This document shows positions 1-48,362 of a DNA stretch of 48,362 bases, piece after piece. Both the position numbers and the translations under genes were made by a program. The stretch spans positions 1 through 48,362 of the forward strand of contig JALHLV010000028.1 of NCBI GenBank assembly GCA_022844405.1. The letters run 5' to 3'. The stretch is from Sphingomonadales bacterium. Lineage in GTDB: Bacteria; Pseudomonadota; Alphaproteobacteria; SMXS01. Position 1 is the first letter of the stretch, and each line of letters begins with the position of its first letter. A model generated the notes under the pieces. That model saw only the letters and a program-made list of their open reading frames with translations, searched no databases and had not been told where the DNA came from.

Positions 1-252
1 ATCCAGACCGTCTTCGAAGGCGCGCATGAGAACACCTTCGAGACGTTGCGAGTAAACCAGCTCAGGTATGACCTTCCAGTCGCTTTCGGTCATGATGAGC
101 CACCGGCCGGCGCGGAGCTCCCCACCTTCATGGAAGACTACCGCACAGGCGGAACGCCCTGGTTCACGGTTATCGACGCTAGCGGCCGCATCATTTTCGC
201 GGACTTCCATCTCGATGCAGACCAGATCGTGAAGGGACTGGCGTCAGCGTAG
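1..252 (+). CDS. Thioredoxin-fold (TlpA/redoxin-like) protein, C-terminal part
   Basis: The frame is open from the first base, so the 5' end lies outside the window; 83 residues are visible. The visible part has a thioredoxin-fold layout: a helix after 'TVFEG', a strand around 'PVAFGH', the cis-Pro type segment 'GGTPWFTVID' and the following 'GRIIFADFH' strand. In TlpA/redoxin proteins the cis-Pro loop packs against the CxxC motif, which would be upstream and is not visible here. An internal TTG could be read as a start, but homology-like sequence continues upstream of it, so I treat the gene as truncated by the window edge. It may be a disulfide reductase or a peroxiredoxin-like protein; the visible part cannot decide. 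Confidence 0.6.
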   Translation: MQTVFEGAHENTFETLRVNQLRYDLPVAFGHDEPPAGAELPTFMEDYRTGGTPWFTVIDASGRIIFADFHLDADQIVKGLASA

Positions 253-273
253 CCTGCACCGCGCCAGGGCAGG

Positions 274-681
274 TTACACGGCAGCACTGGTCTCGGGCAG
301 CTTGGCAATCACCTTGATCTCGAACTGGAACCCATACAGCCAGGTCACGCCAATGGCTGTTAGCGTGGGGTGCGGAGCATCGCCCCAGTATTCCCCCACC
401 ACCTCCCAGATGGCTTCGAACTTCGACTGGGGATCGACGATGAAAACGGTCACATCGACCACGTCCCTGAACGTGCAGCTGGCGGCCGAGAGGATGGCGT
501 TCAGGTTGTCAAACGCGAGCCGGACCTGGGCTTGCAGCTCGGGCTCCGGAGAGCCATCAGGGCGGCTGCCCACTTGCCCCGAGACGAATAGGAAACCGTT
601 TGACCGGATCGCTGGCGAGTAGCGGTTCTTCTCGTACAGGGCCTGGCGCCCGGCGGGAAAGACAACATCACGTTCAGGCAT
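274..681 (-). CDS. RidA/YjgF-family protein
   Basis: A 135-residue protein of the RidA/YjgF/UK114 family. Typical members are 110-135 residues long and hydrolyse reactive enamine/imine intermediates or bind small ligands. Family features seen are 'FLFVSGQVG', the central 'QVRLAFDNLNAIL' helix, 'DVVDVTVFIVD' and the C-terminal strand 'EIKVIAKLP'. The canonical Arg of the deaminase motif (usually in a C-terminal 'R.A..V..LP' stretch) is not evident; the position reads 'TLTAIGVTWLYG', so classical imine hydrolysis is uncertain. The ATG at 681 was chosen because GAGG lies about 8 nt upstream; the open frame continues further upstream without a better start. It is downstream of the Gre-like gene on the same strand. 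Confidence 0.8.
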   Translation of the reverse strand: MPERDVVFPAGRQALYEKNRYSPAIRSNGFLFVSGQVGSRPDGSPEPELQAQVRLAFDNLNAILSAASCTFRDVVDVTVFIVDPQSKFEAIWEVVGEYWGDAPHPTLTAIGVTWLYGFQFEIKVIAKLPETSAAV

Positions 682-811
682 GGAATACCTCGTTGTTGGT
701 TTGGATGGATCAGCCACCCAGGGCGCGCGATCACCGGGTATGACGATGCGCGTGGAGGAGAAGAAGTAGCAGAGCGCTCGGAACTCAAGCGGCTGCTGAG
801 GGGGACGCGCC

Positions 812-1261
812 CTATGCAACCTCTTCTACAACGATGCGCCGGCCGTTGAACTCCACGGTCTCCCCCACGGTCGCACCTTCAATCGCTTCGAAGATCGGCG
901 CCATCGTGGAGATGCCCATGAGCTCACGTCCCTGACAGGTGAACTTGCTCGTTGAGACTGCGATCACAAAGTAGCGCCCGGACAGCTTGACCAACGCGCC
1001 TTCGCTGACTTCCGACTTGGGGCCAAAATCGATCGTCCTGAGCTTTGCAAGTTTATCGGTGTAATCATGGAGCGTGTCATCGAGCGCTTCAGCGAGGTCG
1101 CTGGCGATTTCGGCCTGAGCATGCTCGTCGTTTTCGATCGGCTCGGACCGGTCAAGCCGGGCGGTGGAAACGTAATCCAGATAAACGTCGCGAGCGCTCT
1201 GAAAGGCTGCGGTCTCCAGCGAAAGCATGGTTTCCCGCACGTGGTCTTTGTTCCAGTCCAT
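812..1261 (-). CDS. GreA/GreB-like transcription factor family protein
   Basis: About 149 residues. The N-terminal half is helical and charged, compatible with a short coiled coil. The C-terminal half looks like the FKBP-like C-terminal domain of Gre factors: 'GALVKLSGRYFVIAVS' followed by 'ISTMAPIFEAIEGATVGETV', which corresponds to the Gre pattern in which a small residue pair precedes a 'GK.VGD.V' turn. True GreA/GreB bind the RNA polymerase secondary channel and stimulate transcript cleavage. The acidic coiled-coil tip cannot be confirmed here, so it may be a Gre-like regulator (Rnk/GreAB type) rather than a cleavage factor. Two tandem ATGs (1264 and 1261) follow GAGGAA; spacing favours the second. 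Confidence 0.65.
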   Translation of the reverse strand: MDWNKDHVRETMLSLETAAFQSARDVYLDYVSTARLDRSEPIENDEHAQAEIASDLAEALDDTLHDYTDKLAKLRTIDFGPKSEVSEGALVKLSGRYFVIAVSTSKFTCQGRELMGISTMAPIFEAIEGATVGETVEFNGRRIVVEEVA

Positions 1262-1343
1262 CATTTCCTCGTTGTGGCTCGATGTTCAGAATGTCCGCAA
1301 GGCTGGTCCGTGACGGCCTCGCGATGAGGCCGAGGGCTCGCCG

Positions 1344-1916
1344 CTATTCATCGCTAGCGAAGTCTTCTCCCTGGTATTGGATCCTGATCAGCCGGGAATC
1401 GCGGATGATGCTTGTGACGAGCCAGACATAGGATTGATCGACGGTATCGAAGCCAAGCATGGTGAAGTGTTCGCCGAAGGGGCAGGGCGGCACGTCCGGA
1501 AAGCCCTCTCGCAGCACGTAACGCGCGGGATCCTGCTCGAACTCGGCCTTGTAGATCTTGCGAAGTCCGTACTTCATCGGCACGTCCTGGTCACCAACCG
1601 GCGTCGTTTCCCGATGCGTCACGAGCTGCTCGGAAAGGTCGACGTGGCAGAGCTCGTCGAACACGTCGAAGGCGTCGATCAGCAGACCCTTGTTCCCGGT
1701 CGCCGGATCCGTGATCGCATAGACGTTGGAGGCGTCTTCGGCGTCATCCCCGCTCTCAAGGCGCAAGGCCGCATCGACACTCAGGCTGCACGCATCGAGC
1801 GTCGACCCGAGTTCCAGATCTACGAGTTGGCCGTCCTTGACGCGGTATTCGCGGTCATAGCCCTTAGCGACGAACGACTTCACCGCTTCTACGACGTCGG
1901 TCAATTGGGATGTCAT
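1344..1916 (-). CDS. Hypothetical protein, 190 aa
   Basis: Not recognised with confidence. The protein is acidic, without signal peptide or membrane segment. The N-terminal half ('AVKSFVAKGYDREYRVKDGQ', then 'SNVYAITDPATGNKGLLIDA') resembles a small soluble domain often annotated, probably wrongly, as phosphoribosylpyrophosphate synthetase; this is an impression, not a demonstrated match. The C-terminal half contains 'PCPFGEHFTMLGFD' and a hydrophobic strand 'SYVWLVTSII'. ATG at 1916 is the natural start. It lies upstream of the Gre-like gene on the same strand with an 80-bp gap, so co-transcription is possible. Confidence 0.55.
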   Translation of the reverse strand: MTSQLTDVVEAVKSFVAKGYDREYRVKDGQLVDLELGSTLDACSLSVDAALRLESGDDAEDASNVYAITDPATGNKGLLIDAFDVFDELCHVDLSEQLVTHRETTPVGDQDVPMKYGLRKIYKAEFEQDPARYVLREGFPDVPPCPFGEHFTMLGFDTVDQSYVWLVTSIIRDSRLIRIQYQGEDFASDE

Positions 1917-2010
1917 GGCTGCACCTCTGCATGGCGTTGGACTGAGCCCGCTTCGGCAACAGGCGTGCTGTAGACCGTCGGATGACGGCGAAAAATCCGG
2001 GATGCGGCGC

Positions 2011-2979
2011 TCATAGCCACTTGGCCTTCCTGAAGCGCACGAACAGGAACAGGCAGGTCACCATGATCACCCCGAACACGACGAGGTATCCATAAGCCGT
2101 GTCCACTCCCGGCAGATTCTTGAAGTTCATGCCGTAGATGGTCGCGATTGCCGACGGGACTGCCAGGATCGCCGCCCAGGCTGCGAGCCGGCGGGTGATC
2201 ATGCCCGTCCTCTGCGCTTCAAGCAGGCTGCTGAACTCGAAGACCGACGACAGGTTGTGAAGCAGGCCGTTCACCATCGATTGTACGCGGTCGACGTGGT
2301 CTGCGACATCGTTGAAGTAAGGCCTCACATCGGCGCTGATGCAGGGGAAATGCCCACGAACAAGTTTTCTGACCAGTTCACCCATGGCGCCGAGCGTGCG
2401 CTGGAAACGCGTGAGTTCGCCCCGGAGTGCGAAGATGCGGGCGACTTCTTCCTTTCCAAGAAAGTCGCCGAGCGACCGCTTCTCCATCGCCAGGACGTCG
2501 TCCTCGATCATCTCAAAGATGGGCAGATACTGGTCGACGATCCGATGCAGGATGGCGTGCAGCACATAGCCGACACCCTTACGGAAGAGGGTTGGCGAAG
2601 CCTCGAGCTGTTCTCGAAGTTTGCCGAGCGCTCCAGCGTTGCCATGCCGTACGCTGATCAGATGGTTGTGCCCGGTGAAGATCGCGGTCTTGCCATAGAG
2701 GATCTTGTCGCCGACCAGCTCGGCCGTTTGTGCGACGATGTAGAGCTCACCGTTGTAGACTTCGAGCCGGGGCGGGCACAGCGGATGCATCGCGTTGTCG
2801 ATCGCCAGCGGATGGAGATTGTAGGCCGCCTGAAGCGCCCGAAGTTCGTCGGCATGGGGATCATGAAGCGCGATCCAGCAGAAGCCCAAACCTTCCTTGT
2901 CCAGCTCGACGTGCTCGTCGATCGCCACTTCCCGGACCCTCTTGCCCTCATAGTAATAGTAGGAGGCGAGGACGCTCAT
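2011..2979 (-). CDS. corA: CorA-family divalent metal ion transporter
   Basis: 322 residues, the usual size of CorA/ZntB channels, which pass Mg2+, Co2+ or Zn2+ as pentamers of the inner membrane. The N-terminal two thirds is the soluble funnel domain ('FCWIALHDP' near the start, long charged helix later). Two C-terminal membrane helices follow ('AAWAAILAVPSAIATIYGM' and 'YGYLVVFGVIMVTCLFLFV'), with the signature YGMNF at the end of TM1, and a basic 'RFRKAKW' tail. The ATG at 2979 is preferred over the longer frame because it forms an ATGA overlap with the stop of the upstream GST gene, which suggests translational coupling. Confidence 0.9.
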   Translation of the reverse strand: MSVLASYYYYEGKRVREVAIDEHVELDKEGLGFCWIALHDPHADELRALQAAYNLHPLAIDNAMHPLCPPRLEVYNGELYIVAQTAELVGDKILYGKTAIFTGHNHLISVRHGNAGALGKLREQLEASPTLFRKGVGYVLHAILHRIVDQYLPIFEMIEDDVLAMEKRSLGDFLGKEEVARIFALRGELTRFQRTLGAMGELVRKLVRGHFPCISADVRPYFNDVADHVDRVQSMVNGLLHNLSSVFEFSSLLEAQRTGMITRRLAAWAAILAVPSAIATIYGMNFKNLPGVDTAYGYLVVFGVIMVTCLFLFVRFRKAKWL

Positions 2980-3680
2980 GCCAGCCTCGCGGGGATCTGC
3001 AGGCCGCGCTGCACTGCGGGTCGAGCGAGGCCACGTTCGAGCCATGCTTGAATATTCGAGAAGGTGCTGAGGCCAACGATGTCGCCAGCATCGTACGACG
3101 CAACCAGAGCATTCACCCAGCCGAGCGTCGCAATGTCCGCGATGGAATACTCGTCGACGATCCAGTCGCGGCCTTCCAACCGACGATCCAGCACGCCCAG
3201 CAGACGCCTGGCTTCGTCGGCGAAGCGCTGCAGAGGCCGCTTGTCCTCAAAGTCCTTGCCGGCGCCTCGCAGGAAGACGCCCAGCTGACCGAAGATCGGA
3301 CCGATGCCCGACATCTGGAAGAACGCCCAAGCCAGGGTTTCGTAACGCGGCGTCGACGCACTCGGAATGAGCCTGCCCGTCTTCTCGGCCAGGTAGAGCA
3401 GGATCGCGCCGGATTCCCACACAGCAATGGGGCCGCCGTCAGGACCGTTCGGATCGATGATCGCCGGTATGCGGCCGTTGGGGTTCAACGACACAAACGC
3501 CGGGTCCTTCGACTCGTTCTTCCAGATGTCGATCAGGTGGGGCTCATAAGCGAGGCCGATCTCCTCCAGCATGATGGAGATCTTGACGCCGTTGGGCGTG
3601 GGAGCAGCGTACAGTTGCAAGCGATCGGGATGAGAGGCTGGCCAGCGCTGCGTGATCGGGAAGGACGAGAGATCGGGCAT
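2976..3680 (-). CDS. Glutathione S-transferase, YfcG/YghU type
   Basis: 234 residues. The N-terminal thioredoxin-like domain carries 'LYAAPTPNGVKISIMLEEI', the signature of the YfcG/YghU (Nu-class) GSTs, with Thr/Asn instead of a catalytic Cys or Tyr. 'NPNGRIPAIIDP' (cis-Pro loop) and 'WESGAILLYLAEK' (gamma-glutamyl contact Glu-Ser) complete the glutathione site. The helical C-terminal domain holds 'WIVDEYSIADIATLGW'. E. coli homologues act as glutathione-dependent disulfide-bond or peroxide reductases. The stop codon overlaps the start of corA. The family assignment is firm; the substrate is not known. Confidence 0.9.
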   Translation of the reverse strand: MPDLSSFPITQRWPASHPDRLQLYAAPTPNGVKISIMLEEIGLAYEPHLIDIWKNESKDPAFVSLNPNGRIPAIIDPNGPDGGPIAVWESGAILLYLAEKTGRLIPSASTPRYETLAWAFFQMSGIGPIFGQLGVFLRGAGKDFEDKRPLQRFADEARRLLGVLDRRLEGRDWIVDEYSIADIATLGWVNALVASYDAGDIVGLSTFSNIQAWLERGLARPAVQRGLQIPARLA

Positions 3681-3820
3681 TGTTCTGCGATTCTAATGAT
3701 GCGACGGCGGCTGGCTGGAATGACCTAGCTGGCAAGGGCCGGGTTCGATGACCGCGTCGCTGGACGACGCGGCCATGAAGATTGCGAACCAGTCCGGCGC
3801 CGCAGCAACGGCCGCCGTGT

Positions 3821-4360
3821 CTAGTCCGCTGCAGACCCGACTGCGGTCTGCTCGCCGCCTGCGGTCTGGCGTTTCGGAAGCACCCAGCCGGCACGGGCGA
3901 AGTGACAAGTATAGCCGCCCGGCCGCTTCTGCAGATAATCCTGGTGGTCCGGCTCGGCTTCCCAGAAATCGCCCAGCGGCTCGACCTCGGTGACCACTTT
4001 GCCACCCCATAGCCCGGAGGCATCCACATCGGCGATCGTGTCCTCGGCGATGCGTTTCTGCTCCCCATTGATGTACCAGATGCCCGACCGGTAAGAGAGA
4101 CCCCGATCATTGCCCTGGCGATTCAGCGTCGTCGGATCATGGATCTGGAAGAAGAATTCCAGAATGTCACGGTAGCTGGTCACTGCCGGGTCGAACACGA
4201 TCTCGATCCCTTCGGCATGCGTTCCGTGGTTGCGATAGGTGGCGTTCGGAACATCGCCGCCCGTGTAACCCACACGGGTCGAGACGATGCCGGGCCGCTT
4301 GCGGATCAGATCCTGCATGCCCCAGAAACATCCACCCGCGAGAACAGCGCGCTGGTGCAT
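3821..4360 (-). CDS. msrA: Peptide-methionine (S)-S-oxide reductase MsrA (copy 1)
   Basis: 179 residues. The catalytic motif GCFWG is at residues 10-14, with the nucleophilic Cys at 11. Other MsrA hallmarks are 'VGYTGG', '[11 protein letters not shown]', 'FFQIHDPTT' and '[10 protein letters not shown]'. The enzyme reduces the S-epimer of methionine sulfoxide with electrons from thioredoxin. It lies 1 bp downstream of msrB, so the two epimer-specific repair enzymes form one transcription unit. The C-terminal ~20 residues after 'GWVLPKR' are low complexity and lack the extra resolving Cys of some MsrA forms; a Cys is present in 'GYTCHF'. A second MsrA is encoded at 7266-7826. Confidence 0.95.
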
Positions 4361-4361
4361 A

Positions 4362-4805
4362 TCAAGCCTCCTCTATCTGATCGAGATATTCGCCGTATCC
4401 CTCGGCCTCCATCTGGTCGCGCGGGACGAAACGAAGGGACGCCGAATTTATGCAGTAGCGCAGACCGCCCCGGTCGGAGGGACCATCCGGGAACACATGG
4501 CCGAGATGACTGTCTGCGTGTACCGACCTCACCTCCGTCCGGACCATGCCGTGCGCGGTGTCCCGCACCTCGTTCACGTTTGCCGGAACGATCGGCTTGG
4601 TGAAGCTGGGCCAGCCGGTACGTGAATCGAATTTGTCCGTCGATGCGAACAGCGGCTCCCCCGACACGATGTCGACGTAGATGCCAGGCGCCTTGTTGTC
4701 GTTATACTCGCCGGTGAAGGCCCTTTCGGTGCCCGACTCCTGGGTAATCCGGCGTTGCTCTCGTGTCAGGCGATCGATTGCTTTCTGTGATTTTTCAAAC
4801 TTCAT
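4362..4805 (-). CDS. msrB: Peptide-methionine (R)-S-oxide reductase MsrB (zinc-free form)
   Basis: 147 residues; reduces the R-epimer of methionine sulfoxide. Family motifs are '[20 protein letters not shown]', '[10 protein letters not shown]' and '[11 protein letters not shown]', with the catalytic Cys at 118. Both zinc-binding CxxC pairs found in many MsrB proteins are absent (the positions read 'YVDIVSG' and '[11 protein letters not shown]'), so this is the zinc-less form. ATG 4805 was chosen over the upstream TTG because GGAG lies about 8 nt before it. A 69-bp element with a LysR-box-like dyad (4892-4960) sits just upstream, so control by the adjacent LysR protein is plausible. Confidence 0.93.
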
Positions 4806-4891
4806 GATGGTCTCCAATACTTGTCTGGAGGGCAGGGCACGCTGCGCTTGTCAGTCATTGCGTCGACTATCGCAGTGCGCCCTGTATTTAT

Positions 4892-4960
4892 CCAATGCGC
4901 TGGACGTATAGTTTCCATAGCGCAGACGATCTTCACGTCGGGGTTCAGGTCCACTCGTAT
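4892..4960 (-). repeat. 69-bp diverged repeat, copy 1, with LysR-box-like dyad
   Basis: This stretch matches 14687-14755 at about 56 of 69 positions by eye, without gaps. It covers the 3' end of the LysR gene and the promoter region of msrB. Within it, ATGCGCTGGACGTAT (4895-4909) has the T-N11-A layout of LysR-type sites; the second copy has the perfect version. Either a duplicated regulatory region or a short coding relic is possible. Confidence 0.55.
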
Positions 4961-5820
4961 TGGGCCGCCAGTTGCGCGATCTCTCGTATCTCGACCGGGG
5001 CCGTGGAGCCGGACACCGTGGCGATGACGACTTCGCGCTCGAGATCAAATCCCTCGATCGGCCGGGTGACGAGGCCATGCGCCGTGGCTGATCGTTCTGG
5101 AAGAATGCATACGGCTTGGCCGTCGGCGACGACCCGCTGCACCCAGTCCTCGCGATCAGAACGAAAGCGCGGTCGCATGAGCATGTCCGCGTGCGCGAAG
5201 TGATCGAGTATCTGGTCACGAAACTCGCAGTTCAGCCGATCGACGAAGGGAAACGCGAGCAGGTCTTCGCTGCGCACGGTCTCACGGGCCGCCAGAGGAT
5301 GATTCGCGGAACAGCCTAGGACGAAGCGTTCCCGAAACAGAGGAAGCACATCCAGCTTGCGGTCCGGTCTAGGTTCGCCCGGCAGAATGCACGCGTGGTA
5401 TTTTCCCGAAAGGATCTCCGATGTGTCTTCGCTGGACTGAAGCGAGTGCAGCTTGATTTCGATAGACGGCGCCTCCTTCAGCGCAGTCTCAAAAAACGCC
5501 GTGAATTTTTTCGATCCGATGGTAGGCCCGACGGCGATATCCAGCACGCGGTGCCCCCCCATCGCCCAGGTCTCGGAGTGATCGCGGACGCTCTTCATAG
5601 CGGCCGCCATGCGCCGAAACTCCGCCTCCACGTCCTGGCCCAGGCCCGTAAGGCGGCTGTTCTTTCCATCGCGATGGATAAGTGGTCCGCCGAGCTCCTC
5701 CTCCAGGCGGCGAATAGCGCGGGTGAGACTCGGCTGAGATACGCCGCTCAGGCGAGCAGCCGCGGTGAAGTTCAGCGTCTCGGCGAGGTTTATGAAGTAG
5801 CTTACCTGGTTGAGTTCCAT
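4945..5820 (-). CDS. LysR-family transcriptional regulator
   Basis: 291 residues with the LTTR layout: an N-terminal winged helix-turn-helix ('MELNQVSYFINLAETLNFTA', then 'RLSGVSQPSLTRAIRRLEEE') and a C-terminal periplasmic-binding-like effector domain from about residue 90. The start at 5820 is chosen because the family begins with 'MELxQLxYF'; upstream frame is not LTTR-like. It faces the hydrolase-OsmC gene divergently across a region with two perfect palindromes and reads towards msrB-msrA in the same direction. Both flanking units repair oxidised methionine or handle peroxides, so an oxidant- or electrophile-responsive role is inferred. The effector is unknown. Confidence 0.9.
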   Translation of the reverse strand: MELNQVSYFINLAETLNFTAAARLSGVSQPSLTRAIRRLEEELGGPLIHRDGKNSRLTGLGQDVEAEFRRMAAAMKSVRDHSETWAMGGHRVLDIAVGPTIGSKKFTAFFETALKEAPSIEIKLHSLQSSEDTSEILSGKYHACILPGEPRPDRKLDVLPLFRERFVLGCSANHPLAARETVRSEDLLAFPFVDRLNCEFRDQILDHFAHADMLMRPRFRSDREDWVQRVVADGQAVCILPERSATAHGLVTRPIEGFDLEREVVIATVSGSTAPVEIREIAQLAAQYEWT

Positions 5821-5888
5821 AAGATTTCTGGACCATTCGCCTGACAGACACCTCTTCCGCGAACGCCTCGGGTTACTGAACGGAGAAG

Positions 5889-5903
5889 TATGCGTCACGC
5901 ATA
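5889..5903. promoter_or_regulatory. Palindromic operator candidate TATGCG-N3-CGCATA
   Basis: A perfect inverted repeat of 6-bp arms with a 3-bp spacer (TCA) in the intergenic region between the divergent LysR and hydrolase-OsmC genes. It is centred 40 bp from the longer palindrome at 5927-5945, i.e. close to four helical turns, so two dimers could sit on the same face. Confidence 0.5.
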
Positions 5904-5926
5904 TAGTTAGGCGACGAGGGCTTGTC

Positions 5927-5945
5927 TATATGCGCCACGCATATA
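5927..5945. promoter_or_regulatory. Palindromic operator candidate TATATGCG-N3-CGCATATA
   Basis: A perfect inverted repeat with 8-bp arms and spacer CCA, upstream of the hydrolase-OsmC fusion gene. It shares the ATGCG half-site with the palindrome at 5889 and, loosely, with the dyad upstream of msrB. Binding by the LysR protein is the simplest proposal, although the spacing is not a classical T-N11-A box. Confidence 0.55.
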
Positions 5946-6042
5946 AACGATAGCCTGACGCTTTGGTTGGCAGTGCGCTCCGCTCGACAGTTCCAGGGCT
6001 TTGGGAGCGCAACCGCCCGACCGCGTTCGGGAGGTTCTGGAC

Positions 6043-7269
6043 ATGGCAGGGACGACATTCACGTTTGTCAGTGGGGTTGGCGCACAGCTTTCAGGGCGCC
6101 TCGAACGGCCAGAGGCAACGCCGCGGGGATGGGCGATCTTCGCCCACTGCTTCACTTGCGGCAAAGACAGTCGTGCCGCCGTTCACATCTCGCGTTCGCT
6201 GGCACGCGCGGGCATCGGGGTCCTGAGGTTCGATTTCGCCGGTAGCGGAATCGGCGGGAGTGAAGGGGAAGCATTGAGCTTCGCGTCGGATGTCGACGAC
6301 ATTCGTGCAGCCGCAGAGGCGATGGCGGCGGCGGGTATGTCACCCTCCCTCCTTATCGGGCACAGCCTCGGTGGCGCCGCTGCGCTCATGGCCGCGGCCG
6401 AGCTGCCAGACATTGCGGCGGTGGCGACGATCGGTGCGCCGGCCGACCTGCAGCATATCCTGAGCGTCTTCCGACCGGAGGATCTCGACACCCTCAAAAG
6501 CCAGGGCGAGGCCTCTGTGGAGATCGCCGGCAGACCCTTTCTCATTCGCCGAAGCTTCCTGGAGGCGGTTGAGGGGATCGACATCGAGAAGTCCATTGCC
6601 TCTCTGCGACGTCCGGTGCTGGTCATGCATTCTCCGTTGGATCAGGTGGTCGGCATCGACCACGCATCGCGCATCTTCCTCGCGTCCAGGCATCCAAAAA
6701 GTTTCATCTCGCTCGACACGGCGGATCATCTTCTTACTGCCGCTGCAGACGCGAATTACGTGGGAGCCATGGTGGCTGCGTGGGCAAGTGGCTATCTTCC
6801 GACGCGCACGGCGGATCTTCCGCAGGTCGAGGTCGCCAAGGGCGTTGTCGCAACCGAGACTCTTGGCGGTAAGTTCCAGCTCAAAGTCCAAAGCGGCGAG
6901 CACACCTTGTTCGCCGACGAGCCAGCATCGGTCGGCGGTCTCGGATCCGGACTGTCTCCCTACGAACTGGTATCGGCCGGCCTCGCAGCCTGCACGGTGA
7001 TGACGATGCGTCTCTATGCAAACCGCAAGGGCTTTCCACTCGAACGGGCGAGCACGACCGTGCTGCACGAGAAGGTGCGGGACATGATGCCGACCGACCG
7101 ATTCACCCGCACCATCGTCCTTGATGGCCCGCTGAGTGATGATCAGCGTTCGCAGATCGTCGCGATCGCGGACCGGTGTCCCGTTGATCTGACGCTGGTC
7201 CGGGGTTCAGACGTGCAGACCGAACTCTTAAGCAGCCCTCAGGCCGTGGATCCCACGGGGCTGGCGTGA
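6043..7269 (+). CDS. Alpha/beta hydrolase - OsmC fusion protein
   Basis: 408 residues in two domains. Residues 1-255 are an alpha/beta hydrolase with the nucleophile elbow 'IGHSLGG' (Ser108), Asp in 'HSPLDQVVG' and His in 'DTADHLL'. From about residue 265 an OsmC/Ohr-type domain follows, with the two reactive Cys at 317 ('[11 protein letters not shown]') and 379 ('[10 protein letters not shown]'), the pair that reduces organic hydroperoxides. The ATG at 6043 has GGAGG 8 nt upstream and is preferred to the upstream TTG. The gene ends in a 4-bp overlap with a downstream msrA, implying co-translation. Such fusions are known in proteobacteria; the hydrolase substrate is not. A model is release of an acyl or peroxide group followed by thiol reduction. 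Confidence 0.9.
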
Positions 7270-7826
7270 GCTTGGCGCTTGGCGATAGCGCCTTGATGCA
7301 ATCAGCGACCAGTGGCGAGGCGCCCGCCACGGAGCGAGCCATTCTCGCGGGCGGTTGTTTCTGGGGCGCGGAGGATTTGCTGCGCCGAGCCAGGGGAGTC
7401 GTATCGACGCGGGTCGGTTACATCGGCGGTGAAATGACTGATCCGACCTATGCGAACCACTACGGCCATGCGGAGGCGGTCGAAGTGACCTTCGACCCTT
7501 CCGTTCTCAGCTTTCGCTCTCTAGTGGAGCTCTTTTTCCAGATCCACGACCCCACGACCTACGAGCAACAGGGCAGCGATGTAGGTCCGAGCTATCGATC
7601 GGCAATTTTCTATACGACCGAGCTACAGATGAATGTCGCCCTGGCAACCATCGCCGAGATCGAAGCATCAGGTCGCTGGCCTGGCCCGGTTTTGTCGGAA
7701 ATCAATCCGGAGGAACGCTTTTGGGAGGCGGAGCCAGAGCACCAAAAATACCTGGTGCGCCACCCGGGGGGCTATAGCTGCCACTTCGCGCGCCCAACTT
7801 GGCGCTTGGATGGTTCAGGTCGATGA
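7266..7826 (+). CDS. msrA: Peptide-methionine (S)-S-oxide reductase MsrA (copy 2)
   Basis: 186 residues from the GTG that overlaps the stop of the fusion gene (GTGA); an ATG ten codons later (7296) is an alternative. '[12 protein letters not shown]' holds the catalytic Cys (residue 31). 'VGYIGGE', '[20 protein letters not shown]', '[14 protein letters not shown]' and '[10 protein letters not shown]' match copy 1 and the family. The two MsrA proteins are clearly homologous but diverged, so this is an old duplication or separate acquisition. Its coupling to an OsmC domain suggests coordinated repair of peroxide damage. Confidence 0.93.
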
Positions 7827-7955
7827 ACAAGTCGAAGACGCGCCGCCTCATCGTGAGCAAGAGGGGCGCAAGCCCGACGCGTCGCGACCGACCTCACGAC
7901 TGCCATGATGAAGGCGGTCACTCCTGCGAGACGTTCCTTCACGGGAACGTCGCGT

Positions 7956-8570
7956 TCACTTTTTCCGACCTTGCCTATTTAGCGCGAACGTCTGTTCAAG
8001 ACCGACTCCCGCGAGACGGGCGGTTGCGAGCAGGCGATCAAAATTGTGCCCGTTACGGGCGCTGGCGGACAGGCCGGCCATTACGGTGTTCATATAGTCA
8101 GTCACGCGCTCGGCCTGATCGGGATGGCGCGCGGCGACGAAGCGATGGATCGCCCGCTCCGCCGCCGCAAGGAACGTTCCGGCTGCCTCGCGTGCCTCGG
8201 GGTCGGTGCAGCGCACCCCCTCGAAAACGAGGCATCCCGCCGCGTCCGGATCGGCGGCATAGTACTGCGCCGCCACTTCCAGCACCGCGACGAGGCATTC
8301 CGCGACCGGGCGATCGGCGTTCAGCAGATCCAACAGCGGGATCGCGCCGGTGCCGGCATAGCGATCGAGAATGCGGCTGTAGAGCTCGGCCTTGCTGCCG
8401 AAGGCGACATAGAAGCTGGGCGGGTTTATCCCGATCGCCTGAGTCAGGTGCGCGATGCTGACGGCATCATAGCCACGCGAATGGAACAGCCGCTGGGCGG
8501 TCGCGACCGCTTCGTCCGGGTCGAACAAGCGCGGTCTGCCTCGTGCACGGCGTATTTTTGTCTGAGCCAC
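7956..8570 (-). CDS. bdcR: TetR-family regulator BdcR
   Basis: 204 residues. The N-terminal TetR helix-turn-helix region ('GRPRLFDPDEAVATAQRLFH', then 'TQAIGINPPSFYVAFGSKAE') is followed by a C-terminal ligand domain with 'GCLVFEGVR' and 'TVMAGLSASARNGH'. From memory of E. coli BdcR, the protein matches along its full length, including the divergent position next to bdcA. It probably represses bdcA from the inverted repeat in the shared promoter region. The ATG at 8570 is the only sensible start. Confidence 0.85.
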   Translation of the reverse strand: MAQTKIRRARGRPRLFDPDEAVATAQRLFHSRGYDAVSIAHLTQAIGINPPSFYVAFGSKAELYSRILDRYAGTGAIPLLDLLNADRPVAECLVAVLEVAAQYYAADPDAAGCLVFEGVRCTDPEAREAAGTFLAAAERAIHRFVAARHPDQAERVTDYMNTVMAGLSASARNGHNFDRLLATARLAGVGLEQTFALNRQGRKK

Positions 8571-8609
8571 TACAAATACCTTGACGGATGTTTCGAAGGG
8601 ATTATGTAG
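8570..8609. promoter_or_regulatory. bdcA promoter overlapped by an inverted repeat
   Basis: A plausible sigma-70 promoter reads TTGACG (8581-8586), 16 nt, TATGTA (8603-8608), pointing at bdcA. The imperfect inverted repeat CTACAAATACCTT (8570-8582) / AAGGGATTATGTAG (8596-8609) covers both boxes and touches the first codon of bdcR. That arrangement fits auto-repression and bdcA repression by BdcR. Confidence 0.5.
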
Positions 8610-8641
8610 CGAGTCGTAAGTTATTCATCAAGGAGAGTCCG

Positions 8642-9355
8642 ATGGGTGCGTTTGCGGGGAAATCCGTTCTCGTGCTGGGTGGCAGTCGGGGGATCGGCGC
8701 GGCGATCGTTCGGCGCTTTGTGGCCGATGGCGCGATCGTGACCTTTACCTATTCCGGTTCGCGGGACGCGGCCCATGCGCTGGCGGCCGAAACGGGCAGC
8801 ACCGCTGTCGAGACGGACAGCGCGGATCGCGACGCGGTGATCGCGCGCGTGAAGGACAGTGGCGCGCTCGACGTGCTTGTCGTCAATGCCGGAATCGGTA
8901 TTTTCGGCGATGCGCTGGCGCAGGATTCGGACGCAATCGACCGGCTGTTCCGGATCAATATCCACGCGCCCTATCATGCCTCCGTCGAGGCCGCGCGCCA
9001 GATGCCCCATGGCGGCCGGATCATCGTCATCGGATCGGTGAACGGCGACCGGATGCCCGTTCCCGGCATGTCCTCCTACGCGCTCAGCAAGTCTGCGCTG
9101 CAAGGGATGGCGCGCGGACTGGCACGCGACTTCGGGTCCCGCGGGATCACGATTAACGTGGTCCAGCCCGGCCCGATCGACACCGACGCCAATCCGGCGG
9201 ACGGACCGATGAAGGATCTGCTGCACGGCTTCATGGCGATCAAGCGCCACGGCCGGCCCGAGGAAGTCGCGGGCATGGTGGCGTGGCTCGCCGGCCCGGA
9301 GGCGGGGTTCGTTACGGGCGCCATGCACACCATCGACGGCGGGTTCGGTGCCTGA
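8642..9355 (+). CDS. bdcA: BdcA-like SDR oxidoreductase (c-di-GMP-binding biofilm dispersal protein family)
   Basis: 237 residues. Classical short-chain dehydrogenase: 'VLGGSRGIGAA' (nucleotide binding), 'NAGIG', Ser of 'IGSVNG', 'YALSKSALQG' (catalytic Tyr and Lys), and 'QPGPIDTDANP'. The sequence resembles E. coli BdcA almost throughout (for example 'ALQGMARGLARDFGSRGITI'), a protein reported to bind cyclic di-GMP and promote biofilm dispersal. The start ATG follows AAGGAG by 7 nt; the longer frame upstream overlaps the promoter. It is followed by an F420-reductase-like gene in the same direction. Whether c-di-GMP binding is kept here is not visible. Confidence 0.88.
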   Translation: MGAFAGKSVLVLGGSRGIGAAIVRRFVADGAIVTFTYSGSRDAAHALAAETGSTAVETDSADRDAVIARVKDSGALDVLVVNAGIGIFGDALAQDSDAIDRLFRINIHAPYHASVEAARQMPHGGRIIVIGSVNGDRMPVPGMSSYALSKSALQGMARGLARDFGSRGITINVVQPGPIDTDANPADGPMKDLLHGFMAIKRHGRPEEVAGMVAWLAGPEAGFVTGAMHTIDGGFGA

Positions 9356-9374
9356 TCCGGCGGCGCGAACGCCG

Positions 9375-10028
9375 ATGACCACCATCGGCATCATCGGCGC
9401 GGGCGAGGTTGGCAGCCAGATTGCCCGCGCCGCCATCGCCAACGGCTATCGGGTGGTCATCGCCAACTCGCGCGGGCCCGAAACTCTGGCCAGGCTGGTC
9501 GCGGAGCTCGGGCCGTCTGCCCGCGCCGCGACCGCTGCCGGTGCGGCGGAGGCGGGAGAATTCGTCGTGATCGCGGTCCCGCTCAAGCTGGCCAACGACA
9601 TGCCGGTGGCGCAACTGGCCGACAAGATCGTGCTCGACACCAACAACTATATGCCGTGGCGCGACGGGCGCTATGCCCTCGTCGATACCGGCGCGAAGAC
9701 CGAGCACGAACTGCGGCAGGACCAGTTGCCAACGTCCAAGGTCGCGAAGGCGTTCACGCATATCCAGGCGCCGCGCCTGTTGCTGTCGGCGCGGCACGCT
9801 GGCACGCCGGGGCGGCACGCGCTGTCGGTGTCTAGCGACTATCCCGAAGCGGTGGCGCTGGTCACGCGACTGTACGACCAGTTCGGCTTCGACACGGCGG
9901 ACAACAGCCCGCTTAGCGAGTCCTGGCGTAGCGGTCCGGGTCAGCCCGCATGGCACGCGCACGAACATCAGACGCTCCCCGAGTTGATCGTGAACCTTGC
10001 CAAGGCGAGACGGCTCCCGCTGAGGTAG
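9375..10028 (+). CDS. NADPH-dependent F420 reductase-like NAD(P)-binding protein
   Basis: 217 residues with an N-terminal Rossmann fold 'GIIGAGEVGSQIARAAI' and the NADP-phosphate site 'IANSRGPETL', the pattern of the F420_oxidored/Npd family. 'VVIAVPLKLANDMPVAQLAD' and 'VLDTNNYMPWRDG' follow as in family members. F420 is not expected in most alphaproteobacteria, so an NADPH-linked dehydrogenase role on another substrate is more likely. An upstream GTG at 9348 would overlap bdcA by 8 bp; the ATG at 9375 gives the normal family N-terminus. Co-transcription with bdcA is likely (19-bp gap). Confidence 0.8.
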   Translation: MTTIGIIGAGEVGSQIARAAIANGYRVVIANSRGPETLARLVAELGPSARAATAAGAAEAGEFVVIAVPLKLANDMPVAQLADKIVLDTNNYMPWRDGRYALVDTGAKTEHELRQDQLPTSKVAKAFTHIQAPRLLLSARHAGTPGRHALSVSSDYPEAVALVTRLYDQFGFDTADNSPLSESWRSGPGQPAWHAHEHQTLPELIVNLAKARRLPLR

Positions 10029-10140
10029 GACGGCCGGCTCTGCTTTTCTCGAAACTCGATCCCTTGTGAGAACGCCTGCCCCGGTCACCCCACCCGAACA
10101 GAAACGAGCGCCTAGCTATGTGTGATCTACGGAGTGGGTG

Positions 10141-11163
10141 ATGAGCGAAGCCATGATCAATCAGGCCGCCTGGCAGCACGCGCCGGGACACCCGCTGCGG
10201 ACCGGTGTCGCCGATCTGCCCCAACTAGCGACGAACGAAATTCGTATCCGCAACGCGGCCATCGCGATCAACCCTATCGACTGGATCTTGCAGGAAATCG
10301 CTCTGCTGCCCTGGCTCGAATATCCGGCGATCCTCGGCAGTGATGTCGCCGGCGAGGTGACGGCGGTCGGCAGCGGGGTCGAGCGATTCAAGGTCGGTGA
10401 TCGTGTCGTCGGGCAGGCGGTTGGGACAACCGTCAATGAACCTGCGCAGGGCGCCTTCCAGCAGCACACCATCGTGCTTGACCACATGGCGGCGCCCATT
10501 CCCGAAGATATGGCGTTCGCTGATGCAGTGGTCCTCCCGTTGGGACTCGGCACCGCGGCCAGCGGCCTATATGGACGGACCCAGTTGGCTCTAACGCCAC
10601 CGTCGCACTCACCGAGCGCGCGTTCGGAAGTTGTTCTGGTATGGGGCGGATCGTCGAGCGTTGGCTGCAACGCCATCCAACTCGCGACGGCGTCGGGCTA
10701 CAGATGTGTCGCCATCGCTTCGGCGCGCAACGCCGTCCTTTTGAAGGAACTAGGCGCCAGTGAGGTCCTCGATCACGCGAGCCCAACCATTGTGCAAGAC
10801 GTCGTCGAGGCGATGCGCGGACGCCGCCTCGCCGGCACGCTGCACGCCACCGGCGGGATGGACGAATGCTTCGCCGTCGTTGCGCGATGCGAGGGTTCGC
10901 GCCGGGTGGCAGCCACGCTGGCCTCGCCCGCGGAACGGCCGGCGGGTGTCGAGGCCACGCACATCTTCGGAACGAGCCTTAAGGATGATGAGGTCGGGCC
11001 GATGATCTACCGCAACTTCCTCCCGCGGGCTCTTGCTGCGCGCACTTTCGTCCCCGCCCCTCCGGCTAGGGTCGTGGGCCAAGGTCTTGAAATGCTCCAA
11101 GCTGCCCTGGAAGCCCTGAAGGACGGAGTATCCGCGGCGAAGGTAGTTGTTACGCTGCCCTAA
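10141..11163 (+). CDS. Medium-chain zinc-less alcohol dehydrogenase / quinone-reductase-like enzyme
   Basis: 340 residues, MDR superfamily. The GroES-like N-domain has 'NPIDWILQE' and 'ILGSDVAGEVTAVGSGVERF' with 'VGDRVVGQ'. The Rossmann domain has 'VLVWGGSSSVGCNAIQLA' and 'LKELGASEVLDH'. Structural and catalytic zinc ligands are lacking, as in fungal-type enoyl-reductase/toxD-like members of this group, which use NADPH on enones or similar acceptors. ATG 10141 follows GGAG by 7 nt; a GTG one codon earlier is possible. It stands alone between two unrelated units, with a MarR gene convergent. Confidence 0.85.
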   Translation: MSEAMINQAAWQHAPGHPLRTGVADLPQLATNEIRIRNAAIAINPIDWILQEIALLPWLEYPAILGSDVAGEVTAVGSGVERFKVGDRVVGQAVGTTVNEPAQGAFQQHTIVLDHMAAPIPEDMAFADAVVLPLGLGTAASGLYGRTQLALTPPSHSPSARSEVVLVWGGSSSVGCNAIQLATASGYRCVAIASARNAVLLKELGASEVLDHASPTIVQDVVEAMRGRRLAGTLHATGGMDECFAVVARCEGSRRVAATLASPAERPAGVEATHIFGTSLKDDEVGPMIYRNFLPRALAARTFVPAPPARVVGQGLEMLQAALEALKDGVSAAKVVVTLP

Positions 11164-11350
11164 GTAGCCGTCCAGGCGCTTGTCGTGTTCGTGGTCCGAG
11201 GTGGCCGGTGCATTCTTGGGTGGGGAGGTCTATCGGAAGGCATGCTTGTGTCGCGCCGCGCGATCCTGACGGTCTTCGGCGTGAGCACGAGGGGATTCTT
11301 GGCGGCTTGTCTCATCGCTCAGCATCGAGCAGCCGCGAATGCCGGCCCCC

Positions 11351-11890
11351 TTACCCAACGTCTGTGTTCTCGCGGTCGACGCCTTGCTTGAGCAGTTCGT
11401 CATCGATGGGACAGTTCGTGCAGCCCTCGTAACAGCACAGGCGGCAGATGCGGTATGAATGCTCGAGGTCTTCAAGGCGATTGCGTAGAACCCTCTCGGC
11501 AATGTCGCACAAGATTTTCAGTTCGTCTGAACTGAGGATCGACAGCCCTTCGGCAATCACCTGATCGCGCGAGGCCAGGACCTCGTCGCTTGAGATCTTC
11601 CCCGCCGCAGTAAGATAGAGAGACCGCGTACGCCCGTCTGTCGAATGCTCCCTGCGCTCGATCAATCCCTCGGTCGCCAAGCGATCCACCAGGCGAACGG
11701 TCCCTGCATGTGAAAGGCCCACCCCTACCGCAAGCATGGCGATCGAGAGCCCGGGTTTGTGCGCGAGCAACGCCAGCGCTGAGGCCGCGGGTCCAGCTTC
11801 CGGCGCCCGCGATGAAGTGGCGCGAACGATATCGTCGCTAATCATCAGCGCGAACGCCCCGAAGATATTTCGAATTCGAGGTTCATCCAT
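11351..11890 (-). CDS. MarR-family regulator with Cys-rich C-terminus
   Basis: 179 residues. Winged helix-turn-helix with 'AVGVGLSHAGTVRLVDRLAT' (recognition helix) and the wing 'RREHSTDGRTRSLYLTAAG'. After the dimerisation helices the tail carries five Cys within about 14 residues ('CRLCCYEGCTNC', then Pro-Ile-Asp), a pattern suggesting metal binding or thiol-based sensing. The start at 11890 places a near-palindrome (11900-11916) just upstream; the frame extends 12 codons further, covering that palindrome, so the longer start is less likely. It is convergent with the reductase gene. Target genes cannot be named; autoregulation is likely. Confidence 0.82.
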   Translation of the reverse strand: MDEPRIRNIFGAFALMISDDIVRATSSRAPEAGPAASALALLAHKPGLSIAMLAVGVGLSHAGTVRLVDRLATEGLIERREHSTDGRTRSLYLTAAGKISSDEVLASRDQVIAEGLSILSSDELKILCDIAERVLRNRLEDLEHSYRICRLCCYEGCTNCPIDDELLKQGVDRENTDVG

Positions 11891-11899
11891 CGCCAAGGC

Positions 11900-11916
11900 T
11901 ATATGTGCGCGGCGCA
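11900..11916. promoter_or_regulatory. Near-palindrome upstream of the MarR gene
   Basis: TATGTGC-GCG-GCGCATA: 7-bp arms with one mismatch and a 3-bp spacer, 10 bp upstream of the proposed MarR start. MarR proteins usually bind 16-20-bp palindromes at their own promoter, so this is a candidate operator. Confidence 0.4.
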
Positions 11917-11926
11917 TAGACAGCAA

Positions 11927-12282
11927 GTCATGACATACAACGCTTTAACTGGGGGCTAGATGAGTAAAGGTCTGTATTGAAAGAGATTATTCGACTCCTG
12001 TTGGACGAAGTAGGTGAGAAATTCGGGCAGAACTCATGACGGTCGCTGAAGAGATCGATGTCTGGCGGCTATGGCCTCAAGAGCGCTTGGCGGGCGCCGC
12101 AATTGGGATCCTCACGGTCGCTTCAATCACAGCTGGAGGTAGGGGTCGGCAGTTCGACCCTGCTCAAGTAGATCATCAGTCGAACAAGGCGGTGCTTGTG
12201 AAGTCCAAGCGAAGGTTAGACGCGCAAACGTCGGAGCTTCGCTCGACGGAAAATCGAGTGCGACGCCCCGAGGAACAAGACG
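11927..12282. other. Intergenic region before egtB
   Basis: About 360 bp between the divergent MarR and egtB genes. An open frame exists at 12036-12404 but has no recognisable product and overlaps egtB. Except for the tRNA-T-arm-like stretch at 12138-12170, I see nothing clear. Confidence 0.4.
12138..12170 (+). repeat. tRNA-T-arm-like direct repeat, copy A
   Basis: Begins GGTAGGGGTCGGCAGTTCGA, which looks like the variable loop and T-arm of a tRNA (stem GGCAG/CTGCT around loop TTCGACC). No acceptor stem, D-arm or anticodon arm can be folded around it. A related sequence lies at 25203-25235 in the same orientation; both are preceded by TTCAATC about 15 nt upstream. It could be a tRNA relic or attachment-site scar. 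Confidence 0.4.
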
Positions 12283-13566
12283 ATGTCCTACCCTCAAGAT
12301 CGCCTATGTCTGACGCCCGTGCATCTGGACTGGGCAGGTCTGCGCGACGCCTATCGCAGAGTCAGAAGCACGACTGCAGACCTTGTTGCGCCCCTGACGC
12401 CTGAGGACGCGCAGGTCCAGTCCATGCCTGACGCGAGCCCGACGAAATGGCATCTGGCTCATACGACCTGGTTCTTCGAGACGTTTGTTCTCGTGCCCAG
12501 CGCGCCCGGCTACAACCGCTTCGACGATCGCTTCGCTTACTTGTTCAACTCGTATTACGAGGCTGCCGGTCCACGTCACGACCGTAAGGCCAGAGGCCTC
12601 GTCACGCGTCCAGGTCTCGATGAGATATTTGCCTATAGGGCCCACGTCGATACGGCGATGATGGCGCTTCTTGAGCAGGGCGGGGCCCATGCGGACGAGA
12701 TGGCGCGCCTTATCGAACTTGGCCTGCACCATGAGCAACAACATCAGGAACTGATCCTGATGGACATCAAGCATGCCTTCGCCGGCAACCCCATCGAGCC
12801 GTCCTATGCGCCTCCCATCGCGGACAACGGAGCGTCGCCCAGGAAGCAAGGTCGCGCGGTGGAATGGGTTTCGTTTGCTGGAGGGCTGAAGCAGATTGGC
12901 CATGCAGGCTCCGCCTTCGCCTTTGACAACGAAGGTCCACGCCACAAAGTCTGGCTCGAACCTTTCCAGCTAGCCGACAGGCTCGTGACGTGCGGCGAGT
13001 ATCTGGAGTTCATGGCCGACGGAGCTTATCAGCGACCTGATCTCTGGCTGTCTGAAGGTTGGGCGACGGTTCAAGCGTCCCAATGGCGCGCCCCGCTTTA
13101 CTGGCGAGAAGAGACGTCGGGTTGGACGACCTTCACACTGTGCGGACGTCGATTGGTCGATCGGGAGGAGCCAGTTGTCCACGTATCATTTTACGAGGCA
13201 GATGCGTTTGCGCGATGGGCAAACGCGAGGCTTCCGACCGAAGCCGAATGGGAGACCGCCGCGGAGGCTCTAGCGGTATCGAGCAGTGGGCTTCGACTTC
13301 ATCCACGACCTGCCAGTAACGAGGCTGGGCTGCGGCAGATGACCGGAGAAGTCTGGGCTTGGACTGCGAGCGCCTATCTCGCGTATCCGGGCTTCGCCGC
13401 CGCGAGCGGCGCAGTCGGGGAATACAACGGCAAATTCATGTCGAACCAGATGGTCTTGCGAGGATCCGCCTGCGTCACGCCTGAAGGTCATGCGCGGGCG
13501 ACCTATCGCAATTTCTTTCCGCCGGCGAGCCGGTGGGCGTTCTCGGGCTTGCGGCTCGCCAGATGA
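12283..13566 (+). CDS. egtB: Ergothioneine biosynthesis sulfoxide synthase EgtB
   Basis: 427 residues. EgtB is a mononuclear non-haem iron enzyme joining hercynine and a cysteine donor with O2 to give a sulfoxide. The N-terminal DinB-like domain holds the iron site: His57/His60 in 'KWHLAHTTWFFE' and His150/His154 in 'HHEQQHQELIL' (HX3HXE). The C-terminal formylglycine-generating-like domain includes 'WVSFAGGLKQIG', 'RLPTEAEWE', 'TGEVWAWTASAY' and 'ATYRNFFPP' with a final 'GLRLAR'. The ATG at 12283 follows GAGGAA by about 8 nt. EgtD lies 2.8 kb downstream, separated by a hydrolase and an AraC gene. No EgtA or EgtC is seen, so the donor (cysteine or gamma-glutamylcysteine) is open. Confidence 0.95.
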   Translation: MSYPQDRLCLTPVHLDWAGLRDAYRRVRSTTADLVAPLTPEDAQVQSMPDASPTKWHLAHTTWFFETFVLVPSAPGYNRFDDRFAYLFNSYYEAAGPRHDRKARGLVTRPGLDEIFAYRAHVDTAMMALLEQGGAHADEMARLIELGLHHEQQHQELILMDIKHAFAGNPIEPSYAPPIADNGASPRKQGRAVEWVSFAGGLKQIGHAGSAFAFDNEGPRHKVWLEPFQLADRLVTCGEYLEFMADGAYQRPDLWLSEGWATVQASQWRAPLYWREETSGWTTFTLCGRRLVDREEPVVHVSFYEADAFARWANARLPTEAEWETAAEALAVSSSGLRLHPRPASNEAGLRQMTGEVWAWTASAYLAYPGFAAASGAVGEYNGKFMSNQMVLRGSACVTPEGHARATYRNFFPPASRWAFSGLRLAR

Positions 13567-13667
13567 AACCGGTCAGGGTATCCACGCGCGCTGACGTCGA
13601 GTGAGCCCTGGCGGAGTCTCGGAGCATTCTGGTCAGCCGCTTCGCGGAGGGGAGGGCGCCAAGGCTG

Positions 13668-14525
13668 TCAGGTGTCTGAAGGGCTTTTGTCTTGAACAGA
13701 CGCTCCGCCCTGCGAGCGGTAGTCGCCGGCGATCCAGTCCATGGCGAGTTGACCGAACGCTTCGGGCTCCTCCAACCAGGCGAAAGCGCCAGAGCCCACG
13801 GCCTCGAATCTGCTTTGCGGAGCAATCCGCTCCAGCCAGCCAGCCGCGTTCGCGCCGGCGAGTTCCAGGCTTGGCCCCTCAAGCGCAAGAATTGGAATCG
13901 ATAGCGGCGGAGCGTCGTTGGCGAGACGCGCACAGGACGCCTGGTGTGCTTTGAGATACGCCGCGAGCGGTCTTGCCCGCGCGATTGACATCTCACGCAT
14001 GACATCGGCGCGCTCTGCCCCGGGAACCGTTGATTTCTCAAGCGCTGCTCGCACTTCGGCAGTCAGTTGCTCACGTGTTCGCAGAGAGGGACCGGCTTGC
14101 ATCCGCATCGCTTCGCCAAACGCATCCTGTCCGACAATCAGACTTTCAAGTGCGCCTCGTTCCCTGAGCGCTAGTTCAATCGCGCAGGTCCACCATAGGC
14201 CGGGAGCCACCAGATGCGGATGACTCAGCCTGAAACGTTCGATAACTTTTGCGAGGAACCCGGCCATCGCTTTCGGCGTCAGAAGATCGGCCCTGTGTTC
14301 AGAGAGTCCGATACCGGGAAGGTCGACCGCGATCGCGCGCCCCGCCATGGAGAACGCTTGCCACGTCTGATCGTAAGCTGACAGCGTTTCAGGCCAGGGC
14401 GCTAACAACAGAATGTCGGGCCCGCTACGTTTGTCATCTTCGACATAACGTATGCGAAGTCCGTCGACAGCGGTCCATCTGGCCGAGTCTGCGAGACTGA
14501 CCCTTTCGAGGGGAGACGTATTCAT
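13668..14525 (-). CDS. Alpha/beta hydrolase-fold protein with altered nucleophile elbow
   Basis: 285 residues. The fold is recognisable: oxyanion region 'LLLAPWPETLSAYDQTW', 'AVDLPGIGLSEHRADLLTP', and a C-terminal helix-rich cap. At the nucleophile elbow the relatives I know have an Asp (pattern 'VAPDVGT'), but here residues 106-113 read 'VAPGLWWT', with Gly109 in place of the nucleophile. The terminal His region is also not clear ('GSGAFAWLEEPEAF'). The protein may therefore be inactive as a hydrolase, or have a binding role. It is on the opposite strand between egtB and egtD, convergent with egtB. Confidence 0.75.
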   Translation of the reverse strand: MNTSPLERVSLADSARWTAVDGLRIRYVEDDKRSGPDILLLAPWPETLSAYDQTWQAFSMAGRAIAVDLPGIGLSEHRADLLTPKAMAGFLAKVIERFRLSHPHLVAPGLWWTCAIELALRERGALESLIVGQDAFGEAMRMQAGPSLRTREQLTAEVRAALEKSTVPGAERADVMREMSIARARPLAAYLKAHQASCARLANDAPPLSIPILALEGPSLELAGANAAGWLERIAPQSRFEAVGSGAFAWLEEPEAFGQLAMDWIAGDYRSQGGASVQDKSPSDT

Positions 14526-14686
14526 CCGCCCTCCATCACGGCGTCAACTCGCGGATTCTAGAATGAGAACGCGATGTTGGTTGGGGACGCCATAGCGCTT
14601 TCGAAAGGCTGGACGAGCGGGAACACCAGCAAGATTTGGTGCACACCCGCGCCCGCGCACGACAGTGAATCTTCCTTGGCGGTGGA

Positions 14687-14755
14687 CCAATACGCTGGGC
14701 GTATAGTTTCCATAGCGCCCACGCTCTTCACCTCGGGATTCAGTTCAATTCGATA
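14687..14755 (-). repeat. 69-bp diverged repeat, copy 2, with perfect dyad
   Basis: Matches 4892-4960 in the same orientation. It contains the perfect inverted repeat ATACGC-TGG-GCGTAT (14690-14704), which also fits the T-N11-A rule for LysR sites. It lies in the divergent region between the hydrolase-fold gene and the AraC gene. A minus-strand frame through it ('MERCEEIGLS' start, 112 codons) is open but unrecognised. Confidence 0.55.
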
Positions 14756-14766
14756 GGGATTCTTGC

Positions 14767-15831
14767 TTGCGCAGGAAGTCCAAGAATGAGCGTACTGGTC
14801 GCCTCGAACGGCAATCACCAGCAGGTAAACTTCCCTATTCTCGAACGGAAACGATCGCCGGTTTGTCGACAGCCCAATCTCCTCGCATCGCTCCAACTGA
14901 TCTCAACAACCTGATCCGTGCGCTGGACATCGACGTCATCGCGATGACCGAGATCCTCGTGCCTCGAGGGTATCGCGCGGAGATGGGTCGCATCGACGCG
15001 CCTGGCATTCACTACAATCTGTCGGGGCAGGGCCGCGTGTCCATAAATGGCGGCCCAACCCGGCCGCTTGCGCCGCATCTTCTCTTCATCGTGCCGCCGA
15101 ACACCCCGTTTGTGATCGAAGTCGACGGCGACGGTCCCGGGCACAAGCCGATCGACCGGCAATGCTGGAAACCTGATCCCCAAGGCATTCTCCGCGTGTC
15201 GCCGCCAGATGTGCAGCCGGAAGTCGTGCAGATATGCGGATTTTTCAACGCATCGTTCGGGCCGTCGATCGGATTGTTTCGCGAGCTGACCACGCCAGTC
15301 GTCGAACAGTTTGATCCTGTCGACCGGATTGACGAGAAGCTCCAGCAAGCGATGGCCGAGATCCTGAAGCAGGAAGTGGGTATGGGCGCCATGACTGCGT
15401 CCTTGCTCAAGCAGGTGATCATAAGCCTGGTCCGTCGATCAATGAATTCATCGCAGAACTGGACTGAGCGTTTCTCGATCCTCAGCGATCGGCAGATCAC
15501 CCGCGCCTTTGCCGATATGGTCGCGCGGCCAGGTGCTCCGCACACCGTTGCGAGCCTGGCCTACAGCGCGGGAATGAGCCGATCCGCCTTCATGGCTCGC
15601 TTCGTGTCTGTGCTTGGCCGGTCGCCCATGGCGGTCTTGCGTGACCTGCGTATGAGGCAGGCCGCGCTCGATCTTCGCACAACATCTACAGCCGTGGAAA
15701 TCGTGGCGCACAATGCCGGCTACGAAAGCCGCTCAAGTTTCGTCCGTGCGTTCAAGGCGGCGTTTGGACAAGATCCGACCGAGTATCGCGCATCTAGCCA
15801 GACGCAAGACACCGAGAGTGCTGACGCCTGA
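14767..15831 (+). CDS. AraC-family transcriptional regulator (cupin type)
   Basis: Up to 354 residues; the true start is uncertain. The maximal frame opens with TTG at 14767 but the family-like sequence begins near 'DLNNLIRALDIDVIAMTE', so TTG 14863 is a good alternative. The N-terminal AraC_binding cupin domain ('MGRIDAPGIHYNLSGQGRV', 'PLAPHLLFIVPPNTPF') is followed by the double HTH: 'VASLAYSAGMSRSAFMARF', 'GRSPMAVLRDLRMRQAALDL', 'VEIVAHNAGYESRSSFVRAF' and 'FGQDPTEYR'. This resembles regulators of small detoxification operons. It may control the divergent hydrolase gene or the downstream egt genes; neither is shown. Confidence 0.85.
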   Translation: MRRKSKNERTGRLERQSPAGKLPYSRTETIAGLSTAQSPRIAPTDLNNLIRALDIDVIAMTEILVPRGYRAEMGRIDAPGIHYNLSGQGRVSINGGPTRPLAPHLLFIVPPNTPFVIEVDGDGPGHKPIDRQCWKPDPQGILRVSPPDVQPEVVQICGFFNASFGPSIGLFRELTTPVVEQFDPVDRIDEKLQQAMAEILKQEVGMGAMTASLLKQVIISLVRRSMNSSQNWTERFSILSDRQITRAFADMVARPGAPHTVASLAYSAGMSRSAFMARFVSVLGRSPMAVLRDLRMRQAALDLRTTSTAVEIVAHNAGYESRSSFVRAFKAAFGQDPTEYRASSQTQDTESADA

Positions 15832-16345
15832 CATGACCAGACTGCTTTCAGCATCGGATGCGGAAACTGGAGCCAAACCTGCCGTCCTGTTCGGGTCGCT
15901 CCACCTCTCGACTTCGTCCATGCGCATCGAACCTGCGCGCTACGTCCGATCGAGTGCTGACTTCAGACGCAAGCGCGCGAAAACGAGCTACGTCCGAGAT
16001 GAAGGCGCCAACGCGCATGGAACGGGGTTTGTTTCAGAAACCGGCGTTGAACGTTACCAGCTGATCGGGCGCAACCGACACGTTCAAGACTTCCTCTAGC
16101 GCTGCAGCAAGCCGGCGGGCGAGGGCATACCACGCTCGGTGAGACCTCGAACGTTGGCGTCCTTCAGGACGCCTTGCAACGTTTTCAGGACTTCTGGTGC
16201 CGCTCGCGCGCGTAGGTGTTGGTTATGGCGGTTCCTCGTTTTGGTGGGACGACCAGACATCGCCCACCCCTTGAAGGGCGCGTAACGAGACGCGCTTGCC
16301 ATGTTCGCCGAAATTCACTGTGGCGAAGAGAAAGAGGACGTTCGC
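15832..16345. other. Intergenic region between the AraC gene and egtD
   Basis: About 510 bp. A minus-strand frame at 16096-16260 (54 codons, starting 'MSGRPTKTRNRHNQHLRARA') has a plausible amino-acid make-up, like the start of a small phage/plasmid protein, but no clear ribosome binding site. I do not call it a gene. Nothing else is recognised; the length may hide a promoter for the egtD row. Confidence 0.35.
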
Positions 16346-17386
16346 ATGCCGCTGGCGGAAAACGCGATGGCCGACGCGCCGTGCGCGTTCGAAATCGACG
16401 TCGACGCAGGTCTATCGGCGCCGGCCAAATGGCTGTCCTGCCGTTGGTTATATGACGCCCGGGGTTCGGAGCTCTTCGAACTCATTACCGATCTGCCTGA
16501 ATACTATCCGACGCGCACCGAAACGGCGATCCTGCGCGCGGGGGAAGGCGATCTTCGCGACTTTGCCGGCGCCAGCCATACGTTGGTGGAGTATGGCGCC
16601 GGGGCAGGCATCAAGACCGAAATCCTCCTGGATGCTCTGCGTCCCGCCGAGTACGTACCTGTGGACGTGGCCGGAGACTTTCTCGCCGCGACCACAGATC
16701 GGCTGAGCGCCAAATATCCCTATCTCAAGATCCTGCCGGTGATTGCCGACTTCACGTCGGAATTCGAACTCCCACCGAGAACTCACCTGGGCACGCGCGT
16801 GGGCTTCTTCCCAGGTTCGACCATTGGCAATCTGGAACCGAAAACGGCAGAGGCCTTTCTCTGGCGGATGCGCCGTCAGCTCGGGCCCGGCGCAAAGGCC
16901 ATCATCGGCGTCGATCTCATCAAGAACCCGTCCATTCTTGTGCCTGCCTACGACGATGCAGCAGGGGTGACCGCAGAGTTCAATCTCAATCTCCTGCGTC
17001 GGATCAACCGGGAGCTTGGCGGCGACTTCGATCTCTCGAAGTTCAAGCATCAGGCTGTGTGGAATGCTGAAGAGGCGGCCATTGAAATGCGATTGGTGAG
17101 CCTTGTGGATCAGCTCGTCAGGATCGCGGGCAAAAAATATACCTTCCGCAAAGGTGAAAGCATTCACACCGAAAGCTCGCGCAAATACTCCTTGGGACGC
17201 TTTAGCGCCGTAGCCACTGAATCGGGATGGGTGGTCGAGAAGTTCCTGACCGACGAGCACAACCTGTTTGGCGTCTTCCTGCTTTCGGCTGACGTTCGGC
17301 ACGAAGCCCATCCGTTGTCCGACCGCCTCCAACTTCTGGATTCCAGGACACACAAGTCAGAGCCGTCCGCCATAGAGCAGGGATAG
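16346..17386 (+). CDS. egtD: L-histidine N-alpha-methyltransferase EgtD
   Basis: 346 residues, close to the usual 320-350. EgtD trimethylates histidine to hercynine with S-adenosylmethionine, the first step of ergothioneine synthesis. Motifs seen: 'LSCRWLYDARGSELFELIT' and 'LPEYYPTRTE' at the N-terminus, the SAM loop 'VEYGAGAGIKTEILLDAL', 'PVDVAGDFLA', 'FFPGSTIGN', 'GVDLIKNP' and 'FNLNLLRRINRELGGDFDL'. 'IHTESSRKYSLGRF' ends the substrate domain. The ATG at 16346 follows GAGG by 9 nt; an ATG at 16301 opens the same frame but has no such signal. It is the first gene of a same-strand row that includes the PLP enzyme and ABC transporter. Confidence 0.95.
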   Translation: MPLAENAMADAPCAFEIDVDAGLSAPAKWLSCRWLYDARGSELFELITDLPEYYPTRTETAILRAGEGDLRDFAGASHTLVEYGAGAGIKTEILLDALRPAEYVPVDVAGDFLAATTDRLSAKYPYLKILPVIADFTSEFELPPRTHLGTRVGFFPGSTIGNLEPKTAEAFLWRMRRQLGPGAKAIIGVDLIKNPSILVPAYDDAAGVTAEFNLNLLRRINRELGGDFDLSKFKHQAVWNAEEAAIEMRLVSLVDQLVRIAGKKYTFRKGESIHTESSRKYSLGRFSAVATESGWVVEKFLTDEHNLFGVFLLSADVRHEAHPLSDRLQLLDSRTHKSEPSAIEQG

Positions 17387-17467
17387 TCTTGGAAACCAGC
17401 TGGCGGACAGGTTGTCCTGAGACGGTCGCTGCCAGCGATACGCCCGCGCCACTCAAGGAAGACCGCC

Positions 17468-17833
17468 ATGAGTAACAAGCTCGTCCTCAAACCCAGTTCG
17501 ACCCACCCGATCACCATCGAAAAGATCGATCGCCGGATTACTGTCTCCGTTGGAGGCAACACCATCGCCGACACGACGCAGGCGCTATCGCTCAAGGAAG
17601 CATCCCACCAACCGGCGATCTACATCCCGCGGGAAGACGTCAACATGTCCCTGCTCGAGCGGTCCAACCTCAAGACATACTGTCCCTACAAGGGCGAAGC
17701 GTCCTACTACAGCATTCCGTCCGGAGCCCGAGGAGCCAACGCCGTCTGGTCCTACGAAACGCCGCACGAGGCGGTCGCTGAAATCAAGGACTACGTGTCC
17801 TTCTACCCCGAACGCGTGGATGCCATCTCCTGA
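17468..17833 (+). CDS. DUF427-family protein
   Basis: 121 residues, one DUF427 domain: 'ITVSVGGNTIADTTQALSLK', 'YIPREDVNMSLLERS', 'TYCPYKGEASYYSI' and 'AVWSYETPHEAVAEIKDYVS' followed by 'FYPERVD'. The family is common, sometimes labelled nucleotidyltransferase-like, but has no settled activity. The conserved Cys in 'YCPYKG' and surrounding Tyr residues look like a small-molecule site. AAGGA precedes the ATG. Its position between egtD and the EgtE-like gene, all in one direction, suggests a link to ergothioneine or sulfur metabolism; this is inference from context only. Confidence 0.88.
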   Translation: MSNKLVLKPSSTHPITIEKIDRRITVSVGGNTIADTTQALSLKEASHQPAIYIPREDVNMSLLERSNLKTYCPYKGEASYYSIPSGARGANAVWSYETPHEAVAEIKDYVSFYPERVDAIS

Positions 17834-17928
17834 GTATTCGGTGTAGCAGCCGGCGTTGATCGCGGAATCCCCGCGCCGACAAAAAAAGGCGGCGCAGATC
17901 GACGGCCGACCCCGGGAGGCGTTCTGCC

Positions 17929-19215
17929 ATGCATGGCTCTGCACGCGAGACTCTGGCCGGGCGTGCGAGCTCTGCCGCGGGAAATCCGGAGCGTATGCTG
18001 GGCGAAGGTCCGCCTCCGGCTCCTGCTGGCCTCAAGCCGGAAGACCTGGCGGGCAACAGCGCCTACTGGACCCGCGTCGCAGCCGCATACGCTGTCGACC
18101 GGGACGTAATCCCGCTCGACAACGGAAACTGGGGAGTCCCTTTGCGTCCCGTGATGCGGGCCTATCACAAAAAGCTCGACTTCGTGAGCAAGCAGAACTC
18201 GTACTGGCAGCGCAGGTTTTTTCGCGACGACCTTCAGCTGGTCCTTGGCAAGACGGCCGATCTCCTTGGCGTGTCACCGGACGAGATCGTCTTCACACGC
18301 AACGCGACGGAAGCGCTTCATGCCCTGATTGGCGGATACGGCCGGCTGCGCCCTGGAGACCAAGTCGTGTACGCCGACCATGACTACGACAGCGCCATAG
18401 CTGCGATGAAATGGTTGCGGCATCGCCGTGGCGTCGAACCCGTTTGCATCCACCTTCCCGAACCCGCCAGCCGCAGCGCAATCATCGACGCCTATGCAAA
18501 GGTTCTGGAGCAGTATCCCCGGATCCGCCTGATACTGCTCACGCATCTCGGCCACCGCAGCGGTCTCGTCATACCGGTCTCTGAAATAGCGCAGCTTGCA
18601 CGAGCGAAAGGCGTCGACGTGATTGTCGACGCCGCCCAATCGTTCGGCCAGATCGACTTCACGCTGCCGGATCTGAAGGCGGACTTTGTCGGGCTGAACC
18701 TGCACAAATGGGTCGGAGCACCCCTTGGCGTGGGGGTCGCGTATATCAGGCGCGACCGCATCGAAGACATCGAGCCAGCCATCGGCGCAACGGGGGCTGA
18801 CGTCTCGGGAATTGCAGCGCGCAGTTATTCAGGCGCCATCGATTGGGCGGCCCAGATGACCGTCCCGACGGCAATCAGTTTTCACACGGAGATCGGCGTT
18901 GCCAACAAGGCCGCTCGCCTGCAATACCTCCGCGATCTCTGGGTCGGAGAGGTTGGATCAAATCCAGGTATCGAAATCCTGACGCCTTCAGACCGATCAA
19001 TGTACGCCGGCATGACGAGTTTTAGGATCAAGGGCCGTACCACCTCCGCGAACAATCTTGCGCTCGCGGAGCGCCTGCTGAATGAGTATGGCCTGTTCAC
19101 CGTCCCTCGGACCGGACTTGTTGGAGGGGCGTGCGTTCGCGTGACCCCGGCATTATTCACCTCGGAGGACGACGTGATCCAGCTCGCCAATGCTGTGTCT
19201 GCGCTGGCGCAGTGA
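17929..19215 (+). CDS. egtE: Class V aminotransferase-fold PLP enzyme, EgtE-like
   Basis: 428 residues. Fold-type I PLP protein of the isopenicillin-N-epimerase/cysteine-desulfurase group: 'PLDNGNWGVPL', 'SPDEIVFTRNATEALHALIG', 'VDVIVDAAQSFGQIDF' (PLP-binding Asp and Gln), and 'LNLHKWVGAPLG' with the Schiff-base Lys at residue 260. EgtE cleaves the hercynylcysteine sulfoxide C-S bond to give ergothioneine, so in this context the EgtE assignment is reasonable. The start ATG has GGGAGG about 11 nt upstream; an internal ATG at codon 23 is possible. It ends 11 bp before the ABC ATPase gene. Confidence 0.8.
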   Translation: MHGSARETLAGRASSAAGNPERMLGEGPPPAPAGLKPEDLAGNSAYWTRVAAAYAVDRDVIPLDNGNWGVPLRPVMRAYHKKLDFVSKQNSYWQRRFFRDDLQLVLGKTADLLGVSPDEIVFTRNATEALHALIGGYGRLRPGDQVVYADHDYDSAIAAMKWLRHRRGVEPVCIHLPEPASRSAIIDAYAKVLEQYPRIRLILLTHLGHRSGLVIPVSEIAQLARAKGVDVIVDAAQSFGQIDFTLPDLKADFVGLNLHKWVGAPLGVGVAYIRRDRIEDIEPAIGATGADVSGIAARSYSGAIDWAAQMTVPTAISFHTEIGVANKAARLQYLRDLWVGEVGSNPGIEILTPSDRSMYAGMTSFRIKGRTTSANNLALAERLLNEYGLFTVPRTGLVGGACVRVTPALFTSEDDVIQLANAVSALAQ

Positions 19216-19226
19216 GGGGAGAGTCC

Positions 19227-20000
19227 ATGCTTCTTGAGGTCTCTGGTCTTGCCAAGCGATTTGGCGACACGCCCGTTGTGCAAGATGTCAGCTTTGCGCT
19301 TCAGGCGGGCGAGACTCTGGCATTGATCGGACCGTCTGGCTGCGGGAAGACCACCACGCTCAAAATGGTGAACCGTCTGATAGAGCCCGACGCCGGAAGT
19401 ATTCGTCTTGGCGGTCAGGGCGCTAACGAGGTTCCGGCGGCGCAGTGGCGACGACACATTGGATACGTGATCCAGTCGGCTGGGCTGTTTCCGCACCGTA
19501 GCGTTTTCGACAACGTCGCCATCACGCCGCGCCTTCTTGGATGGGACGCCACAAGGATCAGCGTCTCCGTCGCAGATCTCCTCGACATGGTTGGTCTGCA
19601 GCCTGCCCAATTCGCAGAGCGCATGCCGAGGCAACTGTCCGGCGGGCAGAAGCAACGCGTTGGTCTGGCCCGCGCGCTAGTGGGTGAACCGCGCCTCGTC
19701 CTGATGGACGAACCATTTGCCGCTCTCGACCCAGTCACAAAGGATGTTCTTATCGAGGATATTCGCGAACTGCGAAGCCGCCTCGGTTTTGCGATTGTCT
19801 TGGTTACTCATGATTTCGCTGAAGCCGTCAGGCTTGCAGACAGGATCGCCATCCTGGATGCCGGCCGCATCATCCAGATGGATACACCCGAGAAGCTGAT
19901 TGCCGCCCCCGCGACCCCGGAGGTCGCCGCACTGCTGGCTGCGCCACGACGCTCCGCAGAACTTATCAGCGCGTTGTTCAAGGGGGCGACGCATGGGTGA
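19227..20000 (+). CDS. egtV: ABC transporter ATPase, EgtV/OpuCA-like
   Basis: 257 residues. Walker A 'GPSGCGKTTTLKMVNRLIEP', Q-loop 'IGYVIQSAGLFPH', signature 'LSGGQKQR', Walker B 'LVLMDEPFAALD' and H-loop 'VLVTHD'. 'KMVNRLIEP' and 'QSAGLFPH' are typical of the quaternary-amine (OpuCA/ProV) branch. It is shorter than OpuCA and has no C-terminal CBS domains. GGGGAGAG precedes the ATG at 19227. The stop overlaps the permease gene by 8 bp. Following the EgtE-like gene by 11 bp, it most likely energises ergothioneine uptake as EgtV, by analogy with the EgtUV systems described in pneumococcus and Helicobacter. Confidence 0.85.
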   Translation: MLLEVSGLAKRFGDTPVVQDVSFALQAGETLALIGPSGCGKTTTLKMVNRLIEPDAGSIRLGGQGANEVPAAQWRRHIGYVIQSAGLFPHRSVFDNVAITPRLLGWDATRISVSVADLLDMVGLQPAQFAERMPRQLSGGQKQRVGLARALVGEPRLVLMDEPFAALDPVTKDVLIEDIRELRSRLGFAIVLVTHDFAEAVRLADRIAILDAGRIIQMDTPEKLIAAPATPEVAALLAAPRRSAELISALFKGATHG

Positions 20001-21537
20001 TCTTTTTGGTCATGATTGGTCGTCGTTTCCCAGGCTGTACGCAGGTCATTTGGGGCTATCGCTTTCCGCCATCGTTGTTGGGTTGTTGATTTCTCTACCT
20101 CTCGGCGTGCTTGCAGCGCGCTCAGCGGCGCTGGCCCGGTTTGCACTGGGAAGTGCAAGTATTGTCCAGACGATTCCCGGCCTTGCATTGCTCGCGCTGA
20201 TGGTGCCGCTGCTGGGCGGCCGCATCGGCTTCTGGCCCGCTTTTGTGGCCCTTACGCTCTATTCGGTGCTGCCGCTTCTTCGCAACACGATCGTCGGACT
20301 GCGCGGGGTCGACCCCGATGTCCGAGAGGCGGCACTCGCCGTGGGTATGACCGAACGCCAGCGCCTCTTTCAGGTCGATCTACCGCTCGCTGCGCCGGTC
20401 ATTATTGCGGGACTGCGCACGGCAGCCGTATGGACGGTCGGCGCGGCCACGCTCGCGACGCCCGTCGGCGCCGAGAGCCTTGGCGGTCTTATTTTCCAGG
20501 GCCTGCAGACGCGCAACTGGGCATCGGTCATCGCTGGCTGTTTGGGATCGGCCGTGCTGGCTCTGGGGCTCGATCAGCTGATCGCGCTCTTCGAGATCGG
20601 GTATCAGCGGCAGGCCCGCAGATATGTCCTAGCCGGTCTGCTGGGGCTTGCCGTGCTTTGCCTTCCGGTTGCGGGTCTTTTTCAGGGTACGCCGACCAGC
20701 GCCGCCGCCGCTGGAACAGCTGGATTGCCGCTGGCTGGGCGGACGGTCGTGCTTGGAGCCAAGACCTTTACCGAGCAATATGTCCTGGCAGATGCGATGC
20801 GCCGCGTGCTCGAACGAGCAGGCGCGCGGGTCGAAATCAAGCAGGATCTCGGGTCGAACGTCGCTTTCGATGCGCTCCTTCACAACGATGTCGATCTCTA
20901 TGTCGACTACACCGGCACGGTCTGGACGACGATCATGCACCGCGACGACGTCGTGCCGCGAGACCGCATGCTTGGCGAGATCGGTACGTGGTTAGCTGCG
21001 AACGGCGGCGCGACCGAGGTGGCGGCGCTCGGATTTGAAAACGCATATGCATTTGCGACATCTCGCGCGACTGCATCTCGACTCGGCCTGCGCTCGATCG
21101 CCGATCTTGCCGGCAAGTCAGCGACGCTCGCCAGCGACCCGGAATTCCTCGGGCGTCCCGACTGGGTCCGGACACGGGACGCTTACGGCCTCGGATCCCT
21201 GCAGACACGGCAGATGGATTCGACGTTCATGTATGACGCCGTCGCAACCGGCAGCGTTGACGTGATCACGGCGTATACGACGGACGGCCGTATCGATGCG
21301 TTCGATCTCATCCTTCTCACCGACGAGAAATCAGCGCTGCCGCCTTATGACGCGTTTGTCCTTGCCTCTCCGAAGGCCAGCAAGGACGCCGTGTTGATCG
21401 CGATTATCCGAGACCTCGCCTCAGGCATCGACAACGCCACGATGCGGCACGCCAACGCGATGGTCGATCTGGAGCGTCGGCCGGTTGCCGAAGCAGGCGC
21501 CTGGCTGTTCGAACACATCAAGCCGCCTCCGACGTAG
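19993..21537 (+). CDS. egtU: Fused permease/substrate-binding protein, EgtU-like
   Basis: 514 residues combining two parts. Residues 1-225 are a membrane permease of the quaternary-amine type ('SLSAIVVGLLISLPLGVLAA', 'IVQTIPGLALLALMVPLLGG', EAA-like loop 'AVGMTERQRLFQVDLPLAAP'). After a further hydrophobic helix ('VLAGLLGLAVLCLPVAGLF') comes an OpuAC-type binding domain: 'VLGAKTFTEQYVLADAM', 'DLYVDYTGTVWTT', 'VDVITAYTTDGRIDAFDLIL'. The YTGT and YTTDGRI motifs form the ligand cage in quaternary-amine binders. This fusion is the EgtU architecture; ergothioneine carries a trimethylammonium group. The ATG at 19993 overlaps egtV. Confidence 0.85.
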   Translation: MGDLFGHDWSSFPRLYAGHLGLSLSAIVVGLLISLPLGVLAARSAALARFALGSASIVQTIPGLALLALMVPLLGGRIGFWPAFVALTLYSVLPLLRNTIVGLRGVDPDVREAALAVGMTERQRLFQVDLPLAAPVIIAGLRTAAVWTVGAATLATPVGAESLGGLIFQGLQTRNWASVIAGCLGSAVLALGLDQLIALFEIGYQRQARRYVLAGLLGLAVLCLPVAGLFQGTPTSAAAAGTAGLPLAGRTVVLGAKTFTEQYVLADAMRRVLERAGARVEIKQDLGSNVAFDALLHNDVDLYVDYTGTVWTTIMHRDDVVPRDRMLGEIGTWLAANGGATEVAALGFENAYAFATSRATASRLGLRSIADLAGKSATLASDPEFLGRPDWVRTRDAYGLGSLQTRQMDSTFMYDAVATGSVDVITAYTTDGRIDAFDLILLTDEKSALPPYDAFVLASPKASKDAVLIAIIRDLASGIDNATMRHANAMVDLERRPVAEAGAWLFEHIKPPPT

Positions 21538-21838
21538 GAGCAAGTGACCGATAAAGGACCCCCACAGTCCAAACGGTCAGCCAGTCGGCTCGCGGCCGTC
21601 TCCCAATCCGGGACTTTGGGACACACGGTCCGGCATCGACGCTCCGAAGCAACGTCTAGAAAAGCAGGTGCGAGCGGACTGAGTCTCCCGTTTGCTGGCG
21701 TTCGTACGCGGCATTCTTCAGGGCAGGTCTCGTGGCTCGTTCTGCGCTGTCTCGCGCCTCGCGATTTCGAGACCGTCCGCAGGTTTCAGTGTGGCTGCGG
21801 TACCGTTTGAATTCATATTGGAAAGAGGAAAGCCTGAG
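21538..21838. other. Intergenic region, egtU to CHRD gene
   Basis: 301 bp. Short frames here lack coding character. The distance suggests the CHRD gene has its own promoter, but I could not pick convincing -35/-10 boxes. Confidence 0.4.
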
Positions 21839-22327
21839 ATGAAAACGCTTGTAATGATTTCCGCAGTCGCCGCGGCCGTCGCCATGGTTGGGTGCACGAA
21901 GGCGCCCGAAGTGCAGACGCCGGACGTGCAGGTGACCGATACGCAGACGCCGGCCGTGCCAGAAGCCAAGGCGTCGACGACTGTCAGCTACACGGCGATC
22001 CTTGCGCCTGGCAAAGGCATTACGTCCTCCGGGTCCGGGTCGGCGGAGCTGATGTACGATCCCAATACAAACATCCTGACCTACACTGTCACGTACAAGG
22101 ATCTCACCGGGCCCGCGACCGCAGCCCACATTCATGGACCTGCCGCGCCTGGCGAGGATGCAGGCGTCGTGATTCCGTTTGCCAGCGCGGCGAGCCCAAT
22201 CACCGGGACGGCCGTTCTGACCGACGTCCAGGCCGACGATCTGGTTCTGGGCCACGACTACGTCAACATCCATACCGCCGCGAACCCAGGCGGCGAGATC
22301 CGTGGTCAGATTCTGAGCACGAAGTAG
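21839..22327 (+). CDS. CHRD-domain lipoprotein
   Basis: 162 residues. A lipoprotein signal ('MKTLVMISAVAAAVAMVGC') ends in lipobox Val-Gly-Cys with Cys19, then a Thr/Pro/Val-rich linker, then a CHRD domain: 'LTGPATAAHIHGPAAPGEDA', 'GHDYVNIHTAANPGGEIRGQ'. CHRD domains occur in chordin and in many bacterial secreted proteins; the His-rich 'AAHIHGP' resembles metal or superoxide-dismutase-like sites but no activity is established. GAAAGAGG precedes the ATG. The product is expected in the periplasm, attached to a membrane. Confidence 0.85.
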   Translation: MKTLVMISAVAAAVAMVGCTKAPEVQTPDVQVTDTQTPAVPEAKASTTVSYTAILAPGKGITSSGSGSAELMYDPNTNILTYTVTYKDLTGPATAAHIHGPAAPGEDAGVVIPFASAASPITGTAVLTDVQADDLVLGHDYVNIHTAANPGGEIRGQILSTK

Positions 22328-22347
22328 CGTCCCAGGCGCCGCGCCGC

Positions 22348-22381
22348 GTTCACGGGCTCTTCGCGTGATGAGCCTGTGAAC
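22348..22381. terminator. Hairpin between convergent CHRD and flavoprotein genes
   Basis: GTTCACGGGCTC (22348-22359) pairs with GAGCCTGTGAAC (22370-22381), 12 bp with one G-T pair, loop of 10 nt. It lies between the two convergent stops. There is no strong T-run on either side, so it may be a bidirectional or Rho-assisted terminator. Confidence 0.6.
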
Positions 22382-22393
22382 GTGGTGTTGGTT

Positions 22394-23800
22394 TCAAGCG
22401 TCGGATTGTCTGGAAGGTGCAGACAACTCCCCGATGAGGGTGGGTAGAAATTCCGAAACGGTCGGGTGAATGTTGACTGTGTGAGCGAGGCGGGTCGCTG
22501 ACGCGCCTGCCGACATCATCGAGAGCACTGCGTGGATCGCTTCGTCGGCGCCGGGTCCAAGAATGGACGCGCCGAGGATGCCATCGGTGTCTGCGTCGAC
22601 AACGATCCGCATCAACCCTTGTGTTTCGCCTTTCGCTTTTGCGCGCGCGATCCGCGTCATGGGCCTCTCTGCGATCCTGATCCGCTGTCCGGTTTGGCGA
22701 GCCTCAGCCAGGGTCATTCCAACGCGCCCGAGTGGCGGGTCGATGTAGAGTGCGTACGCTCGAATGCGATCGGAGACGGAACGCGGCTCACTGTCCAGAA
22801 GGTTTGCCGCGACAATCTCGAAATCATTGTAGGCGGTATGCGTGAAGGCGCCACGACCGTTGCAATCGCCCAACGCCCAGATGCCTTCGACAGTCGTTCG
22901 GAGATGGTCGTCGACGACGATGTACCCTTTAGCATCGACCTCGATACCGGCAGCGGCAAGGCCGAGATCGTCGGTATTGGGAGACCGACCCGTGGCGACA
23001 AGCAGGTGACTGCCCGCAATCTCTGAAACATCGGCACCGCGCTGCACGCTCACGCTTGGGCCTTCCGGCGTTTGCTGGATCGCCACGGGCGTGGCCGCCA
23101 GGTACAGATTGATCCCTTCGTGCTTAAGGATGTCGCCGATGGCGTTGGAGATATCCTCGTCTTCCTGCCGTAGCAGGCGGAGACTGCGATCGATGATCGT
23201 GACGTCGGACCCGAAGCGGCGAAACATCTGCGCGAACTCGACCGCAATCGGCCCGCCGCCAAGAATGAGCAGATGCCGTGGCGTGACAGTCAAATCGAGC
23301 ATGTTTGTACTGGTCAGAAAGTCGGCCTCTTTGAGGCCCGGAATATCCGGAATCGCCGCGCGGGCGCCGACATCGAGGAAGATCTTCGCTGACTCAAGCA
23401 CGCGGTCGCCGACGCGCAGGCGATGCGGCGCTTCGAAGCGCGCGTGTCCTCTGATCAACTCGCAGCCCGGCATGGCTTCGATCCATGTCTCAAGACCTTC
23501 GCGATCCTTCCTGACCAGGGCTTGCGTGCGCTCTCTCACACGGAACAGGTCGACGGAGGGCTGACCTGGAACGATTACCCCGAACTCGGCCGCACGGCTC
23601 GCGAGCCGTGCGGTATGTGCGCAGGCAATCATGGCCTTCGTCGGCGTGCAGCCAAAGTTGACGCACGTCCCGCCAACAAGGTGGCGCTCGATCACCGCGA
23701 TCTTCCATCCTTCGCGGGTGAGACGGTTCGCGAGGGCAGGGACGGCCTGGCCGACACCGACAAGGATCGCGTCGAAGAGATCTTTCGATTCTTTCATCAT
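22394..23800 (-). CDS. FAD-dependent pyridine nucleotide-disulfide oxidoreductase (mercuric-reductase-like)
   Basis: 468 residues. '[20 protein letters not shown]' places the redox-active Cys46/Cys51 pair; the FAD site is '[17 protein letters not shown]', NAD(P) site '[20 protein letters not shown]', a second FAD contact '[20 protein letters not shown]', and the dimer-interface His-Glu in '[13 protein letters not shown]'. The group includes mercuric reductases without the heavy-metal tail and uncharacterised 'FAD-containing oxidoreductases'. No N-terminal HMA domain or C-terminal Cys pair for Hg is present, so a disulfide substrate such as a low-molecular-weight thiol is possible. The start overlaps the stop of fabA (ATGA). 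Confidence 0.87.
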
Positions 23801-24315
23801 GCCAGGCTCTCGGCAGAAAACAGACCAACCCTCAGACCTTCGGCTTGATAGATCTGTTTGCCGTCAGCCAGCATTACGCCATCGCCGATCCCCAGGATCA
23901 GTTTGCGGGCGATGACCTTTCGGATGTCGATCAGGTAGGTGACCTTGCGGGTGGTCGGACGGACCTGTCCGTCGAACTTCACAAGCCCCGCCTGAAGAGC
24001 GCGGCCGCGACCGGCTTTTCCCATCCAGCCCAGGAAGAAACCCACGAGCTGCCACATGGCGTCGAGCCCAAGACTGCCGGGCATGACCGGATCACCCTCG
24101 AAATGGGACGCGAAGAACCAGAGGTCTGGAGAGATATCGAGCTCAGCGTGAATGAACCCAGCGCCATACTTGCCGCCATCCGCGGTGATCGACACGATGC
24201 GGTCCATCATCAGCATAGGCGGTAGCGGCAGCCGGGCATTACCGGGACCGAACATCTTGCCATGACCACATGCCAGCAGGTCGTCACGATTGAATTCCGA
24301 GGGTCGAGTGTCCAT
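23797..24315 (-). CDS. fabA: FabA-type beta-hydroxydecanoyl-ACP dehydratase/isomerase
   Basis: 172 residues, the normal FabA length. The active site His71 is in '[20 protein letters not shown]' with Asp85, matching E. coli His70/Asp84. '[20 protein letters not shown]' and '[20 protein letters not shown]' are FabA signatures. FabA dehydrates and isomerises C10 intermediates to start unsaturated fatty acid synthesis. Unlike many proteobacteria there is no fabB next to it; the downstream partner is a flavoprotein coupled by an ATGA overlap. Start at 24315 with AGCAGG upstream fits FabA N-termini ('[17 protein letters not shown]'). It is divergent from the thioredoxin gene. Confidence 0.93.
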
Positions 24316-24524
24316 GGCCTGCTTATCCCGTGCTTGTTCGAGAGGGAGCCTTCGAGGCGGACGTTGCGCGCCGTCACGTGCTGCTTCACCTGTTCCGGTC
24401 GCGCTCGTGACGGAAAGCGTTCTAGGTTCCTTTCGGACTCCAGGACGCCAGTTCTGGACCTTTTGCGCGTCTGGAAGCGTTTGATGCTTTGCAGGCGGTT
24501 TTTGAGTTTGAGGGAGCCGACACA

Positions 24525-25004
24525 ATGGCTGACATGTCCACCGGCGCACCCAGCCAGTCAGACAGCAGTGCTCTCACAATCTGCTGCCCGACCGATGCCT
24601 CCCTGAACCGCGTCCCACTCAGCCGGCTCGGCGATGGTCCGAAATGCGGGCGCTGCCATTCCCTGCTTTTTCAGGCGACGGCCGTCGATCTGACGCGAGA
24701 GAATTTCGACAAACATGCACTCAAGAGCGACCTGCCGCTTGTCATCGACTTGTGGGCCGAATGGTGCGGCCCGTGCCGGATGATGTCGCCGAACTTTGAA
24801 GCTGCTGCTGCGATCCTTGAACCTCGCGTCCGCATGGCAAAACTCAATACGGAGCACGAGCCGGCCATCGCGAACCGCTACGGCGTGCAGGGCATACCGA
24901 CCATGATCATGATCCTGCGAGGACGCGAAGTGGGGCGCATCTCCGGCGCCATGCCGACAGGATCAATCGTTCAGTGGGTGGAGAAGCAGCTTCAGTCTCT
25001 CTGA
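24525..25004 (+). CDS. trxC: TrxC-like thioredoxin (thioredoxin 2)
   Basis: 159 residues. The C-terminal thioredoxin domain carries WCGPC (Cys81/Cys84), '[20 protein letters not shown]' and cis-Pro in '[11 protein letters not shown]'. The N-terminal extension typical of TrxC has the second zinc pair 'CGRC' (Cys41/44) but in the first pair the pattern reads 'CPTD' instead of CPxC, i.e. the fourth-position Cys is Asp24; an extra Cys20 precedes it. Zinc binding, and hence redox tuning by the N-terminal domain, may differ. GAGGGAG lies about 10 nt before ATG 24525. Thioredoxin is the electron donor for the Msr enzymes in this window. Confidence 0.9.
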
Positions 25005-25202
25005 AGACAATACTGTGCGCGTTGAGCGCAGCGCTGGATATTCAGAAGGTGTTTCTGGGCCGGCGATGCAGGGCCCTTTGGCGTGCCCATATTGATATCG
25101 GTGAGAGCAAAGGTCGAACGTCAGCTTTGAATGGTTCAGGCGTATCCGTCCGGTTGTAGAGGCCAAGAGTTCGATTGCGACCAACGCGTTCAATCTTCGT
25201 CG

Positions 25203-25235
25203 GGTAGGGTTCAGCAGTTCGAATCCGCTCAAATA
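25203..25235 (+). repeat. tRNA-T-arm-like direct repeat, copy B
   Basis: Starts GGTAGGGTTCAGCAGTTCGA and continues with a GCTCAA-TA element shared with 12138-12170. The T-stem is imperfect here (AGCAG/CCGCT). It lies in the convergent gap between trxC and the efflux gene. No whole tRNA is present. Confidence 0.38.
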
Positions 25236-25258
25236 ACCCAACGCAGAGGGGTCCAATC

Positions 25259-26914
25259 CTATCGGCTGCGATCAATGAGGCTGTGAGAGCCGGAGGGCAA
25301 ACGTGACCGTGCTTTTGTTCTCCGAGCAAGGCCAACTCGGAAGACGACCGCAAGCGGAACAGCGACGACAAACAGAAGCGCGATCGCGATGAATGCGGAA
25401 TTGAACGCAATCGCTGAGGCCTGTCCGGCGACCGCACGGTTGAGCAAGCCCGTTGCAGCTTTCGTCGCGGCGCCGGTATCCATCCCGCGGTCGACGAGCA
25501 AGGCTGTCATGGACGAAAGCCTTTCGGCCAAGGCGGGGTTTCCTGACGTTATGCCCCCGCCGATCACCGCAAGGTTGCCCGCGACCTGGTGATCGACAAG
25601 CGTCTGAAGGCCTGCCACTCCCATGAGGCCGCCCACCTGCCTGCCAATACCGAAGAGGGCGATTCCAGCCGCTAGGCTCGCAGGAGGCAGCTGGCTGAAT
25701 GCGACCAGGGTGATCGAAAGGAAGAGAAAGCCCAGGCCGAGACCACGCAGAAGGATCGCCGGCATCATGTCTGGTGCGCCACTTTCGGCGGACGAGTTGG
25801 ACAGCATCCACATCGCCGCCATGATCGTGAGAATGCCAACCGGAATGGTTGCGAATGGCGGCACACGCTGCTTCTGAATCAGGAAAGCAGCGAGCAGGAG
25901 TGCACTCGCAAACACGGCGCCACTGGGCAGCAGCAAAAGGCCGGCATCCGTCGGCGTAAAAGCGAGGACCGACACAGCGAAGGCGGGAATCAGAAAGGCG
26001 CTGCCAGACAGGGCGGCGCCGGCTACGAAGCTGACGGCAAAGGCAAAGGTGAAGTTGTCGACCCTGAACACAGTCAGATCCAACAGACCGTTCGGGCCGG
26101 CAGTTCGCTGATACAGGACGAAGAGTCCGAAAGCCGCACCGGCAAGCAGCCCCGGCCAAACAATCTGACCGGCAGCGAGCCAGTCCCACCGACTGCCCTG
26201 GCTAAGCACGAAGGTGGCCGCGAGTAGCGCGACCGACAGCAGAGCGAGGCTTATCCCGTCAAACGAGCGGCCCGCACCCGCACTCTCTCGTGCTGCCACC
26301 GGCGCGGACGTCTTCTCCCCCAAAATCATCAGACCCGCCGCGACGAGTGCGAGGGGGAGGACGCCGAAGAAAATCCAGGTCCAGGAACCCGCATCCAGCA
26401 TCCAGCCTTCTAACGGTGGCGCAAGCGTGGCGGGCGCAACCACCGATCCAAGAGCGAAGACAGCTTGTAGGGTGGGCTGGCCGGATTTCGGATAGTCCCG
26501 GAAGAGGATGGTCTGCCCACTGACGAGCAAAACGGCGCCAGCGACGCCCTGAATTGCGCGCAAGACAATCAGAACATCAAGACGGGTTGAGAACGCAGCC
26601 GCGCCGCACGCGGCGCCCATCACGAGCGTGGCGACGAGCAGACACGCGCGTGGCGGCGCGCGGCTCAGCATCCACGGAGATAAAGCGAATCCGATGAGCT
26701 TCAGCGCGGTGTAACCGACATCCAGCCATGCGAATTCGTCAGGCGTTGCATGCGTATCGCCGATGATATCGCTTCGCCCGAGCGAAAGCGCGGTGCTTGC
26801 GATCGCTTCAGTCACGGCCGCGAGAGTGATGCCCGCGACCGCTACCCAGCCGAAGGACGCTTGCGCGCCGCCAATGCTCTGGTTGGTGGTCGACGGACAG
26901 GCAGCGCCAGTCAT
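25259..26914 (-). CDS. MFS drug efflux transporter, DHA2 (EmrB) family
   Basis: 551 residues, hydrophobic, with about 14 predicted membrane segments, the DHA2 pattern. Features include 'WLDVGYTALKLIGFALSPWM' in TM2, 'IVLRAIQGVAGAVLLVSGQT' (motif C-like region after TM4), and 'LRGLGLGFLFLSITLVAFSQ'. The usual acidic/Arg motif A is degenerate. Its ATG overlaps the stop of the HlyD-like gene (4 bp), so the two form an EmrAB-type pump spanning both membranes together with an outer-membrane channel, not encoded here. Regulated probably by the divergent TetR gene. Confidence 0.88.
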   Translation of the reverse strand: MTGAACPSTTNQSIGGAQASFGWVAVAGITLAAVTEAIASTALSLGRSDIIGDTHATPDEFAWLDVGYTALKLIGFALSPWMLSRAPPRACLLVATLVMGAACGAAAFSTRLDVLIVLRAIQGVAGAVLLVSGQTILFRDYPKSGQPTLQAVFALGSVVAPATLAPPLEGWMLDAGSWTWIFFGVLPLALVAAGLMILGEKTSAPVAARESAGAGRSFDGISLALLSVALLAATFVLSQGSRWDWLAAGQIVWPGLLAGAAFGLFVLYQRTAGPNGLLDLTVFRVDNFTFAFAVSFVAGAALSGSAFLIPAFAVSVLAFTPTDAGLLLLPSGAVFASALLLAAFLIQKQRVPPFATIPVGILTIMAAMWMLSNSSAESGAPDMMPAILLRGLGLGFLFLSITLVAFSQLPPASLAAGIALFGIGRQVGGLMGVAGLQTLVDHQVAGNLAVIGGGITSGNPALAERLSSMTALLVDRGMDTGAATKAATGLLNRAVAGQASAIAFNSAFIAIALLFVVAVPLAVVFRVGLARRTKARSRLPSGSHSLIDRSR

Positions 26915-27942
26915 GACCCGCTACCGGGCTCGATCGTGACGCGGGCCGACAGACCTGGGAGCAGCCGATCAAGGTCCGGGTGGCTTTTGAGGCGGATCTT
27001 CACCGGCACGCGCTGCACGACCCGCACGAAATTGCCTGTAGCGTTATCAGCGGGCAGCAGGCTGAAGGATGATCCGCTTCCGGGCGCGAAACTGTCCACG
27101 ACACCTTCAAACGCCGCGCTAGGGTAGCCGTCGACTATAATGCTTGCCCGTTGCCCGATCCGAATGCTCTCCAGCTCGGTCTCCTTGAAGTTCGCAACGA
27201 TCCAGAGATCGGTCACCGGCACTATATCGAGCAAGGACGAGCCGGGCGCCACAAGCCTACCGATACGCACCTGACGATTGCCCACGACGCCGGCGATCGG
27301 CGCATGAACGACCGTGTTTTCGAGGTCGATCTTCGCAAGATCTCTGGCTGCCTCGGCCTGCGCAATCGCCGCTATCGCGGCCTCGCGCTGCGAAATCAGC
27401 ACATCGACCCGCTGCCGCTGTGCATCAAGGGTCGCGGAGGCGGCGCTTGCGCCTGCGTCCGCTCGGCTTCTCGCGGCGTCGCTCTCTTCAACCTGAGATT
27501 GGCTTACAGCGTTCGCCTGAATGAGCTTCTGACGTCGGTCGCTTGCCTTCTTGGCAAGGTCGAGGTCAGCCAACGACGCCTCGCGTTGAGCGCCAGCCTG
27601 GCGCACGAGGCTATGCTGAAGCAGGATTTCCTCGCCTGCACTGGATAGACGAGCCCGAGCCGCCGCGACGTTTGCTTCGGCCTGGGCCAGCTTCGCGCGG
27701 TAGTCGCGGTCATCGATGCGGAACAACACATCGCCAGCCTGCACAGCCTGATTATCCGCAACTTCGACCGCGATGACGTAGCCAGCGACCTTCGGCGCCA
27801 ATGAGGTTATGTCGCCACGCACATAGGCGTTATCCGTGGAAGGACCGCCCCTCCAGATCCCGATCCACGCGCCGCCGGCGACTGTTACGGCAGCCACCAA
27901 AAGCGCGATTCCGACAATCCTCTTCCTGCCGATGCTTGCCAT
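26911..27942 (-). CDS. HlyD/EmrA-family membrane fusion protein
   Basis: 343 residues. A single N-terminal membrane anchor ('IVGIALLVAAVTVAGGAWIG') is followed by a barrel strand 'DNAYVRGDITSLAPKVAGYV', two lipoyl half-motifs ('DNQAVQAGDVLFRIDDRDY' and 'VHAPIAGVVGNRQVRIG'), and a long coiled-coil helical hairpin between them. This is the EmrA adaptor that links an inner-membrane MFS pump to an outer-membrane channel. ATG 27942 has GGGTGA upstream; a GTG three codons earlier is possible. First gene of the unit; two TetR-type operators lie immediately upstream. Confidence 0.9.
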   Translation of the reverse strand: MASIGRKRIVGIALLVAAVTVAGGAWIGIWRGGPSTDNAYVRGDITSLAPKVAGYVIAVEVADNQAVQAGDVLFRIDDRDYRAKLAQAEANVAAARARLSSAGEEILLQHSLVRQAGAQREASLADLDLAKKASDRRQKLIQANAVSQSQVEESDAARSRADAGASAASATLDAQRQRVDVLISQREAAIAAIAQAEAARDLAKIDLENTVVHAPIAGVVGNRQVRIGRLVAPGSSLLDIVPVTDLWIVANFKETELESIRIGQRASIIVDGYPSAAFEGVVDSFAPGSGSSFSLLPADNATGNFVRVVQRVPVKIRLKSHPDLDRLLPGLSARVTIEPGSGS

Positions 27943-27954
27943 TGTCGTCACCCG

Positions 27955-27970
27955 GTAATGGTCGTTACCA
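27955..27970. promoter_or_regulatory. Operator candidate GGTAA-N6-TTACC (copy 1)
   Basis: Inverted repeat GGTAA/TTACC with a 6-bp spacer between the divergent emrA-like and TetR genes. It repeats at 27983-28000 with the same arm sequence and spacer; the centres are 29 bp apart. Repression of both directions by the adjacent TetR protein is likely. Confidence 0.65.
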
Positions 27971-27982
27971 CTGGACAGATAT

Positions 27983-28000
27983 GGTAATAGGCGTTACCAG
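27983..28000. promoter_or_regulatory. Operator candidate TGGTAA-N6-TTACCA (copy 2)
   Basis: Perfect 6-bp arms around TAGGCG; the better of the two sites. It lies 34 bp upstream of the TetR start. Confidence 0.68.
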
Positions 28001-28033
28001 TCAAGGTGCCGAGTGGATTTTCGAGATTGCGAC

Positions 28034-28651
28034 ATGGTGGATGCGAAACCGTCACGGGGAGTCCAACGGCGCGAGGCGCTTCTGCAGGCCGCGACAGATG
28101 TGTTCCTGGAGCAGGGCTACGCCGCCACCAGCATAGATGCGATCATCGAGCGGGCAGGCGGCTCGAAGCGCAATATCTACAGCGAGTTCGGCAACAAGGA
28201 GAATCTGTTCACGGCGATCGTCGCCGCGAACGCCGCGAAGGCTGTCGCGGCGTTGGCGATCGAGGAAATTGATGCGCGCGATCTTCGCAGCACACTCACC
28301 GTCTTCGGGCATCGCCTGATGGACATCTACATGTCGCCATCCCTGCTGGGCGTCTATCGCGTGATCATATCGGAGAGTCAGCGCTTTCCGGCGCTTGTGA
28401 AGAAATTCTACAATCAGGGGCCGGGCCGCGCGAGCGCGCGACTTGCCGAGGTGCTTGAGCAGGCGCGCGCGCGCGGTGACATCGAGACAGCTGATTGCGT
28501 CAAGGCCGCGGATCACTTTGTCTCCATGATCCGCGGCAATTTGCATCTTCAGGTGTTGGTAGGCTTGCGCTCGCCTCCGCGCGCCAAGGAAGTGGCCGAA
28601 ATGGTTGAATCCGTCGTGGAGCTTTTTCTCCGGGGGGTGACCGCTCGCTGA
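28034..28651 (+). CDS. TetR-family regulator of the efflux pair
   Basis: 205 residues. HTH region: 'RREALLQAATDVFLEQGYAA', 'IIERAGGSKRNIYSEFGNKE' and 'NLFTAIV'. The C-terminal domain ('VYRVIISESQRFPALVKKFY') matches the AcrR/TetR_C group that senses drugs or aromatic compounds. Start ATG 28034 gives the shortest leader; GTG 28013 is open in the same frame. It is divergent from the EmrAB-like genes across two identical-type operators, so it is almost certainly their repressor and its own. Confidence 0.88.
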   Translation: MVDAKPSRGVQRREALLQAATDVFLEQGYAATSIDAIIERAGGSKRNIYSEFGNKENLFTAIVAANAAKAVAALAIEEIDARDLRSTLTVFGHRLMDIYMSPSLLGVYRVIISESQRFPALVKKFYNQGPGRASARLAEVLEQARARGDIETADCVKAADHFVSMIRGNLHLQVLVGLRSPPRAKEVAEMVESVVELFLRGVTAR

Positions 28652-28686
28652 GCGCACAGGCGCTCCATCCGAGCGCAAGGACCGGG

Positions 28687-29436
28687 TCATAGCAGCGCCA
28701 TCCCGCCATCAACCATCAGGTTCACGCCGGTGACAAAGCTGCTGGCATCAGACGCGAGAAACAGCGCCGCGCGTGCAATTTCTTCGGGTTGCGCCATTCT
28801 TCCCAATGGGATGGCTGCGGCGACGGCAGATTTGAACTCATCCATGCGCTCGGGTGGCACGCCCTGATTGTGAATGATCGCAGTCTCTGTCGGTCCCGGG
28901 CTCAGCACATTCACGCGAATCCCGCGAGCCTTGAACTCCAGCGCCCAGTTGCGAACAAATGCGCCTACGGCTGCCTTCGTGCCAGCGTAGACGGCATGCC
29001 CGTCGAGGGGCTTGCTGCCCGCGATCGAGCCAACGATGACGATAGCACCGCCATTGCGGATGACGGGGCCGAGCTTCTGAACACCGAAAAAGACACCTCG
29101 CGCATTAGTGTTGAAGAGGGCGTCGTACGTCTCGGGCGCGACCTCTCGCGATTGAGCGATGCTGTTTATGCCGGCATTGGCGACATAGATATCCAGGCCG
29201 CCAAAGCGCGACTGCATCTCACGCGCCAAGGTCTCGTGATGGGAGACGTCGGCGACGTCACCCGCTATCCCGAGTGCGCCATCTCCCAGCGTTTCAGCGG
29301 CCGATCGGATTTCACTTTCCCTGCGGCCGGTGATGACGACCTTGGCGCCTGCGCTGTGGAGGAGCGTGGCAATCGAGAGGCCGATACCGCCGCTGGCGCC
29401 GGTCACAAGCGCGATTTTTCCGTCCAGATCCGACAT
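28687..29436 (-). CDS. SDR-family oxidoreductase
   Basis: 249 residues, classical SDR: 'LVTGASGGIGLSIATLL', 'VITGRRESE', 'GDVADVS', 'VANAGIN', Ser of 'IVGSIAG', 'YAGTKAAVGAFVRNWALEF' (Tyr/Lys), 'SPGPTETAI' and C-terminal 'FVTGVNLMVDGG'. The Arg after TGR favours NADPH. The substrate cannot be read from sequence. It is convergent with the TetR gene and divergent from the histidine kinase operon. Confidence 0.88.
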   Translation of the reverse strand: MSDLDGKIALVTGASGGIGLSIATLLHSAGAKVVITGRRESEIRSAAETLGDGALGIAGDVADVSHHETLAREMQSRFGGLDIYVANAGINSIAQSREVAPETYDALFNTNARGVFFGVQKLGPVIRNGGAIVIVGSIAGSKPLDGHAVYAGTKAAVGAFVRNWALEFKARGIRVNVLSPGPTETAIIHNQGVPPERMDEFKSAVAAAIPLGRMAQPEEIARAALFLASDASSFVTGVNLMVDGGMALL

Positions 29437-29683
29437 CGAGAAATTCCGGTCCGAATATGTGCTCAGCTACGCACGTGACTTGGGAGGCTGACCGGCAGGC
29501 CGCCATCACAGACTTCCATTAGTTGGCCTGCTCGCATGCCGCCGGAAGAGGTCATGGAATTCCATTAGAAGCTCGCTGCCGCTGCTCTGATACGGTGCGG
29601 AGCCAAACTGGCATTAGACTCGAGCCGGAGCGCTGATATCGTTGGATATACTTAGCAGCATGCTGACCAACGCGGAGAGGCCA

Positions 29684-32600
29684 ATGACCATGACGATGAA
29701 CTCGCATGGCGACCAGGACGCTGCGGACGTGCGAGCTGCGCAGCTCATTGAAGGCGTCGTTGGGAATGCATGGGCAACTGACGCTTCGGGAAAATTCACT
29801 TACGTCAGCCACGCCATGCTCGCGCTCCTCGGAGCAACGCTGCGGGATCTCAACTCCTCCCCAGAAGATGACGGCCTTGGCTGGAGACGCATGATCCATC
29901 CAGATGATTGTCAGGCGGTGGTCGCCGCATGGCGTCACAGCGTGCGGACAGGCGACCGTTTCAATGTCGCATGTCGCATGATCGGTGCAGCCAATACTTG
30001 TGTGCGAGCTCGATGCTCAGGCCAGCCGTTGCGAGACAACGATGGCCGCATCTTCGGGTGGTATGGCGCATTCATCGATGGTGAGGGCCCGTCAGCATGG
30101 TCTGATCGAGGTGAGGCGGGCGCAGAACACGAGAGGCTGCCCCATGACGAGGTGACCGCGTCCGACGTTCAAAGGAAAACCGAGGAGACGCTGCGTGAGT
30201 CCGAGCGTGCTTTGCGCGAACTCGTCGAAACTCTACCCGCACGAATCTGGTGCACGACGCCGGGCGGCGAGCCTTTCTATTTCAGTCGACAACTACGCGA
30301 GTATTACGGCTTCAACATGGACGCGAAGGACGACGCGGACATTTCGCGGCTGGGCGCTATCCTGAGCGCGACGATCCATCCGGACGATCTGGAAAAAGTG
30401 GGAAAGCTCTTTGCGCAAAGCCTGGCGACGGGAGAACCTTACGCGGTTCGCCACCGTCAGCGGCGTCATGACGGAGTGTATCGCTGGGTTCAAACCCACG
30501 CGACTGCCATGCGCGACGTCAACGGCCAGATCGAGCGCTGGAACGGTGTCAACTACGACATCGACGACCTGGTGAGTGCGCAAGAGTCATTGCGCGCCGG
30601 CGAACTTCGACTTCAACAGCTGATCGATACTGTGCCTGCTCCGATATGGGGAACGAACGCGGAAGGCGAGCCATCGTATATAAACAAGCCGCTGCAAGAA
30701 TACTCCGGCATTTCGCTCGATGCGCTTAATGTTCCGGACAGGACCAGGTTGGCGTCGGCCATCGGCGGCGCGGTCCATCCCGATGATGCCGATGTCGTAC
30801 GCGAGGCTTTACGTCACTCGTTCACCTCGGGCGAGCGCTTCGCCCTGAAGTACCGTCATCGGCGCGCCGACGGCTCGTATCGCTGGGTTGATGGGCAAGC
30901 GGAGCCGCTGCGGGATACGGATGGCCGGATCCTGCAATGGTATGGTGTGTGTCTCGATATCGACGATGAAGTGCGCTCGCAGGAAACCCTTCGCGCGCGT
31001 GAGCGGGAACTCTCCCAGCTCATTGATATGGTCCCAAGCCATATCTGGCGCCTGAGCCCGGACGGAGAGCCGATCTTCTTCAACAAGCGGATGGTCGACT
31101 ACCTCAGGATGGACGTGGCTGACATTGCGACGCCGGGCAGGAGCCGCTTGCAAGCTCTTGTGAGCGCTGTTCATCCCGAAGACGCCTCGGGCTTCGAGAA
31201 AGCGCTACGTCGCAGTCTCGCCACCGGTGAAAGCTTCGCCATGCAGTATCGACTGCGTCGCTCTGATGGCGTTTACCGCTGGATGTCAGGCCGAGCCGAA
31301 CCCATGCGGGATGACAGCGAACGCATCGTGCAATGGTTTGGCCTCTGCCACGACATAGACGATCAGATGCGGCTCTACAGCGACATCGCTGAACGAGAAG
31401 CCAGGATCCGGCGACTGGTCGATTCAGACATCATCGGCATCGTCATCTGGGACCTGGACGGCACACTCATTGATGCCAACGACGCTTTTCTGCGCATGGT
31501 CCAGTACGACCGGGAGGATGTGAAGGCTGGAATTCGCTGGTTGGACATGACGCCTCCGGAGTGGCAGGAAGTCCACGCTCGCGAGGAGGCCGAAGAGCTC
31601 GCGGCGACGGGGAAAATGCAGCCTCGTGAGAAGGAATACTTCAGGAAGGACGGAAGCCGAGTTCCGATTCTGATCGGTGCGGCATGCTTCGATGGCCAGT
31701 CTCAGCAAGGCGTCGCCTATATTCTGGATCTGACCGAGCGCAAACGAGCCGAGGAAGCGTTGCGCGAGAGCGAGCGGTCCTTGCGGGAGCTCGTCGAGAC
31801 GCTGCCGGCCATGATCGATTGTGCAACGCCAGATGGCGAGCCGGTTTTCAGAAGCCGGGGTCTCCGCGAATTCCTAGGCTACAATCTCGAAGACCTGGAT
31901 GACGCCGAATCCCGCCTAGCTTCCACGCTCGATGCGGGCGTTCATCCCGATGACCTTGCGGGAGTAAAGAAGGCGTATGCCCATTCGCTCTCGACCGGAC
32001 AGCCTTACGCCCGGCGCCATCGCCTCCGCCGGTTCGACGGCGAGTACCGGTGGGTTGAAACGCGCGCGGCGCCCATGCGCAACGTCGAGGGTGTTATTGT
32101 TCAATGGAATGTCGTCTGTCTCGATATCGACGGAGAGGTGCGAACCCAGGAGGAGCTCCGCCTTTCGCAGGAAAAACTGGCGCGCGCGGGGCAGGCGGCC
32201 AGCCTCGCTGAGCTTTCGGCGTCCATTGCGCACGAGGTAAACCAGCCGCTGGCAGCAGTTGTGGCCAACTCGCACGCCTGCCAGCGATGGCTGACAGCCG
32301 AGCCCCCCAACCTTGACCGTGCCAGGATCACGGTCGAGCGAATTATCCGCGACGCGAATTCGGCGGCGGATGTGGTCAGTCACATAAGAGCCCTGTTCAA
32401 ACAGACGCTTTACCCGCGAACAGCATCGTCCCTGGGCGAACTGATCGCAGAGGTACGAGGTCTGATGGCCGACGAGCTTCGGAAGAACGGCGTAACCGTT
32501 GTGGTTGAGCTTGATGCTGAAATGCCGCCAGTCGCGTTCGATCGCGTCCAGTTGCAGCAAGTTCTGGTCAATCTCATGCGCAACGCGGTGGAGGCAATGT

Positions 32601-32875
32601 CGTCGGTCAGGGGGGCGCGCACGATGATCGTTCGCGCGCAAACAAGCGGGGAGGCGATCGAGGTGAGGGTCAGCGACAGCGGCGTTGGCATTCCCATGCC
32701 GGACAAGATCTTTGAGCCCTTCTTCACAACGAAGGAGAACGGGATGGGTATGGGTCTCGCCGTCAGCCGATCAATCGTCGAGTCGCACGGTGGTCGGCTG
32801 TGGGCAGAGAACAACGACGAGAAAGGTTCGACCTTCGTCTTCACCTTGCCGGTCAAAGCGAAGGACCCGGAATGA
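29684..32875 (+). CDS. Cytosolic multi-PAS hybrid-less sensor histidine kinase
   Basis: 1063 residues without membrane segments. Six PAS-type modules can be counted, about residues 20-120, 170-295, 300-425, 435-560, 570-680 and 690-815; modules 2, 3, 4 and 6 are close internal repeats, each opening with 'E..L..LI(D/E)T(V/L)P' and a 'GEP' turn, and sharing 'HPDD' and 'Y(R)W' motifs. The phosphoacceptor is His850 in 'SASIAHEVNQPLAAVVAN'. The ATPase domain has 'LVNLMRNAVEAM' (N box), 'DSGVGIP', 'FEPFFTTKENGMGMGLAVSR'. This DHp type (HEVNQPLAA) pairs with FixJ-like regulators. The ATG at 29684 has GGAGAGG upstream; a TTG at 29642 opens the frame. Signal unknown; no haem-ligand call is justified. 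Confidence 0.9.
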   Translation: MTMTMNSHGDQDAADVRAAQLIEGVVGNAWATDASGKFTYVSHAMLALLGATLRDLNSSPEDDGLGWRRMIHPDDCQAVVAAWRHSVRTGDRFNVACRMIGAANTCVRARCSGQPLRDNDGRIFGWYGAFIDGEGPSAWSDRGEAGAEHERLPHDEVTASDVQRKTEETLRESERALRELVETLPARIWCTTPGGEPFYFSRQLREYYGFNMDAKDDADISRLGAILSATIHPDDLEKVGKLFAQSLATGEPYAVRHRQRRHDGVYRWVQTHATAMRDVNGQIERWNGVNYDIDDLVSAQESLRAGELRLQQLIDTVPAPIWGTNAEGEPSYINKPLQEYSGISLDALNVPDRTRLASAIGGAVHPDDADVVREALRHSFTSGERFALKYRHRRADGSYRWVDGQAEPLRDTDGRILQWYGVCLDIDDEVRSQETLRARERELSQLIDMVPSHIWRLSPDGEPIFFNKRMVDYLRMDVADIATPGRSRLQALVSAVHPEDASGFEKALRRSLATGESFAMQYRLRRSDGVYRWMSGRAEPMRDDSERIVQWFGLCHDIDDQMRLYSDIAEREARIRRLVDSDIIGIVIWDLDGTLIDANDAFLRMVQYDREDVKAGIRWLDMTPPEWQEVHAREEAEELAATGKMQPREKEYFRKDGSRVPILIGAACFDGQSQQGVAYILDLTERKRAEEALRESERSLRELVETLPAMIDCATPDGEPVFRSRGLREFLGYNLEDLDDAESRLASTLDAGVHPDDLAGVKKAYAHSLSTGQPYARRHRLRRFDGEYRWVETRAAPMRNVEGVIVQWNVVCLDIDGEVRTQEELRLSQEKLARAGQAASLAELSASIAHEVNQPLAAVVANSHACQRWLTAEPPNLDRARITVERIIRDANSAADVVSHIRALFKQTLYPRTASSLGELIAEVRGLMADELRKNGVTVVVELDAEMPPVAFDRVQLQQVLVNLMRNAVEAMSSVRGARTMIVRAQTSGEAIEVRVSDSGVGIPMPDKIFEPFFTTKENGMGMGLAVSRSIVESHGGRLWAENNDEKGSTFVFTLPVKAKDPE

Positions 32876-33513
32876 AGGCGACTGACTACATTGTGTACAT
32901 CGTCGATGATGACGAGCGAGTCCGCGAGGCCTTGATCGAACTCCTGGCCTCCCATGGAGCGCGAGCAAGCGCTTTTGGGTCTGCGGGCGCGTACGTGGCC
33001 GCGGATAAGCCTGATCTCCCCGCGTGCCTGATCCTCGACGTTGAGCTCCCGGACATCAATGGCCTGGATTTTCAGAAGCAGATCTCCAATGGCGATCATC
33101 CGCCTGTCGTCTTCATCACAGGGCATGGCGACATCCCGTCGTCGGTCCGTGCGATCAAGCACGGCGCAGTCGATTTTCTTACCAAGCCTTTCAGTGACAA
33201 GGACCTGATGGGCGCCGTCCATTCCGCCGTTGCGAAAGATACGCAGGCGCGCGCGGAACGGGCCGACCTCGCAGCGTTGAAGGAACGCTATCTTGATCTG
33301 ACGCCGCGGGAGCGAGACGTCCTGCCTTTGGTCGTGAGCGGGCTTTTGAACAAGCAGGCCGCTGCCGAGCTTGGCATCAGCGAGGTGACGCTCCAGATTC
33401 ATCGCCGCAATGTAATGCAGAAGATGGGCGTCGTGTCTCTCGCCGACCTCGTCCGGGTCGCAGAGAGGCTTCAGATTCCGGTAACGCACTCCCGCCGCCC
33501 AGGTGGTGCATGA
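32872..33513 (+). CDS. FixJ-type response regulator (receiver + LuxR HTH), RR1
   Basis: 213 residues. Receiver domain: acidic pocket 'VDDDERVREAL', phospho-Asp56 in 'LILDVELPDINGLD', Thr in 'FITGHGDIPSS', Lys in 'DFLTKPF'. From about residue 145 an output LuxR/GerE HTH: 'LTPRERDVLPLVVSGLLNKQ' and 'ELGISEVTLQIHRRNVMQKM'. Start overlaps the kinase stop (ATGA). Phosphorylation by the upstream kinase and activation of a sigma-70 promoter are the natural expectation. Confidence 0.92.
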   Translation: MKATDYIVYIVDDDERVREALIELLASHGARASAFGSAGAYVAADKPDLPACLILDVELPDINGLDFQKQISNGDHPPVVFITGHGDIPSSVRAIKHGAVDFLTKPFSDKDLMGAVHSAVAKDTQARAERADLAALKERYLDLTPRERDVLPLVVSGLLNKQAAAELGISEVTLQIHRRNVMQKMGVVSLADLVRVAERLQIPVTHSRRPGGA

Positions 33514-33902
33514 CCGATCACGTACGAGCCGTTATCGCCGTGGTAGATGACGATCCGCGCGTTCTCGAGTCGCTCGAAAATCTGTTCCAGTCCGGTGGTT
33601 ACGACGTGCAGACCTACTCGTCGGGAGCGTCGCTTCTGGAGAGCGACGTGACCATTATTGATTGTCTCATCACGGACGTCGGCATGCCGGGTATGGACGG
33701 CTTCGAACTGCGCGAGCGTGTTAGGGAAGAGCGGCCCGCACTGCCGGTCTTCATGATTTCCGGTCGGCACGATTTGACGAGCGGCAGACGGCTGGCCGGC
33801 CAAGGCGACATTGGATTTTTCAGCAAGCCTTTCGACGGCCGGGCGTTGCTGGCCGCCGTCGACAAGGCGTTGCGCGATGCAAAGGGAGGACGAACGAAAT
33901 GA
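33510..33902 (+). CDS. Single-domain response regulator, RR2
   Basis: 130 residues, receiver only. 'AVVDDDPRVLESLENLF' acidic pocket, phospho-Asp56 in 'CLITDVGMPGMDGFELRERV', Ser in 'FMISGRHD', Lys in 'GFFSKPFDG'. No output domain. It may be a phosphate sink or relay for the kinase, or a protein-interaction switch, as with FixJ-family partners in other alphaproteobacteria. Overlaps RR1 and RR3 by 4 bp each (ATGA), so all four genes are translated together. Confidence 0.9.
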   Translation: MTDHVRAVIAVVDDDPRVLESLENLFQSGGYDVQTYSSGASLLESDVTIIDCLITDVGMPGMDGFELRERVREERPALPVFMISGRHDLTSGRRLAGQGDIGFFSKPFDGRALLAAVDKALRDAKGGRTK

Positions 33903-34591
33903 GCGGCCAGCCGGTGCTATCGTCAGCAGTCCCTAAGCCTGCGCCAAACATGCGTGATAAGGCCGAACGGCCGGTCGTTTCGATTGTCGATGACGACCCG
34001 GCTGTGCGCGAGGCGCTCCATGAGCTTATGCAGTCTGCTGGATTGGAGGCTGCTCACTTCCCATCAACGAGAGACTTGCTTGATTCCGGAGTCCTTATGC
34101 GGCCCGGATGTCTTGTCCTCGATGTGCGGATGCCAGGAACAAGTGGGTTGGATCTGCAACATCACCTTGTGAGCAGCGGCAATCCAAAGCCGATCGTCTT
34201 TCTTACCGGCCATGGTGACATCCCGATGACCGTGCAGGCAATGAAGGCGGGAGCCGTCGACTTTCTCACCAAGCCGGTCCGTGACCAGACCCTGCTGGAC
34301 GCGGTGCTCGCGGGCATCGAGCGGGATATCGTGCAAAGAGCTGAGAACGCTCTGATGAACCGAAATATGGAACGCCTGGAGAGGCTCACTCCCCGAGAAC
34401 GTCAGGTCCTTCGCGAAGTTGCGCTCGGTCGACTCAACAAGCAGATCGCGTTCGACCTGGGCATCAGCGAGGTCACGGTGAAACTTCACCGCGGCAACGT
34501 CATGCGGAAGATGGAGGCGTTGTCCGTCGGGGAACTCATTCGCGGTTGGGAAGCACTGCCTGCTCATGTGCGTCAACCGCCCGCAACCTAG
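33899..34591 (+). CDS. FixJ-type response regulator (receiver + LuxR HTH), RR3
   Basis: 230 residues with an extra ~25-residue N-terminal lead. Receiver: 'SIVDDDPAVREALHELMQ', phospho-Asp75 in 'CLVLDVRMPGTSGLDLQ', 'FLTGHGDIPMTVQAMKAGAV', Lys in 'DFLTKPV'. Output HTH: 'LTPRERQVLREVALGRLNKQ', 'LGISEVTVKLHRGNVMRKM'. It is the paralogue of RR1 with the same HTH architecture but diverged. The gene after it is an NmrA-like oxidoreductase 110 bp downstream, a candidate target. Confidence 0.92.
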   Translation: MSGQPVLSSAVPKPAPNMRDKAERPVVSIVDDDPAVREALHELMQSAGLEAAHFPSTRDLLDSGVLMRPGCLVLDVRMPGTSGLDLQHHLVSSGNPKPIVFLTGHGDIPMTVQAMKAGAVDFLTKPVRDQTLLDAVLAGIERDIVQRAENALMNRNMERLERLTPRERQVLREVALGRLNKQIAFDLGISEVTVKLHRGNVMRKMEALSVGELIRGWEALPAHVRQPPAT

Positions 34592-34702
34592 TGGACTGAG
34601 CGCTTCTGTACTGCACTTTGGAATAGGATGACGAATACCTCCGCCCAATAGGATCGCCTCCACGCAAGACCCATTCTCCTTTGCATCAGCGAGGAGATGG
34701 AC

Positions 34703-35455
34703 ATGAAGATGGTGGTTATAGGCGGCAGCGGACTGATCGGCTCAAAGGTCGTCGCGCATCTTCGCGAGAAAGGCCACGACGTCGTTGCGGCCTCTCCGGC
34801 AAGCGGCGTCAACACCATCACAGGCGAAGGGCTCGTTGACGCGCTTTCAGGCGCCCAGGTCGTTGTCGACGTCGCCAACGCTCCCGTCTTTGAAGACCAG
34901 GCGGTGATGGACTTCTTCCAGACGGCCGGCCGTAACCTCATGGCGGCGGAGAAGGCGGCAGGGGTGAAACACCACCTCGCACTCTCGGTTGTAGGCGCCG
35001 AGCGACTGCGGGAAAGCGGCTACATGCGCGCGAAACTGGCGCAGGAGGCCCTGATCAGCGCGTCGGGCGTCCCGTACACAATCCTTCATTCGACCCAGTT
35101 CTTCGAGTTCCTCACATCCATCGCGCAGGCAGGAGCAGCAGGGCAGGAGATCCGAGTCTCACCGGCCATGATCCAGCCGATCGCAGCCAGTGATGCCGCG
35201 CGCGTCCTCGCAGAACTTGCGATGGAGCCGGCCCGCAATGCTGTCGTGGAGGTGGCCGGACCCGAGGTCGGCGCGTTGGACGAATTTGCGCGCAGACGGC
35301 TGGCGGCGGCCAAGGATAGGCGGGTTGTCACAGCAGACCCCCACGCGCGCTATTTCGGCGCCGAGCTGACTGACGCGTCGCTTACGCCGGGCGCCAACGC
35401 CGTGCTCGGCGCCACCCGCTTCGAGGACTGGCTTGGGCAGGCGTCCGCGCCATGA
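34703..35455 (+). CDS. NmrA-like NAD(P)-binding protein, paralogue 1
   Basis: 250 residues, atypical SDR of the NmrA/YwnB kind: 'VVIGGSGLIGSKVVAHLREK' nucleotide site, 'ASPASGVNTITGEGL', 'LALSVVGAERLRESGY', 'AKLAQEALISASGVPYTILH', 'FFEFL' and 'AGPEVGALDEFARR'. These motifs recur in three other genes here (37502, 40409, 41199). The Tyr in 'GYMRAKLAQE' with the downstream Lys could be catalytic; similar proteins act as NADPH sensors, quinone reductases or epimerase-like enzymes. GAGGAG lies 8 nt before ATG 34703, making it better than the ATG two codons earlier. Coupled by ATGA to the next gene. Confidence 0.85.
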   Translation: MKMVVIGGSGLIGSKVVAHLREKGHDVVAASPASGVNTITGEGLVDALSGAQVVVDVANAPVFEDQAVMDFFQTAGRNLMAAEKAAGVKHHLALSVVGAERLRESGYMRAKLAQEALISASGVPYTILHSTQFFEFLTSIAQAGAAGQEIRVSPAMIQPIAASDAARVLAELAMEPARNAVVEVAGPEVGALDEFARRRLAAAKDRRVVTADPHARYFGAELTDASLTPGANAVLGATRFEDWLGQASAP

Positions 35456-36435
35456 CCGCCCCGTTCCAGGTCTCAGAAACCACGCGCCGCGGCATTCTCG
35501 TCGGCGGCGTCGCTCTTACCGCAGTGGCTGCGTTGTGGGCGTCCACTCAAGAGGACCTGCGCAGCGCCGCCCCCCAGATCCCAGACCCAACCCAAGGAAA
35601 CAGCGCCATGAGCTCGATCACCACCCAGGACGGCACGCAGATCTTTTACAAGGACTGGGGCCCGAGGGACGCGCAACCCATCGTTTTCCATCATGGCTGG
35701 CCGCTAACCGGAGACGACTGGGACACGCAGATGCTCTTTTTCCTGGGGAAGGGCTATCGGGTGATCGCGCATGACAGGCGCGGGCACGGACGGTCCAGTC
35801 AGACCTCGACTGGCCACGACATGGATATCTACGCGGCCGATGTCGCCGCCGTCGTTTCGGCTCTCGATCTCAAGGGCGCCATTCACATCGGTCACTCCAC
35901 AGGCGGCGGCGAAGCGGCACGCTATGTGGCGCAGCACGGCAAGGCGCGCACCGCAAAACTCGTTCTTATTGGGGCGGTGCCGCCAGTCATGGCCAAAACG
36001 GCAACAAACCCGGATGGCATCCCTATCGATGTACTTGACGGCATCAGAGCGGGTCTGGCTGCCAATCGATCTGCTTTCTACTGGGACTTCATCGTGGCGT
36101 TCTATGGCTACAATCGTCCGGGGGTCACTGTGAACGAACAGGTGCGCCTCAACTGGTGGCGTCAGGCCATGATGGGCGCCGCTAACGCTCAATATGAATG
36201 CGTAAAGGCATTCTCCGAGACGGACTTCACCGAAGACCTCAAGCGGATCGATGCGCCAACATTGGTCCTGCATGGGGACGACGATCAGATAGTGCCGATC
36301 GCCCGCTCCGCGCTGCTCTCGGCAAAGCTTGTGAAGCATGGAACGCTCAAGGTCTATCCCGGCCTGCCGCACGGCATGTGCACCACACATGCGGATCGCA
36401 TCAACGCGGATCTGCTCGCTTTCATCAGGTCTTAG
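35452..36435 (+). CDS. Alpha/beta hydrolase, non-haem chloroperoxidase-like, with Tat-type leader
   Basis: 327 residues. The N-terminus has a twin-arginine-like leader ('TTRRGILVGGVALTAVAALW'). The catalytic domain matches cofactor-free haloperoxidase/esterase proteins: 'FHHGWPLTGDDWDTQM', 'AHDRRGHGRSSQ', nucleophile Ser in 'HIGHSTGGGEAARY', Asp in 'LVLHGDDDQIVPI', His in 'GLPHGMCTTHAD'. Likely exported esterase/perhydrolase; the haloperoxidase reaction is usually incidental in this family. The start overlaps the stop of NmrA-like paralogue 1. The next gene is a cupin. Confidence 0.88.
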   Translation: MTAPFQVSETTRRGILVGGVALTAVAALWASTQEDLRSAAPQIPDPTQGNSAMSSITTQDGTQIFYKDWGPRDAQPIVFHHGWPLTGDDWDTQMLFFLGKGYRVIAHDRRGHGRSSQTSTGHDMDIYAADVAAVVSALDLKGAIHIGHSTGGGEAARYVAQHGKARTAKLVLIGAVPPVMAKTATNPDGIPIDVLDGIRAGLAANRSAFYWDFIVAFYGYNRPGVTVNEQVRLNWWRQAMMGAANAQYECVKAFSETDFTEDLKRIDAPTLVLHGDDDQIVPIARSALLSAKLVKHGTLKVYPGLPHGMCTTHADRINADLLAFIRS

Positions 36436-36472
36436 GCCAAGCTCATCCCATCCGATTGCAGGAGAATTCTGC

Positions 36473-36889
36473 ATGTTTGCCAAACTCATTCTCGCGGCGG
36501 CGCTTGCAACGACAGGCGCTTGCACGACGACCGCCGGGGTGCCTTCCAAAGAGAGGGCAAAAGTGACGTTGGTCTACGACCAAATACTACCCAACGTACC
36601 GGGGAAAAGCCTGCGCGGCGTTCTGGTTGAGTACGCGCCTGGAACGACGTCTCCCGGGCACACACATCCCCGGTCCGCATTTATCTACGCGACGGTTCTA
36701 GAAGGTGCGGTACGGAGCCAGGTCAACGACGGGCCGGTGACGGTCTATCGCGCCGGCGAAAGCTTCTCGGAGTTTCCGGGCGATCGGCACAGCCTCAGCG
36801 CCAACGCAAGCAGTACAGAGCGCGCCCGCTTGCTGGCCGTGTTCGTTGTGGACACGAACGAGACAACACTCGCAACCGACATCGAATAA
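36473..36889 (+). CDS. Cupin-domain protein, probably exported
   Basis: 138 residues. An N-terminal leader ('FAKLILAAALATTGACTT') ends in a lipobox-like Thr-Gly-Ala-Cys, so the product may be a periplasmic lipoprotein. The cupin_2 barrel shows 'EYAPGTTSPGHTHPRSAFIY' (metal-binding His-x-His) and 'GESFSEFPGDRHSLSANAS' (second-motif His). Small cupins of this type bind a metal and may act on or sequester small molecules. AGGAG lies 8 nt before the ATG. It follows the hydrolase by 37 bp. Confidence 0.82.
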   Translation: MFAKLILAAALATTGACTTTAGVPSKERAKVTLVYDQILPNVPGKSLRGVLVEYAPGTTSPGHTHPRSAFIYATVLEGAVRSQVNDGPVTVYRAGESFSEFPGDRHSLSANASSTERARLLAVFVVDTNETTLATDIE

Positions 36890-36911
36890 ATCATCTGAAG
36901 GACACAAACTG

Positions 36912-37421
36912 ATGAACACCACCAACAAGGCGCCACCATCGGCCGTGAACCGCGCCAACTACGCCGAGCAATCGCCCGAGCTCCTGAGCAAATTCGTTCT
37001 CGTGCTCGGCGCGATCCGGAACAGCGCCATCGAGGAATCGATCCGCGACCTCGTCGCTATTCGCACCTCGCAGATGAACGGCTGCACCTTCTGCCTCGAC
37101 ATGCATGTGAAGCAGGCCAAGATCCATGGTGAGCGCGAGCTACGGCTCTACCATCTCGCGGCCTGGCGGGATTCGACGCTCTTCGCACCGCGTGAGCGCG
37201 CCGCCCTGGCGTGGACCGAAATCCTGACCAAGTTGCCGGAGCAGGGCGTGCCCGATGACATCTATGATCGCGTGCGCTCCCAGCTCTCCGAGAAAGAAAT
37301 CTCGGACCTGTCATTCCTCGTCGTCGTCATGAACTCCTGGAACCGCTTGAATGTCGGCTTCAGAACCATCCCGGGATCGGCCGACGCTATGTATGGCCTT
37401 GAGAAAGCGTCGCTGAGCTAG
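36912..37421 (+). CDS. Carboxymuconolactone decarboxylase / AhpD-like alkylhydroperoxidase
   Basis: 169 residues. The AhpD core motif is complete: Cys58 and Cys61 with His65 in 'MNGCTFCLDMHVKQA', preceded by 'RDLVAIRTSQ', followed by 'LAAWRDSTLFAPRERAALAW'. Members with CxxC...H have thiol-dependent peroxidase activity; the older name decarboxylase comes from a related family. AAGGA precedes the ATG. In the same direction and 22 bp after the cupin gene. Fits the oxidant/electrophile theme of the region. Confidence 0.9.
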   Translation: MNTTNKAPPSAVNRANYAEQSPELLSKFVLVLGAIRNSAIEESIRDLVAIRTSQMNGCTFCLDMHVKQAKIHGERELRLYHLAAWRDSTLFAPRERAALAWTEILTKLPEQGVPDDIYDRVRSQLSEKEISDLSFLVVVMNSWNRLNVGFRTIPGSADAMYGLEKASLS

Positions 37422-37437
37422 CGGCGTTTGAAGGCGC

Positions 37438-37481
37438 CCCGCAGTTGCAAATCATCGACGACAGATGATTGCAATTGCGGG
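37438..37481 (+). terminator. Long hairpin between the AhpD-like gene and NmrA paralogue 2
   Basis: CCCGCAGTTGCAAATCATC (37438-37456) pairs with GATGATTGCAATTGCGGG (37464-37481), 18 bp with one bulge and one mismatch, loop GACGACA. There is no T-run. It ends just before the ribosome binding site of the next gene, so it may act as a terminator, an mRNA-stability element or an attenuator. Confidence 0.5.
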
Positions 37482-37501
37482 CCCGCCGACAGGAGATTTG
37501 C

Positions 37502-38254
37502 ATGCGCATCGTCGTCGCGGGCGGCACAGGTCTGATCGGCGAACGCGTCGTGCGACTGCTGCAAGAACAATCTCATGACGTAGTCGTGGTTTCGCGCTCC
37601 ACCGGCGTTGACCTGGAGACCGGCAAGGGGTTGGCCGAAGCGCTTGTAGGGGCGGAGGTTGTTGTCGATGTCGCCGATACGCCGGATCTCGAGGGGCAAG
37701 CCCCTTTGAGGTTCTTCGACCGCTCGTCAAAGAACCTGGCCGCCGCAGAACTGCACGCGGGCGTTCAGCACCATGTAGGTCTTTCGATCGTCGGCGTCGA
37801 TCGTCTGGAAAGCAACTACTTCTGGGCGAAGACGGCGCAGGAGGCGATCTTCCGAAATGCCTCCGTCCATCACACGATTGTTCGCTCGACGCAGTTCTTC
37901 GAACTCGTCAATCGCGTCCTGCATGCTACCGCCGGCTTGGACACTGTCCGTCTGCCGCCAGCGCTGGTGCAGCCGATCGCGTCGGATGATGTCGCCGAAG
38001 CCCTGTCGCAACTCGCCGTGTTGCCGGCGCTCAACGCGACGATCGAGCTGGCAGGCCCCGAGAAGATCCCCCTCAGCGAGTTGGCGCGGCTGATGTTGAG
38101 CGCACGGGAAGATCCGCGCCCCGTGATTTCAGACGTGAGTGCAACCTTCTTCGGCGCCGAGCTTGGCTATCAATCGCTTGTGCCCGGGCCGGGCGCGCGC
38201 ATTGCGCAGACGACGTTCGCGGATTGGCTGAGGCAACAGATCCGCGCGGACTAG
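37502..38254 (+). CDS. NmrA-like NAD(P)-binding protein, paralogue 2
   Basis: 250 residues. 'IVVAGGTGLIGERVVRLLQE', 'VVVSRSTGVDLETGKGLAEA', 'VVVDVADTPDLEGQAPLRFF', 'VGLSIVGVDRLESNYFWAKT', 'FFELV' and 'AGPEKIPLSELARL' align with the other three copies. The signature Tyr/Lys pair is 'NYFWAKTAQE'. The substrate is unknown. GGAG lies 9 nt before the ATG at 37502, which is preferred over the longer frame. It follows the hairpin and precedes an exported hydrolase. Confidence 0.84.
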   Translation: MRIVVAGGTGLIGERVVRLLQEQSHDVVVVSRSTGVDLETGKGLAEALVGAEVVVDVADTPDLEGQAPLRFFDRSSKNLAAAELHAGVQHHVGLSIVGVDRLESNYFWAKTAQEAIFRNASVHHTIVRSTQFFELVNRVLHATAGLDTVRLPPALVQPIASDDVAEALSQLAVLPALNATIELAGPEKIPLSELARLMLSAREDPRPVISDVSATFFGAELGYQSLVPGPGARIAQTTFADWLRQQIRAD

Positions 38255-38363
38255 CCGTCGATCCCGTGTCTGCGGCGACCTATACGTTGGCAGAGTAGCG
38301 AGCCGGATTGGAGCCAACCATCTCCCCAGCATTGGCCGCGCTCGGCGGTGATGGAGAGAAGAG

Positions 38364-39164
38364 ATGTCCAAGATTATTGCAGCAGTTTCGGTGGCTGCCG
38401 CGCTTGCCTTGCAAGGCGGCGCAGACGCCCAAACGAAGGCGCCCGAACCAAAGCCTACCATCGTTCTTGTCCACGGGGCATTTGCCGAGTCCTCAAGCTG
38501 GGACGGCGTCATTCGCAAGCTGAACAAGGACGGCTACCACGTCATCGCCGCAGCCAATCCGCTTCGCAGCCTGGCCGGAGATGCAGTCGCCATCTCGCTG
38601 GTTGTGCGGTCCGTGTCTGGTCCCGTCGTGCTCGTGGGTCACTCATACGGCGGGCCAGTCATTACGGAAGCTGCAAACGGCAGCACCAATGTCACGGCGC
38701 TGGTTTACGTCGCAGGCTTCGCGCCGGAACGCGGCGAATCGAGCCTCAGCCTTTCCGGGAAATTCCCGGGCAGCACGCTTGGTGCGGCGCTCTATCAGGT
38801 GAAGAGTTCCGACGGCGATGTGGATCTGTTCATTCAACCGGACAAATTTCACGCGCAGTTTGCCGCTGATGTACCCCTGGAGCAGGCTCAGCTCATGGCG
38901 GCGACCCAAAGGCCTGTTACCCAGGCTGCGCTGAGCGAGGCGTCGGGCGCGCCGGCATGGAAAACCTTGCCGACCTACATGATCTACGGGTCGGCCGATC
39001 GCAATATTCCCGCCGAGGTCCTGAAGTTCATGGCGGAACGTGCGAACGCCCGGAAGACGGTTGTTGTCGAAGGAGCGTCTCATGCGGTGATGGTGTCGCA
39101 TCCCGACCAGGTCGCCGCACTGATCGAGGAAGCCGCAAAGCCGCAGTCCTGGGTCAAACGATAA
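38364..39164 (+). CDS. Exported alpha/beta hydrolase
   Basis: 266 residues. A Sec-type signal peptide ('IIAAVSVAAALALQGGADAQ', Ala-x-Ala cleavage) is followed by 'TIVLVHGAFAESSSWDGVIR', nucleophile elbow 'LVGHSYGGPVITEAA', Asp in 'MIYGSADRNIPAE' and His in 'VEGASHAVMVSHPDQV'. It resembles the family sometimes annotated as carboxylesterase/methylesterase. The 38255-38363 gap separates it from the NmrA-like gene. A hairpin at 39184-39214 ends the unit. Confidence 0.88.
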   Translation: MSKIIAAVSVAAALALQGGADAQTKAPEPKPTIVLVHGAFAESSSWDGVIRKLNKDGYHVIAAANPLRSLAGDAVAISLVVRSVSGPVVLVGHSYGGPVITEAANGSTNVTALVYVAGFAPERGESSLSLSGKFPGSTLGAALYQVKSSDGDVDLFIQPDKFHAQFAADVPLEQAQLMAATQRPVTQAALSEASGAPAWKTLPTYMIYGSADRNIPAEVLKFMAERANARKTVVVEGASHAVMVSHPDQVAALIEEAAKPQSWVKR

Positions 39165-39183
39165 GCTGTCTACTCTGATGCTC

Positions 39184-39214
39184 TGACCTGCTTCGTCTAT
39201 GGCGAGGCAGGTCA
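39184..39214 (+). terminator. Terminator-like hairpin after the exported hydrolase
   Basis: TGACCTGCTTCG pairs with CGAGGCAGGTCA (12 bp with one G-T), loop TCTATGG. It is 20 bp past the hydrolase stop. No clear T-run follows. Confidence 0.55.
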
Positions 39215-39323
39215 GGTGCGTTATGAGCATAGTGCAGCTGGTTCAGTTGCGGGAAACCACAGCCAGTGCTGCCGCACGCCCATCGTCACGGCACGCCCAA
39301 CCTTGATACCCGACGGATGTGGC

Positions 39324-40136
39324 TTACGGGGCGCTGGCGCCCGCGCGGACTTCCGGATTGAGGACCGAAGACAGCGCTGCTGACAGCACCGTTGCAGCGG
39401 GGAGTCGCATGGTGACTGTCGTCCCGGCGCCTGGTGCGCTTGCGATCATCAGGCTTCCGCCGGCTTGCTCCGCAAAACGCTTGACCATTGGCAGCCCGAC
39501 GCCGCCGACGCCATTGGCCTTTGTGGTAAAGTAGGGATCGAAGACACGGTCGATCAGCTCTGGCGACATGCCCACCCCGGTGTCAGTCACCCGGATTTCG
39601 ACGTCCGACCCAGATGATCGGTCGTAGGTCTCGCCCGCGAAGATCGAGACAATGCCACCTCTCGGCATTGCCTCGCGCGCGTTGAACACGAGGTTGAGAA
39701 TCGCATTCTGCAATTCAAGGCGGTTCGCCGTCACAGCCAACCCGTCCGAGTCGGTCCGGATATGAAGCCGTATATTGGAATTCAGCATGGGCAGGATGAG
39801 GTTACCGACCTCTGCAAGACAGGCGGTCATGTTCACGTGCTCCAGAAGCGGCGAGCCGCTACGGGCAGACTCTATCGTCTGGCGCACAATTGCCCCCGCA
39901 CGTTCCAGCGCGGCTGTTGCGCCGGCGACAAGCGGGGCAAGTTCTTCTGGCGTCGCCATGTCTGACTTGCGCCGGATAAGGCTCACCGCGGAGTATGCGA
40001 CCTGAATGAGGTTGCCGAGATCATGGACGATGCCCACGCCATGGGCGTCGTCCTGGAATGAGTCTCTCAGCATCCCCATCCGTGGGCCGGCGACGAATAT
40101 CGCCGTGCGACCTGGCGGCTTCAGTGTGTGCGTCAT
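39324..40136 (-). CDS. Sensor-less soluble histidine kinase
   Basis: 270 residues: only a dimerisation/phosphoacceptor domain and an ATPase domain. The His is in 'GIVHDLGNLIQVAYSAVSLI' and the ATPase shows 'QNAILNLVFNAREAM' (N box), 'DTGVGMSPELIDRVFDPYFT', 'GVGGVGLPMVKRFAEQAGGS' (G2 box). No transmembrane, PAS or GAF part is present; the first 30 residues are unremarkable. Such HDLGN kinases often work with separate sensors or receiver proteins; the response regulator operon 5 kb away is a candidate partner. Opposite strand to its neighbours. Confidence 0.86.
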   Translation of the reverse strand: MTHTLKPPGRTAIFVAGPRMGMLRDSFQDDAHGVGIVHDLGNLIQVAYSAVSLIRRKSDMATPEELAPLVAGATAALERAGAIVRQTIESARSGSPLLEHVNMTACLAEVGNLILPMLNSNIRLHIRTDSDGLAVTANRLELQNAILNLVFNAREAMPRGGIVSIFAGETYDRSSGSDVEIRVTDTGVGMSPELIDRVFDPYFTTKANGVGGVGLPMVKRFAEQAGGSLMIASAPGAGTTVTMRLPAATVLSAALSSVLNPEVRAGASAP

Positions 40137-40408
40137 GCGTTTCTCCCGACTGTTTGGCCGGCACGTACCGGCATCAGCGATGACGAGACGCTATGCCAGA
40201 GGCGCACACGGGATCGACGGGATGGAAGGCGGGGTCGTCACATACCTTGGTATGGTTCACGCACCGGTGGTTCAGAAAATTCGGGCGATTGGGCGAATAC
40301 CTATACCGCTGGATAGGTCGGCCTCTTCCTTCATCCAGTCCCTCGCGCGCCATCGACGGCATAACTTGTCCAGTATGACCGAGATGGTCGTTGATCGAGG
40401 CAACGCAG

Positions 40409-41197
40409 ATGAAGATCGTGGTGATCGGCGGCAGTGGTCGCATCGGTGAGAAGCTGGTCTACAATCTGCGGCAGGATGATTTCCGCGTTCTGGAAGCCTC
40501 GCCATCCTTCGGCGTCAACACAGTGACGGGCGAGGGTCTTGAGGCAGCGCTGACCGGCGCGAATGTCGTCGTGGATGTCTCAAACTCGCCGTCCCTCGAA
40601 GGGGACGCGCCCCTCCGGTTCTTCGAGACTTCCGGACGCAATCTTCTCGCTGCGGGCAGGGCAGCTGGTGTCGGCCATCACGTCGCTCTCTCTGTCGTCG
40701 GCACAGACCGCATGACGGCGAGCTCATATTTCCGTGCGAAGAAAATCCAGGAAGATCTGATCAAGGCCTCGACCCTTCCATATACCATCCTGCGGTCGAC
40801 GCCGTTCTTCGAAGTGATCAGCGCAGTCGCGCAGGAAGGCACGAGCAGTGACGTTGTCATTTCGCCGGCCTGGGTTAGGCCGATCGCGGCTGAGGATCTG
40901 GCGCAGGCGCTCGCAGACACCGCCACGGGTGATCCCCTTAATCGAACAATCGAAGTGGCCGGGCCCGAAAGGTTTCGTTTCGACTATCTCGCGACGGAAG
41001 TGCTGACGGCCTACGAGGATCCGCGCCGCATTATCTCCGACCCGCACGCCCTCTACTTTGGCGCAGAGCTGGACGATCAGTCGCTCGAGCCAGGACCGGC
41101 TGCGCTCATTGCAACCCTGCGGTTCGAGGACTGGCTGCGCGACACCCTGCAACCCGAGGCCGTCGCGCCGCGCGCACACAAGCAGCGGAGAGCCTGA
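40409..41197 (+). CDS. NmrA-like NAD(P)-binding protein, paralogue 3
   Basis: 262 residues. 'IVVIGGSGRIGEKLVYNLRQ', 'ASPSFGVNTVTGEGLEAALT', 'VVVDVSNSPSLEGDAPLRFF', 'VALSVVGTDRMTASSYFRAK', 'PYTILRSTPFFEVI' and 'AGPERFRFDYLATE' mark the family. GAGG lies 7-8 nt before ATG 40409; the frame opens six codons earlier. An upstream stretch with CCTATACC and GGATAGG (near 40300) resembles a regulatory dyad. One base separates the stop from paralogue 4, which suggests one transcript and perhaps a heterodimer. Confidence 0.86.
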   Translation: MKIVVIGGSGRIGEKLVYNLRQDDFRVLEASPSFGVNTVTGEGLEAALTGANVVVDVSNSPSLEGDAPLRFFETSGRNLLAAGRAAGVGHHVALSVVGTDRMTASSYFRAKKIQEDLIKASTLPYTILRSTPFFEVISAVAQEGTSSDVVISPAWVRPIAAEDLAQALADTATGDPLNRTIEVAGPERFRFDYLATEVLTAYEDPRRIISDPHALYFGAELDDQSLEPGPAALIATLRFEDWLRDTLQPEAVAPRAHKQRRA

Positions 41198-41198
41198 G

Positions 41199-41972
41199 AT
41201 GAAGATCGTTGTTCTGGGTGGCGCCGGCATGGTCGGCAAGCGGGTTGTGGAGCGGCTATCGGTTGGCGAACATGAGATTGTCGCCGCTTCGCGCAGGACA
41301 GGCGTTGATGTCCTCACTACCGAAGGACTGGCAGCCGCTGTCAAAGGCGCGGATGTCGTGATCGACGTCGTCAATTCCCCGTCGTTTGAAGGCGACGTTG
41401 CGATCCCGTTCTTCGAGACCTCCACACGAAACATCCTGTCGGCGGCCGCCAACGCCGGCGTGCGACGCCACATCGTCTTGTCCATCGTTGGCGCCGAGCG
41501 TCTCAGCGCCAACGGCTACTTCCGCGCAAAGCTGGCGCAGGAGCGTCTCGTTGAGGGAGGCGGGCTCCCATACACAATCCTTCGCGCGACACAGTTCTTC
41601 GAATTCCTTGATCGCATCATCCGGGCAGGGACCGCAGGGGATGAAGTCCATATAGCTCCGGCCCGTGTCCATCCGATTGCTGCGGGAGACGCCGCTTCAG
41701 CGCTGGCTGACATTGCCATGGCCCGTCAGGTTGACGGGACGATCGAGATCGCGGGGCCGGATTCCTTCAAACTCGATCAGCTCGTACGCATTTTCATGTC
41801 GGCGATGAACGACAGGCGCCAGGTGATCACGGATCCCGATGCGCTCTATTTCGGCACCAGGCTGACCGACGAAACGCTCATGGCCGGAGGAAATCCCCGG
41901 TTTGGTCACACCGACTTCGACAGCTGGTTCAGGCGCCTGAAAATCACAGCGCCAGCCGGCGCTGCCCACTGA
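41199..41972 (+). CDS. NmrA-like NAD(P)-binding protein, paralogue 4
   Basis: 257 residues. 'IVVLGGAGMVGKRVVERLSV', 'ASRRTGVDVLTTEGLAAAVK', 'VVIDVVNSPSFEGDVAIPFF', 'IVLSIVGAERLSANGYFRAK', 'PYTILRATQFFEFLDRIIRA' and 'AGPDSFKLDQLVRI'. Closest in feel to paralogue 1. It lies 1 bp after paralogue 3 and 27 bp before a beta-class GST gene; the row 3-4-GST-hydrolase is one likely operon. Substrate unknown. Confidence 0.86.
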   Translation: MKIVVLGGAGMVGKRVVERLSVGEHEIVAASRRTGVDVLTTEGLAAAVKGADVVIDVVNSPSFEGDVAIPFFETSTRNILSAAANAGVRRHIVLSIVGAERLSANGYFRAKLAQERLVEGGGLPYTILRATQFFEFLDRIIRAGTAGDEVHIAPARVHPIAAGDAASALADIAMARQVDGTIEIAGPDSFKLDQLVRIFMSAMNDRRQVITDPDALYFGTRLTDETLMAGGNPRFGHTDFDSWFRRLKITAPAGAAH

Positions 41973-41999
41973 CGTTTGTCCACTCACAGGAGACTTCCG

Positions 42000-42635
42000 A
42001 TGAAACTCTACTACAGCCCACTCGCTTGCAGCCTTGCCGATCACATCGCGCTCAAGGAGGCCGGCGCCACGTTCGAGTACGAGGCCGTCGATCTCAAGAC
42101 GAAGCTCACGGCGTCCGGCCGGGATTTCACGGACATCTCCAGGAAAGGGTATGTGCCGGCCCTGATCCTCGACAGCGGCGAGATGATCACCGAGAACATT
42201 GCCATCCTCGACTACCTCGCGTCGCGCTATCCGCATCTTTCGATACCCGGCGAACTGGGTCGCACGCGTATTCTTGAGGCGCTGACTTTCATTTCGACCG
42301 AGCTGCATCGCAACTTCAAGCCGATGTGGCACGCGCACGGCTTTCAGGAGAAGGCGCGGGCCAGCGAGACGCTCGAAGATCTGTTCCAGTTCATCTCGGA
42401 CGAGTTCAAAGGCGCCTACCTGTTCGGCGACGAGCCGAGCGTCGCCGACTTCTACCTGTTCGTTCTCCTGCTCTGGGCGGCCAGGTTCGAGGTTCCGGTT
42501 ACTCCGACGCTGCAAGCGATGCGAACGCGTATGCAGACACGCCCTGCGGTCCAAGCGGCCATGCGAGATGAAGGCCTGGACGTCGAGGGCGCCGGCCGAC
42601 AAGGGGCTGAAAATGCCGCCGCTCTCACATCCTGA
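42000..42635 (+). CDS. gstA: Beta-class glutathione S-transferase
   Basis: 211 residues. 'MKLYYSPLACSLADHIALKE' has the beta-class Cys10, 'KGYVPALILDSGEMITENIA' the cis-Pro loop and Glu/Asn gamma-glutamyl contact, and 'FGDEPSVADFYLFVLL' the N-capping box of the helical domain. Bacterial beta-class enzymes conjugate or reduce electrophiles and often hold glutathione in a mixed disulfide. AGGAG lies 9 nt upstream of the ATG. The 3' end overlaps the start of the next gene by 23 bp, favouring coupled expression. Confidence 0.92.
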   Translation: MKLYYSPLACSLADHIALKEAGATFEYEAVDLKTKLTASGRDFTDISRKGYVPALILDSGEMITENIAILDYLASRYPHLSIPGELGRTRILEALTFISTELHRNFKPMWHAHGFQEKARASETLEDLFQFISDEFKGAYLFGDEPSVADFYLFVLLLWAARFEVPVTPTLQAMRTRMQTRPAVQAAMRDEGLDVEGAGRQGAENAAALTS

Positions 42636-43650
42636 ACGAAGAAGCTTTCTGCGGGGCGTTGGCGTAGCCGCGTTGGCGGCAACCGCAGGCGCGTTGGGCA
42701 ACCCCTCCGACGTTCAGGCGGCGCAGCTCTCGGGAACCGGAGACAACGATAGCATGGAGCCAATGCAGCAGATTTCCGCTGGCGTGCTCGACGTCGGCTA
42801 TCACGATGCGGGGCCGCGCGACGGTAAGGTCGTCCTGCTCCTTCATGGCTATCCCTATGACATTCACAGCTTTGCTGAAGTGTCACCAATGTTGGTAGCG
42901 ATAGGCTACCGCGTCGTCACGCCGTGGTTGCGTGGTCACGGCACGACGCGATTTCTCGACGACGCCACCCCGCGTTCGGGCCAGCAGGGCGCGATCGGGG
43001 CGGATGTGAACGCGTTGATGGACGCACTCAACATCGAGAAGGCCGTGCTCGCGGGTTTCGATTGGGGCGGTCGCGCAGCCTGCGTCGCCGCCGCATTGTG
43101 GCCGGAACGGTGTAGCGGCCTGGTCAGCGTGAACAGCTATCTGATTCAGGACATCGCCCGCGCGGGCATGCCGATCCCGGCGAAGATCGAGTCCGGTCTC
43201 TGGTACCAGTACTATTTCCAGACCGAGCGGGGCCGGGCAGGGCTGGAAGCCGATCGGCGCGCGATCGCGCGGGTGATCTGGGAGCGCAACTCGCCGGCCT
43301 GGCATTTTAGCGAGGACACATTCGAGCGGACGGCGCGGGCGTTCGACAATCCGGACTATGTCGATGTGGTGATCCACTCCTATCGCCACCGCCTTGGCCT
43401 TGCGCCTGGATACGCCGCCTACGAAAGCATTGAGGGGAAGCTCGCCGGACAACCTCCAATTGTTGCTCCCGCCATCACGCTCGACGGCGAGGCCGACGGG
43501 AATTATCCGGCGAGCGACGGGTCGGCGACTGGAGCGAGGTTTCACGGTCCCCGACAGCACCGCCGCGTCCCCGGCGCGGGCCATAACCTGCCTCAGGAGG
43601 CGCCACGCGCGTTTGCCGATGCTGTCATTGATCTGATGGGCGGCGGCTGA
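42613..43650 (+). CDS. Alpha/beta hydrolase, epoxide-hydrolase/dehalogenase-like, Tat-exported
   Basis: 345 residues. A twin-arginine leader ('PERRSFLRGVGVAALAATAG') is followed by an alpha/beta hydrolase: 'LLLHGYPYDIHSFAEVSPML', 'TPWLRGHGTT', nucleophile Asp in 'VLAGFDWGGRAACVAA', and His in 'GAGHNLPQEAPRAF'. The Asp nucleophile (GFDWGG) is typical of epoxide hydrolases and haloalkane dehalogenases. The ATG at 42613 has a GGGG-type site upstream; the longer frame (ATG 42568) would extend inside the GST gene and spoil the Tat leader position. Likely periplasmic electrophile hydrolysis. Confidence 0.86.
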   Translation: MPPLSHPERRSFLRGVGVAALAATAGALGNPSDVQAAQLSGTGDNDSMEPMQQISAGVLDVGYHDAGPRDGKVVLLLHGYPYDIHSFAEVSPMLVAIGYRVVTPWLRGHGTTRFLDDATPRSGQQGAIGADVNALMDALNIEKAVLAGFDWGGRAACVAAALWPERCSGLVSVNSYLIQDIARAGMPIPAKIESGLWYQYYFQTERGRAGLEADRRAIARVIWERNSPAWHFSEDTFERTARAFDNPDYVDVVIHSYRHRLGLAPGYAAYESIEGKLAGQPPIVAPAITLDGEADGNYPASDGSATGARFHGPRQHRRVPGAGHNLPQEAPRAFADAVIDLMGGG

Positions 43651-43709
43651 GAAAACGCAGCGGCGATTGTAGGGACGGCGCTCACCCCATGACCAGTGGG
43701 AGCGGTAAC

Positions 43710-44111
43710 CTAATCCAGCTTGGAACTCTTCGCCTTCAGATAGGCAATGACGTCAGCGATGTCCTGATCGCCGCTTATGCCTGCGAACGTCATGTAGGTG
43801 CCCGGCACGCGTTTCGACGGCGACCGGAGGAAGTCGGACAAGGTTGGCTCATTCCAGACGAGGCCGGCGCTGCGCAAAGTCGCGGAGTAGCTGTAGCCGG
43901 GGATCGACGCTGCCGGTCGGCCTACGATGCCGTTCAGATGCGGACCCACCCCCGCCTTGGCGTCGGGCCCGACCTGATGGCAGCCCATGCACTTACGGAA
44001 CACGGTCGCGCCTGCGGATGGATCGCCAGCATGCGACAGGGTCTGAGCGTAGCCGGGAAGTAAGATCATCAGCGCTGCAGCAGCGAGGCCTGCAATCAAG
44101 ATCTGTCTCAT
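43710..44111 (-). CDS. Class I cytochrome c
   Basis: 133 residues. Signal peptide ('ILIAGLAAAALMILLPGYAQ'), haem-binding 'CMGCH' (Cys41, Cys44, His45), 'GVGPHLNGIVGRPAAS' and the distal Met in 'GTYMTFAGI'. It matches the small periplasmic cytochrome c of alphaproteobacteria (c2/c552 group), an electron carrier. It is convergent with the upstream hydrolase. The gap after it, to the left edge of the next gene at 44753, is long. Confidence 0.92.
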   Translation of the reverse strand: MRQILIAGLAAAALMILLPGYAQTLSHAGDPSAGATVFRKCMGCHQVGPDAKAGVGPHLNGIVGRPAASIPGYSYSATLRSAGLVWNEPTLSDFLRSPSKRVPGTYMTFAGISGDQDIADVIAYLKAKSSKLD

Positions 44112-44752
44112 TGGAATTGCTTTCGGCCTCGAGAGATGGGCGAGGGCAGTCCTCGCTTACCGAGAGGTGGGATGCGCGGACTCAGAGGCCATCATACCAA
44201 TGCATAGGCTTGCCCATGCTTCCGGTCGGATGCGCTAGGCGAAGGCAAGCCTCATTTGCTTTGGGCGAGCCGTGTCAACCGGACGCGACAGAGATGATAG
44301 ATGCAGGACTTTTTCCGGTTTCTTCCTGCAGCCGACGAAGCGGCAGACGAGTATCCCACCTGTCCGGCTCGAACCTCGCCTAAGGTCTATGAAAGCTTTT
44401 CAGGAATCCGGAGAGTGGGCCTCGCCTGTCGGCCCGCGCTCTAGGCGCAGGCGCCCGAAGCCCGCGCCGCGTGTCTTCGCCCTTCGGGTGACGATCGCTG
44501 AGGCAGGAGCATTTCGCCGGCGCGGCCAAGCTTCCTGCTGCGGCTTGAGCAAACCGACGCTCTGACCCAGCCCGTTCGGTTGCCAAGGGACAGGGGTCGA
44601 GTGTTCGCTCAAACTGGTTCAGATCAGTTGCGGTAGGCGAGGGGCCGATTGTTCGATCCCAGCTGATGGCGTCTTCGACTCATTGAGCCAAGCGGCGAGA
44701 GCTCGTCCGCTAGCGGGCGCTCACAGTCAACCTGTGAGCGCCCTCAGTTCCC
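44112..44752. other. Long intergenic region right of the cytochrome c gene
   Basis: About 640 bp. Several frames are open on the plus strand (for example 44272-44565) but have no coding character: composition is Arg/Ser-rich and no ribosome binding sites are evident. It holds a perfect hairpin at 44715-44743. A tRNA-T-arm-like 'GGTAGGCGAGGGGCCGATTG' near 44632 is too weak to count as a third repeat copy. Confidence 0.35.
44715..44743 (-). terminator. Perfect 12-bp hairpin after the hypothetical gene
   Basis: GGGCGCTCACAG pairs exactly with CTGTGAGCGCCC around the loop TCAAC. It is 10 bp past the stop of the gene at 44753-45244 read on the minus strand. No T-run follows, so Rho-independent function is not certain. 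Confidence 0.65.
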
Positions 44753-45244
44753 TCATTCGCGAGGTGAAACCAACGAGATCTCGGTGACCATCACCGCATC
44801 TGCCTCTTCATCCTCTTCATCTTCCTCGACCGGTTCCCACAACTTCGCCTCCGCGTTAGTCATGAAAACGGTGTTGACGATGGCGTGAATGACCGCTTGC
44901 TCGTTTGGTCCATCCCAAACAGTCGCTTGGCACACCAACTTGCCTTCGGCGTTGCGGACTTCACAACGGTTGCGAGGAATACGGCCTCCAAAGGCCATGG
45001 GCTGCTCTCCTTCAACGATAGAGAACGTGCAGTCGGGCAGCACAGCTTTGGCAAGCCTGAGAGACGCTTCGAAGTTCTTGCCGGCATTGTAGGCGTTCCA
45101 GATGCCGGCAATATCGTGAGGGTCGGCATCCTTGGTCAGCAACCAGACAAGACGCGCGAACTGGCCTCTGGTCTTCATGCCAAACCTGGAGGCGTAGTCT
45201 TTGATCTCGCTGATGGATCCGAACTTTTTATGCTTTCGCGTCAT
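44753..45244 (-). CDS. Hypothetical protein with acidic C-terminus, 163 aa
   Basis: Not recognised. The N-terminal third is basic ('MTRKHKKFGSISEIKDYASR') and holds 'GMKTRGQFARLVWLLTKDAD', which looks like a helical nucleic-acid-binding surface but fits no known HTH. The centre ('CEVRNAEGKLVCQATVWDG') is a beta-strand pair with Cys residues. A run of Glu/Asp ('EPVEEDEEDEEADAVMV') near the end is striking. A terminator-like hairpin follows. It borders the recombinase-like gene, in accessory-looking DNA, and may be part of a mobile element. Confidence 0.5.
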   Translation of the reverse strand: MTRKHKKFGSISEIKDYASRFGMKTRGQFARLVWLLTKDADPHDIAGIWNAYNAGKNFEASLRLAKAVLPDCTFSIVEGEQPMAFGGRIPRNRCEVRNAEGKLVCQATVWDGPNEQAVIHAIVNTVFMTNAEAKLWEPVEEDEEDEEADAVMVTEISLVSPRE

Positions 45245-45585
45245 GCGAATTATCCTCTTGCTTGGCGACAGGACGCAGGACGCACCTATAGCGTCCGTCG
45301 CACTTCACTGTGGGGAAGGGCTGTGATCAGCCACCAAGCGAGGGATTAAGGTCCGCTCGAAGGACCACAGGGCCGTAGCCAAGCAAGACGCATCTAGGAT
45401 CGACACGGCGTTGCGTCAAGGGTTGGCGCGCCGGTCCGATTGCAACGCTATGCCAGAGTTCGTCAGTCCCTCAATCCACAAACGATTGTCTGCGGCGGGG
45501 TAGGGGTCGCGCGATCTGATGCGGCTAGAGCGTGCACTGGGTTGGCGTGCATTCCGCTCGCTTCCATCTACCCCTGGAGGCTGGC
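45245..45585. other. Intergenic region between the hypothetical and recombinase-like genes
   Basis: About 340 bp separating the hypothetical gene (minus) from the recombinase-like gene (plus), divergently oriented. I see no repeat, tRNA or clear promoter; a short GGTCC/GGACC dyad lies at about 45351-45366. Confidence 0.3.
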
Positions 45586-47536
45586 GTGGCGAAGACCGCA
45601 AGAAAGGCGTCGACAGGGCGCGTTCGAACAGTAGGGACCGCATCGGTAAGGCGAGCGCATCGACGGCCCGACATTACTGAATTCCCTGAACCAGACAGCC
45701 CGGACTGGGAGGACGTGCCTTCATTCTCCGAAGCGCTCGACCTTCACATGCGGAGACACCGGGACGGCCCGCGTCAGCTGCGCAATGCTATTGTCGCTCC
45801 CGGAGACAGCCTCGACTGGACGGCAATCCGTTCCTGGCGCCAAGGGCGCAAGGAGCCGCGCTCCGCTGCAAGCTTCGAACTCCTGGCAAGGATAGAGGCG
45901 CGCTATCGGCTTCCCGCCGGCTATTTCAGGCGCAAGCTGGCTCATCCATCTCGCGCGACGACATGCCTGTCACTTCCGGGTGTGAAGCCGAGCGAGCGAC
46001 GACGCTTGATCTGGCATCTGCCAGACGACTTCGACCGGCGACCGCCTGCCGAGCGCAGCGAGATCCTCGAGTGGGTACGGCGCGTCATCATCAGCGGTTC
46101 GACCGAGTATCGGCGCTATCAGGCGCTTGCCATACGCGATCGCTATGCGTTGCGGTTTCTCAGTCTGGATGACGTCAACAGCATGGACGAGGCCAGCGTC
46201 CATGATCCCGACCTGCTCGGGGGGGCTCGCGCCACCCCGTACATTGCAGGAAGAGATGAGTTCCCTTGTGCGGTTCAAGACTGCGACCCTTGCGGCAGCG
46301 GGTTACCAACGAAGCGGCGTGTGGGGTGCCGAGACCGCATCCCAGAAGATCGAGCATCTGGGTCTTCTTTTTGGCGCGCTGACAGCGCTACCGGAAAGTC
46401 GCGTCAGGGGATTGGGCGTTCCGCGCGAAAGTCTGACCTTCGGCATGCTTGTCTTCCCGGCGGTGTGGGACTGGTACCTTCAATGGCGAGAGAAGCGACG
46501 TGGCTTCTATACGAACTGGGAAGTCGACATGCTGAGACTTGCCATCGCGCTGACACGCAAGGACGTCGGCTGGTTGCGCCAATCGCCAGAGTATCGGCTG
46601 CGTATTGTGGAAGTTCCGGGTCTGATTACCCGCCGCGACATCGACATGGCCGTTGGAGACTGGGGGGATGTCTGCGACCGGTTGTATCTTCATGGCCTGG
46701 CGAGGGCGAAGGAGATCGATCGTGTCGCGCGCATACACCGGGATCCATTCGAACCAATCCTGCCAATCCTCGAGGCCGATAGCCCGCTGGCTGCATACAG
46801 GTCCATCACGGACGAAATCCTGAAACGGATGCCGGATGCGCGTCGCTATCCCCGGTGCGCAGCCGAAGCCGTGCGCGCCTTCCTGATGCTTCGTATCGGG
46901 CTGCATCTCGGCGTCCGTCAGAAGAACATGCGGCAGTTGCTGTTTCAGAGAAGAGGTGCGCCGCCGACACCCGAGCGCGTTCTGGAGAGCCAGCGACGTG
47001 GGGAACTGAGGTGGCATGACCGCGATGGCGGATGGGAAGTGTTGATCCCGGCGACGGCATTCAAGAATGCACGGTCGTCCTACTTCGCGCAGAAGCCGTT
47101 TCGGATCGTGCTGCCGGATCTCGCACGCCTGTATGAATTCATCGACAGCTATCTCGATCGTCATCGGGCCCGACTTCTTCGCGGTGCCGCGGACCCGGGG
47201 ACCTTTTTCGTCAAGACCGTGAAGGCGACAAGTACGAACGCCGCCTACGAGCAGACGACCTTCTATGAGGCCTGGCGACTGATCATCCAGCGGTATGGGA
47301 TCTACAATCCGTATACCGGGCGCGGCGCCGTCAAAGGCCTGCTGCCGCACGGACCGCATAATCTTCGCGACGTCCTCGCCACGCATATCCTCAAGCGGAC
47401 GGGCTCGTATGAGCAGGCAAGCTACGCGATTCAGGACACGCCAGAGACTGTCGCCAATCACTACGGCCGGTTTCTGCCGCAGGACAAAGCAGCCCTCGCG
47501 GCTCAGGTTCTGAACCAGGTGTGGGCAGGAGAGTAA
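45586..47536 (+). pseudogene. Tyrosine-recombinase-like gene broken by a frameshift at a G7 run
   Basis: The reading frame is carried by one frame up to 46218 and by the next frame after a seven-G run (46219-46225). Removing one G gives one continuous protein of about 650 residues: 'DPDLLGG' then 'LAPPRTLQEEMSSLVRFK'. The N-terminal half includes a helical region 'AIVAPGDSLDWTAIRSWRQG' that looks like an XRE-type DNA-binding helix pair. The C-terminal half has the phage-integrase pattern: an Arg in 'GLHLGVRQKNMRQLLF', the HxxR box in 'HGPHNLRDVLATHILKRTGS', and a terminal Tyr in 'DTPETVANHYGRFLP'. The second His/Trp of the box appears as Asp/Gln, so this is a divergent family. GTG 45586 follows GGAGG by 5 nt. 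Assembly error, slippage or a true inactivation are all possible. Confidence 0.7.
46219..46225 (+). other. G7 homopolymer at the frameshift point
   Basis: Seven consecutive G residues where six would restore the recombinase-like frame. Such runs are common sites of sequencing error and of slippage. Confidence 0.75.
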
Positions 47537-47658
47537 CGCCAACTTCGAGGTCAGATCTGTCGAGGTGACGACGGGCGATCTACGAAACCCGGGGCGATAG
47601 CTTTACCGAATGTCTTGCTATCTGTAGCTTGATTTGTATCTGGCCGTTGGGGGAACAG

Positions 47659-47793
47659 ATGACAAGTCAGCCCATTGCCATGTTGGCTTTGGTCGCGTGC
47701 GAGCGACGTACCCGAGCATCGTGGATGCCTTTCGCCGAGGTTTTGGCGGACGGCGATATCAAGCACCGCCTCTCCGCGCAGGTGGCACTATGA
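47659..47793 (+). CDS. Small ORF, 44 aa, coupled to the next gene
   Basis: Begins ATG at 47659 after GGGGGAA (6 nt spacing), a strong ribosome binding site. The stop TGA (47791-47793) overlaps the ATG of the next gene (47790-47792). The product starts 'MTSQPIAMLALVACERRTRA' and ends 'DIKHRLSAQVAL'. No similarity is recognised. Its clear translation signals and coupling argue that it is translated; it may be a small partner or a leader peptide for the large gene downstream. Confidence 0.55.
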   Translation: MTSQPIAMLALVACERRTRASWMPFAEVLADGDIKHRLSAQVAL

Positions 47794-48362
47794 AATGTCC
47801 ATCGCTTCACCCGATATTCGTCGTCTCCGACCAGCCCAAGCTTGCGGCGCAGATTTCTTGCGCGCTCGCTCTCCCGGGCCACTACCTTCCCATCGTCGAT
47901 GGACCGCGCCTTACGCGTCCTGACGCGTCGGCGGAAGTCGTGAGGCGCAACAATGCGGCTGCGCGAGCCCGCGCCAAGGGAATTATACTTGCTGGTGTTT
48001 CTGATGAGTCCATCGCTGCATTTGAACAAAAGTACCCGGACTATAAGTTTGTCATCGTCAACGACGACGCGCAAATCGCGGAGATGCGCAGTAGCGCGGC
48101 GATCAAGAAGGAACCGCTGCGGTGGGGTAGTGGTCGGCTGGGCATCGGGCTCCTGACCGCCCTTCGCGCCGGATCCTCCATAATCTTCGAGGATGCCGTA
48201 TCGCCCCAGTTCGAAGTGAAGTCGGAATCCGGACATTTGGTGATTTGCGAGCAAGGCGAAGACTTGTCGGAAATCATCGCGGCAAATTACGCGTTTGCGA
48301 CCGGCGCAGGATTGCACCTCATTCCAGCTGTCGATGAGGACAAAGCCCGCGCTCTTCTGGAA
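47790..48362 (+). CDS. Unknown protein, 5' part (cut by window end)
   Basis: 191 residues are visible and the frame is open at the window end. It has no recognised domain. The first part has alternating hydrophobic strands ('IFVVSDQPKLAAQISCALAL', 'GIILAGVSDESIAAF'), then a 'VIVNDDAQIAEM' strand, 'PLRWGSGRLGIGLLTALRAG', 'SIIFEDAVSP' and 'LVICEQGEDLSEIIAANYAF' followed by 'ATGAGLHLIP'. The layout looks like a nucleotide- or receiver-like alpha/beta fold. It is next to a broken integrase-like gene and could be part of a defence or mobile module; that is inference from position only. Confidence 0.55.
   Translation, partial: MKCPSLHPIFVVSDQPKLAAQISCALALPGHYLPIVDGPRLTRPDASAEVVRRNNAAARARAKGIILAGVSDESIAAFEQKYPDYKFVIVNDDAQIAEMRSSAAIKKEPLRWGSGRLGIGLLTALRAGSSIIFEDAVSPQFEVKSESGHLVICEQGEDLSEIIAANYAFATGAGLHLIPAVDEDKARALLE

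Follow-up and report, generated by a model that had tools for sequence, protein, structure and literature searches.

The window analyzed here, a 48,362-nucleotide stretch of DNA from a Sphingomonadales bacterium, encodes on its plus strand (29684-34591) a four-gene row in the order HK-RR1-RR2-RR3, combining a multi-PAS histidine kinase with three receiver proteins, which, judged from its sequence conservation, is an old unit and a real signaling unit made of ordinary parts. The case for a real signaling unit is its recurrence in many rhizobia, where it adjoins genes of a detoxification type. We tentatively interpret it as a branched two-component circuit that is passed on as a single cassette, in which one kinase would serve two DNA-binding outputs, the middle receiver RR2 would act as a sink or buffer and the sensor half would be swappable, an interpretation to which we lend slightly less than even credence.

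The boundaries of the genes, including an ATGA overlap at each of the three junctions, agree with those of the preliminary description (Table 1). Pfam profiles recovered PAS_3 in five stretches of the kinase together with one PAS_9-type module, HisKA and HATPase_c domains, Response_reg with GerE in both RR1 and RR3 (which are 49% identical to each other), and Response_reg alone in RR2, in accordance with the earlier assignment of LuxR outputs to two regulators and none to the middle one. The canonical residues of a HisKA two-component system are present, namely the kinase His and the N, D and G boxes, and the receiver Asp, Thr/Ser and Lys. Among the aligned kinases the H and E positions are conserved in 38/38 and the N, D and G boxes in 37/38 (L131 being gapped), while the phosphorylation residues of the receivers are complete in every row that has letters at these positions.

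Table 1. Coordinates of the row, its PAS modules and its neighbors in the window
Feature	Position	Strand	Description
HK	29684..32875	+	histidine kinase, 1063 aa: six PAS modules, HisKA, HATPase_c; no predicted membrane segment
PAS P1	29735..30109	+	aa 18-142; closest to the first PAS modules of other loci (46-50% identity)
PAS P2	30197..30595	+	aa 172-304; tie: 60% to L009/L010 modules, 61% to own P6
PAS P3	30596..30994	+	aa 305-437; at most 61% identity to other loci, at most 46% within own protein
PAS P4	30995..31390	+	aa 438-569; at most 67% identity to other loci, at most 46% within own protein
PAS P5	31391..31765	+	aa 570-694, PAS_9 type; 86% to L120 module, 82% to L112 module
PAS P6	31766..32155	+	aa 695-824, constant last PAS; at most 84% identity to other loci
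His850 codon	32231..32233	+	phospho-acceptor (AHEVNQP); H in 38/38 aligned kinases
ATGA overlap HK/RR1	32872..32875	+	
RR1	32872..33513	+	receiver + LuxR/GerE output, 213 aa; phospho-acceptor Asp56
ATGA overlap RR1/RR2	33510..33513	+	
RR2	33510..33902	+	single-domain receiver, 130 aa; catalytic set Asp56, Ser84, Lys106
ATGA overlap RR2/RR3	33899..33902	+	
RR3	33899..34591	+	receiver + LuxR/GerE output, 230 aa; phospho-acceptor Asp75
SDR dehydrogenase (divergent)	28687..29436	-	Pfam; proposed target; 18/38 loci vs 2/15 control regions
NmrA-like reductase	34697-35455	+	Pfam; proposed target; homologues near row in 28/38 loci, 0/15 control regions
alpha/beta hydrolase	35452-36435	+	Pfam; proposed target; homologues near row in 19/38 loci, 0/15 control regions
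cupin	frame 36338-36889, start probably near 36473	+	Pfam; proposed target; 19/38 loci, 0/15 control regions

The ATGA overlaps had been taken to mean that the four proteins are made in fixed proportion. This does not follow, because each regulator has a separate Shine-Dalgarno-like sequence, for which the predicted pairing ranges from -5.9 kcal/mol (RR1) to -11.3 kcal/mol (RR3), and because some junctions in other loci are gaps or longer overlaps (starts there being estimated from the alignment). Nor are such overlaps special in the window, as the NmrA1/ABH (35452) and EmrA/EmrB (26911) junctions share them. It is conservation, and not the overlaps, that raises the row above chance. In one locus (L134) RR1 and RR2 form a single uninterrupted frame, a fusion that may not be real because the annotation of the record begins RR2 as a separate gene within the long frame. 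Promoter and terminator scans returned fewer sites than did shuffled sequences (1 vs 2.5; 4 vs 7.7).

The order of the three regulators, whose conservation in relatives had been proposed as a check, is indeed widely kept: the complete row occurs in 27 of the 39 RR2-anchored loci, window included. Across 397 genomes of a related order, every one of the 14 places where RR1 matches at 59% identity or more adjoins an RR2, and the other nine RR1 places (50-56%) have none beside them. RR2 lies within 6 kb of 15 of the 21 places matching the kinase core at 241 bits or more, whereas the other six of these close relatives are not accompanied by an RR2. The four proteins show correlated pairwise distances across 26 full rows (r 0.82-0.88), with RR1 being the best conserved regulator (mean distance 0.22, against 0.30 for RR3 and 0.32 for RR2). 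RR2 could be accessory, since it is the least conserved of the three; its identity to the window RR2 is 49-61% across loci, and the distance of the window to the nearest full row is 0.45 for RR2, 0.33 for HK, 0.32 for RR3 and 0.20 for RR1. The full row is missing in 12 of the 39 loci: an adjacent RR1 is absent in seven of 18 plasmid loci and in L124, RR3 is not beside RR2 in L126, the kinase is inverted in L125, and L009 and L010 have a different gene order. In 69 of the 71 loci from a single search the match to RR2 had an E value of 4e-17 or weaker; these 69 were excluded as orthologs. No orthologs of the row were found in nine relatives of the host, reflecting either horizontal gain by the host or loss by the relatives. 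A search for near-identical plasmid DNA returned 86 matching records, each covering 80% of the query or less; coverage by the 20 listed is approximately 3%, at 72-73% identity, and no recent donor was identified among the plasmid matches listed. One record among the 86, outside the 20 listed, matches at 90-95% identity.

The kinase is, as first described, a soluble protein with six PAS modules: a model derived from the window together with its relatives resolved all six, and a crude Kyte-Doolittle scan of the protein detected no membrane segment (maximum 1.32). Four modules (P2, P3, P4 and P6) had been described as close internal repeats arising from a recent expansion; they are indeed repeats, but their closeness is only moderate (36-60% amino-acid identity). 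A recent expansion was rejected, because third codon positions are saturated (33-41% identity among the PAS modules) and five of the six modules (P1, P3, P4, P5 and P6) have closer relatives in the kinases of other species than within their own. P5 is 26% identical or less to the remainder of the 149 compared modules beyond those named in Table 1. Across loci the sensor half varies from one to eight PAS modules, with or without membrane helices, while the last PAS, the kinase core and the receivers are constant. The AlphaFold model of P6 has a mean pLDDT of 67.

Among the receivers, RR2 was considered as a pseudo-receiver and rejected as such, as it retains the acidic triad, Asp and Lys in 37/37 cases and a Thr or Ser likewise in 37/37. 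RR1 and RR3 each have a conserved recognition helix, and the two helices differ. In a presumed kinase-docking patch, the columns of which were chosen from general knowledge of kinase-receiver complexes, each of RR1, RR2 and RR3 finds its two best matches, out of 31 candidates, in the other two; over its whole length RR2 scores 128 and 132 to RR1 and RR3, and hardly lower (123) to another receiver. In the proposed circuit the cytoplasmic multi-PAS kinase would autophosphorylate on His850 and pass phosphate to the three co-encoded receivers, with RR1 and RR3 acting as transcription factors of the FixJ/NodW type that would read different but related DNA sites. RR2 would compete for, store or return phosphate as a sink or buffer, and could thereby set the strength and duration of RR1 and RR3 activity. 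Such arbitration by the middle receiver, already suggested in the preliminary description, is possible because the receivers retain their phosphorylation residues. If the sensor half is swappable between species, the same core could be driven by different cues. Phosphotransfer to all three receivers, the role of RR2, the targets and the kind of signal are what we infer from the sequences. A precedent is offered by the MrrA/SdrG hub receivers of the FATGUY family, alphaproteobacterial single-domain receivers for which the available part of PMC5964349 describes shuttling of phosphate between kinases, as well as a sink of kinase and receiver. In contrast to these, RR2 is encoded together with a kinase and two outputs; it was also rejected as a FATGUY receiver, for the PFXFATG(G/Y) motif given in the same excerpt is absent (the window RR2 has PVFMISGR, and the consensus of 37 RR2 sequences has PVFLITGR).

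Alternatively, RR2 might itself be an output that, when phosphorylated, binds and controls another protein or inhibits the kinase without any arbitration, a reading we consider rather doubtful. In its favor, the accessible portion of PMC9430884 describes Osp, a single-domain receiver-like regulator that directly inhibits the kinase CckA, and that of PMC12802240 another single-domain receiver that activates a phosphoglycosyl transferase. Moreover, RR2 can stay with the kinase without RR1, as five loci (L129, L130, L140, L141 and L142) have the kinase beside RR2 and no adjacent RR1. The partner of Osp is a hybrid kinase, and RR2 differs from Osp in being encoded between two DNA-binding regulators and in keeping its phosphorylation residues. 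This full set of residues and the docking patch resembling those of RR1 and RR3 fit competition for one kinase, although an output of its own would still be compatible with them. It is improbable that the kinase mainly serves RR1, with RR2 and RR3 being duplicated extras that receive phosphate weakly or conditionally: the closer conservation of RR1 and the loci short of one member or of the order point that way, but RR3 keeps its catalytic residues and a conserved recognition helix of its own, and lies beside RR2 in 16 of 18 loci of one genome subset (L112 counted).

The proposed branched circuit also differs from known systems that share its parts. The NodV/NodW and NwsA/NwsB systems of Bradyrhizobium each combine a kinase with a REC-LuxR regulator; they are pairs, whereas the row has two REC-LuxR regulators and, in addition, a receiver-only protein. 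RR1 shares the order of REC and GerE domains with the FixL/FixJ and StyS/StyR systems, and its best-scoring solved structures are FixJ (5xso) and 1yio, which we take to be StyR. Identification of the row as FixL/FixJ was rejected, as HK, RR1 and RR3 all miss the NCBIfam equivalog cut-offs (HK 351.4 vs 850 for FixL, NF041777; RR1 182.2 and RR3 200.6 vs 255 for FixJ, NF006900). That the row is the flavonoid-sensing NodV/NodW (or NwsA/NwsB) pair plus extra receivers is most improbable, for although depositors have named its relatives, as in R. etli, NodV-like, NodW 1, NodW-like and nwsB, these names are presumably similarity-based, flavonoid induction of nod genes is what defines NodV and NodW, and a B. 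japonicum paper, in its available part, treats them as a two-component system and names no third receiver (PMC4070704). In their available parts, PMC9239051 describes rooted gene trees with NodV and NodW clades, PMC7945327 deals with a single FixJ-family regulator, and PMC3164228 lists nwsB for S. meliloti BL225C only, a gene that may differ from that of the row. Among openly licensed papers, none on the row as a unit was recognized from titles and the beginnings of abstracts.

The likely targets of the branched circuit would be the adjoining genes for the NmrA-like reductase, alpha/beta-hydrolase, cupin and SDR dehydrogenase, which together form a likely detoxification-type set. Dyad counts upstream of the neighboring genes revealed no shared operator (top count 17, vs 18 in the shuffled set), and pairwise word matches upstream of them are weak save for one 14-base match between two intergenic regions. 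An EM motif search scored above shuffles (120 vs 72 and 81; 154 vs 94 and 100), its patterns being triplet-periodic and coding-like, with operon-internal coding sequence among the inputs. A bolder version of the proposal, which we think unlikely in full, is a horizontally moving plug-in phospho-circuit with a constant core of last PAS, kinase and three receivers, in which RR2 would divide one phosphate stream between two outputs, and lineage-specific sensor halves, with or without a membrane part and drawn from an old pool of approximately 130-residue PAS modules, would couple unlike cues to the same detoxification program.

The textbook two-component system consists of one kinase and one regulator. 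The row, retained across many rhizobia and on plasmids among others, is a natural test case for the sharing of phosphate between outputs, and its variable PAS arrays offer a handle on the way in which an unchanging output acquires new sensors. It may account for part of the response of rhizobia to plant chemicals, given that NmrA-like reductase, hydrolase and cupin genes lie next to it and that plant-associated bacteria often carry it on plasmids.

The row of four consecutive protein genes (Table) encodes a histidine kinase (HK), two receiver proteins with LuxR-type outputs (RR1 and RR3) and, between these, a receiver-only protein (RR2). As stated in the preliminary description, all three junctions are ATGA overlaps, two of the regulators have LuxR-type outputs, the middle one has no output domain, and HK is a soluble kinase with six PAS modules (P1-P6, N- to C-terminal): a PAS model made from the window protein and its relatives recovered six, and a crude hydropathy scan of HK found no membrane segment. 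The overlaps alone say little, because the same four-base arrangement recurs in the window at NmrA1/ABH and at EmrA/EmrB. Synthesis in fixed proportion, which had also been claimed, is not supported, because the three regulators have separate ribosome-binding sequences, with unequal predicted anti-Shine-Dalgarno pairing (-5.9, -7.2 and -11.3 kcal/mol for RR1, RR2 and RR3, respectively).

Table. Coordinates and composition of the row, of nearby window features and of compared loci (L-numbers) without the full row or with additional features
Feature	Position	Strand	Description
Row	window 29684-34591	+	HK, RR1, RR2, RR3
HK			1063 aa; PAS_3 in five stretches, PAS_9-type module, HisKA, HATPase_c
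RR1			213 aa; Response_reg, GerE
RR2			130 aa; Response_reg only
RR3			230 aa; Response_reg, GerE
ATGA overlaps, row genes	window 32872, 33510, 33899
Overlap, NmrA1/ABH	window 35452
Overlap, EmrA/EmrB	window 26911
NmrA-like/NAD(P)-binding reductases	window 34697-41972		four paralogues, at 34697, 37499, 40409, 41199
Kinase-like protein	window 39324-40136	-	270 aa; no sensor; HATPase_c sole recognised domain
16-base palindromes	window 27954-27969, 27983-27998		GGTAAT-N4-GTTACC, between divergent TetR and EmrA
DinB_2 + FGE-sulfatase protein	window 12283-13566
L009 (Sinorhizobium terangae)	9043-9351; 10714-12831		not full row; RR1-RR2, kinase remnant beside RR2, then kinase with one PAS module and several predicted membrane helices
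L010 (Ensifer sp.)	1556-5006		not full row; frame-disturbed RR1 beside RR2, then kinase with one PAS module and several predicted membrane helices
L124			not full row; no RR1; RR3 6.4 kb upstream
L125			not full row; kinase divergent; RR1-RR2-RR3 intact
L126			not full row; no RR3
L129-L132, L140-L142			not full row; seven plasmid loci without adjacent RR1
L134 (Ensifer canadensis)	7311-8390		RR1 and RR2 in one unbroken frame; record starts RR2 separately inside
L134	97-3894; 10211-13144		two more same-core kinases, on either side of row

RR2, as the unusual member, was chosen as the anchor for comparing rows. The 39 loci compared comprise the window, the best two of 71 loci from the RR2 search, 18 genome stretches and 18 plasmid matches, the last hand-picked for variety and partly redundant (related Rhizobium strains are included). 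The order HK-RR1-RR2-RR3 on one strand, whose conservation in relatives had been proposed as a check, is kept in 27 of these RR2-anchored loci (25 recovered by script, and L112 and L134 read by eye after the script mis-sorted them), namely the window, 15/18 genome loci, 11/18 plasmid loci and neither of the RR2-search loci. The arrangement of L009 and L010 resembles what a sensor replacement would leave, and the shared frame in L134 is possibly a natural RR1-RR2 fusion. More than one kinase with the core of HK occurs in L134 (Table) and also in genomes G749, G787, G671 and G540.

Among the nine other host-family genomes compared, which are also the entire compared set for the host's order and of which two are less than 90% complete, neither an RR2 match at E <= 1e-20 nor an RR1 match above 49% identity was found. 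Across the class, 13 of 387 genomes, counting the host (3.78 Mb in 41 contigs), have RR2 at E <= 1e-20, with only the host, G178 and G370 reaching at least 55% identity. At E <= 1e-25 RR2 is present in 3/11 genomes of the family of G178 and 15/397 of the order of G370, and at E <= 1e-15 in 252 plasmid records, mostly from Rhizobium (132) and Sinorhizobium (74). The row-carrying genomes are listed in the same class as the host, and the named loci compared are Hyphomicrobiales according to their records, which makes an alphaproteobacterial host probable.

Because anchoring on RR2 is biased, the search of the same 397 genomes was repeated with RR1 and the HK core; only the 7-10 top candidates in each genome were scored, which leaves room for misses. 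RR1 recovered 23 places at E <= 1e-62; the 14 that reach 59% identity or more, no two of them in the same genome, all adjoin RR2, and none of the nine with 50-56% does. The HK core recovered 26 places at E <= 1e-60, with RR2 within 6 kb in 15 of the 21 scoring at least 241 bits (the other six being one each in G787 and G671 and two each in G749 and G540) and in none of the five scoring 207-213 bits. Pairwise distances of the four row proteins correlate across 26 full rows (r = 0.82-0.88), to which shared organismal history contributes.

P2, P3, P4 and P6 share 36-60% amino-acid identity, which the preliminary description took for recent expansion. Yet their third-codon-position identity is only 33-41%, slightly above that of pairs involving P1 or P5 (24-38%), and in a comparison of 149 modules across loci five of the six are nearer to modules of other loci than to any in their own protein: P6 (up to 84%, to last PAS modules), P5 (86% to one in L120 and 82% to one in L112), P4 (at most 67%), P3 (61%) and P1 (50%). 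P2 is tied, with 61% identity to its own P6 and 60% to modules of L009 and L010. The modules are therefore old types rather than products of recent expansion. Across 39 kinase frames (omitting the L125 kinase and including a second one from L134) there are 1-8 PAS modules, mostly end to end and of about 125-133 residues each, and zero to seven predicted membrane segments. Together with a mean between-locus identity of 64% for the last PAS modules versus 42% for the others, this indicates a constant output side and a variable sensor side.

All 37 RR2 sequences counted (those of L010 and L134, lying inside the RR1 frame, were excluded) have the acidic triad, the Asp and the Lys, as well as the Thr or Ser (35 Thr, 2 Ser; Ser84 in the window). 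These intact residues rule out a pseudo-receiver, and the motif of RR2 rules out a FATGUY receiver. RR1 (n=32) and RR3 (n=35) are likewise complete wherever the columns have letters, L135 (RR1) and L009, L140 and L142 (RR3) being gapped there. The recognition helix, mostly TLQIHRRN in RR1 and TVKLHR(S/G)N in RR3, is kept within each family and is unlike between them; at positions equivalent to what we take to be the NarL DNA contacts, Lys188, Val189 and Lys192, two of the three would differ in kind. In alpha-1 and the beta-5/alpha-5 loop, presumably the kinase-docking patch, RR1, RR2 and RR3 are one another's two best matches among 31 candidates, which include 29 other receiver matches from 30/38 receiver places; over the whole receiver domain RR2 scores 128 and 132 to RR1/RR3, hardly above the 123 to another receiver. 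The likeness of the patch would fit a common kinase.

Neighbouring genes were compared (tblastn, E <= 1e-15) between 38 loci and 15 control regions, each 18 kb long, taken from 15 of the genomes that carry these loci. Homologues occur near the row versus controls as follows: NmrA-like reductase 28/38 versus 0/15, alpha/beta hydrolase and cupin each 19/38 versus 0/15, and divergent SDR 18/38 versus 2/15. Within the 15 control-matched genomes, at identities of at least 50%, NmrA1 is found in 9/15, the hydrolase in 8/15 and the cupin in 5/15, against 0/15 controls each. Efflux genes are scarcer (EmrA 6/38, EmrB 5/38, control 0), and no TetR homologue was found near the row in the 38 loci. Given this association above control, the best candidate for the regulon of the row is the set of reductase, hydrolase and cupin genes; searches upstream of the neighbours found no shared operator. 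In the window the reductase paralogues are interspersed with alpha/beta hydrolases, the cupin and a CMD/AhpD-type protein. The sensorless kinase-like protein has homologues near the row in L122 (56%) and L124 (51%), with weaker ones in three further loci and one control. The paired palindromes are likely TetR operators; their motif matches 4 times when both strands are counted, where 0.5 would be expected. Elsewhere in the window, a protein combines DinB_2 and FGE-sulfatase, the two domains that EgtB-like ergothioneine enzymes have.

Relatives of the row in R. etli were named by their depositors NodV-like, NodW 1, CheY-like and NodW-like (IE4803) and nwsB (CIAT 652); the row proteins score below the FixL and FixJ family cut-offs. 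The literature search found no account of HK-RR1-RR2-RR3 as a unit, which is an unusual, conserved combination of ordinary parts. Against arbitration by RR2 count its faster divergence relative to the other regulators and the six close kinases without RR2 beside them. Alphaproteobacterial precedents are MrrA, a single-domain receiver in phosphate flow, and LovR with LovK, a receiver acting as a sink (both PMC5964349); a precedent for direct kinase inhibition is Osp (PMC9430884). Judging from sequence, the row most likely works as a branched circuit, in which HK would use its PAS array to sense a cue in the cytoplasm and would phosphorylate all three receivers, RR1 and RR3 would each activate a set of promoters, and RR2 may draw off, store or return phosphate.
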